Part shown: positions 1-64,000 of the stretch, piece after piece
Numbering within the stretch: position 1 is the first letter of the stretch
Layout of the letters: every line of letters begins with the position of its first letter
Source: Ruminococcus sp.
Lineage (GTDB): Bacteria > Bacillota > Clostridia > Oscillospirales > Ruminococcaceae
Direction of reading: 5' to 3'
Length of the DNA: 64,000 nt
Assembly: GCA_017519145.1 (NCBI GenBank)
Contig: JAFWTA010000027.1
Coordinates: 1 to 64,000, forward strand
Made by a program: the position numbers and the translations under genes
Notes under the pieces: generated by a model
What the model saw: the letters and a program-made list of their open reading frames with translations, nothing else
Told to the model about the DNA's origin: nothing
Databases searched by the model: none

Positions 1-23
1 AAACAGTCCGGTGGACTGTTTTT
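1..23 (+). terminator. Rho-independent terminator of a gene upstream of the window
   Basis: Nine-base arms AAACAGTCC and GGACTGTTT enclose a GGT loop and run into a T tract. It would end a plus-strand transcript entering from the left. It resembles the hairpin after metH at 24128-24155. Confidence 0.65.
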
Positions 24-28
24 GAAAG

Positions 29-189
29 AGGGACGCCCTGCAAGTGAGGGCGTCCCTTGATTGAGCGGATGATAATCGCCACTATAATACGAATTTTTCG
101 GGACGCCGAGGGCGGCGTCCCCTACATTATGCTAATGGCTATGGGCTAACGGCTTAAATCATAATTTAGCGGAGCTAAATTATGATTTA
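29..189. repeat. Composite intergenic element: GC hairpins, heptad array, 16-bp palindrome
   Basis: Two hairpins with GGGACGCC arms lie at 29-57 and 100-121. Four heptad units (GCTAATG, GCTATGG, GCTAACG, GCTTAAA) follow at 131-158. The last one merges into a perfect 16-bp inverted repeat with a 3-base loop (155-170 and 174-189) that ends two bases from the stop codon of the minus-strand gene at 192. The CATTATGCTAAYGGCTA stretch, the heptads and the palindrome recur at 43175-43254. Confidence 0.8.
155..189 (-). terminator. Perfect 16-bp palindrome, probable terminator
   Basis: Arms TAAATCATAATTTAGC and its exact complement flank GGA. It directly follows the stop codon of the DUF4317 gene on the minus strand. 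It lacks a long U tract, so termination is inferred from position and stem strength. The palindrome at 43220-43254 matches it at 12 of 16 arm positions. Confidence 0.5.
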
Positions 190-191
190 TA

Positions 192-1319
192 TTACAGAGT
201 AACGGGAAGTCCGTTTATCTCAATGGTGGGGTCGTCAATATCAATGAGCAGGCATCTTCTGCCGTCCACCACACTTGTGCGCACCTTATCTGCCGCCGAG
301 GGCTTGATGTTAACGGTGATGCCCGGTGAGGTGAGAACTGTCTTGTTCTCTACAAGATTTGCCGCAGTAAGCGGAGCTGTGCCGCAGACCTTTTCGTATA
401 CGGGCTCCACCATGTTAACTCTCTCCTCGGGAAGTCCCACATCTACAAGGATATCCTTCAGCTTGGCATTGTCGATGACCACCTTGTCGGTCTCGTCCTT
501 GCTGTCGTCCACGACCTCCTGTATCTTCTCGTTCACGGTCTTTATGAGCATATAGTCAAGGTCCTCGCCAACAACGTTCTTGAGTATGCTCTGGAAGCTG
601 CTCTTTTCACTCTCTGCCGACATCACAAAGGTGCAGCCCAGCACGTTCTCAACCACCGATACGTTAGGAGACTTCACATTCTTGGTGTAGTACATAACAT
701 GGTTGATATCGGAGCTCCTGTTGCTGAAAACAGGGTAAAGAAAGCCGTCCGAGGGAGCCTTGCTGATGATGAGCTCGGTATTCACCTTCTTGGTTATCTC
801 GTTGCCCACGCTGTCGAAAATAAAGCCGTCCTTGCTTGTATTCACGGGGCAGATAGCTGTGAGGATATAGCGGTATATCTCGTCCTCGCCATCAGCGAAC
901 TCGTCGTTCTTGTCCTTCTTGCGGATAGTGTATGTGCAGTAGGAGGTTATTACCGCAAAGGGTCCCGTATAGGCGATATTGTTGGCGATATGGTTGAGGA
1001 AGTCCTCGCAGGCTGCATCGTCCTTCAGCTCGGAGGTAAGCAGTGTATAGAGGATGTTCTGAGGCTGTCCCTCGTCATAAGCCTCGTTGGGGAACTCATA
1101 CTCCACAAAAGCCTTGCCCACATTGGTGTTCAGCACCTTTTTCAGAGTCTCGTCGTAGACATCGTGCTCCTCAACAGGCATGGTGAGACATGAGCTGACG
1201 TTGTGATAACGGACATTCTTGTCCGCGTCGATGAACGCTGTAAGAACTCTTTCCATGATGAAAAATCCGCTCTTGTCGGAGAAATTCTTCTTTATCTCTG
1301 CTGTTTCCTTTTTATTCAT
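192..1319 (-). CDS. DUF4317 domain protein
   Basis: A 375-residue soluble protein that starts MNKKETAEIKKNF and continues with a segment on a helper sequence ending in cysteine (SCLTMPVEEHDVYDETLKK). This opening and overall length match DUF4317, a family common in Clostridia with no known activity. No signal peptide, membrane segment or catalytic motif is visible. The ATG follows a good AAGGAAG-like site. It lies downstream of the ClpE-lipoprotein pair on the same strand but is separated from it by a hairpin at 1345-1378, so it is probably its own transcript. Family assignment is from recalled sequence character; function is unknown. Confidence 0.8.
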   Translation of the reverse strand: MNKKETAEIKKNFSDKSGFFIMERVLTAFIDADKNVRYHNVSSCLTMPVEEHDVYDETLKKVLNTNVGKAFVEYEFPNEAYDEGQPQNILYTLLTSELKDDAACEDFLNHIANNIAYTGPFAVITSYCTYTIRKKDKNDEFADGEDEIYRYILTAICPVNTSKDGFIFDSVGNEITKKVNTELIISKAPSDGFLYPVFSNRSSDINHVMYYTKNVKSPNVSVVENVLGCTFVMSAESEKSSFQSILKNVVGEDLDYMLIKTVNEKIQEVVDDSKDETDKVVIDNAKLKDILVDVGLPEERVNMVEPVYEKVCGTAPLTAANLVENKTVLTSPGITVNIKPSAADKVRTSVVDGRRCLLIDIDDPTIEINGLPVTL

Positions 1320-1344
1320 TATGTACTTCCTTTCTCAGAAACAT

Positions 1345-1378
1345 ACGGAGCTGCCGCACTTATGCGCCGCAGCTCCGT
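1345..1378 (-). terminator. Hairpin after the lipoprotein gene
   Basis: Ten-base arms ACGGAGCTGC / GCAGCTCCGT with a further CGC/GCG inner pairing. On the minus strand it follows the stop at 1384 and is succeeded by ATGTTTCT, a weak U tract. Confidence 0.55.
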
Positions 1379-1383
1379 AAAAC

Positions 1384-2082
1384 TTATCTTATGGTTATAC
1401 TTCCGTCCTGAAGGTGCTCAAAGGCATACTTTTCAAAGGACATATCCGTTTCCGAATTGCGGAACATATCCGAGTCCATGTAGTAGTAGCTGAGCTTGTA
1501 TACCGTACCCGGCTGAGCATCGTCGGGGACCTTGAAGTAGAATGTGGCGATATCTCCGTCGCCGCCCTTGTCGTCCATGAACATGGTGGTAAAGAACAGT
1601 GACTTGTTATGCTCTCTTATCATTTCGGGAGCAAGATTGTCCTCCCAGTCCATAGCCACGAAGCCAGCGTTTTTCTTTACAGCCTCGCCCGGCTCATACT
1701 TTGCGTAAAGCTCCACCGGGTCGTCCAGCTGACACTCCAGCACATCGGGGTATGTGATATGTATTCCGCACATACTCCACTGGTCGGCTGCACCTGTTAC
1801 GGATACAGTTACCTCAGCTATATCGCCGGGCTTTGCAGTGGTGTCGCTGAGCTTCAGTACAGGACCGCTCTCCAGCGCGGGGACGTCCCTGAACTTGACG
1901 TACATGAGCTCCATGCTCTCGGAAAGCTCCTCGCCTTCGTCATTGGTAAATGACTCGGCGGCAGTTGTCTCCTCGGAAGCCGTAGAAGCTCCCGAGCTGC
2001 TCTTTCCCGAATCGAGACAGCCTGTGAAGCAGGCTGCCGCAGCAGCCATAACTGCTATGAGTGACAGTAATTTACGCTTCAT
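1384..2082 (-). CDS. Lipoprotein with cohesin-like domain
   Basis: About 232 residues. A signal peptide with hydrophobic core LLSLIAVMAAAAACFTGC ends in a lipobox cysteine, followed by a Ser/Thr/Glu-rich linker (residues 22-55). From about residue 65 the sequence (AKPGDIAEVTVSVTG..., CGIHITYPDVLEC) has the repeat pattern of the cohesin/CBM-like beta-sandwich seen in ruminococcal surface proteins. The ATG overlaps the end of the ClpE-like gene by 11 bases and has GGAGG nine bases upstream, indicating translational coupling to the chaperone gene. Predicted to be anchored on the outer membrane face. Whether it binds a dockerin cannot be told; the domain may simply share the fold. Confidence 0.75.
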   Translation of the reverse strand: MKRKLLSLIAVMAAAAACFTGCLDSGKSSSGASTASEETTAAESFTNDEGEELSESMELMYVKFRDVPALESGPVLKLSDTTAKPGDIAEVTVSVTGAADQWSMCGIHITYPDVLECQLDDPVELYAKYEPGEAVKKNAGFVAMDWEDNLAPEMIREHNKSLFFTTMFMDDKGGDGDIATFYFKVPDDAQPGTVYKLSYYYMDSDMFRNSETDMSFEKYAFEHLQDGSITIR

Positions 2083-4426
2083 TTTCAGTAGCCTCCTTGC
2101 TGCCCTCAACAATTATCTTGTCGCCGTCACAGGAAATGCTTATCTTATTGATCTCAGAGCCGCGCTCGAGAATTATCTCAGCAACCTGATCCTCCACCTC
2201 GTCGCGGATGACTCTGCGGATATCTCTTGCGCCGTAGGGCTTTCCGAAGGACTTCTCGGCAATGAGCTCCAGAGCCTGTCTGGTGTAGTCCACGGTGATA
2301 TCCTTTTCCGCAAGGGGCTCCTTCATCTCGTCGATCATGAGAGCGGCGATGTCTGCAAAGTTCTCCTTGGTGAGATCCTTGAACACAACGATCTCGTCTA
2401 TACGGCTGATGAACTCGGGACGGAGGAACTCTCTCAGCCCCTTCATAGCCTTGTCTCTTGAAATTTCGTTCTCTGTGCGGTTGAAGCCCACACCTATGCT
2501 CTTGTCCGTAGAGCCTGCATTAGAGGTCATACAGATGATGGTATTGGCAAAGTTTACTGTTCTTCCGTGAGCGTCGTCCACCTTGCCCTCGTCAAGAATC
2601 TGCATGAGTATATTCATGACGTCGGGGTGAGCCTTCTCGATCTCGTCAAAGAGTATTACGGAATAGGGCTTTCTGCGGACCTTCTCGGTGAGCTGTCCTG
2701 CCTCATCGTAGCCGACGTATCCGGGAGGCGAGCCTATCATTCTCGCAACGGAGTGCTTCTCCATATACTCGGTCATATCCAGTCTGATGAGCGGATCGGG
2801 AGAGTCAAAGAGCTCCTCGGCAAGTGCCTTTACCAGCTCTGTCTTACCTACGCCTGTGGGGCCCACGAACACGAATGAAGCAGGTCTGCGGCGCTTGCTG
2901 AGCTGTACTCTTGTGCGCTTGATAGCTCTTGTGAGTACCGACACAGCCTCGTCCTGACCGATGACTCTCTTCCTGAGAGCACCCTCCAGCCTCGATATCT
3001 TCAGGAACTCGTTCTCTGCTATCTTAGCCGCAGGGATACCCGTCCAGCGCTCGATGACCTTGGTGACATCCGACTCCTCAACATTTACGTTCTCAGCCTT
3101 TTCCCTGAGCTCGGCTTCTGTCTCGCGGATGTGTATGAGCTTGCCCTTTACCTCTGCAAGAGCCTGATAGTCTATCTCATCCTGCTCGGCAATGGACTTC
3201 TCCATGTCCTCCAGTACCTTTATCTCCTTTTTGAGCTTTTCGTACTCGCCTATCTCGGGAGAGCGTATGCAGGCGTATGCACAGCTTTCGTCCATAAGGT
3301 CGATAGCCTTATCGGGCAGGAAGCGGTCTGTGATGTATCTCTCTGAGAGAACAGCGCATACTCTTACAAGGTAATCTGAGATGTGGACCTTGTGGAACTC
3401 CTCGTAGTATTTCTTTATGCCCACAAGAACATTTACTGTGTCCTCGATGGTGGGCTCGTTTACGGTAACGGGCTGGAAACGGCGCTCGAGAGCCGAATCC
3501 TTCTCGATATACTTGCGGTACTCGCCGAATGTGGTGGCACCGATGACCTGCACCTCGCCTCTTGAAAGAGCGGGCTTCAGGATATTGGCGGCGTTCATGG
3601 AGCCCTCAGAGTCTCCTGCGCCGACCAGATTGTGTACCTCATCGATAAAGAGTATGATATTGCCCTCGCGCTTTACCTCGTCCACAAGACCCTTTACACG
3701 GCTCTCGAACTGTCCGCGGAACTGAGTTCCCGCAACAAGAGCGGTGAGGTCGAGGAGATATACCTTCTTATCCGCAAGGTTGAAGGGAACATTTCCCTCG
3801 TTGATGCGGAGCGCTATACCCTCGGCGATGGCGGTCTTGCCGACACCGGGCTCGCCTATGAGGCAGGGGTTGTTCTTGGTACGTCTTGAAAGTATCTGTA
3901 TAACTCTTGCTATCTCGTTGTCTCTGCCGATGATATTGTCCAGCTTGCCGTCAGCAGCCTTCTGTGACAGGTTTGTGCAATAGCTTCCGAGGAATTTGGG
4001 TTCTCTCGGTTTTTTCTCCTTATTTCGCCCGAACAGCCCCTTCTTCTCCTTGTTGTCGGACTGCTTGTCATCGGAGCGTCCGCCGCCGAAAAGGCTTCTC
4101 GGGTCGAAGCCGGCGTCATCGGGCTTATCTCCGCCCTCAGAGTCGTCTCCGCTGCCGCCGCCGAACATATTTGTGATAAAGTCGGGAAGCACACCTGAGC
4201 CGCCCATTTCAAAGCTGTCGCCGTCCAGCATACCCATCATCTGATCCGAGAGCTGATCCAGCTCCTCGTCGGTGATGCCCAGCTTATCCATGTACTCCTT
4301 TATCTGCGGGATATTCTGTGCCCTTGCACAAGAAAGGCACAGACCCTCGTTTTTCTTTTCGCTGCCCTGAACGGAGGTGATGAACACCACCGCAGGTCTT
4401 TTTTTGCATTTACTGCACATTATCAT
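2072..4426 (-). CDS. clpE: ClpE-like AAA+ unfoldase with N-terminal zinc finger
   Basis: 784 residues. C4-x2-C7 and C30-x2-C33 form a zinc-finger-like N-terminus as in ClpE, instead of the double Clp_N repeat of ClpC. A Gly/Asp-rich linker (about 70-140) follows. AAA-1 has Walker A GEPGVGKT (191-198) and Walker B LFIDEVH. A coiled middle region (about 395-445) precedes AAA-2 with GPTGVGKT (522-529) and LFDEIEKAH. A VGF tripeptide (646-648) sits where ClpP-docking loops occur, so it probably feeds ClpP with unfolded or aggregated proteins. The start has AGGAGG nine bases upstream. No CtsR or CIRCE site is evident in the short upstream gap. Plain ClpC is the alternative name, but the cysteine pairs favour ClpE. 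Confidence 0.88.
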   Translation of the reverse strand: MIMCSKCKKRPAVVFITSVQGSEKKNEGLCLSCARAQNIPQIKEYMDKLGITDEELDQLSDQMMGMLDGDSFEMGGSGVLPDFITNMFGGGSGDDSEGGDKPDDAGFDPRSLFGGGRSDDKQSDNKEKKGLFGRNKEKKPREPKFLGSYCTNLSQKAADGKLDNIIGRDNEIARVIQILSRRTKNNPCLIGEPGVGKTAIAEGIALRINEGNVPFNLADKKVYLLDLTALVAGTQFRGQFESRVKGLVDEVKREGNIILFIDEVHNLVGAGDSEGSMNAANILKPALSRGEVQVIGATTFGEYRKYIEKDSALERRFQPVTVNEPTIEDTVNVLVGIKKYYEEFHKVHISDYLVRVCAVLSERYITDRFLPDKAIDLMDESCAYACIRSPEIGEYEKLKKEIKVLEDMEKSIAEQDEIDYQALAEVKGKLIHIRETEAELREKAENVNVEESDVTKVIERWTGIPAAKIAENEFLKISRLEGALRKRVIGQDEAVSVLTRAIKRTRVQLSKRRRPASFVFVGPTGVGKTELVKALAEELFDSPDPLIRLDMTEYMEKHSVARMIGSPPGYVGYDEAGQLTEKVRRKPYSVILFDEIEKAHPDVMNILMQILDEGKVDDAHGRTVNFANTIICMTSNAGSTDKSIGVGFNRTENEISRDKAMKGLREFLRPEFISRIDEIVVFKDLTKENFADIAALMIDEMKEPLAEKDITVDYTRQALELIAEKSFGKPYGARDIRRVIRDEVEDQVAEIILERGSEINKISISCDGDKIIVEGSKEATENEA

Positions 4427-4495
4427 CAGGCAGTTCCTCCTGTAGTAATTTCTATGCGCTGTTCCGCATACCGCGGGCGCTGTTTACAAGCAGGC

Positions 4496-5392
4496 TTACA
4501 TACTCTTTACGAAGTCGTAAACGTACTTGAAGATATAGGTATTGTCGATAGCCTCGTGGTTGAAGAAGAGCATCTTATTGCTTCCGAATACCACATAGAG
4601 GCGGACCATTACCGCTATCAGGAACACCATTACCGCACCCTTGAACAAGCCGATGAGGCCCGAAATGACATGGGTGACGAGGCTGGGTTCCATCTTATCG
4701 TTCTTACCTGCCGTAGTTGATATTATGATGGTAAGAACGAGGAATATTATAAGCATAACAATAAGGGTTATGAGCTTGATAACAGAGACATAGGGTGTCT
4801 TGAGGTAATTATCCACCACAAACTCGGCAGGAAGTCTTCTGCTGTCGGGTTCGTCCATGAGCTTCATGAATTCATAGATCTTGGTAGGATTTTTTCTTAT
4901 CTCCTCTGCTGCATACTCTGCGGAATACTCGCTGAGATGCTTTGAGACAAAGCCGCTCATGATAGTGGCATATCCTTCATGGAGCTTATTGTAGAATATA
5001 GCCTCTTCGTCAACCTTTCTGCCGTTGATATTGTTGACATACCGGTAGATATTGCTGTCTACATCTTCGCCCGTGACATAAATGCCATAGAGCTTATCCA
5101 TATCGACCTTGATATTGTATCCCTGTGACTCAAGGAATTTAGCAAGCTCCTCGGTGAACTCGCTCTCGGAAAGAGCCTGATCCATCTTCTTGACGTTGCT
5201 CTCTCTGATAGATTTGTCGTAGATAGAGCTGCTGATAGACGAGCTGAGGGACAGTGCGATAAACAATGCCAATACATAACCCAGCAGCGATACTGCTGCC
5301 TTGAAAAAACCTCTTTTTACAGTGATGAATAAGCAGATAAGGACTGTTGCAACTGCGATAACATCATAAAACCACCAGAATTGTACTCCCAT
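4496..5392 (-). CDS. CvpA family membrane protein
   Basis: 298 residues. The N-terminus (FYDVIAVATVLICLF, then KRGFFKAAVSLLGYVLALFIA) carries two membrane helices with the CvpA-type GFFK signature. Two further helices lie near residues 205-230 and 245-270, with a roughly 130-residue loop between. CvpA proteins are linked to colicin V production in E. coli and to envelope homeostasis elsewhere; the exact role here is not known. The ATG at 5392 has no close Shine-Dalgarno sequence (the nearest GGAGG is about 28 bases away), so the start or its expression level is less certain. It lies upstream of the ClpE-like gene on the same strand. Confidence 0.8.
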   Translation of the reverse strand: MGVQFWWFYDVIAVATVLICLFITVKRGFFKAAVSLLGYVLALFIALSLSSSISSSIYDKSIRESNVKKMDQALSESEFTEELAKFLESQGYNIKVDMDKLYGIYVTGEDVDSNIYRYVNNINGRKVDEEAIFYNKLHEGYATIMSGFVSKHLSEYSAEYAAEEIRKNPTKIYEFMKLMDEPDSRRLPAEFVVDNYLKTPYVSVIKLITLIVMLIIFLVLTIIISTTAGKNDKMEPSLVTHVISGLIGLFKGAVMVFLIAVMVRLYVVFGSNKMLFFNHEAIDNTYIFKYVYDFVKSM

Positions 5393-5457
5393 ATAGATCG
5401 CGTCATTTGATAAGGTGACGCTTCCTCCCTTCGAATATGGATTGATCGTACCAAAAA

Positions 5458-6630
5458 TCAGCTTTCATAGTCTATACGGTCTATTTTATTATAGCCCTTC
5501 AGGAAAATATGATCGTCGCTGCGAAGGAATCCGGTGTAAGAGTCGCTGACCTCGGCGACAGAGCGCAGCCCGCCGTTAAAGTCAAAGGCATTTATCTGTC
5601 CCTGACACATAACGTAAACGAGATCCTCATATATAGTTACATCTATTGAGGGCTTGTCCAGCTCGATAATACGGGCTTCGGTATTGCCGCCCTTGAATAT
5701 AGCCATAACGTATTTTCTTCTGTCGTCGTCGTTGACGATAACGGCTGAATTGCCGCCCTCGCTTGCGCCTGCAACGAGCTTGCCGTCGTAGGAGTAATAC
5801 GAGCTTATCTGACCGTTGTCATCAACATAGCCGCAGGCGTCCGTGCCCAGCACGAAAGCGCCCTTTCCGTAGCCAAAAACATCAAGTCCGAGGGTATTCA
5901 GTCCCGGGGATGTCCAGTGCTCACCGTTTTCGCTGAAGTCGATCTCCTGAACATTAGTGACGAGCTGACCGTTTTCTGCCGAGATATAGCTCAGCACACA
6001 GCCCTTGCTCCTCTCTATGAAGCTCAGGTCACTGACCTTTTCGATACATTTTCTTTCGTATATGACCTTTCCCCTTTTATCATATACGATGATCTCACAG
6101 CTGTATTTGTCGGAAGTTGTGACAACAGCCGTATAACCCTCCTCGCTTATCCTTGCGAAGAGTATGAGATTCTTCGGAAGAGTCTTGGTGTAGATGATCT
6201 GATCCTCATCCTCCACACAGAGCTCGTTCCCTCCGTTTTCATAGAGCAGGGCTCTTCCCCCTGCTGCACGGAGCACCGTGTTGGTGTATGTATGCTGACG
6301 GCGTCTCAGAAGCGCTCCGTCAGTATCGTAGAAGTAAGTATAGGTATCGCTCATCACGATCATTTTCCTGTCTGTAAGTTCAAACTGGTAATCAGATCCG
6401 CTGCTGACCTCTATCGGGAAGTTTCCCTCAGCCAGCTGTCCCGAGTTGACGATAGTCCTGTACTGTTCTCCTATACCCCTTAACTTATTATACCACTTGT
6501 CACGGGTAAAATAAAGACCCGTTCCAATGCCCGCTATAAGCAGGATAGTCAGAAACCGCATAAGTCTTTTCCGCCGTCTTTTGCGATTTTTAAGATCGAC
6601 TATATCATCGGCGTCATACATTTTCGGCAC
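5458..6630 (-). CDS. DUF5711-like single-pass membrane protein
   Basis: 390 residues, starting at GTG with AAGGAGG five bases upstream. A basic cytoplasmic stretch (KNRKRRRKRLMR) precedes one membrane helix (residues 26-43). The remainder is predicted extracytoplasmic and made of repeating short beta strands with Tyr/Asp/Gly turns (for example TYFYDTDGALLRR, IIVYDKRGKVIYER), which suggests a WD40- or PQQ-like propeller. This matches the DUF5711 pattern of Clostridia. No catalytic residues are recognisable. It is the gene before cvpA on the minus strand, only 65 bases apart, so co-transcription is likely. The function is unknown. Confidence 0.7.
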   Translation of the reverse strand: MPKMYDADDIVDLKNRKRRRKRLMRFLTILLIAGIGTGLYFTRDKWYNKLRGIGEQYRTIVNSGQLAEGNFPIEVSSGSDYQFELTDRKMIVMSDTYTYFYDTDGALLRRRQHTYTNTVLRAAGGRALLYENGGNELCVEDEDQIIYTKTLPKNLILFARISEEGYTAVVTTSDKYSCEIIVYDKRGKVIYERKCIEKVSDLSFIERSKGCVLSYISAENGQLVTNVQEIDFSENGEHWTSPGLNTLGLDVFGYGKGAFVLGTDACGYVDDNGQISSYYSYDGKLVAGASEGGNSAVIVNDDDRRKYVMAIFKGGNTEARIIELDKPSIDVTIYEDLVYVMCQGQINAFDFNGGLRSVAEVSDSYTGFLRSDDHIFLKGYNKIDRIDYES

Positions 6631-6675
6631 ACTGACACCTCCTTATCTTTGTTCTTGCTGATGAGAGCCGCCTCA

Positions 6676-7440
6676 TCAGTATGTATCTTTCATAAGCTCA
6701 TCCTCACTGTAGAACACGCGGTTCAGGTACAGTCCGTGAGCCATGGCTGTTCTGCCTGCCTTCAAGCGGTCTTTTGCGGCAAGGATAGCGGGGATATCGT
6801 CGGGCGAGATGCGCTTTTCGCTTACGTCCAGCAGAGTCCCTGCCATTATCCTAATCATATTATACAAAAAACCGTTGCCTTTTACAAGCATTATCACAGA
6901 ATCTCCACTATTTTCTATTCTGAAGGAATAAATAGTCCTTACCGTCGTGGAAACATTTGTGCAATCGGCACAAAATGAGGAGAAATCATGAGTCCCCACA
7001 AAGTACTGTGCCGCCTTTCTTGCCGCTTCGATGTCGAATTTTCTCCTGTAATGGAGCATAAGATCTGCGGCAAAGGGATTTTTCGATTCGCTGCAGTGGA
7101 TCTTGTAGATATACTCCTTCCCCTTGCAGTCGAACCTCGCGTGGAAGTCCTCGGGAACGTCCTCACAGCTGAGTATGGATATGTCATCGGGAAGCTCGCC
7201 GTTCACTCCTCTGCAAAAGCCGAGGCAGTGTATCCTGCTGTTTGTCTTTACATTGAAGCAGAACATATTGGCGTGGACTCCCGTATCCGTCCTTGAGCAG
7301 CCCGTAATGGTCACAGGCTCGTTGAGCACCTTTGACAGCGCCTTTTCCAGCACCTCCTGCACCGTTACCGCGTTGCTCTGCCGCTGAAAGCCGTGATACT
7401 TAGTCCCCCTGTACGCTATGGTCACTTTCAGATTTCGCAT
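6676..7440 (-). CDS. truA: tRNA pseudouridine(38-40) synthase TruA
   Basis: 254 residues, the usual length. Isomerises uridines 38-40 of the tRNA anticodon arm. The catalytic aspartate is D52 in GCSRTDTGVHAN, and the N-terminal VTIAYRGTKYHGFQRQ is the family hallmark. Two adjacent ATGs (7443 and 7440) are possible; the second lies six bases from AAGGAGG and gives the common MRNLK start. The gene overlaps the 3' end of the YfhO-type gene by about 40 bases. It is the last gene of an ecfA1-ecfA2-ecfT-(yfhO)-truA series; ecf genes next to truA are typical of Firmicutes. Confidence 0.95.
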   Translation of the reverse strand: MRNLKVTIAYRGTKYHGFQRQSNAVTVQEVLEKALSKVLNEPVTITGCSRTDTGVHANMFCFNVKTNSRIHCLGFCRGVNGELPDDISILSCEDVPEDFHARFDCKGKEYIYKIHCSESKNPFAADLMLHYRRKFDIEAARKAAQYFVGTHDFSSFCADCTNVSTTVRTIYSFRIENSGDSVIMLVKGNGFLYNMIRIMAGTLLDVSEKRISPDDIPAILAAKDRLKAGRTAMAHGLYLNRVFYSEDELMKDTY

Positions 7441-10303
7441 CATCGACCTCCTTTTCGGGCTTTTTGCTTCCGTCGTACAGTATGACCTCGGTGTCCTCGA
7501 CCCTGCCTACGTCCTCGCCTATGAGGGACTCGCAGACCTGATCGTAGACCTCAGCCCTGTAGTTGAAGGGCGGCTGCTCCTGAAGCTCCTCCTGCGGAGC
7601 CTCCTCTGCGGGAGCTGTTCTCCTGCGCCGGCGCAGCCTTCTTCTGTCGTGAAGCATTGCCAGTATTATCAGTCCGAGACTGACGAAAGATATAGTCACA
7701 CCCAAAGGGAAGCCCTCAGGGGTATACTCTATGCGGATATCGTGGCTGCCTTCAGAGACCTTTACGCCTGTCATAGCCTGAAGGAGCTTGAAGGTCTCTG
7801 CCCGTTCGCCGTCAACGTATACTTTCCAGCCCTTTTCGTAAGGAATGGACAGGAAGAGTATGCCGTCTTCCTTTGCGGTGAGCTCTCCCCTTATCTTCCT
7901 GTCGGAAAACTCGGTTATATTGAGCTGTTCATCGGCAAGCTCGTCGTAAGCCCTGTCGAATATCTTCGTATCAAGAGCGTATATCATCAGCTTGAAGTTG
8001 CCTGTCTTGTGGTCCTTGTTGGAGGTTATCCTCACTGTTGAGGTCTCTCCGCCCTGACCGTTGCCCATGGGGAAGACTATGGGGTAGCTCTCTATGAGCT
8101 TGCCCGAGTCCACCACATCATCGCCGCACTTTATCTCAAGGGAATCGCAGGTGCCGCCCGTACCGTTGGCATAGCCGTAAAGGTAGCTGCCGTCGATGCA
8201 GTCATAGGTGTATAAAGCGCTTCCTGTGGGCTCATCTGAGTCGTTCTGGAATGTATAGTTTCCGTAGCCGTTCTTTGTTACTTCAAGTCCGTCGTATTCC
8301 ACAAGAGCCACGGGCTGGGGAACGAAAAGCTTGTCCTCCACGCCTGAGACCCTGCGGATAAGGTCGTTCTGATACTCGAAAGGATTGGCGCCGCCGTTGT
8401 CCTCCATGAGGAGCACCTTGTCCTTGACCATGAAGCCCATTGACAGAGGATAGCGGTTCTTGTAGAGATGTGTGCTTCCCGAGGAGTCCTCCTCTTCAAG
8501 CACCCAGCCCTCTGAGTTGAGTGTGCCGCCCTTCTTGATGATGTATTTTATTCCCAGAAGTGAATTTACAACAGGGGTAGAAGTTCTGTAATAATATCTG
8601 TTTCCAGCCTCCGAGGCGTAGAGTCCCAGACGCTTGAACATGGTCGTCACCGAGACATTTGCTGCCGACGAGAACTGCGATACTCCGCGGTATCCGTACA
8701 GCGCACTGTCGTTGAGGGTGTAGGTCTGAGTCATCTCCAGACGGTAGAAAAGGTCCTTATCACTGCTTTTCACCTTGTCAAGAAGCGGTTTTACGTCACC
8801 GTAGCTTGCAGGGTAGTCGTAGTAGCCTGTGGTGTCCACGGTCCTGACGCCTATCTGTGCATTGCTGACGAATTCGCTGAGCACCGCTGCCGTAAGGGCA
8901 AATGTCAGCAGCACGTTTCTCCTCTTTGCAGTCTTGAAGGGGAATATCTTCGCCGCTATGAATATGAGCCAGAAGGCTATGGTGATGACGATGGAGCTCT
9001 TGAAAGCCTGTGTGGGCTTGAAGGCGTCACCCTCTACCATGCGGTTGAGGACGAACACCGCAACCGGAGCTATGGGCATCAGTATGAGCTGGTATATCTT
9101 TATGCCCTTTTTGAGCATGATATCCAGCGCCCTGAACGCCGACGCCGCCAGTACAAAGCTGAATATAAAAGCAAATCTGTATGGTATCTGATTGGTGAAG
9201 TGGAAGCCGTGCCAGATGAAGTTGAGGATATTCATGTTGCAGCTCACGGCGATGATGCCCAGCATTATCAGTGACGATACCTTCTCCCTTATCTTTATGC
9301 CGAATGACAGCAGGAACACTCCGAAGAGGAGCACCGCCAGCATTCCGCAGGCAAAGTTGGGAAGTCCGTCCACCTTTGTGGGCTCATTGTATGAGAGCAG
9401 ATTTGCGAATATCTTCTTCCAGTCCTCATAGAAGGACATCTCACGGGGCATGGTGTTGTTTGCGCTGTATGTGAGCTGTAATCCGCAGTATGCAGGCAGG
9501 AGGATGAAGGCTCCCAGACCTATTCCGAGGACTGAGGAGCGTATCATCAGGAAAAGCTTCCTGAACCAGTCCTTAATGCCCCTGCACTCGATGATGCTTG
9601 CCGAGGCGAACATGAATACCGAGAATATACAGGTGAAATATCCCACATAGTAGTTTGCTATGAGTGACAGCGCGAGACCGAAGGTGAACACCTTCCATTT
9701 TCCCTCGCGGCATATCATGACGATGCCCGTCATCACCAGAGGGAACAGTGCTATGGTGTCGAACCACATTACGTTCCAGTAATAGCCCAGAGTATAGCTG
9801 CAAAGGGCGTACATCACCGAGAACATACATATGGTGAAGTCCCTGCGCTTGTATGTATACCGCAGGAATGTGCTGAAAAAGGCTCCTGCGAAACCTATCT
9901 TTGCCGCCAGTATGAACGTAAGCGCGTCACGTTCATTGCCCTCGCCGAAGAATACCGAGAGCCAGTTCAGCGGACTTGCCGCGTAATAGGATATGAGCGA
10001 CAGGAAATTGCTGCCCATACCGTTTTCCCATGAGTACAGGAAGGAGCCGCCGCTTGTCAGCTTCTCGTGTACCACCCTGAAAAACGGGTAGTACTGATGC
10101 CACAGGTCGACAACAAGTATCTGCCTGTCTCCGAAGGGATGAATGCCGTAAATGCCGAAGGCATACAGCATTATCGCAAATGGGATAAGGAACGAAAGCA
10201 GGAAGTACAGGACTCCCTTATCGTACAGTATCCCGTAGAATTTTCCTTTTCTGAACCGCTCAAGCCTTGTGCGCCTTGCGGCTCTTTTTTCCTCTTTGTT
10301 CAT
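7400..10303 (-). CDS. YfhO-type large membrane protein
   Basis: 967 residues. About 13 membrane helices fill residues 30-480. A large extracytoplasmic domain follows (about 490-870, rich in Tyr and Gly), then a last helix and a basic plus acidic cytoplasmic tail. The N-terminal pattern (DLWHQYYPFF, GSFLYSWENGMGSNF) is the YfhO signature. YfhO proteins are GT-C-like and in Bacillus and Listeria take part in glycosylating teichoic acids with a lipid-linked sugar. Start chosen at 10303 (GAGAGGG upstream); a longer in-frame reading would run into ecfT and adds an unlikely basic peptide. Its place between ecfT and truA is unusual. Confidence 0.85.
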   Translation of the reverse strand: MNKEEKRAARRTRLERFRKGKFYGILYDKGVLYFLLSFLIPFAIMLYAFGIYGIHPFGDRQILVVDLWHQYYPFFRVVHEKLTSGGSFLYSWENGMGSNFLSLISYYAASPLNWLSVFFGEGNERDALTFILAAKIGFAGAFFSTFLRYTYKRRDFTICMFSVMYALCSYTLGYYWNVMWFDTIALFPLVMTGIVMICREGKWKVFTFGLALSLIANYYVGYFTCIFSVFMFASASIIECRGIKDWFRKLFLMIRSSVLGIGLGAFILLPAYCGLQLTYSANNTMPREMSFYEDWKKIFANLLSYNEPTKVDGLPNFACGMLAVLLFGVFLLSFGIKIREKVSSLIMLGIIAVSCNMNILNFIWHGFHFTNQIPYRFAFIFSFVLAASAFRALDIMLKKGIKIYQLILMPIAPVAVFVLNRMVEGDAFKPTQAFKSSIVITIAFWLIFIAAKIFPFKTAKRRNVLLTFALTAAVLSEFVSNAQIGVRTVDTTGYYDYPASYGDVKPLLDKVKSSDKDLFYRLEMTQTYTLNDSALYGYRGVSQFSSAANVSVTTMFKRLGLYASEAGNRYYYRTSTPVVNSLLGIKYIIKKGGTLNSEGWVLEEEDSSGSTHLYKNRYPLSMGFMVKDKVLLMEDNGGANPFEYQNDLIRRVSGVEDKLFVPQPVALVEYDGLEVTKNGYGNYTFQNDSDEPTGSALYTYDCIDGSYLYGYANGTGGTCDSLEIKCGDDVVDSGKLIESYPIVFPMGNGQGGETSTVRITSNKDHKTGNFKLMIYALDTKIFDRAYDELADEQLNITEFSDRKIRGELTAKEDGILFLSIPYEKGWKVYVDGERAETFKLLQAMTGVKVSEGSHDIRIEYTPEGFPLGVTISFVSLGLIILAMLHDRRRLRRRRRTAPAEEAPQEELQEQPPFNYRAEVYDQVCESLIGEDVGRVEDTEVILYDGSKKPEKEVDDAKSESDHSVQGD

Positions 10304-10326
10304 TTTTACCCTCTCTTTTGTTCTTG

Positions 10327-11130
10327 TCAGAACAGCCTTCCCAGAACTATAACTCCCGCAAGGAACAGGGCAGTCACACCCAGTGCGATATAGTCGCGTG
10401 GGGCAGACTTCAGCTGTCTGAGGCGCGTTCTGCCTTCGCCGCCGTGGTAGCAGCGGCACTCCATAGCCGTAGCCAGTTCGTCCGCGCGTCTGAACGCGGA
10501 GATGAACAGGGGAACAAGTATGGAGATGAGGTTCTTTGCTCTCGTCGTGAAGCTTCCTGTATCTATTTCGGCTCCACGGGCTTTCTGTGCGGACATTATC
10601 TTGTCCGTCTCCTCGATGAGTGTGGGGATGAATCTGAGCGCTATGGACATCATCATCGCCAGCTCATGTACGGGGAACTTTATCTTTCTCAGCGGCGAGA
10701 GCAGCCGCTCTATGGCGTCGGTCAGGGTTATGGGCGAGGTAGTGTAGGTCAGCAGTGAGCTTCCCATGATAAGAAGGACTATCCTTATGACCATAAACAC
10801 GCTGGTGTGTACGCCTTCGTCTGTTATCTTTATGAATTTCCAATGCAGCAGCACATTTCCGCGGCTCATGAAGAACAGGTTTATGACAGCTGTTATCATA
10901 AGGAAGATAAACAGCGGCTTGACGCTCTTCACGAACATTTTCAGCGGTATCTTCGACAGAAGTATGGCTCCTATGGTAAAGACGGCTCCCACTGCGAGGC
11001 AGAGGTAATTGCCGCCGGAAAAAAGCATTACGATATAGAGAATGGTTATCACTATCTTGAATCTTGGGTCAAGCTTGTGGATAACGCTGTCTCCGGGGAA
11101 ATACTGTCCGATGGTGATATCTCTCAGCAT
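10327..11130 (-). CDS. ecfT: ECF transporter transmembrane subunit EcfT
   Basis: 267 residues with five or six membrane helices. The opening (GQYFPGDSVIHKLDPRFK) is typical of EcfT. The two cytoplasmic coupling motifs that grip the ATPases appear as QKARGAEID and AMECRCYHGGEGRTR; the second has CRC where ARG is common. EcfT links interchangeable substrate-binding S components (vitamins, metals) to the EcfA1/A2 ATPases. It starts directly after the ecfA2 stop, so the three genes form a translational unit. No S component is encoded nearby, consistent with a group II ECF module. Confidence 0.93.
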   Translation of the reverse strand: MLRDITIGQYFPGDSVIHKLDPRFKIVITILYIVMLFSGGNYLCLAVGAVFTIGAILLSKIPLKMFVKSVKPLFIFLMITAVINLFFMSRGNVLLHWKFIKITDEGVHTSVFMVIRIVLLIMGSSLLTYTTSPITLTDAIERLLSPLRKIKFPVHELAMMMSIALRFIPTLIEETDKIMSAQKARGAEIDTGSFTTRAKNLISILVPLFISAFRRADELATAMECRCYHGGEGRTRLRQLKSAPRDYIALGVTALFLAGVIVLGRLF

Positions 11131-11994
11131 TCAGCGTACCTCCCTTTCCTTCAGCTTCCTTAGCAGCAGGTCACGGGCATAGCCCACTGTGTAGACCTCC
11201 TTGCCGAAGTCAAGTCCTCTGCGTCTGAGTTCTCCGAAGACCTTGGTTATCTGGGGTACGTCCAGACCTATCTCGGATATCTCGTCGGCTCTTGCGAAGA
11301 CCTTTACCGTCTCGTCGTAGCAGAAGAGCTTTGCCTTGCTCATGACAAGTATCTTGTCCGCGAAGGAAGCGATATCCTCCATGCTGTGAGAGACTATGAG
11401 GATGGTATTCTTTGTGCGCTCATGATAGCGCTTGATATGCTCGAGTATCTTGTCCCTGCCCGCGGGGTCAAGACCTGCGGTGGGCTCGTCGAGAATGAGC
11501 ACCTTAGGCTCCATAGCCATAACGCCTGCGATAGCCACGCGGCGCTTCTGACCGCCCGAAAGCTCAAAGGGAGAGCGCTCAAGGAGCTCCTCCGAAAGAC
11601 CTATATCATTTGCGGTCTCATGGACGCGGCGCTTTATCTCAGCCTCGTCAAGTCCCATATTCCTGGGGCCGAAGGCGATGTCCTTGTAGACGGTCTCCTC
11701 GAATATCTGATACTCGGGGTACTGGAAAACAAGCCCCACCTTAAAGCGCACATCTCTTATCTTGTCCTTGTCCGCCCAGATGTCCTTTCCGTCGAGAAGC
11801 ACCTTTCCCGACGTAGGCTTGAGGAGTCCGTTGAAATGCTGAATGAGCGTGGATTTGCCTGAGCCTGTATGCCCCATGACGCCCACCATTTCGCCCTCTT
11901 CTATTTTAAGGCTCACATGGTCCACAGCGGTCTTCTCAAAGGGAGTACCGGGACTGTAGGTGTATGTGAGCTCCTGTGTTTCAAGGATAGCCAA
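11131..11994 (-). CDS. ecfA2: ECF transporter ATPase EcfA2
   Basis: 287 residues from a TTG start at 11994 (AAAGGAG eight bases upstream; residues 1-8 read (M)AILETQEL). Upstream in-frame sequence lacks family similarity. Walker A is GHTGSGKST, the signature is LSGGQKRR, and Walker B is VLILDEPTAGLDP. It pairs with EcfA1 to hydrolyse ATP for the shared EcfT module. Its stop codon adjoins the EcfT start. Confidence 0.93.
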   Translation of the reverse strand: MAILETQELTYTYSPGTPFEKTAVDHVSLKIEEGEMVGVMGHTGSGKSTLIQHFNGLLKPTSGKVLLDGKDIWADKDKIRDVRFKVGLVFQYPEYQIFEETVYKDIAFGPRNMGLDEAEIKRRVHETANDIGLSEELLERSPFELSGGQKRRVAIAGVMAMEPKVLILDEPTAGLDPAGRDKILEHIKRYHERTKNTILIVSHSMEDIASFADKILVMSKAKLFCYDETVKVFARADEISEIGLDVPQITKVFGELRRRGLDFGKEVYTVGYARDLLLRKLKEREVR

Positions 11995-12029
11995 TTCTAT
12001 TCTCCTTTTCTTTCCTGTGAGCTGTGCGG

Positions 12030-12881
12030 CTATTCCGCAAACAGCTTTTCGATGGCAGCCGCGCACTCCTCCTCGGTGATTATCTCGGGAGAGATATCAC
12101 AGCCTGCCTTTATCAGCTCCCATGCCAGCTCTGTCACCTGCGGCACATCGAGACCGATAGCCTTCAGCTTCTCCACCTGCGAGAAGACTTTCTCGGGGAC
12201 ATCGTCAAGGACGACCTCGCCCTTGTCCATGACCACTACTCTGTCGCAGTCCGCAGCCTCGTCCATATAATGTGTGATGAGGACTATGGTTATGCCCTTT
12301 TCGCGGTTCATGCGGTGTATGGTGGCAAGCACCTCCCTGCGTCCCTGTGGGTCCAGCATGGCAGTGGGCTCGTCAAGGATTATGCACTTGGGCTCCATTG
12401 CGATTATGCCTGCTATCGCCACCCTCTGCTTCTGACCGCCCGAGAGCTGGCTGGGAGAATGCAGCCTGTACTCGTACATTCCCACGGCTTTCAGGCTGTC
12501 GTCCACTCGTTTTCGCATCTCCTCATAGGGGACGCCCAAATTTTCCAGAGCGAAGGCAACGTCCTCCTCGACTATCGAGGAGACTATCTGATTATCGGGG
12601 TTCTGGAACACCATGCCTGCGCGCTGACGCAGGTCAAAGAGCTTTTCCCCGTCCTTGGTGTCTATACCGTCCACCGTTACCGTTCCCTCGGTGGGGAGCA
12701 GTATGGCGTTCAGATGTTTGGCGAGGGTGGATTTGCCGCAGCCATTGTGCCCCAGCACCGCCACAAACTCACCCTGCTTTATGTCAAGGTCTATGCCTTT
12801 CAGTACCTCCACGGGCTTTTTATCCTCGTCGTCGGTCTCATATGAAAAGTGCAGACCCCTGATCTCGATTATATTATCCAT
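12030..12881 (-). CDS. ecfA1: ECF transporter ATPase EcfA1
   Basis: 283 residues. Walker [10 protein letters not shown] (residues 44-52), signature LSGGQKQR and Walker [14 protein letters not shown] identify an ABC ATPase. The C-terminal extension ([30 protein letters not shown]) is characteristic of EcfA1 (CbiO family). It begins two bases after the stop of the lipoprotein gene at 12884, whose end carries its AGGGA ribosome site, so it may be read from that upstream gene. Confidence 0.93.
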
Positions 12882-12883
12882 AT

Positions 12884-13747
12884 TTATCCCTGTTCTTCAA
12901 CAAAAGTTATAGTTGAGCAGATCATAAGAGCTTCCTCTCTTGATCTTGCGTGGACAGAAAGTGTATACTCGGTATTCGGGTCGGCAAACGCGCCTACCCA
13001 AAAGCTTCCGCTGTCATCCTTATCCTCATTGCCGCCTAATAATATATCAGGCATTGGATATGCATGAGCATATATATCATGTCCGTCAGAGTTCTTATAG
13101 AACACCTCGGGGAATTCTATAAAGCAAAGCCCCTTTGCCAGTGCCGCAGTATCAAAAGCTTCGGCATTTTCATCTGTACGGTCAGCGCTTGTGAAGGACA
13201 GCACTGCCTTGTAAAATGATGTACGGGTGCCGTCATATACCATACCGAGCTTTTCAAACGCCTCAGCGGTTTTTTCGTCACTTGCCTCAGGGAAGAAATC
13301 GTTTTCCTCCGAGCTATCTTCCTGTTTGCTCCAGTCGTTGCCATTCATCGTAATAACAGCAACGTCTTTTTCTGCATTTTTGAATTTTCCTAATATGATA
13401 CTTCCCGAAGATGATGTCTGATCTTCAACATCAGGCGGTACACGAAATCTCATTCTTCCGTCGGATACCTCTTTCCAGTCACCCGGTATCTCATAATCAG
13501 CAATAGGCTGTGCAGTAATATCCACACGTTCCATAGCTTTTTTTCTCATATCTGCAAGCAGTTGTTCAAGCTCCTCGGCAGTGGTCGTATACTCTGCAAA
13601 CAGATCGTCCGAACTTGTTGCTGTATCTTGTACGGAAGACGCATCTGCCTCGGCAGTCGGTGCTTCTTCCTTATCTTTTCCGCATGATACCGCAGAAAAA
13701 GCCATTACAGCGGCTGCTGCGATAATTGCCATAAATGCTTTTTTCAT
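12884..13747 (-). CDS. Hypothetical lipoprotein
   Basis: 287 residues. The signal peptide [22 protein letters not shown] ends in a lipobox-like SAVSC, followed by a Ser/Thr/Ala/Asp-rich stretch up to about residue 75. The rest is a globular domain without recognisable motifs; the phrase [20 protein letters not shown] resembles small secreted domains that start with 'the protein fits a regression-like beta fold', but I cannot name the family. The gene is clearly more A+T-rich than its ecf and methyltransferase neighbours, which may indicate later acquisition. It lies immediately upstream of ecfA1. Confidence 0.75.
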
Positions 13748-13761
13748 TTATTTACCCTTTA

Positions 13762-13956
13762 TTACTTGAAATTAGCGATCTCCTCGGCTGTGGATACGAC
13801 GGGTTTTCCGTCCTTGTCGGTCAGTACGCACAGACCGCCCGAATAGCCGTCCTTGCGGTAGAGGTAGTTAACGCCTGTTTCCTTATCCACCCATATCTCG
13901 GTCTCTACGAGCTTGCCCTGTGAATATGTCTTGATAAATCTTTCGTTTTTTGCCAT
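13762..13956 (-). CDS. DUF6440 small protein
   Basis: 64 residues. The sequence runs FIKTYSQGKLVETEIWVDKETGVNYLYRKDG split over two strands and ends with SGGLCVLTDKDGKPVV. The 'VDKETGVNYL...GGL..L.D.DGKPV' pattern is the DUF6440 signature, a family of single-domain proteins of unknown function that is sometimes mislabelled as a transporter component. The start has AAAGGAG nine bases upstream. It lies 14 bases upstream of the lipoprotein gene and probably shares its transcript. Confidence 0.75.
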   Translation of the reverse strand: MAKNERFIKTYSQGKLVETEIWVDKETGVNYLYRKDGYSGGLCVLTDKDGKPVVSTAEEIANFK

Positions 13957-14058
13957 GTTTATTACTCCTTTGATTTCTGTGATTATTGATGTATAGTTTA
14001 TGCATTTATTGCAAGCCGCGCAGCAGCACGGCATATGGCTGTGGATATGCGGAAGGCT

Positions 14059-14925
14059 TTATTTTGCCTCCCAGATGGCTGTGGAGCCGCAGGGAAGCGT
14101 CATTCCCGTGGATTTCACGGGAAGCCCTATCTCATCGAAGCTTACCCTGCCGCCGAACCTGTCGGTGAGGACGCTTCCGAGGATATATCCCATTACCGAG
14201 GGAGAAAGTCCCGTGGTATAGCTGTTTATCAGGAAGAAAAGCGGCTCATCGGAGAGAACTCCCGAGCATAGCTTCACAAGGTCATAGACGCAGTTTTCAA
14301 GCTTCCAGACCTCTCCTCCCGGACCTCTGCCGTAGCTTGGGGGGTCCATTATCACCGCGTCGTACTTGCGTCCGCGGCGTATCTCACGGGCGATGAACTT
14401 CTCGCAGTCGTCCACTATCCAGCGGACGGGCTTGTCGGAAAGTCCCGAGGCAGCGGCATTGTCACGCGCCCACTGCACCATGCCCTTTGAGGCATCAACG
14501 TGGCATACGGAGGCTCCTGCCGCCGCACAGGCGAGAGTAGCTCCGCCGGTATAGGCAAAGAGGTTGAGGACGTTTATCTCCCGTCCTGCGTTCCTTATCT
14601 TGTCCGCCATGAAGTCCCAGTTCACAGCCTGTTCGGGGAAAAGTCCCGTATGCTTGAAGCCTGTGGGGCGGATATTGAAGGTAAGGTCTCCGTAGCTTAT
14701 ATTCCACGACTCGGAAAGCTTTCTGCGGAACTCCCACTTGCCGCCGCCCTGATTTGAGCGGTGGTAATGACCGTCGGCATTTCTCCACAGGGGATCGGTG
14801 CGCTCGGTCTTCCAGATTATCTGGGGGTCGGGACGGACAAGGCTCACGCTGCCCCATGTCTCCAGCTTTTCGCCGTCGGAGGTATCGAGTATTATATAAT
14901 CCTTCCAGTTATTTGCTGTTCTCAA
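14059..14925 (-). CDS. RlmI/RlmK-like SAM-dependent methyltransferase
   Basis: 288 residues from a TTG start eight bases after AAGGAG. The Rossmann SAM motif is NLFAYTGGATL (about 125-135), the acidic loop is HVDASKG, and the substrate motif is DPPSYGRGPGG, as in 23S rRNA cytosine methyltransferases of the RlmI/RlmK type. The N-terminal PUA domain of RlmI is absent, so it resembles the shorter stand-alone members. The likely target is rRNA; the exact base cannot be inferred. It follows glmM on the minus strand with a 31-base gap. Confidence 0.82.
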   Translation of the reverse strand: MRTANNWKDYIILDTSDGEKLETWGSVSLVRPDPQIIWKTERTDPLWRNADGHYHRSNQGGGKWEFRRKLSESWNISYGDLTFNIRPTGFKHTGLFPEQAVNWDFMADKIRNAGREINVLNLFAYTGGATLACAAAGASVCHVDASKGMVQWARDNAAASGLSDKPVRWIVDDCEKFIAREIRRGRKYDAVIMDPPSYGRGPGGEVWKLENCVYDLVKLCSGVLSDEPLFFLINSYTTGLSPSVMGYILGSVLTDRFGGRVSFDEIGLPVKSTGMTLPCGSTAIWEAK

Positions 14926-14956
14926 AATAAATGCTCCTTATAAGTGTTATCAGCGC

Positions 14957-16315
14957 TCAGACCTTGTAGGCACAGGTGTCCTTGATGGTCTGTGCTATCT
15001 CGACCGCCATATCGTTGATGCGTCCGAAATCTGCGCCCTCTATGAGGATGCGGACGATGGGCTCCTTGCCGCTCTCGCGGATGACAAGTCTTCCCTCGTC
15101 CCCCATTTCCCTGCCGAAGCTGTCGATGAGCTCGGTGATGTCCTTCTCGTTTTTCCAGAGCTCCTTGTAATGGGGATGTATCTTAACATTGAGCCTTACC
15201 TGCGGATATCTGGGCATATCTCCCGAAAGTCCGCTGAGAGGGCTTCCTTTTTCCTTCATTATGCTCAATAGCCTTACTCCTGCAAGCTGACCATCGCCGG
15301 TGCCCGAGTCGTCAAGGAAGATGATATGACCGTCGGGTTCGCCGCCCAGCTTGTAGCCGCCCTCCAGCATACGTTCAAGGACGTATCTTGTGCCTGCTCC
15401 CGAGCTCACCAGCTTTATGCCGTGGTCGGAGGCGTATCTGCGGAAGCCGAGGGTACTGCCTGCGGTGACCACTGCGGTATCCTTGAAAAGGGTACCCTTT
15501 TCCTTCATATACCGGGCGAAGATGGCAAGCTGCCTGTCTCCGTCAACGAGTTCGCCCTTTTCATCGACGGCTATGCACCTGTCTGCGTCGCCGTCAAAGG
15601 CAAGTCCGCAGTCGCAGCCGTTACCGATGACCACTTCCATGAGGCGGTGTACGTTGGTGCTGCCGCACTCCTTGTTTATATTCGTGCCGTCGGGCTTGTC
15701 AGCGATGACTATGGTCTCCGCTCCCAGCGCCGTGAACAGCTTTTCCGCGGTGGAAGCCGCACAGCCGTTGGCGCAGTCAAGAGCCACCTTCATGCCGCTG
15801 AAGTCAGCGCCCGTCAGCTCCCTGATGTGCTGTATGTATTCCTCCGCAGCTTTCTCGCCGTGGATTATCCTTCCCACCTTGTCGTGTGACTTCAGCTTTA
15901 TCTCCTCGGGAGCTGCCAGCACCAGCCTTTCTATCTCCTCCTCTGCCTCCTCCATGAGCTTGCAGCCCTTTGCGGAGAACAGCTTCAGACCGTTATACTC
16001 GGCGCTGTTGTGGCTTCCCGATATCATTATGCCTCCGTCGGCACCGTGGGCGCCGATAAGGTATGTTACCGCAGGAGTGGGAACAGTTCCCAGCAGCTCT
16101 GCGTCTGCTCCTACCGAGCATATACCTGCGCAGACCGCTGCCTCCAGCGCATCTGAGGACAGCCTTGTGTCCTTGCCGACAAGTATCCTCGTCTTTCCGC
16201 CGTCCTTTTTCGCCAGCACCAGTGCAGCGGCGCGTCCCGTCTGCATGGCGAGCTCACAGGTCAGGTCGGTGACGGCGATACCTCTCGGACCGTCGGTCCC
16301 GAAAAGTTTAGCCAT
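14957..16315 (-). CDS. glmM: Phosphoglucosamine mutase GlmM (divergent loops)
   Basis: 452 residues, the normal length. GlmM converts glucosamine-6-phosphate to glucosamine-1-phosphate for peptidoglycan and wall polymer precursors. The N-terminal FGTDGPRG, catalytic S101 in MISGSHNS and metal loop DGDADR (241-246) are present. Three loops depart from the family norm: SHNS for SHNP, the sugar loop GGEPDGH (324-330) for GGEQSGH, and the phosphate loop RESGKEP for RPSGTEP. The enzyme may therefore be a related hexose phosphomutase. AAGGAG precedes the ATG. A GTTGAGA heptad array lies just upstream at 16340-16367. Confidence 0.82.
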   Translation of the reverse strand: MAKLFGTDGPRGIAVTDLTCELAMQTGRAAALVLAKKDGGKTRILVGKDTRLSSDALEAAVCAGICSVGADAELLGTVPTPAVTYLIGAHGADGGIMISGSHNSAEYNGLKLFSAKGCKLMEEAEEEIERLVLAAPEEIKLKSHDKVGRIIHGEKAAEEYIQHIRELTGADFSGMKVALDCANGCAASTAEKLFTALGAETIVIADKPDGTNINKECGSTNVHRLMEVVIGNGCDCGLAFDGDADRCIAVDEKGELVDGDRQLAIFARYMKEKGTLFKDTAVVTAGSTLGFRRYASDHGIKLVSSGAGTRYVLERMLEGGYKLGGEPDGHIIFLDDSGTGDGQLAGVRLLSIMKEKGSPLSGLSGDMPRYPQVRLNVKIHPHYKELWKNEKDITELIDSFGREMGDEGRLVIRESGKEPIVRILIEGADFGRINDMAVEIAQTIKDTCAYKV

Positions 16316-16339
16316 TACGGAGTCTCCTTCTTTGAGTAA

Positions 16340-16367
16340 GTTGAAAGTTGAGAGTTGAGAGTTGAGA
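16340..16367. repeat. Four-unit heptad array, GTTGARA family
   Basis: GTTGAAA followed by three copies of GTTGAGA, exactly 28 bp. It ends one base before the stop codon of the minus-strand gene at 16369 and lies between that gene and glmM. Confidence 0.9.
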
Positions 16368-16368
16368 A

Positions 16369-16767
16369 TTATTGATGAGTTGTCAGCTTCCAGTATTTTC
16401 GTTTTACGCCGAAAGCACCTTTTTTCGTTGGCTTAAAGCCGAGAAAACTACAATACTCCAAGTAAGCTTCTTCAAGCTCATCATCATATTCAGGTTTATA
16501 CCCAATTATTTCTGAGATAGCAGGATTTGTTTTCCTTCCGTCTTTTTCATTATTTCGCTCGTGCTTTTCAATGCTGTTATCAACATAACCTATAAAACGG
16601 CTGGGATAGAACCGGTATCCTGTTTTTGAGTTGACCACTACAAAACAAGTTCCCATTCTCACCCGTTCTTTAGCATATTTTATTTCTTCATGGTCTTTAC
16701 TGCTGAGATAATTATCCATCACCTTTATGTTTGCTTTGAGGTCATCGATAGTTCTGATCAGTTCCAT
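16369..16767 (-). CDS. Hypothetical protein
   Basis: 132 residues, soluble, with GGAGG nine bases before the ATG. The middle (FYPSRFIGYVDNSIEKHERN, then DGRKTNPAI) resembles a motif I associate with the N-terminal part of some HNH/McrA-like proteins. No HNH or nuclease motif is present here, so no function is claimed. It is A+T-richer than the neighbouring glmM and ruvB genes, and its stop codon abuts the GTTGAGA array at 16340-16367. This could mark an inserted gene. Confidence 0.7.
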   Translation of the reverse strand: MELIRTIDDLKANIKVMDNYLSSKDHEEIKYAKERVRMGTCFVVVNSKTGYRFYPSRFIGYVDNSIEKHERNNEKDGRKTNPAISEIIGYKPEYDDELEEAYLEYCSFLGFKPTKKGAFGVKRKYWKLTTHQ

Positions 16768-16803
16768 TCAAACACCTCCAAATCAATCACACGAAAAAAG
16801 CCT

Positions 16804-17337
16804 TCACTTTTCAACTATCTCATAAACTGCAATGGGGCGGCGCTTTCCCGCCACCTCCTCCAGATTTCTGCAAAGCTCCTCGGAGGTGCAGCTGTTGTAT
16901 CTGTTATAGACCAGTATGCCGTTCCACTGCTTCACGCAGAACACCGTGTGGATAGTGGAAAGGAAGGGCTTTTTCGTCCAGAATGTTATAATGAAAGCCT
17001 TCGCTTCATCGGGGGCTTTCGTCCGTCTGAACTCGACACCGAAATGCTTCAGCGCCTTGCCTATCCGGTAGGCATTACAGCCGAAAAAGCCCAGCAGCAC
17101 GCGGAATCGCTCCATATAGAAGGCGATCTCCTTCAGCGGACGGGGCTTTTTCAGATAGACCAATGCATTGTGTACCGCTATGACCTCGCAGCCGTTGAAG
17201 CTCATATGACAGATGCCGTACCTGAACTGTGACACGATACCCCTGCCCTGTCCGTTTATCATCTCTCCAATGGGAAGCTGCTCGGTGATAGACTCATTAT
17301 GTCTGAGATTATATCTCCTTGAACCTTTTATAAGCAT
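16804..17337 (-). CDS. Possible C39/papain-like fold protein
   Basis: 177 residues, start at 17337 with GAGG eight bases upstream. I see a cysteine-protease-like order: C50 in NGCEVIAVHNALVYL, H130 in IHTVFCVK, and N145 in LVYNRYN. The 'Cys-x-x-Ile-Ala-x-x-Asn-Ala-Leu' helix followed by 'His-Thr-Val' and 'Val-Tyr-Asn' strands is the layout of C39-type peptidase and related domains. There is no signal peptide or ABC exporter fused to it, so it may be a cytosolic or inactive relative. It follows ruvB by 32 bases on the minus strand. The assignment is inferred from pattern only. Confidence 0.7.
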   Translation of the reverse strand: MLIKGSRRYNLRHNESITEQLPIGEMINGQGRGIVSQFRYGICHMSFNGCEVIAVHNALVYLKKPRPLKEIAFYMERFRVLLGFFGCNAYRIGKALKHFGVEFRRTKAPDEAKAFIITFWTKKPFLSTIHTVFCVKQWNGILVYNRYNSCTSEELCRNLEEVAGKRRPIAVYEIVEK

Positions 17338-17369
17338 ATTCAATTCCTCGCTCCCCTGCGGGAGCATCG

Positions 17370-18428
17370 TCAGAAGCTCATCTGTCCGTCATCGGCAGAA
17401 GCTGCCTGCTCGGGAGGCACTATGCCGAGGTGCTCATAGGCAAGCCTTGTGGCAACTCTGCCCCGGGGCGTTCTGCCAAGGAAGCCCAGCTGCATAAGGA
17501 AGGGCTCACATACGTCCTCAAGGGTAACGCTCTCCTCGTTGATAGCCGAGGCGAGGGTCTCAAGACCCACAGGACCGCCGCCGTAGCCTTTGATTATCAT
17601 TTCCAGCATACGTCTGTCCAGACCGTCAAGACCGAGGCGGTCTATTTCCAGACGGCTCAGGGCGATGGAGGCTATCTCCTGCGTTATCTGACCGTTGCCC
17701 ATGACGTCGGCGAAGTCGCGGACGCGCTTCAGCAGTCGGTTGGCTATTCTCGGCGTACCTCTTGCCCTGCCTGCTATCTCTGCGGCTCCGTCAGCCGTAC
17801 AGGGTATGCCCAGTATCATCGAGCTCCTGCGGACGATATCCGTGAGCTGCTCCTTGGTGTAGAGCTCAAGTCTGTGGATAACGCCGAAGCGGTCGCGGAG
17901 AGGCGCCGAGAGCTGACCTGCTCTGGTGGTGGCACCGATGAGGGTAAAGGGCTTCAGATCCATTCGTATTGAACGGGCTGAGGGACCCTTGCCGATGATT
18001 ATGTCTATTACTCTGTCCTCAAGCGCAGGGTAGAGTATCTCCTCCACCGCGCGGGACAGTCTGTGTATCTCGTCGATGAAAAGCACATCGTTGTCGGAGA
18101 GACTGGTCAGCAGCGACACAAGGTCCCCCGGCTTTTCAATGGCAGGACCTGTGGTGACTCTGAGATTTACCCCCAGCTCGTGAGCTATTATGGAGGAGAG
18201 GGTGGTCTTTCCCAGTCCGGGAGGTCCGTACAGAAGCACATGGTCTAAGGGTTCGTTCCTGCGCTTTGCAGCCTCGATATATATGGCAAGGTTTTCCTTT
18301 ACCTTATCCTGTCCGATATAGTCGTGGAGGGTCTGCGGACGGAGACTGAGCTCAGCCTCGCTGTCCTCCGCGGTATTCTCGGGAGTTATTATTCTCGGAG
18401 CGAACTCCATATCCTCTGTCTGTATCAA
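17370..18428 (-). CDS. ruvB: Holliday junction branch migration helicase RuvB
   Basis: 352 residues. RuvB hexamers pump DNA through the RuvA-bound junction. Visible are Walker A GPPGLGKT (68-75), Walker B LFIDEIH, the sensor [18 protein letters not shown], and the C-terminal winged-helix part with [11 protein letters not shown]. It is the fourth gene of ruvC-ruvA-(SseB-like)-ruvB; the 15-base gap to the SseB-like gene suggests one transcript. Confidence 0.97.
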
Positions 18429-18443
18429 ATAAACACCTCTGAA

Positions 18444-19178
18444 TTATTTCTCGAAAAATCTCTTTTTGCGGACATAGAAAGGCTCAACTGTCTCCGCAGC
18501 CTTCTTGCCCATATCCTGTTCATAGCTGATGAAGCACAGATGCTCGTTTGCCTTTACCGTCTTGGAGAGATACTTTGAAAGGGGCACGAACAGCTTTCTC
18601 GTGCTTCCCATCATATCCAGAACTATGAGTATCTGGGGCTTTTCGCAGCCCTTTATCATCTCCATGATGAAGGCGCGGTCAACATTGGGCTGCTTTGAAA
18701 GGAATTTGCTTGCAGCCTTGACGATATGTCCCACCTCATGCTCAACGGGGCGATAGCTGATAATGTCCGCTTCGTTGTATGAGATAGCCTTTATCTTGAG
18801 GTTTCGTGCTATCATGAGTATGCTCTTTATCTCCTGTGATGAGAACTCCTTGCCGTAGGAATTGGGGTTCAGCACAGCGGATACCGACTGTATGAGGTCA
18901 AAAAGCCTCAGACAGTTTATCTTATAGCAGTCAACATAGCGCTTTGCAAACTGCTGGAGGGCACGATAGCTGGTAAAGAAGGGGATAAAGATATCGCCGT
19001 CGGGGTTCTGGGTGGTTATCAGCTCAAGCTGAATACCGCCTTCTGCTCTGCCGCGCTCCTGCTGAACAGGGTTTTTGCAGATCACATATACGTCGCTTTT
19101 GATGAGCGTCTGGAGGAACTGAGCGCGTTTTGAGGGGTCCTTTATTGCTGCTTTCAGCAATTCATCAAGATTCATCAT
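18444..19178 (-). CDS. SseB-like protein
   Basis: About 244 residues from an ATG with AAGGAT upstream (19178; the next ATG is equally possible). The N-terminal pattern (DELLKAAIKDPSKRAQFLQTL, SDVYVI, then IPFFTSYRALQQF and LNPNSYGKEFSS) matches the SseB N-terminal domain, and residues 130-244 match its C-terminal partner. SseB was named for serine sensitivity in E. coli; its molecular role is unclear, and related domains occur in secretion-associated proteins. It sits between ruvA and ruvB. Confidence 0.75.
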   Translation of the reverse strand: MMNLDELLKAAIKDPSKRAQFLQTLIKSDVYVICKNPVQQERGRAEGGIQLELITTQNPDGDIFIPFFTSYRALQQFAKRYVDCYKINCLRLFDLIQSVSAVLNPNSYGKEFSSQEIKSILMIARNLKIKAISYNEADIISYRPVEHEVGHIVKAASKFLSKQPNVDRAFIMEMIKGCEKPQILIVLDMMGSTRKLFVPLSKYLSKTVKANEHLCFISYEQDMGKKAAETVEPFYVRKKRFFEK

Positions 19179-19212
19179 AACAGTAACCATCCTTGTAACA
19201 AAATTTTGTGTT

Positions 19213-19836
19213 TTACCGCATATTCTTTGCTGTCATTAATCTGAGCGTTTCCTTTATGAGCTCCTGTGTGCTGAGAGAGGGGTCCAGCTTGCCGAGGATG
19301 GGGGCTGTCTCGCCCTGTGAATACCCCAGCACCATAAGAGCCTCCAGAGCCTCCGACACAGCCGACGAAGCTGCGCCCGAGGGGATATTTGCAAATTCCG
19401 CAGCGTCGCCGCCAACGCTGCCGCTTATGGACTCCGAGGATATCTTGTCCTTGAGTTCTAGGACTATCCTCTGTGCAGTCTTTGCACCTATGCCCTTGGT
19501 TTTTGTGAATGCCTTGCTGTCTCCCGAAGCCACGAGAAACGCAAATCTTTCGGGAGTAACGTCCGAGAGTATCGCCGTTGCCGCTTTTGGTCCTACTCCC
19601 GATACCGAGATGAGCAGCCTGAAGCAGCTCAGCTCCTGCTGGGTGGCAAAGCCGAATAGCTCCACCACATCCTCCCTGACGTAGAGATAGGTGTATAGCA
19701 TCGCTTCGCTGCCTATCTCACCCAGCTGTGCGACCGTATTGTATGAAGTCCTGCAGCCGTATCCTACTCCGCCGCATTCCACTACGGCAAAGCCCAGTTC
19801 CTTGACTGCGAGCCTTCCTCTTACGCTGTATATCAT
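19213..19836 (-). CDS. ruvA: Holliday junction protein RuvA
   Basis: 207 residues from MIYSVRGRL (AAAGGTGG upstream). The N-terminal OB-fold domain spans about residues 1-62. Two helix-hairpin-helix motifs follow (LLISVSGVGPKAATAILS and TKGIGAKTAQRIVLEL). The C-terminal RuvB-contacting domain covers about 155-207. RuvA tetramers hold the four-way junction for RuvB. It is encoded 26 bases after ruvC. Confidence 0.97.
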   Translation of the reverse strand: MIYSVRGRLAVKELGFAVVECGGVGYGCRTSYNTVAQLGEIGSEAMLYTYLYVREDVVELFGFATQQELSCFRLLISVSGVGPKAATAILSDVTPERFAFLVASGDSKAFTKTKGIGAKTAQRIVLELKDKISSESISGSVGGDAAEFANIPSGAASSAVSEALEALMVLGYSQGETAPILGKLDPSLSTQELIKETLRLMTAKNMR

Positions 19837-19862
19837 TTTACCACCTTTTGAACAGAGGATCG

Positions 19863-20348
19863 TCAGTTCCACCTGACGGAATGACCGTGGCATATGGCTA
19901 TGGCAAGGGCGTCCGCAGCGTCATCGGGCTTTGGTATCTGTGCCAGCCCCAGCAGCTGCTTGGTCATCTCCATGACCTGTTTTTTCTCTGCCTTTCCGTA
20001 GCCCACTACCGATTGCTTTACCTGAAGGGGGGTATACTCCGACACGGGGACTTTCCTCATCGCCGCCGACAGTACGGTTATGCCTCTCGCCTGCGCCACA
20101 TCAATCGCAGTCTTCTGGTTGGTAGTGAAATAGAGCCGCTCTATCGCCATACAGTCGGGAGAGAACTTATCGAAGATGAATTCGATATCCTCGTGTATAG
20201 CCCTGAGTCTTTCGGGGAACGGAGTTCCTGCCTCGGTGAGCACCGCGCCGTATTCCACGGGCGTGAACCTTATGCCGTCATAGTCCAGCACACCGAAGCC
20301 CACTATCGCATACCCCGGGTCTATGCCTAAAATCCTTATCTTTTTCAC
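19863..20348 (-). CDS. ruvC: Holliday junction resolvase RuvC
   Basis: 161 residues from a GTG start at 20348 preceded by AGGA. RNase-H-fold endonuclease that cuts junctions handled by RuvAB. The four acidic residues are D10 (GIDPG), E70 (AIERLYF), and D143 with D146 (DDAADALA). A promoter (20413-20442) lies upstream, making it the likely first gene of the ruv transcript. Confidence 0.96.
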   Translation of the reverse strand: MKKIRILGIDPGYAIVGFGVLDYDGIRFTPVEYGAVLTEAGTPFPERLRAIHEDIEFIFDKFSPDCMAIERLYFTTNQKTAIDVAQARGITVLSAAMRKVPVSEYTPLQVKQSVVGYGKAEKKQVMEMTKQLLGLAQIPKPDDAADALAIAICHGHSVRWN

Positions 20349-20412
20349 TGTTTTTTCCTGTACATTTGTTAAAATCTTCACATGGATATAGCTTCTCACT
20401 ATATTCTATATC

Positions 20413-20442
20413 ATTATACCACAGAACACTTGTGATTTGCAA
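20413..20442 (-). promoter_or_regulatory. SigA-type promoter for ruvC
   Basis: On the minus strand TTGCAA (20437-20442), an 18-base spacer, then TATAAT (20413-20418), 65 bases before the GTG start of ruvC. Confidence 0.65.
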
Positions 20443-20461
20443 TATATTTATCCTTTTTTTA

Positions 20462-20490
20462 TTGATTTCTACAAAAATAAATGCTATAAT
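20462..20490 (+). promoter_or_regulatory. SigA-type promoter for pheA-metH
   Basis: TTGATT (20462-20467), a 17-base spacer and TATAAT (20485-20490), 84 bases before the pheA ATG. It is divergent from the ruvC promoter. I see no T-box or attenuator in the short leader. Confidence 0.8.
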
Positions 20491-20574
20491 ATGTGAGGTA
20501 TATCAATACGAGCCTTCAGCCCTGCGGTTTTGCCGACACATAAGGACTTACGGCTCAAATCGGAGGTATTTTTT

Positions 20575-21690
20575 ATGGATCTTAAACAGCTTCGTGACGG
20601 CATCGATGATATAGACAGCAGCATACTTTCCCTCTTTATGAAGCGCATGGAGCTCTGCAGGGGCGTCGCAGACTACAAGAAGGAGCACGATATGCCCGTT
20701 TTTCAGGGCGGACGCGAGCAGCAGGTCATCGACCGCATCAAAGAGCTGACAGGTGATAAGAACCTTGAAAAGGGCACTGCTGCCCTTTTTACCACTATCA
20801 TGGATATAAGCAAGATACTCCAGAACCGCACCATTCTGGAAGGCGCACCGGACTATGAGTTCACCGCTCCCGACTTTGCGGGAGCCGGAAAGGTGGGCTG
20901 TCAGGGCACATCGGGCGCTAACTCCGAGGTGGCTGCAAAGTCGGTGTTCGGTGACCGCAGCTTCAACTTCTACCCCTCATTCGAGGACGTTTTCAGAGCG
21001 GTCCGCGACGGCGAAATAGACTACGGTGTGCTGCCCGTCCAGAACTCCACCGCAGGCTCGGTAAGCAGCACCTACGACCTCATGGCAAAGTACCCCGTGT
21101 ACATCGTCAAGGAGGTCATAATCGAGATAAACCACTGTCTCGCTGCGAAGAAGGATATGCCCCTCTCGCAGATAAAGAAGGTCTACTCCCACCCTCAGGC
21201 ACTGGCACAGTGTGAGACCTTCCTCCGCAAAAACGGTCTCAGGACCTCGGAGTACGCTAACACGGCAACTGCCGCGGAAAAGGTCATGGACAGCGACGAG
21301 GATATCGCTGCTATCTGCTCGGTACAGTGTGCGGAGCAGATGGGAATGACCATCCTCGCAAAGGATATCGCCGATGTATCGGTGAACCGCACTCAGTTCA
21401 TAGTCATATCAAAGGATATGCAGGTGGCAGAGGACTCGGATTCTGTTTCCGTAATGCTGGCTATCCCCCATACGGAGGGTAGTCTTTACCGACTCCTCAC
21501 CAAATTCTATGTCAACGACATGAACCTTATCCGTATCGAGAGCCGTCCCATCCGCGACGGCAGCTTCAATGTCCTGTTCTTCCTTGACTTCAGCGGCAGG
21601 CTCACCGACCCCAATGTAAAGGCAGTTCTCCGCGACCTTGAGGAGAACCTCGAGACCTTCCGCTGCATAGGTACATTCAAAAGCGAATAA
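20575..21690 (+). CDS. pheA: Bifunctional chorismate mutase/prephenate dehydratase
   Basis: 371 residues from an ATG eight bases after CGGAGG. Residues 1-85 form an AroQ chorismate mutase (LRDGIDDIDSSILSLFMKR, VADYKKEHDMPVFQ). Residues about 105-285 form prephenate dehydratase, and the C-terminal part is an ACT domain with ESRPIRDGSF, the phenylalanine-sensing motif. Together they make phenylpyruvate from chorismate. The catalytic TRF motif of the dehydratase reads T273-Q274-F275 here: the threonine is kept but arginine is replaced. metH follows 11 bases downstream, so the two are probably co-transcribed. Confidence 0.93.
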   Translation: MDLKQLRDGIDDIDSSILSLFMKRMELCRGVADYKKEHDMPVFQGGREQQVIDRIKELTGDKNLEKGTAALFTTIMDISKILQNRTILEGAPDYEFTAPDFAGAGKVGCQGTSGANSEVAAKSVFGDRSFNFYPSFEDVFRAVRDGEIDYGVLPVQNSTAGSVSSTYDLMAKYPVYIVKEVIIEINHCLAAKKDMPLSQIKKVYSHPQALAQCETFLRKNGLRTSEYANTATAAEKVMDSDEDIAAICSVQCAEQMGMTILAKDIADVSVNRTQFIVISKDMQVAEDSDSVSVMLAIPHTEGSLYRLLTKFYVNDMNLIRIESRPIRDGSFNVLFFLDFSGRLTDPNVKAVLRDLEENLETFRCIGTFKSE

Positions 21691-21701
21691 AGGAGACAGC
21701 T

Positions 21702-24077
21702 ATGTCAGATAAATTCTTTTCACTTCTCGACAGCAGCAGCTTTGTATTCCTTGACGGCGGCATGGGCACCATGCTTCAGGCTCACGGGATAAAGACAGAA
21801 CATATACCCGAGCTTCTCAATATCACAGACCCCGAAGCAATTATGAACATCCACCGCCTCTATGTGGAGAGCGGTGCGGATATCATCTACGCCAACACCT
21901 TCGGCGCAAACCGCTTCAAGCTTTCGGGAAGCGGCTATTCCGTTGAGGAGATAGTATCCGCAGGTGTTGCCAATGCCCGTAAGGCGGCGGCAGGACGCGC
22001 TCTCACGGCACTGGATATGGGCCCCATAGGACAGCTCCTCGAGCCTGCGGGAACACTGAAGTTCGAAGAAGCCTATGAGGTCTACAAGGAGCTTGTACTG
22101 GCAGGAAAGGAAGCCGATGTCATCGTCATCGAGACCATGACCGACCTCTATGAGGTAAAGGCTGCACTCCTCGCTGCAAAGGAGAACTCCGACAAGCCCG
22201 TGCTGGTAACTATGACCTTTGAGGAGAATATGCGTACCTTTACGGGAGTTTCTCCCGAGTGCATGGTGGCAGTGCTGGAGGGACTGGGTGCAGACGCCAT
22301 CGGCGTGAACTGCTCACTGGGTCCCGAGGAGCTTTTCCCCGTCCTCGACAGGATATGCGCTCTCACCTCGCTCCCCGTTATAGCCAAGCCAAACGCAGGT
22401 CTCCCCGACCCTGTTACCAATGAGTACAACGTAGGCCCCGAAGACTTTGCGGAAAGCGCAGTAAAACTGGCAAAAGCAGGCGTCACCATATTCGGCGGCT
22501 GCTGCGGCACCACTCCTCAGCACATCTCCGCCATGACAGAAGCACTGTCGGGCATGGAGAGACAGCCCCGAAAAATAGTCCGCGCAAGCATAGCCTGCTC
22601 TGCGGTGAACTGCGTGAATATAAACCAGCCCCGTGTTATCGGCGAGCGTATCAACCCCACAGGCAAGAAGCGCTTCAAGGAGGCTCTCCTCGCCCATGAT
22701 GTGGACTATATCCTCGGTCAGGCAGTTGAGCAGATACACGCAGGCGCCGAGATACTGGACGTAAACGTGGGACTTCCCGGCATTGACGAAAAGGAAATGA
22801 TGGTGACGGCTGTAAAGGCTGTACAGAGCATCTGTGATACGCCTCTCCAGCTGGATTCCACTATCCCCGGGGTGCTTGAGGCAGGTCTCCGCGTATACAA
22901 CGGCAAGCCCATTGTAAACTCGGTAAACGGCGAGGACGACTCCCTTGACACCATACTCCCCATCGTAAAGAAATACGGTGCCTCGGTGGTGGGACTTACC
23001 CTCGACAAGGGCGGTATCCCCAAGACTGCCGACGGACGTTTCGCCATTGCGGAGAAGATTCTCCGCCGTGCCATGGAATACGGCATACCCAAGGAGGACG
23101 TGTTCATCGACTGCCTTACCTTGACGGCTTCTGCCGAGCAGGACGGCGTTATGGAGACTCTCAATGCACTTCACAGAGTAAAAACAGAGCTGGGACTGAG
23201 GACAGTCCTCGGCGTTTCAAATATATCCTTCGGACTTCCGAACCGTGAGCTCATCACCCGTACCTTCCTCACAATGGCTCTCCACAGCGGTCTGGACCTG
23301 CCCATCATCAACCCCAATGTTGAGGGCATAATCGGCGCAGTCAGGGCATACAGGCTCCTTGCGGGAATAGACCGCAACTCCGCAGATTTCATAAGCATCT
23401 ACGCACAGGACGACAGCGCTCCCAAGACTCCTGCACCTGCAAAGGACAAGGACTCCCCCGACCTTGTGTACTCGGTGGAGAACGGTCTGAAAAACAACGC
23501 TGTAAAGGCGGCGGAAGCTCTCATGAACACCGTTGACCCCATGGAGATAATCAACGGCTCTCTTATCCCTGCCCTTGACAGTGCAGGCGCTAAATTCGAG
23601 AAGGGCAAGATATTCCTGCCCCAGCTAATACTCACCGCTGAGGCGGCGCAGGCGTGCTTTGAGGTCATAAAGACAAAGCTCTCGGCGGCAAACAGCGAGA
23701 GCGTATCCAAGGGCAAGGTGGTCCTCGCCACGGTCCACGGAGACATACACGATATAGGCAAGAACATCGTCAAGGTGCTCCTTGACAGCTACGGCTTCAC
23801 GGTCATAGACCTTGGCAAGGACGTTCCTCCCGAGACTATCGTGGAAGCCGCTATACAGCACAAGGTAAGCCTTGTGGGACTGTCGGCGCTGATGACCACT
23901 ACTCTCGGCGCTATGGCTGAGACTATCCGCCAGCTCAACGAGAAATACCCCGAGTGCAAGACTGTGGTGGGCGGAGCTGTTCTCACAGCCTCCTACGCGG
24001 AGCAGATACACGCGGATTTCTACGCCAAGGACGCCAAGCAGACCGTTGATATAGCGTCAAAGGTCTACGGCGCGTGA
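21702..24077 (+). CDS. metH: Methionine synthase, B12-dependent, without reactivation domain
   Basis: 791 residues. Homocysteine-binding domain (1-300) with zinc cysteines in VNCSLGP and GGCCGTTP. Pterin/methyltetrahydrofolate domain (about 310-570, GERINPTGKKRF). Cap and cobalamin domain (about 590-791) with the DIHDIGKN cobalt-ligand motif near residue 685. The C-terminal SAM-dependent reactivation domain of the E. coli enzyme is missing, as in many Clostridia where a separate protein reactivates the cofactor. The stop codon lies inside a heptad array and a strong terminator follows at 24128. Confidence 0.94.
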   Translation: MSDKFFSLLDSSSFVFLDGGMGTMLQAHGIKTEHIPELLNITDPEAIMNIHRLYVESGADIIYANTFGANRFKLSGSGYSVEEIVSAGVANARKAAAGRALTALDMGPIGQLLEPAGTLKFEEAYEVYKELVLAGKEADVIVIETMTDLYEVKAALLAAKENSDKPVLVTMTFEENMRTFTGVSPECMVAVLEGLGADAIGVNCSLGPEELFPVLDRICALTSLPVIAKPNAGLPDPVTNEYNVGPEDFAESAVKLAKAGVTIFGGCCGTTPQHISAMTEALSGMERQPRKIVRASIACSAVNCVNINQPRVIGERINPTGKKRFKEALLAHDVDYILGQAVEQIHAGAEILDVNVGLPGIDEKEMMVTAVKAVQSICDTPLQLDSTIPGVLEAGLRVYNGKPIVNSVNGEDDSLDTILPIVKKYGASVVGLTLDKGGIPKTADGRFAIAEKILRRAMEYGIPKEDVFIDCLTLTASAEQDGVMETLNALHRVKTELGLRTVLGVSNISFGLPNRELITRTFLTMALHSGLDLPIINPNVEGIIGAVRAYRLLAGIDRNSADFISIYAQDDSAPKTPAPAKDKDSPDLVYSVENGLKNNAVKAAEALMNTVDPMEIINGSLIPALDSAGAKFEKGKIFLPQLILTAEAAQACFEVIKTKLSAANSESVSKGKVVLATVHGDIHDIGKNIVKVLLDSYGFTVIDLGKDVPPETIVEAAIQHKVSLVGLSALMTTTLGAMAETIRQLNEKYPECKTVVGGAVLTASYAEQIHADFYAKDAKQTVDIASKVYGA

Positions 24078-24100
24078 GCCTTTAGCCATTAGCCGTTAGC
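24073..24100. repeat. Four-unit heptad array, GCTAAYG family
   Basis: Read on the minus strand the units are GCTAACG, GCTAATG, GCTAAAG and GCTCACG, 28 bp. The metH stop codon (24075-24077) lies inside the array. Confidence 0.85.
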
Positions 24101-24127
24101 TTGATACTATCCACCTCTGCATATAAC

Positions 24128-24155
24128 AAAAAGCAGTCCGAATGGACTGCTTTTT
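24128..24155. terminator. Bidirectional terminator between metH and the polysaccharide operon
   Basis: Twelve-base arms AAAAAGCAGTCC / GGACTGCTTTTT with a GAAT loop. The T tract serves metH on the plus strand and the A tract serves the convergent operon ending at 24204. Confidence 0.9.
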
Positions 24156-24183
24156 CATGTATATATCAGGTGATTATCCATCA

Positions 24184-24203
24184 GGACGCCGAAGCGGCGT
24201 TCC
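24184..24203. repeat. GGACGCC hairpin
   Basis: GGACGCC and GGCGTTCC form an imperfect stem directly next to the stop codon at 24204. It is related to the GGGACGCC hairpins at 29-57 and 100-121. Confidence 0.7.
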
Positions 24204-25148
24204 CTACTGTTTTATCTTATGGGCTTTCTCGTAGACCTTTCCGATGACGAATGCCGCTACGTCCGCAAATACCGAGGCTATACGCATTACCAGCACGAAC
24301 AGCACTATCCTGTCCGCATAGCTGTCTCCGCAGACAAAGAGCATAACGCCCTCTCTTATACCGATACCGCCGGGAGCTCCGGGGGTCACGAAGCCTATTA
24401 TCCACGCGAACATGAAGGCTCCCGTCAGCGCCGCAAGCTCCCCTGTGCCTGCCTGCGGAACTATGAACCACAGACACGCAAAGTACATGGCTGCCGACAC
24501 CAGATTATGCACAAAATAGTAGAATATGCCAAAGAGGAGCTGGGGGCGTCTTTCCTTGCTGAATGCCTTTGCGTAACGTGAAAGATAGGAGCTTACCCTG
24601 TCCCTGAACTTCAGCCTTATGACTATCGCGCCGGCTGCAAGTACCGCTATGCCCACGGCTGCCACGATGAGTAGATTTCTGCCGTATTTCGACATGAGCT
24701 CCGCTATCCTTCCGCCCAGCAGCACCACTGAGATGATGCCCGTCCAGAACACGCAGAACAGCACATCAAGAATGGTGGCACAGGCAACGTCCACATGGCT
24801 TATCTTCATATCCGCCGCCAGCTGATTTCGTCCCACATACTGGAACACATTGCCGGGGAGGTACTTGTATATATTTGACCTTGTGAACACGGGCATCGCC
24901 GCCGAATAGGGTATCTTCTGCCCCGAAAGGGAGCGCGTGAACATGAGCCACGACCAGCAGGCTATGACTATCTGGGCAGTCTGTATGACCAGTCCCACCG
25001 CAAATGCAGCTATGACACGGGGCGAGCTGAGATCCGACAGCTTTATGTCCATGTCGATTATCTTCTTCACCACAAATGCCAGTGCGGCTATAACAACGAG
25101 ATGACCTGCCAGCTTCAGGAGCTTTTTGACGTTTATCTTATCCTTCAT
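24204..25148 (-). CDS. LPG-synthase-TM/UPF0104 family membrane protein
   Basis: 314 residues with about eight membrane helices. The sequence LPGNVFQYVGRNQLAADM and the glycine-rich TPGAPGGIGIREG near residue 260 are typical of the lysylphosphatidylglycerol-synthase transmembrane (AglD/MprF-like) family. Members are often found in polysaccharide loci, where flippase or lipid-linked sugar roles have been proposed. It is the last gene of the operon and overlaps the preceding glycosyltransferase gene by 11 bases. Confidence 0.82.
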   Translation of the reverse strand: MKDKINVKKLLKLAGHLVVIAALAFVVKKIIDMDIKLSDLSSPRVIAAFAVGLVIQTAQIVIACWSWLMFTRSLSGQKIPYSAAMPVFTRSNIYKYLPGNVFQYVGRNQLAADMKISHVDVACATILDVLFCVFWTGIISVVLLGGRIAELMSKYGRNLLIVAAVGIAVLAAGAIVIRLKFRDRVSSYLSRYAKAFSKERRPQLLFGIFYYFVHNLVSAAMYFACLWFIVPQAGTGELAALTGAFMFAWIIGFVTPGAPGGIGIREGVMLFVCGDSYADRIVLFVLVMRIASVFADVAAFVIGKVYEKAHKIKQ

Positions 25149-26298
25149 GGCGCTTTGCCTTCTCGTAGAGCTCTTCTATGTTGTCCACCATCTTGTCCCA
25201 CGAACGCCTGTCAGCCTCCGCGCGGACGCACTTGGTCATTTCGTCCGCATTTCCCTCGCTGAAGAACCTCTTTACCGCCTCTGCAAGGGCGTGGGGATCC
25301 TTTGGCGGAACTATATAGCCCGTCTTGCCCTCTTCCACCACCTCGGGGATACCTCCCACATCGGTGACGATAACGGGCTTGTCGAAGCCGTATGCCATCT
25401 GGACGATACCGCTCTGAGTTGCCGATTCATAGGGCAGAACAACTATATCGCAGGAGGCGAAGTACTTCTCTATCTCCTCGTCGGGGATATAGCCGTCAAC
25501 TATCCTGATATTGCTGCCTGCTCCGCCTTTTTTTATCAGCTCCATGTAGGAGTCCTTGTCGTCGCGGAACTCGCCCACTACCCAGAGCTCGATATTGGAG
25601 TCATATTTCACTATCTCGGGCATTGCCTTTATGATGTGGCGGAGTCCCTTATACTCGCGGACAAAACCGAAAAACAGCAGTATCTTCTTCTCGGGAGCGA
25701 TGCCTGCCGCCTTTCTTCCCTCCTCCACGGTCAGGTGGTGGAGATTGTACTGATTGTGTACGGGCAGGTCAGCCGCCTTGAAGATGGGGTCAGACTTTAT
25801 GAGCTTTAAGTCCTCTGCATCGGATTCGGAATGGGTGATATACGCCGAGCCGCGCTTCAGTGCGAACCTTGCCAGAGTCTTCTGCATTGGGAAGTTCTCA
25901 TGGGGGAAGACGTTATGGCAGATGAATATGCGGGGTATCTTTCTCAGCATGAATGAAAGACAGCCGTAGCAGGGTGCAAAATAGGGATGCCACCAGTGTA
26001 TGACTATGAAGTCGGGGCGCATCTTCTTTATTTTTCTCGCCGTATTTATCCAGTTGAAGGGATTTGCGGTATTTATCAGGAACTGCGCATCGTCTATCTT
26101 GAAAAGGCTGTTGCTGTAATCCTTCTGGGGCTTTCTGAAAAGCAGCTTGGGATACTGCATCTTATAGGAGACAGTCTTTACATTGAAGCGCTTTTTAAGG
26201 CTGTTTATCATAGTCGCGGTGTTGTAGGCGATACCGCCCTTATAGGGGTAAACGGGACCTATCATCACGACTTTTTTTCTCTTTTTCTTCTCGCTCAT
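25138..26298 (-). CDS. GT4-family glycosyltransferase
   Basis: 386 residues, GT-B fold. The N-terminal glycine-rich loop (GPVYPYKGGIAYNTA) and C-terminal VVLPYESATQSGIVQMA with the nucleotide-sugar-binding acidic position are GT4 features. Acts at the cytoplasmic face. Donor and linkage cannot be read from sequence. It overlaps the next upstream gene by four bases (ATGA), showing translational coupling in the polysaccharide operon. Confidence 0.85.
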   Translation of the reverse strand: MSEKKKRKKVVMIGPVYPYKGGIAYNTATMINSLKKRFNVKTVSYKMQYPKLLFRKPQKDYSNSLFKIDDAQFLINTANPFNWINTARKIKKMRPDFIVIHWWHPYFAPCYGCLSFMLRKIPRIFICHNVFPHENFPMQKTLARFALKRGSAYITHSESDAEDLKLIKSDPIFKAADLPVHNQYNLHHLTVEEGRKAAGIAPEKKILLFFGFVREYKGLRHIIKAMPEIVKYDSNIELWVVGEFRDDKDSYMELIKKGGAGSNIRIVDGYIPDEEIEKYFASCDIVVLPYESATQSGIVQMAYGFDKPVIVTDVGGIPEVVEEGKTGYIVPPKDPHALAEAVKRFFSEGNADEMTKCVRAEADRRSWDKMVDNIEELYEKAKRHEG

Positions 26299-27281
26299 TT
26301 CTCATCCACCTTTTCCGCGGAGCGTCTTTGCTCCTCGTCGCTCTTTCCGCACTCCATCTTTCTCACTCTGTACTGAACGTCCTCAAGGAGCTTGCGGTTT
26401 GAAGCGATGGTATCGCCGAGAAGTCCGAGAGTCACCGTCTGGAAGCCCATCATCATGAGTATAGCCGTCAGGATAAGGGACTGAACGTGTCCGTCGCCCT
26501 CTCCCATAGCCATAAGTATCAGGAAGCGCACTCCCAGTACTGCACCTATGAGGAGAAGCACAAGTCCTATGGTCATGAAGAATGTAAGGGGCTTGTACAT
26601 TACAAAGGAGCGTGTGATGACAGTTGATGAACGCTTCATATAGCGCCACATACTGGAGAAAAGACGTGAGGGTCTGGTCTCGGGATTTGTTCTGATGGGC
26701 ACCGAGGTCATGGCAGTCTTGTTGTTGCCTGCCTGTATGATGGTCTCGAGAGTATAGGTGTACTCGTTGACAACATTGAGTCTCAGTGCAGCATCACGGG
26801 AATAGGCTCTGAAGCCGCTGGGAGCGTCGGGGATATCCGTTCCCGAAGCCACGCGCACCACCCAGCTTCCAAGATGCTGGAACTTCTTCTTTTTCCACGA
26901 GAAATGCTCGGTCTGGTCGATGGGTCTCTCACCGATGACGATATCAGCCTTCTGCTCAATGATGGGACGGACTATCTTCTCGATGTCCTCGCCGCAGTAC
27001 TGGTTATCGGCGTCGGTATTTACGATTATATCCGCACCAAGGTGGAGACAGGCGTCGATACCTGCCATAAATCCCTTGGCAAGGCCCTTGTTGCGCTTGA
27101 ACGAAACGATATGATGGAAGCCCAGCTCCCTTGCACGGGCAACGGTATTATCGCGGCTTCCGTCGTTGATGATGAGATACTCTATGGTGTCGATGCCGTC
27201 TATATGCTTTGGCAGGTCGTTATATGCCAGTTCAAGGGTCTCCTCCTCGTTATAGCACGGTATCTGTATGATAAGCTTCAT
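26295..27281 (-). CDS. GT2-family glycosyltransferase with membrane anchor
   Basis: 328 residues. The N-terminal GT-A domain has IPCYNEEETL, a DGS (NDGSRDNT) and the DADNQY metal motif. Two C-terminal membrane helices lie at about 235-260 and 270-295. This layout is that of polyprenyl-phosphate mannose/glucose synthases, which would charge a lipid carrier used by the adjacent GT-C-like membrane protein (27302-29767). Confidence 0.87.
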   Translation of the reverse strand: MKLIIQIPCYNEEETLELAYNDLPKHIDGIDTIEYLIINDGSRDNTVARARELGFHHIVSFKRNKGLAKGFMAGIDACLHLGADIIVNTDADNQYCGEDIEKIVRPIIEQKADIVIGERPIDQTEHFSWKKKKFQHLGSWVVRVASGTDIPDAPSGFRAYSRDAALRLNVVNEYTYTLETIIQAGNNKTAMTSVPIRTNPETRPSRLFSSMWRYMKRSSTVITRSFVMYKPLTFFMTIGLVLLLIGAVLGVRFLILMAMGEGDGHVQSLILTAILMMMGFQTVTLGLLGDTIASNRKLLEDVQYRVRKMECGKSDEEQRRSAEKVDEK

Positions 27282-27301
27282 TGTATATCAGTTCCTTTCT
27301 T

Positions 27302-29767
27302 TTATGAGGCTGGCGAAAAACGTACTGAGCTGAAAGCTATTCCCAGCTCACGGTCATCATTGGGATTTGCAAGGGAAGCGCTCCACAGAGGCGAGCGTAT
27401 CTCCAGTACATTCTCTCCGTCAAGCACCTGATCCTCATCGGCGCTGAAGTGGAGAGGCTGACCGTTATTGCTCTGGGTTATCTCCTGTGTGCCGATCTCC
27501 TCACCGTTCAGAAGCAGAGTTACCTCCACACTGTCCCTGCCGATCTGTTCAAGAGGGATGCCGCAGCCCATTTCAAGGGTCACATCATAGTCGCCGGGAT
27601 AAAGTCCGCACTCCACCTGTGCCTCCTCGCTGTCTGTCCAGCAGAATGTCGCCTCAAGTGCGGAAACGCCGCTGAGCTTGCTGTAATCTCCTGCGGCAGT
27701 ATAGACAAATCTGTACTTGTCGTAGGAGTAGAGGTGTATCTCCTCAAGGAAGCTGTAGAAGAACTTGGGCATGGGGATAATAGTTCCCGTATTTACCATG
27801 TCGTCCTCGATGTGGTGTATCTTGTTGGAGTAGATCGCGGTATAGTCCTCCTCATCGAGGATATCCTTGGTGATGACCATTACTCTGCCGTATCTTGCGG
27901 CGAGTTTGTCGAGCTGGTCGGGATCGCTGTCATCCACAGGGATAACATGAGCGCCCGTCATGCTCCTTATGGGGAGCCACAGCCTTGATGCATAATCGTT
28001 GGAGATGAGCACACAGTTGTCCTCCTCAACGAAATCCGCAAGGTCGCTGAGAACGCTCCACTCGATACGGGTGTCGTCCTTGTGCCATACAAGGTATGCG
28101 TCGTACCTTGCAATGAACAGGAATGACGCCGCAGCCGCAGGTATGAGCAGCTTTCCGCCGAAGCGGTCAAGAGCGATACCGCTGAAGATTATGCCCACAG
28201 GTATAAATGGAGCCAGATAGCGCGAGAAGTAGAAGTAATACCTTACCTCAAAGCGCAGGAATGCCGAGTATATCAGAATACAGTAGAAGAACATGATGAA
28301 TACCACAAGGCGCTGATGAGACTCGGCAAAGAACTTTGCGAAGATCAGTGCAGAGACCATAGCCAGCGGCATCACAAGGAAGCCCACGTTTGCACAGAAG
28401 CCCCAGAGCGTCACATGGCTTGCCGACTTCCAGTCGCTGTATGTCATGAATGCCTTTATGATGATGTACGCACAGGGCAGTATTATCAGAAGTCTCAGAA
28501 GGAGAGCGAACAGCTTGGAGGAGGAAGCCTTCCTCAGGAACTTCTTCTGTGAGAAGTCCTTCTTTGTCAGCTTCTTCACTATGAGGTCAAAGATGATGAC
28601 TGCCGCAAATGCCGCAGCTGAGCCGATAACGACTACCTTGGTGATATTGTGTACGCCTACGCCGCCCACAAAGAGGGGGCTGTAATTGTTCATGGTGTAG
28701 AAGGGCTGCACCTGCTTCATCATGAAGAAGCTTGCAAGATATCCGGCAACTGTTACAGGCATGAGCACCGCGTACTGTCTCTCTCTTGTGAACACATACA
28801 TACCGCCGTATACCATGATGAACATTGGGAGCATGGTGTACAGGGATACATGATAGCAGCCGAAAACTGCCACGGGGATTATGGACATCCACCGCTGCTT
28901 GGTGTCCTCATCGGTCATGAAGTAGAGGAATACCGCAGGTATAAGGGTGAGCATTATCTCGGTAAGAGAGGATTTTGCCGTCCATATTATTACGGGAGCC
29001 ACCGCTGTCAGCGCACATACACAGGCGGAGGTGGTCTTTTTGAGCTTGAGTGAACGGGTTATGAAGTATACGACGAATATGAGGCACACAAAAAGTATGG
29101 TCTCAAAGTCCTCCATATGCTCCATACCGAATATGCTTCCCCACATGGCAAGGAGTGCCGAATATGTAGGTATGCCGTGGATTATGCCCGAGGACGGTCC
29201 CACGCTTCTGTCATAGACAGTATCGGGGTATTCCGCATGGGGGATATCGTATCCTGCCAGCCTGCTGCGGATATTGTAAGCGAATGCCGCTTTCTCGGTC
29301 TCATCGGTGACATCGTGATACTCGGTTATATCCTTCTGGCGCTTGGTATCGCCGTTCATAAAGAGTATCGCCTGTGTCTGGTACACGCCCTGATCCTGTC
29401 CCATGCCGAAGAATTCGTTTTTGGTGGTAACAAGGGGAAGTGCAAGGAGACTGACTATCAGCGGTATGAGCATATCCTTCGCGGACATATCGTTCCTGAA
29501 GATGTGCTTCCAGCGGAAGGGCTTGCTCCTCCGCAGGAATATTGCCAGAACCAGTACGGCAAAGCTTGCCGCTGCGGCTCCGCAGCCTGCACGGAACACG
29601 GTGTACTTGTCTATGACGAAAAGCCCCATGCTCACAAGGATATGGATGAAGAACCACATGACTATTCCCATTACGGCGCCTTCTATTATGTTCTTGTTCC
29701 TGAACCATACAACGCCGCTGAGAATACTGAATATAACTCCGACTAAGCATATCGCAGCAAATAACAT
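27302..29767 (-). CDS. Large GT-C-like membrane glycosyltransferase
   Basis: 821 residues. About 13 membrane helices fill residues 1-530, followed by a soluble C-terminal domain with beta-sandwich character (about 650-821). The first long loop carries GMGQDQGVYQTQ, an acidic loop like the catalytic Asp loop of GT39/GT83 enzymes that take sugar from a polyprenyl-phosphate donor. It adjoins the GT2 polyprenyl-sugar synthase, its likely donor source. I infer that it decorates the polymer on the outer face. No closer family name is justified. Confidence 0.75.
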   Translation of the reverse strand: MLFAAICLVGVIFSILSGVVWFRNKNIIEGAVMGIVMWFFIHILVSMGLFVIDKYTVFRAGCGAAAASFAVLVLAIFLRRSKPFRWKHIFRNDMSAKDMLIPLIVSLLALPLVTTKNEFFGMGQDQGVYQTQAILFMNGDTKRQKDITEYHDVTDETEKAAFAYNIRSRLAGYDIPHAEYPDTVYDRSVGPSSGIIHGIPTYSALLAMWGSIFGMEHMEDFETILFVCLIFVVYFITRSLKLKKTTSACVCALTAVAPVIIWTAKSSLTEIMLTLIPAVFLYFMTDEDTKQRWMSIIPVAVFGCYHVSLYTMLPMFIMVYGGMYVFTRERQYAVLMPVTVAGYLASFFMMKQVQPFYTMNNYSPLFVGGVGVHNITKVVVIGSAAAFAAVIIFDLIVKKLTKKDFSQKKFLRKASSSKLFALLLRLLIILPCAYIIIKAFMTYSDWKSASHVTLWGFCANVGFLVMPLAMVSALIFAKFFAESHQRLVVFIMFFYCILIYSAFLRFEVRYYFYFSRYLAPFIPVGIIFSGIALDRFGGKLLIPAAAASFLFIARYDAYLVWHKDDTRIEWSVLSDLADFVEEDNCVLISNDYASRLWLPIRSMTGAHVIPVDDSDPDQLDKLAARYGRVMVITKDILDEEDYTAIYSNKIHHIEDDMVNTGTIIPMPKFFYSFLEEIHLYSYDKYRFVYTAAGDYSKLSGVSALEATFCWTDSEEAQVECGLYPGDYDVTLEMGCGIPLEQIGRDSVEVTLLLNGEEIGTQEITQSNNGQPLHFSADEDQVLDGENVLEIRSPLWSASLANPNDDRELGIAFSSVRFSPAS

Positions 29768-29776
29768 CTAATACGT

Positions 29777-30955
29777 TCACTCCTCACAGATATTGTTTAT
29801 CATCTCACTGAAATTGCGCATTATGACTTCCCAGCGGTAGTTGTTCTCAACATAGGCTTCGGCGTTCCTGCGCATTATAGCGTACTCCCTGTCGTGGGAG
29901 AAAACATAGTCCAGTATGCCCTCGAACTCGAAGTAACCGGTATAGTAGAGACCGCCGTTGCTCTTGACGCAGTGGCCTTTAAGCACCTCGCAGCCGCCGT
30001 TCACGATAACGGGGACGGAAAGGGTCATGGCTTCAAGGACGGAGATGGACAGGCTCTCGAATCTGGACGGCAGCACAAGGCATTTTGCTCCCGATATGCC
30101 GCTGAACTTGTCCTCCTCACTGACAAAGCCGAGACTGATGATGTCCTTATGCTTGGGTATCTCGCAGACGGGCTTGCCCATAAGCACCAGCTTTAAGGGA
30201 CTGTCGGGGCGGCGCTTCTTGTATTCGAGGAAGTACCTGAACATCTCCGGGCAGCACTTGCCCTCGTCGATGCGTCCGACGTATATGATGTAATCGCCGT
30301 CGATGCCGAATTTGCTGCGGAATGCAGCCTCATCGGGCTGACAGGGCACCTCGACTCCCGTGCCCATTACTCTGCACGGGATATCCTCACAGTGGAAAAG
30401 TCCCTGCACCAGAGCCTTCTCCTCATCGGTGAGGAACACATAAGCCCTCGGCAGCTTGAAAAAGGTCTTGTAGGTCTCGAAGTGTATGAAGGGCTCGTCG
30501 TGAGCGGTGGGTATCATTATGGACTTTTCAGCCACCTCGGGGAGTCCCTGCACTGTCAGGTAGTAAAGATAGGTCACGAAGATGAACACATCGTACTTAT
30601 CCTTTGAGGAGCGGATATAGTCGATAGCCGCAGGTGAATAGGGTCCCTGCTTCTCGAACCATATCTTCTCTGTCTCTGTATCGTAGTGCCCCGAGGAGAG
30701 GTATTTCCCGTTGAAGTCGTTGAAGTCCTTTGCACGTGGCTTCTCAACAGGGAAACGGAGCACTCTTACTCCGTTTATCTCCTCCTCGTCGGCAGTATAA
30801 TAGTTTTCCCATGTGGTATATTCAAGAGCCTTTGTGGTAATGACGTTCACTTCAAACTCGCCCGTGAGCCTTTCGGCAATGAGCCTTGTGTAGTACTCCG
30901 AGCCGCCGTTTACCTCAAGGCCGTATCTCTGATTTACAAGCGCTATTCTTTTCAT
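29777..30955 (-). CDS. GT4-family glycosyltransferase
   Basis: 392 residues. N-terminal GLEVNGGSEYYTRLIAERL, C-terminal IIYVGRIDEGKC and the E-x7-E stretch PSRFESLSISVLEAMT indicate a GT-B retaining enzyme of GT4. The sister gene at 30952-32163 has the same layout (NFSEM/KFFAEV tail, 'GGLYYTGYFEFEG' versus 'GGLYFGDYFEFEG'), so the two arose by duplication. The ends of the two genes overlap by four bases. Confidence 0.86.
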   Translation of the reverse strand: MKRIALVNQRYGLEVNGGSEYYTRLIAERLTGEFEVNVITTKALEYTTWENYYTADEEEINGVRVLRFPVEKPRAKDFNDFNGKYLSSGHYDTETEKIWFEKQGPYSPAAIDYIRSSKDKYDVFIFVTYLYYLTVQGLPEVAEKSIMIPTAHDEPFIHFETYKTFFKLPRAYVFLTDEEKALVQGLFHCEDIPCRVMGTGVEVPCQPDEAAFRSKFGIDGDYIIYVGRIDEGKCCPEMFRYFLEYKKRRPDSPLKLVLMGKPVCEIPKHKDIISLGFVSEEDKFSGISGAKCLVLPSRFESLSISVLEAMTLSVPVIVNGGCEVLKGHCVKSNGGLYYTGYFEFEGILDYVFSHDREYAIMRRNAEAYVENNYRWEVIMRNFSEMINNICEE

Positions 30956-32163
30956 TGTTCCCTTTCTCCGATGACTTCTGCGAAAAACTTCTTGTATTTC
31001 TCAACGATCACGTCCCATGCAAAGTTGCTGCGGACGTAGTCTCCGCCGTTTCTTCCCATGAGTGCAGCCTTTTCCCTGTTGCGGAGGATCCAGTCGGTGC
31101 AGCCCTCGAACTCGAAGTAATCACCGAAATAGAGACCGCCGTCGGACTCCGATACGAAGTTCCTCGTGACGGGACAGCCGCTGTGTACCAGCACGGGGCG
31201 TCCGCAGAGCCAGCTCTCCATGATAACAAGGGAGAAGCTCTCGTTCTTTGAGGGCTGACAGAGGAACTCTGCCGCTGCCTGTCCGTTGTACTTGTCCTGT
31301 ATATCCACGAACCCCAGATCGATTATGCGCTTCTGCCTTACCAGCTCGTCGGGGAGCTCAATGCTGCCGCCGCCCATGAGCACCAGCTTCAGGTCGGTAT
31401 CGCGGCGCTTGAGATACTCCGAGAAGTACTGAACGAGGGTGTGGACGTTCTTGCCCTTGTCCTTGCGGCCCGCGTAGACGATAAACGGGCTGTCTATGCC
31501 GAACTTTTTGCGGAAGGCATCTGCGTCGGGCTTTATGTCCGTATCCATGCCTATTCCCATGACTATGGTCTTTGTGCCGCTCTTTGAGAAGCCGTAGAGC
31601 CTCTCCGCCAGCTCCGACTCGGGACGGGCATTGAATATCATTCCCGCAGCCTTGGGGAACACCTCTTTATACCGCGATATATAGGCATAAGCCTCGTCGT
31701 GGAAGCAGGGTATCAGCACCGATTTCTCCGGGAACATCTTCGTTCCGTTATAGGTGGTGCAGAGCAGATAGGGTATGAACACAAAGAGGCTGTACTCCTC
31801 ACTGTGCTCCTTCATATAGCCGTAGAGAGCAGAGCACTCCGCCATTTCCGTAAGGAAGATGTCCTCCTCGGCAGGAGTTATCCTCATGCCCTTCATGAGC
31901 TTCGCATTCACGGCGTCAAAAGCCGCGGCATTTCTCTCGCCCACTCTGAACCTTCTTACGGTAATGCCATTTGAGGCAGTCTCTGTGCCCTCCTTGTGGA
32001 AATTGCGGCTCCAGTCCGAGCCTGCGTCCTTTATACAGGTGGTCAGTATCTCCAGCTCCACCCCTGCCCTGTGCAGGCGGTCAGTCACCTGCCGGAGCTC
32101 CATTTCCGCTCCGCCGGGGATATTCTCGCCGTACCACGGGATAACAAAACCAATCTTCTTCAT
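30952..32163 (-). CDS. GT4-family glycosyltransferase
   Basis: 403 residues, GT-B fold. N-terminal PWYGENIPGGAEMELRQV provides the glycine loop; the C-terminal half has FIVYAGRKDKGKNV and PSKNESFSLVIMESW. It is a paralogue of the neighbour at 29777-30955. Such GT pairs often add alternating linkages in a repeat unit; this is inference. It starts 14 bases after the stop of the next upstream gene. Confidence 0.86.
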   Translation of the reverse strand: MKKIGFVIPWYGENIPGGAEMELRQVTDRLHRAGVELEILTTCIKDAGSDWSRNFHKEGTETASNGITVRRFRVGERNAAAFDAVNAKLMKGMRITPAEEDIFLTEMAECSALYGYMKEHSEEYSLFVFIPYLLCTTYNGTKMFPEKSVLIPCFHDEAYAYISRYKEVFPKAAGMIFNARPESELAERLYGFSKSGTKTIVMGIGMDTDIKPDADAFRKKFGIDSPFIVYAGRKDKGKNVHTLVQYFSEYLKRRDTDLKLVLMGGGSIELPDELVRQKRIIDLGFVDIQDKYNGQAAAEFLCQPSKNESFSLVIMESWLCGRPVLVHSGCPVTRNFVSESDGGLYFGDYFEFEGCTDWILRNREKAALMGRNGGDYVRSNFAWDVIVEKYKKFFAEVIGEREQ

Positions 32164-32177
32164 CGTTCTATCCTTTG

Positions 32178-33260
32178 TTATTTACCTTTTCTTCCCTCAA
32201 TGAAGCCTGTAAGGCAGTCTGTGAAGATGTCCTTCAGGCGGTCGTATGAGAAGTATTCAAGTCTTTTCCTCTGTCCCTCGATGAGACTTTTCCGGAGCTT
32301 TTCGTCCTTTACCACTCTGTCGATGACAGCCGCCGCGAATACGGGGTCATTGCTGTCCAGAAGGACGCCGCTTCCGCCGAGAGTCTCGGAAATAGCGCTG
32401 GTATCATAGGCTATTATGGGGACTCCGAAGAACATGGACTCCACAAGGGGCACACAGAGTCCCTCGTGCTCACTCATACAGACAAAGGCGTCAGCCACAT
32501 GGTAATACGCCAGTATCTCGCTGAACTTTATATGGCCTGTGAACACTACATCGTCGCTGAGTCCCAGTGCGCCTGCATACTTCACAAGGCGCTCGTTGTA
32601 GTTCTCCATGCCGTTTGCCGAGCCCACAAGTATGAGCCTTGAATCGGGCTCCAGCTTCTTATAGCAATAGTAGGCTCTGATGATATTCTCCTGCCTCTTG
32701 TTGGGAGCGATCCTGCCCACGAATATGATATTCTTCTTTCCGTCGCGGTACTTCTTCATGGTGGCTTCATCCGGAGCCTGCTCATAGTCCTCGAACTTAG
32801 TCAGCGAGGGACTGATGTCAATGGGACAGGTATAGCCCATTCTTCTCAGCTCCGACTTGTTGTACTCCGACACCGCCATGACGTAATCCATCTTGTCGCG
32901 GAGGTACTCCACGCCCTTGTAGCCGTATTCCGTCAGCTGAGTGGCTGATGGGCTGTAGGGGCGGAAGAAATCGGGCGGTGTGATATTGTGGTATATCATA
33001 GCCCTGCGGCACTTGTAGCTGTCTATCTTGAAGGACAGGTCCGTACCTGTGGACTTGTGGTATATGAGCACGTCGCTGCTTTTCAGGTCGGTGAGCCTGT
33101 CCGCCTTTATGGCAGAGCCCTCGGGCAGGCGCTTGTCGATATTCTCGGCATAGATAGCGGTCTCATAGCCCAGACCCGCGATTATCTCCTTGAGGGCGAG
33201 AGCGTCGTTTCCCACTCCGTCACCGAAGGACAGTGTAGGAAGGAGCTGCACCACCTTCAT
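32178..33260 (-). CDS. GT4-family glycosyltransferase
   Basis: 360 residues. The N-terminus (LLPTLSFGDGVGNDALAL) and the acceptor part (MIYHNITPPDFF) are followed by a donor domain with IIFVGRIAPNKRQENI and MSEHEGLCVPLVESM (E-x7-E). This form is common in ABC-exported polysaccharide loci next to a short coiled-coil protein, as seen here at 33257-33715. It overlaps that gene by four bases. Confidence 0.87.
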   Translation of the reverse strand: MKVVQLLPTLSFGDGVGNDALALKEIIAGLGYETAIYAENIDKRLPEGSAIKADRLTDLKSSDVLIYHKSTGTDLSFKIDSYKCRRAMIYHNITPPDFFRPYSPSATQLTEYGYKGVEYLRDKMDYVMAVSEYNKSELRRMGYTCPIDISPSLTKFEDYEQAPDEATMKKYRDGKKNIIFVGRIAPNKRQENIIRAYYCYKKLEPDSRLILVGSANGMENYNERLVKYAGALGLSDDVVFTGHIKFSEILAYYHVADAFVCMSEHEGLCVPLVESMFFGVPIIAYDTSAISETLGGSGVLLDSNDPVFAAAVIDRVVKDEKLRKSLIEGQRKRLEYFSYDRLKDIFTDCLTGFIEGRKGK

Positions 33261-33715
33261 CGGTCGGTCTCCTTAGAAATGAGTCTGCGGAGCTCCGCAT
33301 TCTCGCGCTCCAGCTTGTCAAGTCTGATGAGGAGCTCCTTGTTTGCAAGCTCAAGGGTCTCCACTCTGCCGCCGAGGTCTGCGCTTCCGCTCTCCGCAAG
33401 TGACTTCATTACAGTGACCGCATTGGCGTTGAAGTCGTTCTGCTCAAACACAACAGGCTCAACGTAGAACTTGGTCAGCTTTCTGATGACCTTCTTGATG
33501 AATACCTTTACGGGATTACCCTGAAGCTCCTTGTAGGGCTGTATATAGTAATGGGTGCTGACATAATCGAGGGCTTCGCTTGCAGAGCCGCTCTGTGCGT
33601 TCTTCTTGTAGGGAACGTCCTCGAAGCTGAGCATATCCGCAGTAAGTCCCTGCTCCTTGATGCTCTGCTTTATCTCAGCCATTATCTCCTCTATATTTAT
33701 CTTTTCGTTTTCCAT
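33257..33715 (-). CDS. Coiled-coil accessory protein of the polysaccharide operon
   Basis: 152 residues, no signal peptide. An N-terminal segment (INIEEIMAEIKQSIKEQGL) is followed by a middle region (YYIQPYKELQGNPVKVFIKK) with an amphipathic, basic membrane-surface-like part. A C-terminal coiled coil covers about 112-150 (LELANKELLIRLDKLEREN). In other genomes this module can be fused in front of glycosyltransferases. A role as scaffold that gathers the GTs at the membrane is inferred. Confidence 0.7.
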   Translation of the reverse strand: MENEKINIEEIMAEIKQSIKEQGLTADMLSFEDVPYKKNAQSGSASEALDYVSTHYYIQPYKELQGNPVKVFIKKVIRKLTKFYVEPVVFEQNDFNANAVTVMKSLAESGSADLGGRVETLELANKELLIRLDKLERENAELRRLISKETDR

Positions 33716-33718
33716 AGC

Positions 33719-34786
33719 TTATCCTTTCTTGACCGCCACAACAGCGTAATCCTGACTTCCGAATATCATCTCGGACACGCGCTTCATCGCCTCGTTGAAC
33801 TCCTCTGTATTCTCTGCTCCCTCGCATTTAAGAGCAGGGATACTGTAAGGCGGACGGCTGTTCTCGGTATATATTATCTCCACATCCGTAAAACCTGCCT
33901 TCTCAAGGTAATACTGCATGGTGAGAGGGTGTACGGGCTTTATATGGGAGGGGTCTATATAGAATGCATTGGTATATATGGACAGTGAGGTGGGGTTGGG
34001 GGTCTCGATGATGATACAGCCGCCCTCCTCCAGACGCTCATAGGCAGTATTGCACAGGTCGATTATCTGATGGGGAGTAAGGTGCTCCACCACCTGTCCC
34101 ACGAAGATACCGTCCACGCCCTCGGTCTTTCTGAGGAAGTCCGCACCGTCGCCGCAGGCAGCCTTCAGCCCCTTCATATTGCAGTACTCGGTGTATGGCT
34201 CGTATATATCCACGCCCTCGGCGTTTATGCCGTTGTCCTTCATCAGCGACAGGAACTCTCCCCTGCCGCAGCCTATGTCAACAACGTGCTTTTTGCCGCT
34301 GTAAAACCGCAGATAGAACTCCTGTGCCTTCTTTATGCTCTCTATGGAGCCGCGGAAGTGGTTCTCAAAGTCGAAATAGTCGATGTCCTCATAGTCGGAG
34401 CCGCTTCCCGAAGGCGCCGCCGCAGGGGCAGATGTCTCCGCAGGAGCTGCCTGAACTGTACCAACAGGCTGTACAGCAGCGCCCTTCAGCTTCTTTTCCA
34501 CCGTGCCCAGCTTGCTGCGCAGGAACTCCTCCTCGCTGGTGATACGCTCGATAAGGGTATTGTTGTTCCTGAGATTTACGCAGGCGGACTCAAAGTCGCT
34601 CCTGAGTGCGGAAAGGCTTTCCGAAGCAGCTCCCTGTGAGTCGCCGAAGCGCTTTTCCAGCTCAGCCATATCTCTGTCAGCCGCCTGAAGCCCCGCAAAG
34701 AAGCTGCCGAAAAGCTTTCTTTTCAGTGCTCCCTTGATGCCCTTCTGATTGTTTATGCTTTCAAGAAACTGTGATATATTGCTCAT
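33719..34786 (-). CDS. SAM-dependent methyltransferase with N-terminal coiled coil, probable chain cap
   Basis: 355 residues. Residues 1-100 are helical and mostly coiled coil, an Ala/Pro-rich linker spans about 104-130, and a class I methyltransferase follows. SAM motif I is VVDIGCGRGEFL (168-179), with GVDIYEPY as the ribose-binding acidic strand and ETPNPTSL further on. The family resembles O-antigen methyltransferases such as the methyl domain of WbdD, which caps the non-reducing end and, through its coiled coil, sets chain length. The neighbouring ABC ATPase has the matching C-terminal domain. A cap role is inferred from these features and context. Confidence 0.82.
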   Translation of the reverse strand: MSNISQFLESINNQKGIKGALKRKLFGSFFAGLQAADRDMAELEKRFGDSQGAASESLSALRSDFESACVNLRNNNTLIERITSEEEFLRSKLGTVEKKLKGAAVQPVGTVQAAPAETSAPAAAPSGSGSDYEDIDYFDFENHFRGSIESIKKAQEFYLRFYSGKKHVVDIGCGRGEFLSLMKDNGINAEGVDIYEPYTEYCNMKGLKAACGDGADFLRKTEGVDGIFVGQVVEHLTPHQIIDLCNTAYERLEEGGCIIIETPNPTSLSIYTNAFYIDPSHIKPVHPLTMQYYLEKAGFTDVEIIYTENSRPPYSIPALKCEGAENTEEFNEAMKRVSEMIFGSQDYAVVAVKKG

Positions 34787-34789
34787 TTT

Positions 34790-36025
34790 TTACCTCTGCA
34801 AATTCCAAGTGTGGTCAACGCGGGCGATACCCGCATCACCGTATGCCGATAACATCTGTATTTTGTATGCCTGCCTGTAATAGTCCACAGGTATTCCCTC
34901 ACCCTGTTCAATGGCTATATCTATCATATACTCTCCCGACAGCAGCTGTACGTTCTTCATGATCACCTCAGCGGTGCCGTCCTTGGTGAGTGTCAGCTCG
35001 GGGAGCTTGTCTATCCTTGTGTTGGTGCCGTAGCACTGTACGCCGTTCATATCGAAGATACCGAAGCCGATGACTGCGTCCTGAACGGGCTTTTTCACGG
35101 TGTAGTCCACAACGAGCCTTATGTCCTCGCCCACTCTGAATACGGACTGCTCTGTGCCGTCCGAAGCAAAGGAGCGTATCCTCTTTATACGCGCCTCGCC
35201 GCTTCCCCAGCGCTTGCCGTCCTTGTTTTCGGCAGGCTCCTCGGTCCCGTCAGCCTCCTCGGACTTCTTGTTCCTGTCCTGTATCTTCCTGCTCATATAG
35301 TCAAGGTACTCAAGGTCTATCTCCTTGGGCGGCCCCTCCGCCTTGATGAGTCCCTCGTGTATCCATATCGAGCGGTCGCATATCTGCTCTATCTGACCCA
35401 GCGAGTGGGACACGATAACGATGGTGGTGCCCTGAGACTTTATCTCCCTGAGCTTGTTGAAGCACTTTGACTGGAAATTGGCGTCGCCCACGGCGAGTAT
35501 CTCGTCGATGAGGAGTATATCTGCGTCCACGTTTATAGCTACGGAGAAAGCCAGTCTCATATACATTCCCGAGGAGTAGGTGCGGACGGGATTGTCGATG
35601 AAGTCTTTAAGCTCCGAGAAGTCGATTATGCTCTGTATACGGGAGTCTATCTCCTTTTTGTTCAGTCCGAATATAGCGGCGTTGGTGTAGATGTTCTCCC
35701 TGCCGCTCATATCGGGGTGGAAGCCTGCTCCCAGCTCTATAAGGCTGGAGACTCTTCCCTGCATTTTTATGCTTCCCGAATCGGGATACATTATCCTTGT
35801 CAGCAGCTTCAGCGTGGTGCTCTTGCCGCAGCCGTTGTGACCGATGAGACCTATTGCCTCGCCCTTTTTCACCGAGAAGCTTATGCCGCGGAGCACCTTG
35901 CGCTCCTCATAGCGGCTCCTCTTGCGGAAAAGCAGTCTCTCCTTCAGCTGCGAGCCCTTGTCCAGATACACCTTGAAGCTCTTGGTAACGTCTTTGACTT
36001 CTATTACATTTTCATTTTCAGCCAT
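34790..36025 (-). CDS. wzt: Polysaccharide ABC exporter ATPase with Wzt C-terminal domain
   Basis: 411 residues. The ATPase domain has Walker [10 protein letters not shown] (62-70), signature YSSGM (150-154) and Walker B LLIDEILAVGD (171-181). After a charged linker, residues about 260-411 form the beta-sandwich Wzt_C domain (DIRLVVDYTVKKPVQDAVIGF split across strands, ending AGIARVDHTW). In E. coli O8/O9a this domain recognises the methyl-capped chain end. TagH-type wall teichoic acid ATPases lack it, which argues for cap-dependent export. Its start overlaps the permease stop by one base. Confidence 0.9.
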   Translation of the reverse strand: MAENENVIEVKDVTKSFKVYLDKGSQLKERLLFRKRSRYEERKVLRGISFSVKKGEAIGLIGHNGCGKSTTLKLLTRIMYPDSGSIKMQGRVSSLIELGAGFHPDMSGRENIYTNAAIFGLNKKEIDSRIQSIIDFSELKDFIDNPVRTYSSGMYMRLAFSVAINVDADILLIDEILAVGDANFQSKCFNKLREIKSQGTTIVIVSHSLGQIEQICDRSIWIHEGLIKAEGPPKEIDLEYLDYMSRKIQDRNKKSEEADGTEEPAENKDGKRWGSGEARIKRIRSFASDGTEQSVFRVGEDIRLVVDYTVKKPVQDAVIGFGIFDMNGVQCYGTNTRIDKLPELTLTKDGTAEVIMKNVQLLSGEYMIDIAIEQGEGIPVDYYRQAYKIQMLSAYGDAGIARVDHTWNLQR

Positions 36026-36801
36026 TACAGTTCCTCCGCAAAGTGCTTCTGGAGCTTATTGAATACAACAGCTCCGATCAAAAGGAATAAAACTCCCAGA
36101 CCTGCCGCCCAGAGAAGTGTGGTAAGGTCGGGGATCTGCCTGTCGTAAAGCACCGTTCTGTAGCAGTCGATTATATGTGTCATGGGGTTGAGATTAAATA
36201 TGGGAAGATATCTCGGCGGTACTATCGACTTTGAGTAGACAACGGGGGTGAGGTACATCCACGCCATGGAAACGATGCCGAGGATATGCTCCAGATCCCT
36301 GAAATAGACGGTTATCGCTGAGGTCAGCAGAGCCATTCCCAGTGCAAAAACGTACTCCACTATCATTATGACGGGGAGGGTCAGCACAGCAAGGAAGTTT
36401 ATGCCTGCTCCCGTTACTATTATGACCGCGAATATGACTATGAAGCACAGCAGCATATTCACAAAGCAGCTTGTGACATAGGATATGGGTATGACCATTC
36501 GCGGGAAGTATATCTTCTTTACGAGGTCCTTCTGCCCCACTATTGATGCAGCTCCCACCGTTATGGACGATGAGAAGAATATCCACGGTATCAGCGCCAC
36601 GAAAAGGTAGAGGTAATACCTCGGGATATTGTTCGGAAGGATCTTTGAGAAAACTATCGTGTATACTATCAGCTGGAAAAGCGGATTGATAAACGTCCAC
36701 AGAAAGCCCAGCACCGAGCCCTTATAGCGTCCGCGGAGGTCCTTTTTCACAAGGCTGAATATCATCTGTCTGTAAGCATACAGCTCTTTTATCGTACTCA
36801 T
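36025..36801 (-). CDS. wzm: Polysaccharide ABC exporter permease (Wzm/TagG type)
   Basis: 258 residues with six membrane helices of the ABC-2 type. The N-terminal interface helix (YRQMIFSLVKKDLRGRYKGS) and VLGFLWTFINPLFQL are strongly conserved in Wzm and TagG. With the ATPase it forms the channel that carries a lipid-linked polymer across the membrane. It is the first gene of the operon; AAGGAG lies upstream and a strong promoter is at 36873-36901. Confidence 0.92.
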   Translation of the reverse strand: MSTIKELYAYRQMIFSLVKKDLRGRYKGSVLGFLWTFINPLFQLIVYTIVFSKILPNNIPRYYLYLFVALIPWIFFSSSITVGAASIVGQKDLVKKIYFPRMVIPISYVTSCFVNMLLCFIVIFAVIIVTGAGINFLAVLTLPVIMIVEYVFALGMALLTSAITVYFRDLEHILGIVSMAWMYLTPVVYSKSIVPPRYLPIFNLNPMTHIIDCYRTVLYDRQIPDLTTLLWAAGLGVLFLLIGAVVFNKLQKHFAEEL

Positions 36802-36872
36802 CTATTGCTCCTTGAAAGGCGCACGGCGGCTGTTTTTCGCCAAATGCGCATAAAAATCCATAGTATCTTTTA

Positions 36873-36901
36873 ATTATATCACAAGCGCTCTGCACTGTCA
36901 A
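36873..36901 (-). promoter_or_regulatory. SigA promoter for the wzm-wzt operon
   Basis: Minus strand TTGACA (36896-36901), 17-base spacer, TATAAT (36873-36878). Both boxes are perfect. It lies 72 bases before the wzm start. Confidence 0.88.
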
Positions 36902-36932
36902 GTACAATGGTGCTCATTCGTCGGTATAATGC

Positions 36933-36960
36933 AAAAAACGGACCTTTTTGGTCCGCTTTT
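36933..36960 (-). terminator. Terminator after rlmH
   Basis: On the minus strand GCGGACC-AAAAA-GGTCCGTTTTTT follows the rlmH stop directly. The stem and six-T tract are canonical. Confidence 0.88.
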
Positions 36961-36961
36961 G

Positions 36962-37435
36962 TCACTTATGGTATTTTCCTCCCTCAGCTATCTGGAATGC
37001 GCGGTATATCTGCTCCAGCAGCATGACCCTTGCAAGCTGGTGAGGGAAGGTCATTTTAGACATGGAGAGCCTGAGGCTGCCCATAGACTTTATCTCGGGG
37101 TCGAGACCGAATGAGCTTCCGATAATGAATGTGACGGTGCTCTGACCGCTGACGCCTGCCTCGGTCATCTTCTCCGACAGCTCGGGGCTTGTGAGCTGTT
37201 TGCCCTCTATGCACATGGGTACTATCATGCCCTTTGCAAAGCGCTTTATCTGCTCCGCTTCCTTTTTCAGTGCGGCAGCTATCTCCTTCTCGGAGGGAGC
37301 GTCACCCAGTCTGCACTCGTCCAGCTCATGAAGCTCAAAGGTACAGTATCTGCCCAGACGCTTTATATATTCTCCGCAGGCGCTGCGGAGGTAGTCCTCT
37401 TTCAGCTTTCCGACAGCGATAAGTACTATATTCAT
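36962..37435 (-). CDS. rlmH: 23S rRNA pseudouridine-1915 N3-methyltransferase RlmH
   Basis: 157 residues, SPOUT fold. The opening MNIVLIAVGKLKEDYLRSAC and knot region FIIGSSFGLDPEIK, SMSKMTFPHQLARVMLLEQIYRA (split by turns) are the family hallmarks. It methylates the pseudouridine of helix 69 in assembled ribosomes. The start codon shares one base with the stop of the metallo-hydrolase gene before it. Confidence 0.96.
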   Translation of the reverse strand: MNIVLIAVGKLKEDYLRSACGEYIKRLGRYCTFELHELDECRLGDAPSEKEIAAALKKEAEQIKRFAKGMIVPMCIEGKQLTSPELSEKMTEAGVSGQSTVTFIIGSSFGLDPEIKSMGSLRLSMSKMTFPHQLARVMLLEQIYRAFQIAEGGKYHK

Positions 37436-38220
37436 CAGAAAATAACTGCTCCTCCCTGAGTTTCTACGGGAGCCACCCCAAGGAGGTAGTCCCTGCCCCT
37501 TGCGAACCTGTCAAGGCTTCGCTGGACCGTGCTGTCCGCAAGCTGCGGACGGTTATTGTCCTGACTGAGATGTCCCAGCAGGAAATGTGTAGTTCCCCGC
37601 TCTATTAGCCTGCCCACCTGTACAGCGCAGTCATCGTTGGAGAGATGACCGTTCACCGAGAGTATCCTCTCTTTCAGGTACAGTGGATAGGGTCCCGTGC
37701 GGAGCATATAGTCGTCGTAATTGGCTTCGATGAGCACCATACGGCACCCCGTCAGAGCATCGTCCACCTCCTGTGTAACGTGTCCCAAGTCCGTGCATAC
37801 GGCGCAGTACTTGTCATCGGAGGTGTGTATGCGGTAGCCGCAGCTCTGTATGGCATCATGTGGAGTGTTGAAGCAGCTCACCTCACTGCCGCCGCAGCTT
37901 ATGGTCTTTCCCGTCATATCTATAACGGGAGAGTTCACAGCTATCTTGTTGCCGTCGCACAGCCTTTGCAGGGTGCGCTTCTGCCCGTATACGGGCATAC
38001 CTGTTTTCTTTGTCAGCATAGCCAGACCTGCGATATGGTCGGAGTGCTCATGGGTGATGAACACCCCCTGCACGGCGCTGAGAGGTATGTGGTTCACCTC
38101 CAGAGCATTACAGAGCCGCCTGAAGCTTACGCCGCAGTCTATGAGTATACCGCCTTTTTCAGTTCCGATAAATGAGGAATTTCCCTTGCTGGAGCTGAAA
38201 AGGGGATAGAGTCTTGCCAT
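37435..38220 (-). CDS. MBL-fold metallohydrolase, YycJ/WalJ type
   Basis: 261 residues. The opening SSSKGNSSFIG and the metal motif THEHSDH (with D for the second metal) are typical of YycJ/WalJ proteins, which are often encoded near WalRK and linked to DNA and cell-wall homeostasis. No walRK genes are near here. GGAGAAATCCAA precedes the ATG. It is followed directly by rlmH, a frequent order in Firmicutes. Confidence 0.88.
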   Translation of the reverse strand: MARLYPLFSSSKGNSSFIGTEKGGILIDCGVSFRRLCNALEVNHIPLSAVQGVFITHEHSDHIAGLAMLTKKTGMPVYGQKRTLQRLCDGNKIAVNSPVIDMTGKTISCGGSEVSCFNTPHDAIQSCGYRIHTSDDKYCAVCTDLGHVTQEVDDALTGCRMVLIEANYDDYMLRTGPYPLYLKERILSVNGHLSNDDCAVQVGRLIERGTTHFLLGHLSQDNNRPQLADSTVQRSLDRFARGRDYLLGVAPVETQGGAVIF

Positions 38221-38264
38221 TTGGATTTCTCCATTCTATCTGATCATTATATTAGCATAAATGC

Positions 38265-38362
38265 AAAGTTGAAAGTTTCGGTGTCGCCTTCGGCGACATT
38301 ATTGAAATAATGTGAGCAAAGCGAACACATTAACTCTCAACTTTTCACTTTCAACTCTCAAC
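38265..38362. repeat. Heptad arms around a GC hairpin (GTTGARA family)
   Basis: A short left arm (AAAGTTGAAAGTTT, 38265-38278), a GTCGCC-TTC-GGCGAC hairpin (38283-38297), and a right array of four inverted units (TCTCAAC, TTTTCAC, TTTCAAC, TCTCAAC; 38335-38362). The right array overlaps the cysS stop codon (38358-38360). Confidence 0.85.
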
Positions 38363-39779
38363 TGAGTTTATTGATCTCAGTGCCCTGCCGGGTCTCCTTT
38401 ACCTCGTAGCCAAGAGCTGCTATCTCGTCGCGAAGACGGTCTGCAAGGGCAAAATCCTTATCCTTGCGGGCAGCCTGACGCTGCTCCACCAGCTTCATGA
38501 CCTCAACAGGGATATCAGCAGAAGCCGCATCCGAATTGTCAGCAAGCTCCTTGGCGTTTTCGATGAGATCCAGACCCAGCACCTTGTCAAACTCACGGAT
38601 AAGCATGAGCTTTGTCTCGGCATTTGCCTTCGACTTCAGAACATCGTATACAACTGTGATAGCCATGGCAGTATTGATGTCGTTGTCAAGAGCCTCCTTG
38701 AAGCTCTGTCTGAGGCGGTCGTATTCGTCCTTTTCTATCTCACCGCCGGCAGCCTTTGTGAGAGGAGCTATCTTCTCTATGAGCTTGTTGTAAGCCACAA
38801 CAGCGTTGTCAAGATTCTCCCATGTGAACACAAGGGACTTCCTGTAATGGGACTGCAAGCAGAAGAAGCGGTATACCACAGGCTTGTAGCCCTTTTCCTC
38901 AAGGAGCGACACCGTCAGGAACTCGCCCTTGCTCTTGCTCATCTTGCCGCTGTTGGTGTTGAGGTGGAGCACATGGAACCAGTAGTTGCACCACTTATGT
39001 CCCAGATAAGCCTCTGACTGAGCTATCTCGTTGGTGTGATGAGGGAAGGCATTGTCGATGCCGCCGCAGTGGATATCGAGGTACTCGCCGTTGTTCTTCA
39101 TGCTTATGCATGAGCACTCGATGTGCCAGCCGGGGTAGCCCACGCCCCACGGGCTGTCCCATTTCAGCTCCTGATCGTCGAACTTTGACTTGGTGAACCA
39201 GAGAACGAAATCAGCCTTGTTGCGCTTGTTCTCATCAGCTTCAACGCCCTCGCGGACACCTACCGCAAGATCCTCCTCGTTGAAATCGTTGAAAACGTAA
39301 TACTTATCCAGCTTTGAGGTGTCGAAGTAAATGTTTCCGCCTGCCTCATAGGCATAGCCCTTGTCCATAAGAGCGCTTATCACGCGTATGAACTCGTCTA
39401 TATAAGTAGTTGCGGGAACTACTGTACCCGGCTTTTTGATGTTGAGCTTTTCGCAGTCGGCAAAGAATGCGTCTGTGTAGAACTTTGCTATCTCCATGAC
39501 GGTCTTGTGCTCACGCTTTGCGCCCTTGAGCATTTTATCGTCGCCTGTGTCGCCGTCGCTGGTGAGGTGTCCGACGTCGGTGATGTTCATAACACGGTTT
39601 ACGTCATAGCCCTCGAAGCGGAGTGCCTTCTCGAGGATATCCTCCATGATGTAGCTTCTAAGGTTGCCGATGTGGGCATAGTGGTATACGGTAGGTCCGC
39701 AGGTGTACATATTTACCCTGCCCTCAACATTGGGCACGAATTCTTCCTTTTTGTGTGATAATGAGTTATATAACTGCAT
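38358..39779 (-). CDS. cysS: Cysteinyl-tRNA synthetase
   Basis: 473 residues, class Ia. The zinc and ATP site is CGPTVYHYAHIGN (HIGN for HIGH), the CPxWHxECS-like part is GWHIECSC, and the KMSKS loop is KMSKSKG. The start at 39779 has GGAGG eight bases upstream. It is the third gene behind a cysteine T-box leader (40663-40934), which would raise its transcription when tRNA-Cys is uncharged. Its 3' end lies in a heptad array. Confidence 0.97.
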   Translation of the reverse strand: MQLYNSLSHKKEEFVPNVEGRVNMYTCGPTVYHYAHIGNLRSYIMEDILEKALRFEGYDVNRVMNITDVGHLTSDGDTGDDKMLKGAKREHKTVMEIAKFYTDAFFADCEKLNIKKPGTVVPATTYIDEFIRVISALMDKGYAYEAGGNIYFDTSKLDKYYVFNDFNEEDLAVGVREGVEADENKRNKADFVLWFTKSKFDDQELKWDSPWGVGYPGWHIECSCISMKNNGEYLDIHCGGIDNAFPHHTNEIAQSEAYLGHKWCNYWFHVLHLNTNSGKMSKSKGEFLTVSLLEEKGYKPVVYRFFCLQSHYRKSLVFTWENLDNAVVAYNKLIEKIAPLTKAAGGEIEKDEYDRLRQSFKEALDNDINTAMAITVVYDVLKSKANAETKLMLIREFDKVLGLDLIENAKELADNSDAASADIPVEVMKLVEQRQAARKDKDFALADRLRDEIAALGYEVKETRQGTEINKLS

Positions 39780-39799
39780 ACTTTTTCCTCCGATCAAAA

Positions 39800-39827
39800 G
39801 TTGAAAGTTGAAAATTGAGAGTTGAGA
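39800..39827. repeat. Four-unit heptad array, GTTGARA family
   Basis: GTTGAAA, GTTGAAA, ATTGAGA, GTTGAGA: 28 bp, ending one base before the stop codon of the four-helix-bundle gene. It is the left arm of an inverted pair with 40235-40262. Confidence 0.9.
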
Positions 39828-39828
39828 G

Positions 39829-40197
39829 TTATTCGTCCTCGTCGCTCTCCATCCTCGATCTTTTGGTTTTTATTATTGATGAAAGGATCGCCTTTAATTC
39901 GCAGGCATCCCTGTTCATTGATGTGAACTGAATATCTGTGATATATTCCGTCTCATGCAGCAACCGAAGCCAGTAAATGGTCTCAGCAGTCTCCTTCAGA
40001 GCTATGCACATTTTTGAAAGGAAATCCTTGTCGCTCTGTGCTTCCAACGCCTCACTGATATTAGCACCTATTCTCGTTCCGCTCCTTAATATCTGACGTG
40101 ACAGAACGTATTCTTTCTTCTCATAAAGATATTTATACAGACTTACTGTTCTCACGGCAAATCTGAAACTCTTTTCACCGACAATGCTATTACTCAT
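39829..40197 (-). CDS. Four-helix bundle protein (23S rRNA IVP family)
   Basis: 122 residues from an ATG eight bases after GGGAG. The sequence FAVRTVSLYKYLYEKKEYVLSRQ split into helices, RSGTRIGANISEA and the KMCIALKETAETIYWL segment are the signature of the IVP/four-helix bundle family. Relatives are encoded in intervening sequences of 23S rRNA genes, and Avd of diversity-generating retroelements has the same fold; they bind nucleic acid as pentamers. The gene is A+T-rich and is bracketed by inverted heptad arrays (39800-39827 and 40235-40262), which suggests an inserted cassette within the T-box operon. Confidence 0.87.
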   Translation of the reverse strand: MSNSIVGEKSFRFAVRTVSLYKYLYEKKEYVLSRQILRSGTRIGANISEALEAQSDKDFLSKMCIALKETAETIYWLRLLHETEYITDIQFTSMNRDACELKAILSSIIKTKRSRMESDEDE

Positions 40198-40234
40198 GTC
40201 TTTCACTCCCGACTGTTGAACGCGAGTTTGAAAC

Positions 40235-40262
40235 TCTAAACTTTCAATTCTCAACTCTCAAC
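40235..40262. repeat. Four-unit heptad array, inverted
   Basis: TCTAAAC, TTTCAAT, TCTCAAC, TCTCAAC: 28 bp in the opposite orientation to 39800-39827. It lies four bases from the stop codon of the gene at 40267. Confidence 0.9.
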
Positions 40263-40266
40263 TCAT

Positions 40267-40644
40267 TCAGAATTCCCATATCTCAGGCGGGGGATTTTTT
40301 ATTTTCAGCTTTGAGAAATAGCCCAGCATTACAAGGAACTCGGGGATAATGCGGAGCCCGTCGCGGTAATAGGCTCCCATGCGCTCATTGTCCTGCGCTA
40401 TGCCCTTATAGCTCTTGGGACAGGAGAAGGTCCAATCTGCGGTGATACTGTCGAAGCTGAGCCTGAAAAATCCCGAGGGACTCTCCTCACCCACGGCTTC
40501 GAGAAGAGCGATATGGTCGCCCACAGTCTCTGCCGCGCCCACATAGGCTGTGCCGCCATCAAGGCTGACAGCTCCGAGAAGCCTGCTGTCGGATTTCATA
40601 GCCTCGTCAAAAGCCTCGTCAGAGGGATATTTAATAATATTCAT
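40267..40644 (-). CDS. Hypothetical protein, first gene of the cysteine T-box operon
   Basis: 125 residues from MNIIKYPSDEAF, with AAGGAGG eight bases upstream. The protein is acidic, has no signal peptide or membrane helix, and contains one cysteine in FSCPKSYKG. I do not recognise a family. It is the first gene after the tRNA-Cys-sensing leader, so it is expected to respond to cysteine shortage together with cysS. Confidence 0.78.
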   Translation of the reverse strand: MNIIKYPSDEAFDEAMKSDSRLLGAVSLDGGTAYVGAAETVGDHIALLEAVGEESPSGFFRLSFDSITADWTFSCPKSYKGIAQDNERMGAYYRDGLRIIPEFLVMLGYFSKLKIKNPPPEIWEF

Positions 40645-40662
40645 CTCCGCCTCCTTACAATA

Positions 40663-40934
40663 CAAAAGCCCCCGAGGGTATACCTCGGAGGCGCAAATGC
40701 TCGTTCCCACTCCGTCTTGAACTCATCTTATCCTTAACGCGGACGAAACGCCGGCAGATACACACGCTCATGCGCTTCCCTGCCGAAGCTGACAGCCGCA
40801 CTTCACTTCTCCCGACCGTGTGCTCACACCGCCCGCACACTCTCTGAACATCCGCAGAAAAGCTACTCTGACTGCTACGCCTTTTGGTTATTGTCGGTCA
40901 GCGCAGATAGCTATTCACTGCACACTGACCACTA
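40663..40934 (-). promoter_or_regulatory. T-box leader, specifier UGC (cysteine)
   Basis: Read on the minus strand. Stem I contains the lower helix CAGUC/GGCUG, the loop-E pair AGUA and GAA, the helix CUUUUCU/GGGAGAAG and the distal AGAGAG...GGUGUGA loop (around 40820-40846). The specifier codon UGC lies at 40798-40800 in the standard GAAG-UGC position. The antiterminator (40699-40716, GGAGUGGGAACGAGC) can pair with CUCC of the terminator, a nine-base-pair stem CCTCCGAGG/CCTCGGGGG followed by CTTTTGT (40663-40694). The tRNA-end-binding UGGN reads UGGG, giving a G-U pair with the U73 expected in tRNA-Cys. The bulge is UGGGAAC where UGGNACC is usual. It fits the control of cysS. Confidence 0.9.
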
Positions 40935-40940
40935 ATCATT

Positions 40941-40970
40941 ATTATATACCAAAGTGCAGGGTTTTGTCAA
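40941..40970 (-). promoter_or_regulatory. SigA promoter of the T-box operon
   Basis: Minus strand TTGACA (40965-40970), 18-base spacer, TATAAT (40941-40946). Transcription would begin near 40934 and read the T-box leader. Confidence 0.88.
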
Positions 40971-41024
40971 GGCTGAAAATGGGCAGCACAAATATGAACA
41001 AATTGTAAACATTTCCTCTTCCCC

Positions 41025-41054
41025 TTGACTTTGCACCTGCAAAAGTTATATACT
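41025..41054 (+). promoter_or_regulatory. SigA promoter of htpG
   Basis: TTGACT (41025-41030), 18-base spacer, TATACT (41049-41054). The CIRCE operator starts five bases downstream and would block this promoter when HrcA is bound. Confidence 0.78.
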
Positions 41055-41058
41055 TGTT

Positions 41059-41085
41059 TTAGCACTCTAAGAGATAGAGTGCTAA
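41059..41085. promoter_or_regulatory. CIRCE operator (HrcA site)
   Basis: TTAGCACTC, nine bases, GAGTGCTAA: a perfect match to the CIRCE consensus. It lies between the promoter and the ribosome site of htpG, so HrcA repression with heat induction is expected. Confidence 0.96.
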
Positions 41086-41107
41086 TTCTACTATGGAGAT
41101 GTTATAA

Positions 41108-43009
41108 ATGGAAACCAAACAGTTCAAAGCAGAGTCCAAAAGACTTCTCGATATGATGATCCACTCGATCTATACTCATAAGGAGATCTTCCTCCGTGAG
41201 CTTATCTCCAACGCCAGCGACGCTATCGATAAGCTGTATTTCAAATCACTCACCGACGACAAGGTCGGCCTCAATAAAGACGATTTCGCAATCTGGATAT
41301 CCGCCGACAAGGACAGCCGTACCCTCAAAATAACCGATAACGGTATCGGTATGACCGAGGAGGAGCTTGAAAACAATCTGGGTACTATCGCAAACAGCGG
41401 CTCATTCAAGTTCAAGAACGAGAACAAGCTTGAGGAGGATAACCAGATAATCGGTCAGTTCGGTGTAGGCTTCTACTCCGCGTTCATGGTAGCAAAGAAG
41501 GTCACCGTTATCTCAAAGGCTTACGGCAGCGACAAGGCTTACCAGTGGGAGTCCGAGGGCGTTGACGGCTATACCATCACTGAAGCCGACAAGAAGTCCG
41601 CAGGTACTGAGATAATACTGGAGCTCCTTGACGACACCGACGACGAGAACTACTCAGAGTTCCTCGACCAGTACAGGATAAAGGCTCTCATCACTAAGTA
41701 TTCCGACTATATCCGCTTCCCCATAAAGATGGAGGTTTCACACAGCCGTCCCAAGGAGCAGTCCGAGGAGGACAAGGCTGCTAACAAGCCCCTTGAATAT
41801 GAGGACTACATCGAGGTAGAGACCCTCAACAGCATGGTGCCCCTCTGGAAGAAGAACAAAAACGAGCTCAAGGAGGAGGACTACAAGCACTTCTATACAG
41901 AGAAGTTCATGGATTACAATGAGCCTCTGAAGTATTCTCATATCAGCAATGAGATGCCTTCATACAACGCTCTGCTCTATATCCCTTCAAAGGCTCCCTT
42001 TGACTATTACTCAAAGGAGTACGAAAAGGGACTCCAGCTCTACTCCAACGGCGTCCTCATCATGGACAAGTGCGGAGACCTGCTCCCCGACTATTTCAGC
42101 TTCGTAAAGGGTCTTGTGGACTCTGAGGATCTGTCGCTGAATATCTCCCGTGAGATGCTCCAGCACGACAGACAGCTGAAAGTCATCGCAAAGAGCATAG
42201 AAAAGACCATCAGCAACGAGCTGAAAAAGATGCTCAAGAACGAGCGTGAGAAGTATGAGGAGTTCTGGAAAGCATTCGGCTTACAGCTGAAATACGGCGT
42301 TTACAGCGACTTCGGTATGCACAAGGAAAAGCTTCAGGATCTGCTGATGTTCACCTCATCAAACGAGCAGAAGCTGGTAACTCTTGACGAGTACGTTACC
42401 GCAATGCGCGAGGATCAGAAGTACATCTACTACGCAACAGGCGAAAGCGCAGCCCGTATCGAGCAGCTGCCCCAGACAGAGCTTGTCAAGGACAACGGCT
42501 TCGAGATACTCTACCTTACAGACAGTATCGACGAATTTGCAGTAAAGTCACTTGTGAAGTACAAGGACAAGGAATTCAAGTCAGTATCCGCAGAGGATCT
42601 GGGTCTTGACACTCCCGAAAAGAAGGAGGAGCTCAAGGCTAAGGAGGAGGAGAGCGCAGACCTGCTCAAGGAGCTTCAGGAGGCTCTGAACGGAAAGGTA
42701 ACAAAGGTAGCTCTCTCACAGAGACTTAAATCCCACCCTGTTTGCCTTACAAGCGAGGGCGAGATATCACTGGAGATGGAAAAGGTGCTCAACTCCATGC
42801 CTACCGACCAGAAGATACACGCACAGCGCGTTCTTGAGATCAATCCCGATCACGAGATCTTCGGCAAGCTGAAGTCACTCAGCGAGGGCGGAGACAAGGA
42901 TAAGATCGGCAAGTACGCAAAGCTCCTCTACGATCAGGCGCTCCTTATCGAGGGCATGAGCATAGAAGACCCCGTAGAGTTCTCAAACCTCATCTGCGAG
43001 CTTATGTAA
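41108..43009 (+). CDS. htpG: Chaperone HtpG (bacterial Hsp90)
   Basis: 633 residues. The GHKL ATPase domain (1-220) shows [22 protein letters not shown] and [11 protein letters not shown]. The middle domain contains [12 protein letters not shown] and the catalytic-loop arginine; the C-terminal dimerisation domain follows. It remodels client proteins after heat stress. The ATG follows a GGAG site. A CIRCE operator controls it, unlike Bacillus subtilis htpG. Confidence 0.97.
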
Positions 43010-43041
43010 GCGAAGATATAAAGCGGTACACATAAAAATTT

Positions 43042-43080
43042 TGCCCCTGAGTGTTACAAAGCACTCAGGGGCATTTGGTT
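43042..43080 (+). terminator. Terminator of htpG
   Basis: Twelve-base arms TGCCCCTGAGTG / CACTCAGGGGCA with an eight-base loop, followed by TTTGGTTTATTT. Confidence 0.88.
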
Positions 43081-43102
43081 TATTTGAATAAATTCCAAAG
43101 CC

Positions 43103-43254
43103 ATCAGCCTTTAGCAATCAGCCATCAGGAAGCGGCTTCGCCGCTTTATTATCGGACGGATAATATCCGCCCCTGCATTATGCTAACGGCTAACGGCTAA
43201 TGGCTAATGGCTAATGGCTAAAATCAGGATTTTGCAAAGCAAAATCCTGATTTT
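43103..43254. repeat. Composite intergenic element, second copy
   Basis: A left array of four units (ATCAGCC, TTTAGCA, ATCAGCC, ATCAGGA; 43103-43130), a hairpin AAGCGG-CTTC-GCCGCTT, then CATTATGCTAACGGCTA and six right units of GCTAAYG (43182-43223, opposite orientation). A perfect 16-bp palindrome with an AAA loop closes it (43220-43254), one base from the stop codon at 43256. It is a second copy of the element at 29-189. Confidence 0.88.
43220..43254. terminator. Perfect palindrome, bidirectional terminator
   Basis: Arms AAAATCAGGATTTTGC and its exact complement with loop AAA. T tracts occur on both strands (ATTTTC and TTTT). It follows the stop of the minus-strand DtxR-like gene directly. 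Confidence 0.8.
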
Positions 43255-43255
43255 C

Positions 43256-43642
43256 TTATGCGCTCTTTTTTCTCAGTGTGCGCTTAACTATGCCTTTCAG
43301 GCGCTCGCAGGTATCCTGCGGAAAGTCCGTGATGAACTTTATCGCCTGCTCGTGAGCCTCCTCCTTGGAGAGCTTCAGGAACTTGTGGAAGAACATATAC
43401 ACCTCGTTGAATGAGGCAAATATCTCGTCAACGGTCTTTTCGCCCTCGGGAGTGAGTACCACGCTGTTGCAGAAATCCTCGTAGACATATCCGCAGTTTG
43501 CCAGACACCTGAGCATCTTGCTGACGCTGGGTCTGGAAACTCCCAGATGACGGGATATAGTTACACAGCGGACATATTCCTCTGTATCGGACAGTTCCTT
43601 TATTGCAACCAGATATTTTATCTGACCTGCACAGTGTTTCAT
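43256..43642 (-). CDS. DtxR/MntR-family metal-dependent regulator
   Basis: 128 residues. A winged helix (CVTISRHLGVSRPSVSKMLRCL) is followed by the wing (VVLTPEGEKTVDEI) and an alpha-helical dimerisation part (FFHKFLKLSKEEAHEQA). This is the short DtxR/MntR layout without SH3 domain. Metal ligands are not all obvious. It probably represses metal-uptake genes elsewhere. AAAGGAG lies before the ATG. It is the last gene of the recA-rimO-pgsA series. Confidence 0.82.
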   Translation of the reverse strand: MKHCAGQIKYLVAIKELSDTEEYVRCVTISRHLGVSRPSVSKMLRCLANCGYVYEDFCNSVVLTPEGEKTVDEIFASFNEVYMFFHKFLKLSKEEAHEQAIKFITDFPQDTCERLKGIVKRTLRKKSA

Positions 43643-43670
43643 ATTTTACTCCTTTCAGAAATACAATGGA

Positions 43671-44255
43671 TCATTTATCGGAGTCGATCAGGTGCCAGTA
43701 GCCCTTGAGATAGACAGCTCCCGAAATAACGGTGAGTACGGTGGATATCCATACCAGAACGGGAACGAGGATGTTGTCAACTGCGTTCCTGAAGCCGTCG
43801 GGGAAGTCTATGCCGAAATCGAAGCAGAGACACAGCCAGAACAGTATAGCCACGATGGCTACCATAGTAAAGGCGGTCTTCAGCTTGCCCCAGATACCTG
43901 CGGCAACGACCACACCGCTGTTTGCGGCGAGAAGTCTCAGTCCCGACACCATAAATTCTCTTGCGGTGATGATGATGAGCGGGATCGCGCCCATGTTCAC
44001 CTCCGAGAGCTCAACAAATACCGTAAGTGCCGCAATGACAAGCACCTTGTCGGCAAGGGGGTCGAGGAATTTTCCGAAGTTAGTTACCAGATTGCGCTTT
44101 CTTGCTATCTTTCCGTCGAGGGCATCCGTAATGGAAGCCGCTGCAAATATTACCAGCGCTATACCGTAGTGGAACGGTATGTCGATGTACATAAAGAGCA
44201 GGAAAAACGGAATAAGTATGACTCTGAGAAGGGTCAGCTTATTTGGCAGATTCAT
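43671..44255 (-). CDS. pgsA: Phosphatidylglycerophosphate synthase PgsA
   Basis: 194 residues, about five membrane helices. The CDP-alcohol phosphotransferase motif reads D-G-x2-A-R-x8-G-x3-D-x3-D: DALDGKIARKRNLVTNFG, then LDPLADK. It makes phosphatidylglycerophosphate from CDP-diacylglycerol and glycerol-3-phosphate. It overlaps rimO by four bases (ATGA). Confidence 0.95.
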   Translation of the reverse strand: MNLPNKLTLLRVILIPFFLLFMYIDIPFHYGIALVIFAAASITDALDGKIARKRNLVTNFGKFLDPLADKVLVIAALTVFVELSEVNMGAIPLIIITAREFMVSGLRLLAANSGVVVAAGIWGKLKTAFTMVAIVAILFWLCLCFDFGIDFPDGFRNAVDNILVPVLVWISTVLTVISGAVYLKGYWHLIDSDK

Positions 44256-45583
44256 TTGCTTATCACCTCTCCTATAAGGTCGTAATCAAGGGTATCGGTG
44301 ATCCTGATTGTGACATGATCGCCGATCTCAAGGGGCGTTTCGGACGTAAAGAACACCTTTCCGTCGATATCGGGTGCGTCAAGGGGAGTTCTTCCGAACC
44401 AGCACTCGCCGAACCTGTCGAAGCCCTCCACCACAGCAGTAAGCTCCGCGCCCATGAGTTTTTCGTTGTTTTCGCAGCTGATGAGCATCTGCTGCTCCAT
44501 AATTATGTCAGCGCGGTGAGAAGCGGTCTCCTCGTCGATCTGATCGGGCATATCGTAAGCCTTAGTGCCCTCCTCGCGGGAATACGCAAAGCAGCCCAGC
44601 CTGTCAAAGCGGACTCTCTTCACGAACTCAGCCAGCTCCTCGAACTGCTCCTCGGTCTCTCCGGGGAAGCCTGTTATGAGGGTGGTCCTGAGGATGATAC
44701 CGGGAACCTTTTCGCGGATATGCCTGAACAGCTCCTCCAGCTTTTCGGTATCTCCCCAGCGGTTCATGCGCTTGAGGATATCGCCGTTGCAGTGCTGAAT
44801 GGGTATCTCCAGATACTTTACCAGCTTATCCTCTCTTGCGATAACGTCGAGGAGCTCGTCTGTTATGCGCTCGGGGTAGCAGTAAAGTGTGCGTATCCAG
44901 CGTAATCCCTCGATCCTGCACAGCTCGCTGAGAAGCTCGGGGAGCTTCTGCTCGCCGTAGAGGTCCTTTCCGTACTGAGCGGTATCCTGAGCGATGACCA
45001 CCAGCTCGGTAACGCCGTTCTCTGCGAGATAGCGAGCCTCTTTGAGCAGCTCCTCCATGGGTACGCTTCTGAACTTTCCTCTTATTATGGGGATAGCACA
45101 GTAGGTACAGCAGTTGGAGCAGCCCTCGGCTATTTTCAGATATGTGAAGAATGGCAGAGTTGAGATTATCCTCTCGCCGCTTAGCTCCGCGTCCAGCTTG
45201 GGCGCGAAACAGACGTACCTCTCGCCCTCAAGAACGTGGTCGAGGACGTCAACGATGTCCTTGGTATTTCCAATGCCGATAACAGCGTCTGCCTCGGGAA
45301 ACTGCTCAGCAGCCTCCTCCTTATACCTCTCAACGAGGCAGCCTGTAATGATTATCTTTTTGAGGGTACCCTCCTCCTTGAGCTTGCCCAGCTCAAGAAT
45401 GGTGTCGATAGCCTCCTCCTTTGCGGACTTTATGAAGCCGCAGGTATTTACGACTGCCACATCGGCAAGTCCGGGCTCTGTCACCAGCTGATAGCCGTGA
45501 CTTCTGAGCTTGTAGAGCATACGCTCCGAATCCACAAGGTTCTTTGAACAGCCAAGAGAAACCATTCCCACCTTGATAGCCAT
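44252..45583 (-). CDS. rimO: Ribosomal protein S12 methylthiotransferase RimO
   Basis: 443 residues from MAIKVGMVSLGCSKN (GAGGAAA upstream). The UPF0004 domain with three cysteines (GCSKN, NTCGF, GCLV) is followed by the radical-SAM motif CSNCCTYCAIP (CxxxCxxC) and a TRAM domain at the C-terminus. It adds methylthio to Asp of ribosomal protein S12. The rimO-pgsA order is common in Firmicutes. Confidence 0.96.
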   Translation of the reverse strand: MAIKVGMVSLGCSKNLVDSERMLYKLRSHGYQLVTEPGLADVAVVNTCGFIKSAKEEAIDTILELGKLKEEGTLKKIIITGCLVERYKEEAAEQFPEADAVIGIGNTKDIVDVLDHVLEGERYVCFAPKLDAELSGERIISTLPFFTYLKIAEGCSNCCTYCAIPIIRGKFRSVPMEELLKEARYLAENGVTELVVIAQDTAQYGKDLYGEQKLPELLSELCRIEGLRWIRTLYCYPERITDELLDVIAREDKLVKYLEIPIQHCNGDILKRMNRWGDTEKLEELFRHIREKVPGIILRTTLITGFPGETEEQFEELAEFVKRVRFDRLGCFAYSREEGTKAYDMPDQIDEETASHRADIIMEQQMLISCENNEKLMGAELTAVVEGFDRFGECWFGRTPLDAPDIDGKVFFTSETPLEIGDHVTIRITDTLDYDLIGEVISK

Positions 45584-45584
45584 A

Positions 45585-46226
45585 TCAGTTTTCCTCCTCA
45601 GGGTCATATACGTTCTCGAAGTAGTCCTTAACGGCACGGTTTATGTCTGTATAGTCGTAGCCGTATCTCACAAGAGCGTTCTTGACCTTTTCAATTGATT
45701 TTCTGTCCTCACGGTCTGTCAGATATCGTGAGTGCTTTGTCCGCAGAAGCTCGTCAAGGTTCTCGCGGAAGCTGTCGGCGTAGGGCTCAAGAGCATCCTC
45801 GGCGATAAATTCGCTTATCCCCTTCTGCATCAGCTCTCTTTTTGAGCGGCGGAAGCCGTAGTGCTTTGACTCCACCAGCTTTCGCGCCATACGCTCGGCA
45901 TATCTCTCGTCGTCGATGAAGCCGTGCTCGGTAAGTCTTTTCATGACTGCCGTGCAGAGCGTCTCGCTTTTATAGTTATCCACCAGCTTCCCCAGCATCT
46001 CCTTGTAGGTGTAGTCCCTGTAATCCAGCAGGTACAGCGCCCTCTGATAGGCTCTGCGGAAGTTGGAGGCGTAGATTATCTTTCTCAGGGTGTCACGGTC
46101 TGTCTCCATGCCGGAGCGTATACCGAAATCGGTGATGATGTCCGCATGGAGATAGAGCTTTCGCCCGTCGTCCAGCTCTGCCTCAAAGGTAGAGCCCTTG
46201 TATCGTTTGACCGATAGTATCTTCAT
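45585..46226 (-). CDS. recX: Regulatory protein RecX
   Basis: 213 residues of helical repeats (YTYKEMLGKLVDNY, HGFIDDERYAERM, KHYGFRRSKRELMQKG), the RecX signature. RecX limits RecA filament growth. Its start shares a base with the recA stop (TAATG), so the two are translated in step. It is on the long side for the family owing to an N-terminal 60-residue extension. Confidence 0.93.
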   Translation of the reverse strand: MKILSVKRYKGSTFEAELDDGRKLYLHADIITDFGIRSGMETDRDTLRKIIYASNFRRAYQRALYLLDYRDYTYKEMLGKLVDNYKSETLCTAVMKRLTEHGFIDDERYAERMARKLVESKHYGFRRSKRELMQKGISEFIAEDALEPYADSFRENLDELLRTKHSRYLTDREDRKSIEKVKNALVRYGYDYTDINRAVKDYFENVYDPEEEN

Positions 46227-47416
46227 TATTCCTCAGCAGGTGTGAACTCCTCAAAGTTCTCATCGAAATTTGCGAGAACGTCGTCATTTGCGCCGCCGTC
46301 CTCAGCCGAGGACTTCTCGGCAACAGCAGCGGGAGCTGCACTTTCGGCGTCTTTCTTGCCCTTCTTCGGAGCAGCAGCCTTCAGCTCGTCCTTGCGCGCA
46401 AGTATCTGCTCCTCGATCTCCTTCATGAGGTTCTCGTCGTTCTGGAGGAGCTCCTTGACGTTATCGCGTCCCTGTCCCAGCTTCTGATCCTTGTAGCTGA
46501 ACCATGAGCCGCCCTTCTTGATGATGTCAAGGTCAACGGCAAGGTCAAGCACCTCGCCGGTACGGGAAATTCCCGTACCGTACATAAGGTCGAACTCGCA
46601 CTCCTTGAAGGGAGGAGCCACCTTGTTCTTTACTATCTTGCAGCGTGTGCAGGCGCCGATAACATCTGTACCCGACTTGATGACCTCGCCCTTTCTAACC
46701 TCGATGCGGACAGATGAATAGAACTTCAGGGCTCGTCCTCCGGGGGTAGTCTCGGGATTACCGTACATAACGCCGATCTTCTCACGGATCTGGTTGATGA
46801 AAATGGCTACACAGTTGGACTTGGATATAGCCGCCGTCAGCTTTCTCATAGCCTGAGACATAAGACGTGCGAGCTGACCTACATGGAGGTCGCCCATTTC
46901 TCCGTCGATCTCGGCACGGGTAGTCATAGCAGCGATAGAGTCAAGAACTATTACGTCGATGGCGCCGGAACGGATAAGAGCCTCTGCGATCTCCAGAGCC
47001 TGCTCACCGCTGTCGGGCTGTGAAACAAGGAGGTCGTCGATGTTGACGCCGAGAGCCTGTGCGTACACGGGGTCGAGAGCGTGTTCAACGTCGATGAAAG
47101 CAGCCTCGCCGCCTGCCTTCTGAGCCTGAGCCACGATGGAGAGAGCAACGGTGGTCTTACCTGAGCTCTCGGGACCGTATATCTCAACGATACGTCCTCT
47201 GGGAACGCCGCCTATACCCAGAGCCATGTCCAGTGTCATGGAGCCTGTGGGGATAGCGTCAACATTGAGTGTCTTGGTCTGTCCCAGACGCATAACAGCG
47301 CCTGCGCCGTACTTCTTTTCTATCTGCTTGAGAGCGCCTTCAAGAGCGGTCTTTTTGTCCTCTTTTGTGGTAACTCTCACAACGGTAGGCTTTTTAGCAA
47401 GTTCCTTCTTAGCCAT
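46226..47416 (-). CDS. recA: Recombinase RecA
   Basis: 396 residues from MAKKELAKK with AGGAGG nine bases upstream. Walker [10 protein letters not shown], Walker [11 protein letters not shown] and the DNA-binding loops ([13 protein letters not shown]) are complete. An Ala/Lys/Asp-rich tail extends the usual length by about 45 residues. The 26-base gap to prmC shows no LexA-type operator; a TATAAT-like box in the prmC 3' end (47462-47467, minus) may give a local promoter. Confidence 0.97.
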
Positions 47417-47442
47417 TGGGATTTCCTCCTGTCCTGCCTGCG

Positions 47443-48312
47443 TCACGCAGGTCTGTTTACTATTATATTCCTTGCGGCGGCAGTTCTTATGATACCTCCG
47501 CCGTCCTGTCTCAGCTCCACATCGGTGAAGCTGTTTTCTTCCAGTATCCTCTTTACGTCTTCATGCTGACCCATGCCGAATTCATAAGCGATGAAGCCGC
47601 CCTCCTTCACGGATATCTTCCAGAGCTGGGTAAGAGCTCTGTAAAAGCCGAGACCGTCCTCGCCGCCGAAAAGCGCCTCCGCAGGCTCGTAGGTGACCTC
47701 GGTCATGAGCTCGCTCATATCCTTTGAAGTGAGATACGGGGGATTGCTGACCAGTATATCCAGTCCCATGAGGGAACGGGCGGTCTCCCGTTTCAGCACA
47801 TCTCCCTGTATGATATGTATGTCGCCGCAGCCGTTGAGCTGCGTATTCTGTCTCAGGTAATGCAGAGCCTTTTCCGACAGCTCCACAGCATAGACCTCCG
47901 CATCGGGGAGCTCCTTTTTCAGAGCCACGGCTATACAGCCGCTTCCGCTGCACAGGTCGGCTATTTTTGGGGCTCTCAGCCCCTCTCTGCGGCAGATGTC
48001 AAGCACCTGCTCCACCAGAGTCTCGGTATCGGGACGGGGAATGAGCACTCCCTCCCCCACCTTGAATTGGCAGCCCCAGAACTCCCACTGTCCCAGCAGG
48101 TACTGGAGGGGATAGCCCTGAGCCCTGCGCTCTGCAAGGGCGAGTATCTCCGCCGCCTTTTCCGCGGGAACAGGCTCTTTCGGTGCAAACATGGGATTGC
48201 GCTCTCCCAGAAGGTCCTGAAAGATACAGTTTGTATCGAAATCGGCAGTCTCCTCATCGCGCTGAGCGATAAGACTGCGGACCTGTGCAAAGAGCTCGCC
48301 GCGGCTCACCAC
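47443..48312 (-). CDS. prmC: Release factor N5-glutamine methyltransferase PrmC
   Basis: 289 residues. The N-terminal helical domain (about 1-85, [14 protein letters not shown]) is followed by the Rossmann fold with SAM motif [13 protein letters not shown] and catalytic NPPY near residue 190. It methylates the GGQ glutamine of release factors. The start overlaps the DUF1385 gene by seven bases. Confidence 0.94.
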
Positions 48313-49325
48313 CTGTCCTCCTCCTTATTCTCGGGGATACAGGGCTTCATAGCCGCAATTGCTATCTCTATCATGCTGTCATCGGGCTCGCGTGTGGTTA
48401 TGCGCTGCATAGCCAGTCCGGGAGCGGACAGTATCCTTGTGAAGATGTTGTCGTTGTTTCCGGCAAGTCTTATGCACTCATAGGAAAGTCCCACAACAAC
48501 GGGGAGCAGAGCCAGTGAAGCCACTATTCTCTGCCATGTTATGGTAAAGGGCACAAGGCACATTACCAGTATGCTGATTATCAGCACTATAAATATGAAG
48601 CTGGTGCCGCAGCGCTTGTGGAAACGTGTCTGCTTGCGGACGTTCTCCACAGTCAGGGGGAGCTCCGCCTCATGGCAGGCGATGGTCTTATGCTCGGCGC
48701 CGTGGTACATATACTGTCTTTTTATGTCCTTTGTCAGACTGACTATCCACATATAGGACACGAAAAGGACTATTTTCACAATGCCCTCAAGGAGAGAGCG
48801 GAGTATCCTGTGCTCCTTGATAGCAGGGATAAGTCCTACGAGCCACTTGGGCAGGAACACGAAAAGACCGATGGCAATGGCAACTCCGATGATGATGCCC
48901 AGATACATGATGATATCGCCTGCGCCGCCCTCTTTTTTATCAGAAGCTGTCTTTGCTTCCGACTCTGCGGGAGCAGCTATGGTCACAGCCGTACCGTCGG
49001 CAGCGGCTTCGGTCTCGTTCTTCTTTTTCTTGTCATCTTCCTCGTCGTCGTCGGGCATCTGCTTTTCCGCAGACTTCATCATATACTTATAGCCCTTGAC
49101 CAGTGAGGTCACGAAGTTTGTGCAGCCCCTTACAAGAGGAGTTTTCTTGTACCACGGAGCACCCTTTCCGTTATTCTCGTCCCATGTCTCAAGGTCGATG
49201 GTGCCGTCGGGAAGGCGGCACGCCATAGCCCCCGTATTGGGTCCCAGCATCATTATGCCCTCGATAAGCGCCTGTCCGCCTATCTTGGACTTGAATTTTT
49301 CCTGTGAACTGTTGTTTTTACTCAT
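48306..49325 (-). CDS. DUF1385 membrane protein
   Basis: 339 residues. The family opening GGQALIEGIMMLGPN and the H-x2-E motif (YHGAEHKTIACHE) are intact. Several membrane helices lie at about 140-165, 180-205, 245-290. A roughly 35-residue charged and Ala-rich insert (residues 88-130) separates the first part. DUF1385 genes are commonly beside prmC/prfA in Firmicutes; the function is unknown. Confidence 0.87.
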   Translation of the reverse strand: MSKNNSSQEKFKSKIGGQALIEGIMMLGPNTGAMACRLPDGTIDLETWDENNGKGAPWYKKTPLVRGCTNFVTSLVKGYKYMMKSAEKQMPDDDEEDDKKKKNETEAAADGTAVTIAAPAESEAKTASDKKEGGAGDIIMYLGIIIGVAIAIGLFVFLPKWLVGLIPAIKEHRILRSLLEGIVKIVLFVSYMWIVSLTKDIKRQYMYHGAEHKTIACHEAELPLTVENVRKQTRFHKRCGTSFIFIVLIISILVMCLVPFTITWQRIVASLALLPVVVGLSYECIRLAGNNDNIFTRILSAPGLAMQRITTREPDDSMIEIAIAAMKPCIPENKEEDRW

Positions 49326-49361
49326 TTTTTCACCTTGTTGAAATTGGTAATGTTGTGCGTT

Positions 49362-50765
49362 TTACTGCTTCACGGCAGGGAGAGTGATGGTAACGGTAGT
49401 ACCCTTGCCCTCGCCCTCGCTGTCGATATCGACAGAGCCGCCGTGCATACTGATTATCTCGTCCGCAACTGCGAGACCTATGCCCGAGCCACGGCGGGTG
49501 TGGTTAGCCTTGTAGAATTTTGTCTTTACCTTCGCAAGGTCGGACTGCTTTATGCCGCAGCCCGTGTCGGCTACGGAAACGATAACGCTGTCTCCCTTTT
49601 CGTAAGCCTTTATGGTGACCGTATCCCCGTCCGAGGAGTACTTCACCGCGTTGTCTATAACATTGATGAACACCTGTCTGATGCGGTTCTTATCGCCGTA
49701 AACGAAGGGCAGCATCTCGGGCTCATCGTAGATTATCTGCTTGTTCTCGCGCCTTGCCTTGTCGCTGTATATGAGTACGGCGTCGCCAAGCTCCGCCAGA
49801 ATGTCCATATTAGCGTTCTGAAGGGTGAAATGGCCGTTCTGCATACGGGAGAAGTCAAGGAGCTCCTCTACCATCTGTGAAAGACGCTCTGTCTCGTTGA
49901 CGATGACGCCTACGCCCTTCTTCATGGTATCGGGGCTTCCGCCGCCGTCTATCATGAGGGTCTCCGCCCAGCCCTTGATGGCGGTGAGAGGAGTTCTCAG
50001 CTCATGGGACACCGACGATATGAATTCGTTCTTCATAGCCTCGGCGGTAGACAGCTCGTCAGCCATATTGTTTATGGCGGTACACAGGTCACCTATCTCG
50101 TCATCGCTGTCGTTGTCGATACGGGTGGTAAAGTCGCCCATGGCGTACTTTCTGGCGATACCGCTTATCTGCCTTATGGGGCGGACAATGGAACCCGCAA
50201 AGTAAAGACCCGTGATGATGATGATGAGAATGATTATCAGGCAGACTATGGTAACTGCAGCCGTATAGGTCTTGATGGTGTTGTCTATCTCCGTAAGGGA
50301 GGTGACCATCCTGACGGCGCTGTACTCGTTGCTCATGGAGTTTATGGGCACGGATACTGCCAGCACCTTCTCGCCGCCCACCATCCTGTACACATGATAG
50401 CCCTCGTTCTTTTCAAGAGCCTCCTGATAGTCGGGCATGGGGTCATCGGCATCGGGAGTAAATCCCGAGGAGGTGAGAACGACTCTTCCCTTGGAGTTTA
50501 CAGCCATCAGCTCTATCTTGTCCTTCTCGTTGAAGTTTTCCAGCATATTTCTCATCTCTGCGGAGAAGTTCGCCGAACTGTCCTGTGAATACATACTCAG
50601 GACGCTTGTAACGGCGTTCAGCTTCGAGACGAGGTACTGCCTTGCAGAGCTGTAGAAATAATTCTGTATCGCATAGACAATGACCATGTCTATGACGAGG
50701 AGCGCCAGCACTACAACGCCGAGGTTGTTGAATATCCAGCGCTTTGTGATACTCTTTTTAGCCAT
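49362..50765 (-). CDS. Sensor histidine kinase
   Basis: 467 residues. A first membrane helix (about 13-35) and a second (about 170-195) flank a 130-residue extracytoplasmic sensor domain. HAMP follows, then HisKA with phospho-acceptor H254 (SVSHELRTP) and HATPase with NVIDNAVKYS, DTGCGI and GSGIGLAV. It starts at the response regulator stop (one-base overlap) and is its cognate kinase. The signal is unknown; the layout is like WalK/PhoR types. Confidence 0.93.
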   Translation of the reverse strand: MAKKSITKRWIFNNLGVVVLALLVIDMVIVYAIQNYFYSSARQYLVSKLNAVTSVLSMYSQDSSANFSAEMRNMLENFNEKDKIELMAVNSKGRVVLTSSGFTPDADDPMPDYQEALEKNEGYHVYRMVGGEKVLAVSVPINSMSNEYSAVRMVTSLTEIDNTIKTYTAAVTIVCLIIILIIIITGLYFAGSIVRPIRQISGIARKYAMGDFTTRIDNDSDDEIGDLCTAINNMADELSTAEAMKNEFISSVSHELRTPLTAIKGWAETLMIDGGGSPDTMKKGVGVIVNETERLSQMVEELLDFSRMQNGHFTLQNANMDILAELGDAVLIYSDKARRENKQIIYDEPEMLPFVYGDKNRIRQVFINVIDNAVKYSSDGDTVTIKAYEKGDSVIVSVADTGCGIKQSDLAKVKTKFYKANHTRRGSGIGLAVADEIISMHGGSVDIDSEGEGKGTTVTITLPAVKQ

Positions 50766-51466
50766 TACTGCATATCATTCCATTTATAGCCGTAGCCCCA
50801 GATAGTAATGATGTATTTTGGGTTTGAGGGCTCTTCCTCTATTTTCATTCTGATACGTCTGATATTTACATCGACTATCTTATCGTCGCCGTAGTAGCTC
50901 TCGCCCCAGATGTGGTTGAGTATGCTTGCACGGTCGAGGGCGGTGTTCTTGTTGTTCATGAAGAATTCCAGTATCTGGTACTCCACCTGTGTGAGCTCTA
51001 TCTGCTCGCCGTTCTTGGTGACGGTGCGGCTCTTGAGGTTCAGCACGAAGGGACCGCTCTCGATGACGGACTGCTTCTCGTTCTTGATGAAGCTCATGCA
51101 CACACGGCGGTAAATAGCGTCAACTCTCGCAGTGAGCTCAGAGGGTGAGAAGGGCTTGGTGATATAGTCGTCGGCACCTATCATAAGTCCGCTGACCTTG
51201 TCCATTTCCTGAGTTCTTGCAGTCAGCATGATAATGCCTATGGTAGAGCTTTTCTCGCGTATCTTCTTGCACACGGTAAAGCCGTCGATACCCGGCATCA
51301 TTATATCGAGGAGGACGATATCGAAGTTGCCGTGCTCAGCCTCAAAGGTCTTGAGCGCAGCCTCTCCGCAGTTGACGTCCACAACGTCATAGCCTGCACG
51401 CTTGAGGTTTATGACCACGAATTCGCGGATAGTGTCCTCGTCCTCGCAGATAAGTATACGTTTCAT
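50765..51466 (-). CDS. OmpR/PhoB-family response regulator
   Basis: 233 residues from MKRILICEDE (AAGGAG upstream). The receiver has acidic pocket E8-D9 and phospho-acceptor D54 (DIVLLDIMMPG), with K near residue 104. The C-terminal winged helix shows LTQVEYQILEFFM and VDVNIRRIRMKI. Partner of the adjacent kinase. Confidence 0.94.
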   Translation of the reverse strand: MKRILICEDEDTIREFVVINLKRAGYDVVDVNCGEAALKTFEAEHGNFDIVLLDIMMPGIDGFTVCKKIREKSSTIGIIMLTARTQEMDKVSGLMIGADDYITKPFSPSELTARVDAIYRRVCMSFIKNEKQSVIESGPFVLNLKSRTVTKNGEQIELTQVEYQILEFFMNNKNTALDRASILNHIWGESYYGDDKIVDVNIRRIRMKIEEEPSNPKYIITIWGYGYKWNDMQ

Positions 51467-51527
51467 CGGTTTTTCCACTCCTTTTTGTGAGTTTCCTGTT
51501 ATATCAGCAGCTTTTCCGGCTGCGTGG

Positions 51528-52865
51528 TCAGTCTCTGAATCTGAATCCCACCGCGGCTTCACCCGCAGTTATGGAAAGTCCGTCGTCCTCGTTCTCGGGG
51601 GCAGGCGGTATATAGGCGAGATATGAGGACTCGCCCTTGGTGTGCATCAGCATATATCCTCCCGATATCCTGTCCTCTCTGGAGGGCTGATCCTCTGCAC
51701 AGAAAATATGGAGCAGCTCCCTGCCCATGCCCTCATCGCCATAGGCGCAGAAGACGATCTCGTCGTTAACGATATCGCGCTTGACGGAGACCTTTCCCTC
51801 CCATTTTTCGGGAAAAAGGAAGATATATCCGTCGTTGACGCTGTAATAGGAGGTATAGTGCCTCTCCAGCTGAAAGTCGTCATTTACCTGCATCCAGTCG
51901 GTGAGTCTGAGCTGTTCGCCCTCCTCATAGACCTCGTATCCGGGTGCAACTGACTGGAGGGGGATCTCGGGGCTTCCGTCGCCGTCAACATCGAAGCAGG
52001 TGCAGCCTGCGGGACGGATAGTATCCTCCGACTCCTCGGGTGTAGCAAACACCTTATGGAGCGCGCCGTCATCCATGTATACAACATCGGTCTGTATGGA
52101 GCCTGTGCCCGAAACAGCGTCTATGTACAGTCCCGTCTTGACGCTTCCCACCTTGCCGTAGCTTATGTTGTCGAACTCGGTAAAGCTTCCGCTGAGGGGC
52201 TGGAAGGCTCTGTGATAGATGCCGTCCTCGTCAAGCTTGTAAGCCTCCGCTGCCGCAGGCTCTCCGCCCGAGGCTGCTGTAAGGCGCAGGAACTCCATCT
52301 CTCCGTCCATATCGAGGTCCTTGACGTCGATGAATGCGTAGGAGTCTGAGAAGGTGGGTTCCTCGAGAACGCCGTCAACACAGTTATATATGGAAACATT
52401 CTTCTCGGAGCGGTTTATCATGCTGGTTCCGATAATGATGTTTATCCTGTCGTTTGAGCCCAGCTTAGAGATCATCACCTTTTCGATCTCGCTGCCTGCC
52501 GCTGCTGTATCATAGCCCGAGCTCCAGTGGTCGCCCTCCTTCTCGAGGAGCTTTATACGCAGCGGATTTTCGTCTGCGGCATGGTTGTTCCTCTCATAGA
52601 AGACAAGTGCCTCATTGGCGCCGTCACCGTCGATATCCTCGATGATGAACGCCGAGAGGTACTTTCCCGATTTCGGGTATTTAAGGCTTATGGACGAGCC
52701 TATGGAGTTTTTCAGGGCGGAGTATATCTGCTCCTGCTCCACGCTGAGCTTAGGCGGAGCCATAAGAGTATCTATGCTCGCTCCGAATGTGCAGCCCGTA
52801 AGCGCAGCCCCCGTCAGGAGGGCTGTGAAAAAAGCTGAATATTTTTTCATATCAGTAAAAATCAT
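51528..52865 (-). CDS. Lipoprotein with FG-GAP-like Asp repeats
   Basis: 445 residues. The ATG at 52865 overlaps the citrate synthase stop (ATGA) with GGAG five bases upstream; a second ATG five codons in is possible. Signal peptide core FFTALLTGAALTGC with lipobox TGC. Repeated acidic loops of the type DIDGDGANE, DLDMDGEME, DVDGDGSPE suggest calcium-binding FG-GAP/VCBS blades, i.e. a propeller at the cell surface. It shares a transcript with the two-component pair downstream, perhaps as an accessory sensor. Confidence 0.8.
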   Translation of the reverse strand: MIFTDMKKYSAFFTALLTGAALTGCTFGASIDTLMAPPKLSVEQEQIYSALKNSIGSSISLKYPKSGKYLSAFIIEDIDGDGANEALVFYERNNHAADENPLRIKLLEKEGDHWSSGYDTAAAGSEIEKVMISKLGSNDRINIIIGTSMINRSEKNVSIYNCVDGVLEEPTFSDSYAFIDVKDLDMDGEMEFLRLTAASGGEPAAAEAYKLDEDGIYHRAFQPLSGSFTEFDNISYGKVGSVKTGLYIDAVSGTGSIQTDVVYMDDGALHKVFATPEESEDTIRPAGCTCFDVDGDGSPEIPLQSVAPGYEVYEEGEQLRLTDWMQVNDDFQLERHYTSYYSVNDGYIFLFPEKWEGKVSVKRDIVNDEIVFCAYGDEGMGRELLHIFCAEDQPSREDRISGGYMLMHTKGESSYLAYIPPAPENEDDGLSITAGEAAVGFRFRD

Positions 52866-54223
52866 TCACGCTCCGAGAGCTTTATGTATTCCTTTTCCTT
52901 TGCGATAGCCTTGTATGCAGGACGGATTATCCTTCCGCCTGTGAGTATCTCCTCCATGCGGTGAGCAGCCCAGCCTGCCATACGGGCAACTGCAAAGAGA
53001 GGTGTGAACAGCTCATCGGGGATGCCCAGCATCCTGTACACCAGACCCGAATACATATCCACGTTGGCGCACATAGCCTTGGTACTGCCCTTCATCTCCT
53101 TGAATATCTCGGGAGTAAGTCTCTCTATGGTCTCAAGGAGGCGGAATTCCGCCTCTATCTCTCTGCCCTTAGCAAGCTCGAAAGCCTTTTTCTTGAGTAT
53201 CACTGCACGAGGGTCGGAAACGGTGTAGACCGCATGGCCCATGCCGTAGATAAGACCCGAATGATCGTTAGTCTCCTTGCGGAGGGTCTTGCGCATATAG
53301 TCAGCGACCTCGCCCTCGTCCTCCCAGTTCTTTATGTTCTCCTTGAAGTTATCCAGCATATGGATGACCTGAAGGTTTGCACCGCCGTGACGGGGTCCCT
53401 TGAGGGAACATATAGCCGATGAGTAAGCGGAATAGGGGTCTGTGCCCGATGAGGTCAGTACGCGGCAGGTAAAGGTTGAGTTGTTTCCGCCGCCGTGCTC
53501 AGCCTGAAGCATGAGCAGACGGTCCAGCATCTGAGCCTCGTCCTTGGTGTACTGTCTGTCGGGACGGAGGAGGGAAAGAATACACTGGGCAGTGTTCTCC
53601 TCATAATTTATGGGATGCATTATCATGCTCTGGTTGTCGAAGACCCTGCGCTTCACCTGATAGGCGTTGGCCATGATAACGGGCATTTTAGCGATAAGGC
53701 TGACAGCGGTGCGCATCTCGTTCTCAAGTCCCTTGTTCTCGCACTCGTCGTCGTAAGAATACAGAGCCAGCACGGAACGTGCAAGCTTGTTCATGATATT
53801 CTTTGAAGGAGCCTTGAGTATCATATCCTCAACGAAGCCGTTGGGGAGGTCTCTCTTTACCGAAATATATGAGCTGAAGGTCTTCAGCTCCTTTTCATTG
53901 GGCAGATGTCCGAAGAGGAGAAGGAAAGCTGTCTCCTCATAGCCATAGCGGTCATCGGCTTCTACATTCTCAACAAGGTCATTTATATTGTAGCCTCTGT
54001 AGATGAGCTGACCGGGTATCGGCTCTCTTTCGCCCTCGTTCATAACATATCCGTGTACGTTGCAGATATTGGTGATACCTGCCATAACACCTGTGCCGTC
54101 GCTGTTGCGAAGTCCTCTCTTGACATGATATTTTTCATAGAGAGACGGTTCGATAGCGGTATTATCCGCAAGTCTCCCGCATAAATCTGTAATATTGGCG
54201 CCTGAAATGTATGACGGCATCAT
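52862..54223 (-). CDS. Citrate synthase
   Basis: 453 residues from ATG at 54223 (AGGAG seven bases upstream; GTG at 54229 is too close to it). Active-site His in LQAEHGGGNNS and GMGHAVYTVSDPRA, with catalytic Asp later (NVDMYSGL). The length and the extra N-terminal block place it with the larger clostridial type, not the Bacillus CitZ type. It supplies citrate for 2-oxoglutarate/glutamate synthesis. It is the first gene of the long minus-strand series, with promoter at 54254-54282. Confidence 0.93.
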   Translation of the reverse strand: MMPSYISGANITDLCGRLADNTAIEPSLYEKYHVKRGLRNSDGTGVMAGITNICNVHGYVMNEGEREPIPGQLIYRGYNINDLVENVEADDRYGYEETAFLLLFGHLPNEKELKTFSSYISVKRDLPNGFVEDMILKAPSKNIMNKLARSVLALYSYDDECENKGLENEMRTAVSLIAKMPVIMANAYQVKRRVFDNQSMIMHPINYEENTAQCILSLLRPDRQYTKDEAQMLDRLLMLQAEHGGGNNSTFTCRVLTSSGTDPYSAYSSAICSLKGPRHGGANLQVIHMLDNFKENIKNWEDEGEVADYMRKTLRKETNDHSGLIYGMGHAVYTVSDPRAVILKKKAFELAKGREIEAEFRLLETIERLTPEIFKEMKGSTKAMCANVDMYSGLVYRMLGIPDELFTPLFAVARMAGWAAHRMEEILTGGRIIRPAYKAIAKEKEYIKLSERE

Positions 54224-54253
54224 GATCACACTCCTAAAACATATTCATTATTA

Positions 54254-54282
54254 ATTATACACCATATTCGGTGTGATGTCAA
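54254..54282 (-). promoter_or_regulatory. SigA promoter of the citrate synthase operon
   Basis: Minus strand TTGACA (54277-54282), 17-base spacer, TATAAT (54254-54259). Both boxes are perfect. The spacer holds a CACACCGAATATGGTGT partial dyad that could be an operator. Confidence 0.9.
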
Positions 54283-54352
54283 ATGTTATTTACAATATAA
54301 AGGCATACCATAAAACGTATGTTCCTGTATATTTTGCCGAAAGGAGAAGCTT

Positions 54353-55375
54353 ATGAAAAAACATCTCGCCGCAGCTCTGCTGCTCATCGCCTCTGTGACC
54401 CTCGTCCCCGCTGTCCCTGCCCTCATGGGAAAGGCTCCTGCGGACGGGAAAGCAACTTCCGTCATCCCGCAGGCAGGATATGCCGTTACCGGCGGAAATA
54501 CCGCTGAAAAACCTGATTTCAACAGCACTCCCTACAAGGTACTGGACGCAGAAAGCGGACAGGTCATGGAGGTACCCGTCCGGGACTATGTTATCGGAGC
54601 CGTCTGTGCGGAGATGCCTGCGTCATTCGGCGAGGAGGCTCTCAAAGCACAGGCTGTCGCCGCCCATACCTACGCCGAGCGGCAGCGCCTCCGCGAGAGG
54701 GAGTCCCCCACCCCCGAACTGAGCGGTGCCGACTTCTCCGACGACACCTCAAAATATCAGGGCTTTTTCACCCAAGACGAAATAAAGGATCGCTTCGGCG
54801 ACAGATTCGATACGGACTACGCCAAAATATCCGCTGCCGCAGACGAGGTTCTGCCCTATATCCTCACCTATGACAACGTACCCATAATCGCAGCATTTCA
54901 CTCAATGTCGGCAGGCTTTACCGAAAGCGCAGAGAACGCATGGGGCTCTCCCGTGGACTACCTTGTGGAGGTGGACAGCCGTTCTGACCTTACGGCGCCA
55001 AAATTCCGCGAGGACAGGCGCTTCACGGCGGCGGAGCTGAAAGCCGCTCTCCAAGCGGCTTTCGACGGTGCGGTCCTCGGGGACGATATGACAAGCTGGC
55101 TGGAAGTTCTCACGGTATCCGACTCGGGCACGGTGCTGGAAGCTTCCGTCGGGGACCGCACCGTCACAGGAGGTCAGGTGCGGTCCGCACTTGACCTCCG
55201 CTCCGCCGCCTTTGAAGTGCGGTACGAGGGAGATGAAGCAGTCATAACGACCAAAGGCTTCGGCCACGGCGTGGGAATGAGCCAGTACGGTGCGGACGCA
55301 ATGGCGTCCGCAGGCAGCAGCTGGCGTGAGATACTCGCCCATTACTATCCGAACTGTACTATAAAAGCAGCCTGA
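54353..55375 (+). CDS. SpoIID/LytB-domain protein
   Basis: 340 residues with AAAGGAG before the ATG. An N-terminal signal/anchor helix (AAALLLIASVTLVPAVPALM) precedes the SpoIID domain: the catalytic-type EMPASFGEEALKAQAVAAHTYA and the end motif GFGHGVGMSQYGA. SpoIID is a lytic transglycosylase acting with SpoIIP during engulfment. Many non-sporulating gut Firmicutes keep relatives, so a vegetative peptidoglycan role is also possible. Confidence 0.88.
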   Translation: MKKHLAAALLLIASVTLVPAVPALMGKAPADGKATSVIPQAGYAVTGGNTAEKPDFNSTPYKVLDAESGQVMEVPVRDYVIGAVCAEMPASFGEEALKAQAVAAHTYAERQRLRERESPTPELSGADFSDDTSKYQGFFTQDEIKDRFGDRFDTDYAKISAAADEVLPYILTYDNVPIIAAFHSMSAGFTESAENAWGSPVDYLVEVDSRSDLTAPKFREDRRFTAAELKAALQAAFDGAVLGDDMTSWLEVLTVSDSGTVLEASVGDRTVTGGQVRSALDLRSAAFEVRYEGDEAVITTKGFGHGVGMSQYGADAMASAGSSWREILAHYYPNCTIKAA

Positions 55376-55433
55376 GCATTTGTGCAAAGTGCAATAAAAG
55401 ATGTTCATTTATTGCCGTTTCGGCTGTTCCGTA

Positions 55434-55462
55434 TTGACACGGCTCCGACGATTTGTTATAAT
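55434..55462 (+). promoter_or_regulatory. SigA promoter of the second polysaccharide cluster
   Basis: TTGACA (55434-55439), 17-base spacer, TATAAT (55457-55462). A leader of about 80 bases follows before the ATG at 55553. Confidence 0.9.
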
Positions 55463-55552
55463 TATTTTGTGCCGCTTCACGCGGCTGAAAAGAAAGAAAC
55501 AAATAAAAAAGATATAAGGAGACTGTGTCCGTCACCGTAACGGATAAGGATT

Positions 55553-56941
55553 ATGAACAGAAATAAAGACCTGTATAAAAGATTTGTCACCTTTATCTCC
55601 AGCATACTGCTTCTGGGAATGCTCACAGGCATATTCGCCTTTGTGTGGTACAGGAACTACAGTGAGGAGATAATCCTGCCATACTACCGTCGAGGAAACT
55701 GGGTGCTCATCGCTATCTACTGCCTGCTGGTATGGCTGTTTTTCAGAGCCTACGGCGGCTTCAAGCTGGGCTATCTGAAGAAAACGGATATGCTCTATTC
55801 ACAGATGATATCCATGATCTGTGTCAACACGGTATCATACTTCCTCATCAGCCTCATAGGCAGACATTTCATGTCAGTTTCGCCTGTTATCGTCATGTCC
55901 TGTGTCGATATGGGAGTCATTGCTCTGTGGACCCTGCTTGCGGGCAGGCTGTACTTCATGATATATCCGCCGCGAAAGCTGGTCATCATCTACGGAAGCC
56001 ATCAGGCAGCAGCGCTGGTGCTGAAAATGAGCCAGCGCGTGGACAAGTACATGATATGCGAATCCATAAGCATAACCGAGCCTGCGGAAAAGGTCCGCGA
56101 ACTCATAATGAAATACGAGGGTGCTATCATCTGCGATATCCCTGCCGAGCAGAGGAACGACTACTTGAAATTCTGCTTCGAGCATTCAAAACGCGCGTAT
56201 ATAGCCCCTAAAATATCAGATATTATAATAAGAGGAGCCGACGATATACGTCTTTTCGACACTCCCCTTATGCTGTGCCGCAACTACGGTCTCGACTTTG
56301 AACAACAGCTCATCAAGCGCACCTTCGATGTTATATTCTCACTGATAGCACTGATACCTGCCGCTCCGTTCATGATACTGGCGGCTGTAGCGGTAAAGCT
56401 CTACGACCGCGGTCCGGTTTTCTACAAGCAGAAGCGCCTGACCCTCAACGGCAGGGAGTTCTACGTCTACAAGTTCCGCAGCATGATAGTTGACGCTGAA
56501 AAGGACGGCAAGGCTCGTCTTGCCACCGAGGAGGACGAGCGTATAACCCCCGTGGGAAAGATACTGAGAAAGTTCAGGGTGGACGAGTTTCCGCAGCTCC
56601 TCAACATACTCAAGGGCGATATGTCCGTGGTGGGACCGCGCCCCGAGCGTCCCGAGCTCACCGAGGAGTACAAGAAGGAAATGCCCGAATTCGGCTTCAG
56701 ACTCAAGGTCAAGGCAGGTCTTACGGGCTACGCTCAGGTAACGGGCGCCTATGACACCACTCCCTATGACAAGCTTAAAATGGACCTGATGTATATAGAG
56801 AACTACTCCATACGTCTGGACCTTCAGATAATACTCATGACAATAAAGACCATGTTCTTCCCGCCAAAGAACAACGCCGAAATAGACGAGAACGTTCTGG
56901 CGCCGAAGTTCACAGAAGAAAAAAAGGAGAACAGCAGATGA
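55553..56941 (+). CDS. Initiating sugar-phosphate transferase (WbaP/PssY-like)
   Basis: 462 residues. Four N-terminal membrane helices (about 12-130), a CoA-binding-like Rossmann domain (about 140-260), then the bacterial sugar transferase domain (about 275-450). Its motifs are RTFDVIFSL, DRGPVFYKQKR, YKFRSM, DEFPQLLNILKGDMSVVGPRPE, and GLTGYAQVTG. It transfers a sugar-1-phosphate to undecaprenyl phosphate, the first step of polymer synthesis. The 3' end overlaps manC by four bases. Confidence 0.93.
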   Translation: MNRNKDLYKRFVTFISSILLLGMLTGIFAFVWYRNYSEEIILPYYRRGNWVLIAIYCLLVWLFFRAYGGFKLGYLKKTDMLYSQMISMICVNTVSYFLISLIGRHFMSVSPVIVMSCVDMGVIALWTLLAGRLYFMIYPPRKLVIIYGSHQAAALVLKMSQRVDKYMICESISITEPAEKVRELIMKYEGAIICDIPAEQRNDYLKFCFEHSKRAYIAPKISDIIIRGADDIRLFDTPLMLCRNYGLDFEQQLIKRTFDVIFSLIALIPAAPFMILAAVAVKLYDRGPVFYKQKRLTLNGREFYVYKFRSMIVDAEKDGKARLATEEDERITPVGKILRKFRVDEFPQLLNILKGDMSVVGPRPERPELTEEYKKEMPEFGFRLKVKAGLTGYAQVTGAYDTTPYDKLKMDLMYIENYSIRLDLQIILMTIKTMFFPPKNNAEIDENVLAPKFTEEKKENSR

Positions 56942-58002
56942 AGATCACAGCAGTTATCATGGCTGGCGGCAGAGGAGAGCGTTTCTGGCCCAAGAGCCGC
57001 AACGCCACGCCAAAGCAGTTCCTTTCGCTGACAAAGGACGGCGAGACCATGATACAGAAAACGGTGAAAAGGCTCCGTCCCATTGTTGAGGCTGAGGACA
57101 TATTCATCGTCACCAATGCAGCATACACCGAGCTGGTGCTTGACCAGCTCCCCGATATACCAAAGGAGAATATCCTTGCCGAACCCTGCGCAAGGAACAC
57201 CGCTCCCTGCATAGCCTTTGCGGCAGCGGTCATCGGCAGGAAATACGAGGACGCCATCATGCTGGTGCTCCCCTCCGACCACCTCATCGGCTATGAGGAC
57301 ATCTACCTCAATACGCTGAAAAAGGCTATAAAGTCCGCTGAGAAGGGCAAGCGTCTCGTCACTATCGGCATCACTCCCGAGTACCCCGAAACAGGCTACG
57401 GCTACATCAATTTCGGCGAGGAAAAGGGCGACGTCTACGCCGTTGAGCGCTTCGTTGAGAAGCCCGACCTCCCCACCGCCAAGGAGTACCTTGCCTCGGG
57501 CAGATACCTCTGGAACAGCGGTATGTTCGTGTGGAAGATATCCTCCATCATGTTCAATCTCAAGGAGCTCATGCCCGACATCTATGAGGGCGCGATACGC
57601 ATAGGACAGGCTTACGGCACCGACAGCTTCAACGAGGTGCTGGTGAAGGAATTCACCGCTTTCAGAAGCGAGTCTGTGGACTTCGGAATCATGGAAAAGG
57701 CAAGGCACATCTACACTATCCCCGGAAGCTTCGGCTGGGACGACGTAGGAAGCTGGCTGGCTGTTGAACGCATAAACGAGACCGACGACGACAAGAACTA
57801 CATCGACGGCGACGTTATCGCCATCGACTCAAAGCGCACCACCGTATGCGGCGGAAAGCGCCTCATTGCCGCTGTGGGCACAAGAGACATCATCATCGTT
57901 GATACCGATGATGTTCTGCTGGTATGCTCAAAGAACAACACTCAGGACGTGAAAAAGGTCATTGCTCAGCTTAAAGAGCAGGGCAGGGACGAACTGGTCT
58001 GA
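56938..58002 (+). CDS. manC: Mannose-1-phosphate guanylyltransferase
   Basis: 354 residues. Nucleotidyltransferase signature AGGRGERFWP (9-18) with TPKQFL, followed by the FVEKPDLPTA sugar loop and WNSGMFVWK. There is no C-terminal isomerase domain. It makes GDP-mannose for Gmd downstream. Phosphomannomutase is not encoded here. Confidence 0.95.
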   Translation: MKITAVIMAGGRGERFWPKSRNATPKQFLSLTKDGETMIQKTVKRLRPIVEAEDIFIVTNAAYTELVLDQLPDIPKENILAEPCARNTAPCIAFAAAVIGRKYEDAIMLVLPSDHLIGYEDIYLNTLKKAIKSAEKGKRLVTIGITPEYPETGYGYINFGEEKGDVYAVERFVEKPDLPTAKEYLASGRYLWNSGMFVWKISSIMFNLKELMPDIYEGAIRIGQAYGTDSFNEVLVKEFTAFRSESVDFGIMEKARHIYTIPGSFGWDDVGSWLAVERINETDDDKNYIDGDVIAIDSKRTTVCGGKRLIAAVGTRDIIIVDTDDVLLVCSKNNTQDVKKVIAQLKEQGRDELV

Positions 58003-58069
58003 TGACACATCGGAGGCTCAGGTTTCCGGTATGATATATACGCTTAATTGCAAAAAAGGAGTAATATAA

Positions 58070-59107
<1,038 letters not shown>

Positions 59108-59137
59108 GCTTTCAGCTGTCAATAAGGGGGCGGTATT

Positions 59138-59407
59138 ATGAGATCTGAGGTACTCAGAAGCGAAAAAGGCGGATATAACAAAACCGATGTGCTTACTAAG
59201 ATCGATGCTCTGAACGCTCTGCTGATGATGGCGGAGGAGGGCGTGGACAGCTCAAAGATACTCCCCGAGCTGGAAAAGGTCCGTCAGCGTCCCATGAGGA
59301 AAGAAAAGGGCGGCTTCTTCGGTACTATTGGCTTCTCCGCCGAGGATACCGATAAATATACAGCCGCCCTTGAAGCAAAACTGATGAACGCTCTCTCGGA
59401 CAGATAA
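59138..59407 (+). CDS. Small hypothetical protein with DivIVA-like motifs
   Basis: 89 residues, AAGGGGG upstream. Two short segments (GGYNKTDVLTKIDALN at 12-27 and GFSAEDTDKYTAALEAKL near 66-83) resemble the glycine-Phe/Tyr-x3-D-V-D pattern at the head of DivIVA/GpsB-type domains. This is weak similarity. It is encoded between gmd and the first glycosyltransferase, so a scaffold role is possible but unproven. Confidence 0.6.
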   Translation: MRSEVLRSEKGGYNKTDVLTKIDALNALLMMAEEGVDSSKILPELEKVRQRPMRKEKGGFFGTIGFSAEDTDKYTAALEAKLMNALSDR

Positions 59408-59450
59408 AAACCTACACAGTCATATATCATTCAAAGGTGGAGAAGTTGAT

Positions 59451-60602
59451 TTGAGGATAACCTTCGACGCTGTGCCCATATGCAGCGATAAGATAACGGG
59501 AATAGGCTGGTGCGAGGTGGGACAGACACAGGCACTGGCGGAAAACTTCCCCGAAAACAGATACGAATACAGCTTCTTTACCAGCGGCGATGCCGAGAGA
59601 GTAAAGAGGGTGAAGAAGTTCGCCGGCAAGAGCATAAAGCTCAACACCTCGGGCTTTTCGGGCTATCTCTACCGTGCAGCCAGCACATTCCTGCCCGTGC
59701 CCTATTCATTCTTTTTCGGCAGAAAGTCCGATATAACACATTTTTTCAACTACATCGTGCCGCCCTTTGTCCGCGGAAAGAAGGTAGTCACCGTCCATGA
59801 CATGGTGTACAAGGCTTTCCCGGAGACAGTCCGCGGACGCACCCGTTTCATGCTTGAAATGGGGCTGAAGCGCTCTATGAAAAGGGCGGACATCATCGTT
59901 ACGGACTCGGAGTTCTCCAAGTCCGAGATAGTGAAGTATTTCCCTCAGCACGAGGGCAAGATAAGAGTGGTCCCCTGCGGCGTTGACCTTGAAAGGTTCC
60001 GCCCCTGCGAAACTCCCGAGCGCATACCCGAGGTGAAGAAGTCCCTTGAGATAGAGGGTGACTACTTCCTCTACCTCGGCACCATCGAGCCCAGAAAAAA
60101 TCTTGAGCGCCTTATCACAGCCTATGCGGCTTTTGCAAAAAAGGCAGGCGAAAAGGCGCCCAAACTGGTGCTGGCAGGCGGCAAGGGCTGGCTTGACCAC
60201 GGCATATACAGCCGCGTGGAGAAGCTGGGCCTCACCGACAGGGTCATCTTCACAAAATACGTTCCCTCAGAGGACATGAATCCCCTTATGTGCGGCGCTC
60301 TGGCATTCGTTTTCCCCTCACTTTACGAGGGCTTCGGTATGCCCCCTCTGGAGGCTATGGCGTGCGGAGTTCCCGTACTGGCGTCGGGGGAGGCTTCTCT
60401 CCCCGAGGTAACAGGCGACTGCGCGGTCATCTGCGACGCATACGACCCCAAAAGCATTGCAGGCGGTCTTTACAGGCTCTGGAGCGATGAGGCTCTCCGC
60501 AGAGAGCTGAGCAGAAAGGGCATTGAGAGAGCAAAGGGCTTCACATGGAAGCGCTCCGCAGAAATGCTCATGGAGGTATACAGGGAGCTGACAAATGAGT
60601 AA
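59451..60602 (+). CDS. GT4 glycosyltransferase (WbpY-like pattern)
   Basis: 383 residues from a TTG start with AGGTGG upstream. GT-B donor domain: FLYLGTIEPRKNLERLI, PSLYEGFGMPPLEAMA (E-x7-E) and ASGEASLPEV. The TIEPRKN form is frequent in GDP-mannose and GDP-rhamnose using enzymes such as those of O8/O9 and A-band loci. The gene overlaps the next GT by eight bases. Confidence 0.87.
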   Translation: MRITFDAVPICSDKITGIGWCEVGQTQALAENFPENRYEYSFFTSGDAERVKRVKKFAGKSIKLNTSGFSGYLYRAASTFLPVPYSFFFGRKSDITHFFNYIVPPFVRGKKVVTVHDMVYKAFPETVRGRTRFMLEMGLKRSMKRADIIVTDSEFSKSEIVKYFPQHEGKIRVVPCGVDLERFRPCETPERIPEVKKSLEIEGDYFLYLGTIEPRKNLERLITAYAAFAKKAGEKAPKLVLAGGKGWLDHGIYSRVEKLGLTDRVIFTKYVPSEDMNPLMCGALAFVFPSLYEGFGMPPLEAMACGVPVLASGEASLPEVTGDCAVICDAYDPKSIAGGLYRLWSDEALRRELSRKGIERAKGFTWKRSAEMLMEVYRELTNE

Positions 60603-61719
60603 AAAGCTTGAAATTCTTGAAGTCAACAAGGCTTATTATCCCCATATAGGCGGCATAGAGACCATTATCCGCCAGTATTCCGAGGAACTGAGCAAAAACG
60701 AAAAGGCTCATGTGAGAGTACTGGTGTGCCGCGACGGCAGAGGCAGGACGATACGCGAGAAGATGCGCGGCGTTGATATCACCCGTGCAGGCAGCCTCGG
60801 CACATATTTCTCATGTCCGCTGTCATTCTCATTCTTCCGCCACTTCCGCAGAATGGCGAAAAAAGCCGACGTTGTACACATACACGTTCCGTTCCCTCTT
60901 GCGGACGCAGCACTGCTGCTGTCGGGCTTCAAGGGAAAGGTGATAGTCTCATGGCACAGCGACATCGTGAAGCAGAAAAAGCTCATGCTGTTCTACAAGC
61001 CCTTTATGCGCTATCTGCTGAAAAGGGCTGACGTTGTACTGACAGCCACGGAGGGTCATGTGAAGCATTCACTGTACCTCCCCGAATACAGCGAAAAATG
61101 CAGAGTCCTCCCCTACGGCATAATCCCGGAGGAGTACCTTGCAGTACCGAGAAAGCCCGTCCTCACGGAAAGGGCATCGGACAAGAGCTGTGTAAAGGTG
61201 TTCTTTACGGGCAGACTTGTCTACTATAAGGGCGTAGATGTGCTGCTGAAGGCATTCACAAAAGTGAAGGGCTGCGAGCTGTTCATCGCAGGCACAGGTG
61301 AGCTGGGCGACGAGCTCAAATCCTACACCGCTGCTCACGGCATGGAGGAAAAAGTCCATTTTCTGGGGTTTCTCCCCGATGAGGAGCTGCGTCAGGCTTA
61401 TGCGGACTGCGATATATTCGTGCTGCCCTCGGTGGCTCCCAGCGAGGCATTCGGCATAGTACAGCTGGAAGCCATGGTCTACGGAAAGCCCGTAATAAAT
61501 ACTGCTCTCCCCTCGGGAGTGCCCTATGTCAGCCTTGACGGCGAGACAGGTCTCACGGTGAAGCCCAAGTCCCCCAAGGCTCTGGCAGAAGCCATCAACC
61601 GCCTTGCAGGAGACAGTGAGCTCCGCGAAAAACTGGGAAAAGCTGCCGCAGTCCGTGTGACTGAGGAGTTCAGCGAGGAGAGCATTCAGAAACGTCTTTA
61701 CGATATACTCAGCGAATAA
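60595..61719 (+). CDS. GT4 glycosyltransferase (WbpZ-like pattern)
   Basis: 374 residues. N-terminal YYPHIGGIETIIRQYSEEL, donor half VFFTGRLVYYKGVDVLL, PSVAPSEAFGIVQLEAMV, and GVPYVSLDGETGLTV, the pattern of WbpZ/WbdC-type D-rhamnosyl and mannosyl transferases. Likely adds the adaptor or first main-chain sugar after the initiating transferase. Confidence 0.87.
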   Translation: MSKKLEILEVNKAYYPHIGGIETIIRQYSEELSKNEKAHVRVLVCRDGRGRTIREKMRGVDITRAGSLGTYFSCPLSFSFFRHFRRMAKKADVVHIHVPFPLADAALLLSGFKGKVIVSWHSDIVKQKKLMLFYKPFMRYLLKRADVVLTATEGHVKHSLYLPEYSEKCRVLPYGIIPEEYLAVPRKPVLTERASDKSCVKVFFTGRLVYYKGVDVLLKAFTKVKGCELFIAGTGELGDELKSYTAAHGMEEKVHFLGFLPDEELRQAYADCDIFVLPSVAPSEAFGIVQLEAMVYGKPVINTALPSGVPYVSLDGETGLTVKPKSPKALAEAINRLAGDSELREKLGKAAAVRVTEEFSEESIQKRLYDILSE

Positions 61720-61731
61720 GGAGGCAGACTT

Positions 61732-62667
61732 TTGAGAGCATTGATTATCGGCGCCGCAGGCTTCGTGGGAGGCTATCTCATCAGAGAGCTCAGCGCCTTC
61801 GGCTGGGACGTCCACGCCACCTGTCTGCCCAATGAGACCGTGAGCGAGAGCTGTCCCGTACACCATCTGGATATACTTTCGGCAGAGGATATCGCTCCCC
61901 TGCTGAATGAGGTGAAGCCCGATGTGGTCTATCATCTGGCTGCACAGAGCTCCGTGGCGCTTTCGTGGAGAAAGCCTCAGCTCACCGCAGAAATAAATGT
62001 CATCGGCACGATAAACGTCCTTGAAGCCCTCCGTACAGCCGAAAAACAGGACATCAGGACAATTCTCATAGGCTCGGGAGAGGAATACGGCTATATCCGC
62101 AAGGACGCCTGTCCCCTTTCGGAGTCGGAGCCACTCAATCCGGGAAATATCTACGCCGCCACCAAAGCCTGTCAGGGCATGATAGGCGAGATATACGCAA
62201 GGGCGTACAAAATGGATATCGTCATGGTCCGCGCCTTCAACCACTCGGGTCCGGCACAGAGCAGCATCTTCGTTATCTCCGACTTCTGCCGCCAGATAGC
62301 CGAGATTGAAAAGGGCATGAAGGAGCCCGTCATCAGTGTGGGCAATCTGTCCGCAAAGCGCGATTTCACCGATGTCCGCGACGTTGTCAGAGCATACAGG
62401 CTCCTCGGCGAAAAGGGCGTCAGCGGTGCAGTCTACAACGTGGGCAGAGGCAGAGCAGTGGATATACAGTTCATACTGGATACCGCCCTTTCCTTTGCGA
62501 AGCTCCCCATCGAGGTCAGACAGGACCCGGACCGCATGAGAGCCTCGGATATCCCACTCATCGAACCCGATGTGTCACGCATCGCTGCCGACACAGGCTG
62601 GTCCGCCGAGATATCCATGGAGCAGACCGTTGAGGATACCCTCTGTTATTGGAGAAATAATATATAA
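61732..62667 (+). CDS. rmd: GDP-6-deoxy-D-mannose reductase (Rmd-like)
   Basis: 311 residues from a TTG start after AAGGAGG. Short-chain dehydrogenase with GAAGFVG (7-13) and Y141-x3-K145 (YAATK). Several stretches match the Rmd pattern more than other epimerases: RAFNHSGPAQSSIFVIS, SAKRDFTDVRDVVRAY, GAVYNVGRG and QDPDRMRASD. It would reduce the Gmd product to GDP-D-rhamnose. A second Gmd-like or a fucose-type role is less likely because a fucose synthase would carry an epimerase site. Confidence 0.8.
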   Translation: MRALIIGAAGFVGGYLIRELSAFGWDVHATCLPNETVSESCPVHHLDILSAEDIAPLLNEVKPDVVYHLAAQSSVALSWRKPQLTAEINVIGTINVLEALRTAEKQDIRTILIGSGEEYGYIRKDACPLSESEPLNPGNIYAATKACQGMIGEIYARAYKMDIVMVRAFNHSGPAQSSIFVISDFCRQIAEIEKGMKEPVISVGNLSAKRDFTDVRDVVRAYRLLGEKGVSGAVYNVGRGRAVDIQFILDTALSFAKLPIEVRQDPDRMRASDIPLIEPDVSRIAADTGWSAEISMEQTVEDTLCYWRNNI

Positions 62668-62705
62668 CTATATAGACAGGACAAAAGCAGGAAGGAGCGA
62701 ACAGA

Positions 62706-63041
62706 ATGTCAGATATGAAGCTTACAAATGAAAAAATGCTGACCTTTACGGGGCATGAGAAGGTAGGCACCTTCAAGGCAGGCGAAAAGCTCATGGAATT
62801 CGGCGAAAAACAGAACGCCGCCAACGAGGCTCTCGCCGCAAATCTTAACGACCTTATCAAGAGAGTCTGCGCTCTGGAGGACAAACAGCTCCAGAATGAA
62901 GACATCCTGCGCCGCATAGCAAATGAGCTTGCAGCCTACAAAAAGGAGCTGGACAGAGTAAGACTGTCGGAAAAGCTCAATTCAGGGGCGATAGAGCGCC
63001 TTGACCGTGCAATAAAGCTCGCCGAGGGCGACGGAAAGTAA
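62706..63041 (+). CDS. Small coiled-coil protein
   Basis: 111 residues, all helical by composition, with a heptad-like coil from about residue 50 to 108 (LNDLIKRVCALEDKQ, IANELAAYKKELDRV). No signal peptide. It closes the GDP-rhamnose cluster and resembles in character the coiled-coil parts at 33257-33715 and in the methyltransferase at 33719-34786. Function not recognised. Confidence 0.68.
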   Translation: MSDMKLTNEKMLTFTGHEKVGTFKAGEKLMEFGEKQNAANEALAANLNDLIKRVCALEDKQLQNEDILRRIANELAAYKKELDRVRLSEKLNSGAIERLDRAIKLAEGDGK

Positions 63042-63100
63042 ACTGCATTTTTGTATATGCTGTCATTCCCAATGATTATGCAATTTTTTTCGTCAGACTC

Positions 63101-63129
63101 TTGACAATGTTACCGTTTTGTTATATTAT
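63101..63129 (+). promoter_or_regulatory. SigA promoter of the ATP synthase operon
   Basis: TTGACA (63101-63106), 17-base spacer, TATTAT (63124-63129). TATAAT also occurs just downstream. A leader of about 145 bases follows. Confidence 0.82.
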
Positions 63130-63207
63130 ATAATAGTGTGGACAGGGTATGCCCCGCAGCTTGAAAAAGTCCGTCGGACGTATATCTTTACCCATCAAGA
63201 CTCAATC

Positions 63208-63248
63208 AACGGAGATTTGTGTAATTGCAGTCTCCGTTTTATTATTTT
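63208..63248 (+). terminator. Leader terminator before atpB
   Basis: Arms AACGGAGA (63208-63215) and TCTCCGTT (63231-63238) followed by TTATTATTTT. It lies between the promoter and the atpB ATG, so it would end a short leader RNA or act as an attenuator. Confidence 0.65.
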
Positions 63249-63281
63249 GGCGCTGAAGCCATACTGAAAGAAGGTGTTATC

Positions 63282-64000
63282 ATGGCAGAAGAGTTAATGG
63301 AACAGCTGGATAATCACACCGCGTTTGTCATACCTATATTCGGCGGTATACCCGTTCCCGATTCCTGTGTGGTGACTTGGATAATAATGGCAGCCCTTGT
63401 ACTGCTGTCGATAATATTCACACGCAAGCTGAAAAAGGTCCCCACGGGCTCACAGTGCATACTGGAGGCCTTCATGGACTTCCTCGACAATTTCTTCATC
63501 AATATACTGGGAGAAAAAGGCAGGAAGTACGTCCAGATACTTGAGACCTTTATCATATACATAGGTGTATCGAACATAATCGGCGTATTCGGCTTCGTGC
63601 CGCCCACAAAGGATATCAACGTCACCGCAGGCCTTGCGGGCATGGCGATAATCCTCGTTCAGGCATCCTTCATCATCGAAAAGGGACCGCTGAAATGGGC
63701 AAAGAGCTTCCTCAACCCCATAAACCTGCTGGACCTTGTTACCCGTCCCCTGTCGCTGTGTATGCGACTTTTCGGTAACGTCCTCGGCGCATTCGTCGTT
63801 ATGGAGCTCATCAAGCACGTTGTCCCCGGCGGCGTACCCGTTATCGCCAGCGCTTACTTCGACCTTTTCGACGGCCTGCTTCAGGCGTATGTATTCGCCT
63901 TCCTCACCTCTCTCTACATGGCAGAGGCTCTCGAGGAAGAAGAACATGAGGGCAAAAAAGTAAAAAAAGCGAAAAAAAAGCCACAACTTCACGGAGGTAA
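63282..64000 (+). CDS. atpB: F-type ATP synthase subunit a, cut by the window end
   Basis: At least 239 residues from the ATG at 63282 (AAGGTG upstream); the frame stays open to base 64000. Five or six membrane helices. The proton-channel arginine lies in RPLSLCMRLFGNVLGA, and the last helix has YVFAFLTSLYMAEALE. A lysine-rich tail follows. GGAGG at the very end is probably the ribosome site of the next subunit gene (subunit c). It is the first gene of the atp operon. Confidence 0.95.
   Translation, partial: MAEELMEQLDNHTAFVIPIFGGIPVPDSCVVTWIIMAALVLLSIIFTRKLKKVPTGSQCILEAFMDFLDNFFINILGEKGRKYVQILETFIIYIGVSNIIGVFGFVPPTKDINVTAGLAGMAIILVQASFIIEKGPLKWAKSFLNPINLLDLVTRPLSLCMRLFGNVLGAFVVMELIKHVVPGGVPVIASAYFDLFDGLLQAYVFAFLTSLYMAEALEEEEHEGKKVKKAKKKPQLHGG

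Follow-up and report, generated by a model that had tools for sequence, protein, structure and literature searches.

A Ruminococcus export locus for a probably capped glycan and its pairing with a GDP-D-rhamnose gene set

What is understood of how Wzt recognises capped chains comes from Gram-negative O-antigen systems and from Aquifex. In the capped O-antigens of Escherichia coli O8/O9a and Klebsiella pneumoniae O3/O5/O12, a WbdD or WbbB terminator is found together with a Wzt that has a carbohydrate-binding module (CBM), and in the Pseudomonas A-band D-rhamnan system GDP-D-rhamnose genes accompany an ABC exporter. The streptococcal GAC/SCC rhamnose polysaccharides undergo ABC export and then side-sugar addition by a GT2 and a GT-C enzyme; their RgpC/RgpD-type exporter handles L-rhamnose, with an ATPase that lacks Wzt_C and no known terminator methyltransferase. 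The S-layer rhamnan of Geobacillus stearothermophilus is, according to the accessible part of its description (PMC2943079), capped with 2-O-methyl, and its system includes Wzm/Wzt and an initiator of the WbaP type; binding of the capped chain by the Geobacillus Wzt was predicted there. Gram-positive Geobacillus thus already provides a described case of a methyl-capped rhamnan exported by an ABC transporter.

Gene content of the two operons

The window, by which we mean the whole 64,000-nt stretch of rumen Ruminococcus sp. DNA analysed (contig JAFWTA010000027.1, assembly GCA_017519145.1), carries operon 1 on the minus strand and operon 2 on the plus strand. A literature search, which did not extend to subscription papers, found no paper on this locus. 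The genes and coordinates that a first-pass annotation had given for both operons proved right, as did its perfect promoter ahead of operon 1: an exact sigma-70-type site (TTGACA-N17-TATAAT) lies at 36873–36901. The window holds three such exact sites, compared to none in 100 shuffles.

Wzm (36025–36801; ABC2_membrane, 4e-20) and Wzt (34790–36025; ABC_tran and Wzt_C) are encoded together, as in O8/O9a/O12-type systems, and their adjoining genes have base 36025 in common. Wzt consists of an ATPase (approximately residues 1–245) and, again as in O8/O9a/O12-type systems, a C-terminal carbohydrate-binding domain (residues 271–401). The Wzt_C match (1e-28; 100.6 bits, cut-off 30.4) is the only one in the genome. 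Aquifex aeolicus WzmWzt was the closest full-length solved Wzt (1.5e-78, residues 8–377). In a fold comparison against PDB, the predicted Wzt_C fold was also closest to the Aquifex domain, which was solved with 3-O-methyl-D-mannose. The predicted fold supports the earlier proposal that this Wzt is of the cap-recognising type.

Beside wzt lies, as previously noted, a putatively coiled-coil SAM methyltransferase (33719–34786; Methyltransf_23, 5e-13), our proposed chain terminator. Its catalytic part, approximately residues 128–355, matched PDB 3dli (6.5e-48 over 128–355), the heptad score of its first 130 residues was reached by 0 of 200 shuffles, and Pfam found no kinase family in the protein. 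The next gene, orf152 (33257–33715), encodes a 152-residue helix/coil protein with no family match in Pfam or NCBIfam and a heptad score that was not significant (reached by 53 of 200 shuffles). An orf152 HMM gave N-terminal matches in 15 of 17 FkbM and all three GT-methyltransferase proteins of the genus, and it also matched methyltransferase proteins at two other loci (L005, nearly whole length; L084, in part). The matches lie in helix/coil regions, which are prone to exaggerate homology. Because orf152 resembles the N-terminal module of relatives' fused methyltransferases, the methyltransferase and orf152, as its proposed second half, look like a WbdD-type terminator divided between two genes. 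The product would then carry a terminal methyl cap.

The rest of operon 1 encodes GT4a (32178–33260; Glycos_transf_1, 5e-31), GT4b (30952–32163; Glycos_transf_1, 8e-14), GT4c (29777–30955; Pfam, 1e-10), which is related to GT4b (GT4b of relatives matches it at ~34%), orf821 (27302–29767), a GT2 (26295–27281; Pfam, 3e-23), GT4d (25138–26298; Pfam, 6e-28) and an LPG_synthase_TM membrane protein (24204–25148; 2e-9, 37.6 bits, cut-off 33.4), which we guess to be a lipid-sugar flippase. The GT2 is of the polyprenyl-phosphate sugar synthase type (AglJ/PgfS/ArnC-like); its match to TIGR04182 (1e-28) was below the family cut-off. The 821-residue product of orf821 had no sequence match in Pfam, NCBIfam or PDB, and in a fold search against PDB it was predicted to be a GT-C membrane glycosyltransferase with a C-terminal CBM35-like domain (approximately residues 685–821). 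The earlier count of six glycosyltransferases holds, since orf821 is counted with the four GT4 proteins and the GT2.

Operon 2 follows a gap of 18.75 kb, in agreement with the ~19 kb reported earlier for an operon with an initiating transferase, ManC, Gmd and an Rmd-like reductase. Behind another of the three exact promoters (55434–55462) lie PHPT, an initiating sugar-phosphate transferase (55553–56941; Bac_transf, 1e-65; TIGR03025 above cut-off), a ManC-type mannose-1-phosphate guanylyltransferase without the isomerase part (56938–58002; TIGR01479, 357 bits, cut-off 373) and the GDP-mannose 4,6-dehydratase Gmd (58070–59107; TIGR01472, 491 bits, cut-off 415). These are followed by an 89-residue ORF (59138–59407) with no family match and a 49% relative at the equivalent position in locus L103, by GT4e (59451–60602) and GT4f (60595–61719), by an Rmd-like GDP-4-keto-6-deoxymannose reductase (61732–62667; best PDB match 2pk3, 2.7e-73 over residues 1–308, next 6x3b, 3e-45) and by a coil-rich 111-residue protein at the 3' end (62706–63041), which has a weak Pfam match below cut-off and relatives at the equivalent place in L103 and L120. 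The ManC, Gmd and Rmd set is the one expected for GDP-D-rhamnose synthesis, although another 6-deoxyhexose may be its product. No rml set for dTDP-L-rhamnose occurs in the two operons, which carry gmd and rmd, and the name WbpX, WbpY or WbpZ was not among the glycosyltransferase matches in the family libraries.

Co-occurrence of the two operons

Across 80 genomes of the genus, Rmd was found in 77, PHPT in 77 and the long-Wzt exporter of operon 1 in 54. None of these 54 lacked both Rmd and PHPT, one lacking Rmd (G153) and another PHPT (G163). On the other hand, 24 of the 80 had operon 2 without the long-Wzt exporter and carried a different, short-Wzt exporter instead; all 24 possessed Rmd and PHPT, with Rmd only as pieces in one (G154). 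The first-pass annotation had held that the two operons depend on each other, a claim it tied to their not occurring independently among related genomes. Since operon 2 occurs independently in 24 of 80, symmetric dependence fails. Rather, because no exporter genome lacked both markers while operon 2 also occurred without this exporter, the dependence seems to be one-way, of operon 1 on operon 2.

Pfam found no Wzt_C in the two short-Wzt ATPases scanned. Among the matches listed for 76 ORFs neighbouring the short-Wzt loci (25 of 62 Pfam families) there was no methyltransferase; this set omits L182, whose exporter genes were missed by the overlap-filtered ORF list, and has off-centre neighbours for L108, where the ORF list chose other ABC genes.

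The distance between the operons varies and reaches, for example, ~1 Mb in G148. Outside Ruminococcus, wzm, wzt, methyltransferase, gmd and rmd shared one cluster at five loci in four genomes, GT4e, GT4f and wzt occurred together at nine loci in six genomes (genomes counted by contig names in both cases), and GT4e and GT4f clustered with wzm, wzt and methyltransferase. The spacing of the two gene sets was 1–3 kb in four further genera of the family. Co-occurrence within the genus and shared clusters outside it thus uphold the claimed pairing of the exporter with the GDP-D-rhamnose genes. The claimed D-rhamnose polymer is only one possible product, as D-rhamnose might sit only in a primer.

Variation of the Wzt C-domain with methyltransferase family

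In sequence comparisons, the type of the Wzt C-domain changed with the family of the neighbouring methyltransferase, which is a new observation. Mean C-domain identity was 64% within a methyltransferase class and 31% between classes (maximum 37%), while the ATPase parts remained 68–82% identical; at one pair of loci the permeases were 90% and the C-domains 29% identical. From these identities, it appears that the enzyme that makes the cap and the exporter domain that reads it have been exchanged jointly between related species. Identities and trees used 51 rows, leaving out G157, G177 (wzm on another contig, outside the stretch read) and G183, in which Wzt was <380 residues in the stretch read; the Methyltransf_23 (MT23) set comprised 28 of 29, as the G157 stretch ends before the methyltransferase.

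Control at equal ATPase identity was thin. There were 17 within-class pairs at 74–82%, 14 of them involving G153; without G153, three within-class pairs had C-domain identities of ~62% compared to 31% for 30 between-class pairs at 80–82%. A further 18 within-class pairs at 70–74% (G134 and G175 against other FkbM loci) had C-domains only ~30% identical. When FkbM was split in two, with G134 and G175 apart, the ATPase and C-domain trees each required three changes and the Wzm tree six, so the split labels set only Wzm apart. G153 and G175 are long branches in the trees, and a second AU test, on 15 FkbM rows, gave p 0.01 but was selected with the tree already in view.

Four loci (G124, G125, G141 and G158) had no methyltransferase between wzt and orf152 and no genomic MT23 match, yet retain Wzt_C (1e-24 by Pfam in G141, which alone of the four was scanned). 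The reader can thus occur without the cap enzyme, and a strict partnership of methyltransferase and Wzt_C is rejected. A C-domain swap had been suspected in four genomes whose Wzt matches stopped at residue 265–270. Of these, G147 and G151 gave whole-length matches and fell, with G186, in the MT23 C-domain cluster, while the match in G157 ended at the contig end.

We tentatively suggest, at somewhat under even odds, that in Ruminococcus Wzt_C is exchanged as a single cassette with the methyltransferase that makes the cap, whereas the start module of operon 2 is kept genus-wide. If so, the cassette types would be Methyltransf_23, two FkbM types and a GT-methyltransferase fusion, or else a short exporter without methyltransferase. 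A wall glycan of Gram-positive gut bacteria would then have serotypes that switch by their caps and that can be read off the sequence. Several apparent natural exchanges within one Gram-positive genus provide matched exporter pairs, with a 90% identical permease but different reader and cap enzyme, which could be used to test the reader's ligand and the setting of chain length. They would also allow prediction of surface-glycan types in gut bacteria that degrade fibre, a group with poorly characterised surface sugars.

Proposed pathway, alternatives and known systems

The gene set probably directs the synthesis of a sugar chain, the addition of a methyl-type cap at its end and the export of chains so capped. 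We give a probability of about 0.64 to a joint scheme in which operon 2 starts the chain and operon 1 extends, caps, exports and decorates it. Operon 2 would supply GDP-D-rhamnose, and PHPT, followed by GT4e and GT4f, would start a lipid-linked chain that GT4a–d extend in the cytoplasm. The methyltransferase, held at the membrane by orf152, would add the cap, the pair acting as a divided WbdD-type terminator, and Wzm/Wzt would export the chain with Wzt_C bound to the cap. Outside, orf821 might transfer a side sugar onto the chain, the GT2 product, a lipid-phosphate sugar, being the donor, and the polymer would be attached to the wall; the genome has three LCP-family matches. Gene content, the predicted Wzt_C fold, co-occurrence with shared clusters, and covariation of Wzt_C with the methyltransferase are the direct basis, and from these we infer which sugar is used, that the chain is capped, what orf152 does, and that side sugars are added and the polymer is attached to the wall.

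PHPT enzymes commonly serve Wzy routes. With three Wzy_C matches in the genome, a different pathway could be the one that PHPT initiates, and the operons could make two unrelated glycans: a D-rhamnose product of operon 2 via a Wzx/Wzy route elsewhere, and a capped chain of other sugars from operon 1. The accessible part of PMC2943079 links WbaP homologues typically to the ABC-independent route, and Rmd and PHPT in every short-Wzt-only genome, together with the unfixed operon distance, point the same way. The shared clusters and short spacing outside the genus, and the fact that none of the 54 long-Wzt genomes lacks both markers, argue otherwise; independence of the operons is weakened as a main reading and we consider it unlikely, if still a rival.

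It is also improbable that the methyltransferase modifies sugars along the chain while Wzt_C reads another feature, such as the last sugar. The methyltransferase-less loci that keep Wzt_C would fit this, and glycosyltransferase sets differ as well: a large two-GT4 protein differs between 15 of 17 FkbM loci and the MT23 loci, so it could be the last sugar, rather than the methyl, that the C-domain tracks. However, G134 and G175 have no two-GT4 protein in the stretch read, yet their C-domain is of another type; they differ from the MT23 loci in methyltransferase and C-domain but keep relatives of orf152, GT4a and GT4b. Moreover, a coiled-coil carrier of the cap enzyme with a Wzt CBM is a described terminator design, as far as the accessible part of PMC11231755 covers it. 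Least probable is that the product is a glycan of an S-layer or cellulosome protein, with orf821 transferring to protein. Against this, ALG12 and ArnT, whose donors are single sugars on lipid phosphate, scored nearly equally as fold matches of orf821 (16.4 and 16.0), the adjoining GT2 is DPM-like, and orf821 occurs in only 18 of 80 genomes, several relatives having another large protein in its place.

Capped ABC export without an outer membrane, as claimed for this locus, has its precedent in Geobacillus (PMC2943079), while in Ruminococcus the cap is our inference. As far as that source extends, the Geobacillus slg system (WsaE, WsaP) and this locus have in common a Gram-positive host, ABC exporter genes, a WbaP-type initiator and, if the joint scheme holds here, a methyl-capped rhamnose chain that Wzt would bind. 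Geobacillus, however, has rmlABCD genes for dTDP-L-rhamnose and one trifunctional methyltransferase-GT-GT, whereas Ruminococcus has GDP-D-rhamnose genes in a separate operon and encodes the methyltransferase apart from the coil module. Compared to E. coli and K. pneumoniae, Ruminococcus has a putatively split terminator, PHPT in the paired operon and a methyltransferase protein without a Pfam kinase family, and no lipid A acceptor is expected. The closest solved Wzt and Wzt_C, those of Aquifex aeolicus, share only 20% C-domain identity with ours. GDP-D-rhamnose genes and an ABC exporter are common to the Pseudomonas A-band system and this locus, where they are split over two operons. Unlike the streptococcal RgpC/RgpD exporter, with its short ATPase, the Wzt of the window has Wzt_C; a short-Wzt exporter occurs instead in 24 of the 80 genomes of the genus.

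Linkage of the export and precursor operons

The first-pass annotation proposed that operon 1 (24204..36801, minus strand) and operon 2 (55553..63041, plus strand) jointly make a capped, ABC-exported D-rhamnan and depend on each other. We searched 80 Ruminococcus genomes, 42 of which were "good" (at least 90% complete and at most 5% contaminated). Rmd and the initiating transferase PHPT were each found in 77 of the 80 and in all 42 good genomes (in G154 Rmd was present as pieces only), while the window-type "long" Wzt occurred in 54 and 30, respectively. The window type of Wzm was present in 54 of the 80 (54-100% identity) and the other type alone in 24 (27-33% identity). G120 had both; G140 and G184 (64% and 73% complete) had neither, and no Rmd or PHPT. 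All 42 good genomes thus combine operon 2 with a Wzm of either type; 24 of the 80 have operon 2 without the window's own exporter. By itself, the pairing of operon 2 with one Wzm or another is weak evidence, because short exporters may well be common among Gram-positives.

In 13 of the 54 window-type genomes, the window among them, wzt and rmd share a contig at a distance of ~26-28 kb; in the remainder they are farther apart (~1 Mb in G148) or on separate contigs. For the other exporter type, the distance to rmd is 12-24 kb in G155, G181, G182, and G185 and 136 kb in G126; in many genomes the two are on separate contigs.

Stronger evidence that the two gene sets belong together came from outside the genus. 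Among 119 genomes of the family, Wzt_C was over cut-off in 12, Rmd was present in 12, and both in 7 (Fisher 9e-6, or 2.6e-5 with the genus itself removed, uncorrected for kinship). Wzt_C and rmd are separated by 1.0, 1.6, 1.6, and 3.1 kb in G085, G089, G108, and G036, respectively, and by 14 kb in G111; in G028 they are on separate contigs. A methyltransferase search returned 66 loci; 24 carry a title other than Ruminococcus, some of them, for example L019, lying near the genus. Of these 24, 20 contain wzt, nine (from six genomes) carry GT4e and GT4f in one stretch with wzt, and five (L070, L077, L081, L082, and L084, from four genomes) combine gmd, rmd, and wzt; the order in L077 and L081 is GT4f, GT4e, wzm, gmd, rmd, wzt, methyltransferase. 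None of the 42 Ruminococcus-titled loci had these operon-2 genes within the stretch examined, as expected from the distance between the operons in the genus.

Wzt_C type and methyltransferase family

We examined the exporter locus of each of the 78 Ruminococcus genomes that possess one, together with the second locus of G120. Downstream of the 54 long wzt genes, the first recognisable gene encoded a Methyltransf_23 (MT23) protein in 29 (including G157, where it sits on another contig), FkbM in 17, and a glycosyltransferase-methyltransferase fusion in three; four had no methyltransferase, and G176 had an unrelated neighbourhood. Wzt_C was over cut-off in all five long Wzt scanned (two FkbM, one fusion, one methyltransferase-less, and G176) and absent from the two short Wzt (245 aa) scanned by Pfam. 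Across 25 short-Wzt loci (297 kb), the MT23 and fusion HMMs had no match and the FkbM HMM one weak match (L169, 135 aa, 1.1e-4). GT4 proteins of ~804-848 aa occurred in 15 of the 25, and 7 of 76 neighbouring ORFs encoded Glyphos_transf proteins, a likeness to teichoic-acid-like polymers. L102, L104, L107, L171, L183, and others have an ~805-aa GT4 or Glyphos_transf near wzm and keep operon 2.

Wzt_C, the putative reader domain, changes with the family of the predicted cap enzyme. Mean C-domain identity was 64.5% within MT23 (351 pairs, minimum 54) and 64.3% within FkbM (136 pairs, minimum 26, due to G134 and G175), compared to 30.8% between them (459 pairs, maximum 37), where ATPase identity was 68-82%. 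Clustering gave four groups: 27 MT23 plus the four methyltransferase-less; 15 FkbM; the FkbM genomes G134 and G175; and two fusions plus G176. The FkbM enzymes of G134 and G175 have diverged (54% and 45% to the reference); that of G153 is also at 54%, yet its C-domain belongs to the main FkbM group. With three classes, the fewest class changes were 6 on the Wzm tree, 3 on the ATPase tree, and 2 on the C-domain tree. With FkbM split in two, the counts were 6, 3, and 3, so that ATPase and C-domain fit equally and the permease alone is out of step. G174 and G187 share 90% identity in Wzm and 81.6% in the ATPase but 29% in the C-domain, and for G131 and G133 the values are 91%, 80%, and 31%. Two points count against this reading: comparisons within a class at matched ATPase identity come mostly from one genome, G153 (14 of 17 pairs), and the deep branches of the C-domain tree connect long branches.

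In four related genomes, G124, G125, G141, and G158 (L126, L127, L137, and L145), no methyltransferase gene lies between wzt and orf152, but Wzt_C is retained; compared to the window, their C-domains are 49-50% and their ATPases 86-89% identical.

The putative split terminator and other genes of the operons

An HMM built from 29 orf152 proteins matched 15 of 17 FkbM proteins (~1e-5 to 1e-8) and all three fusion proteins in their N-terminal part, nearly the whole length of the 476-aa methyltransferase of G089 (L005; 4e-14), and part of the 516-aa methyltransferase in L084; none of 28 MT23 proteins matched. The two unmatched FkbM genomes, G134 and G175, have a separate orf152-like gene downstream of FkbM, as in the window. 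Matches inside relatives' methyltransferases indicate that the window has as two genes what is one protein in some relatives, and they fall in helix/coil regions. A ruler role for orf152 in a split WbdD-type terminator would be consistent with this arrangement. PMC11231755 describes the pairing of a coiled-coil terminator with a CBM-bearing Wzt as the marker of such systems.

At the orf821 place (27302-29767), L026, L029, and L038 have a different protein of ~715 aa adjoining the well conserved GT2; the only such protein scanned, from L110, had no Pfam match. The putative decorating enzyme may be exchanged among relatives too. Operon 2 includes a small protein without family assignment (59138-59407; L103 has a relative in this position) and another with only a sub-cut-off Pfam match (62706-63041; same-place relatives in L103 and L120). 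A third exact TTGACA-17-TATAAT site (54254-54282, minus strand) precedes citrate synthase.

Source genome and comparison with known systems

The source genome (3.17 Mb, 65 contigs, the window being contig 33) has one Wzt_C match. Relatives of the methyltransferase occur in Ruminococcus flavefaciens ND2009 and SAb67 (L020 and L022; 92% and 97% identity). Three Wzy_C matches elsewhere in the genome at E <= 0.001, two of them placed at C28:80247-80735 and C62:35906-36448, hint at additional surface polysaccharides; 9 of 14 control genomes have matches to this family as well.

Wzt_C is not rare in the phylum (over cut-off in 37 of 398 genomes). A study cited in PMC2943079 (Cuthbertson 2005) reports by its title that specificity in E. 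coli O8 and O9a is set by the Wzt C-terminal domain. For the Gram-positive Geobacillus, PMC2943079 already describes a rhamnan that carries a methyl cap, together with Wzm/Wzt and an initiation step of the WbaP type. What appears to be new here, our literature searches having found no prior report of any of the three, is the predicted two-operon D-rhamnose form, the putative split terminator, and the way in which Wzt_C and the methyltransferase family change together.
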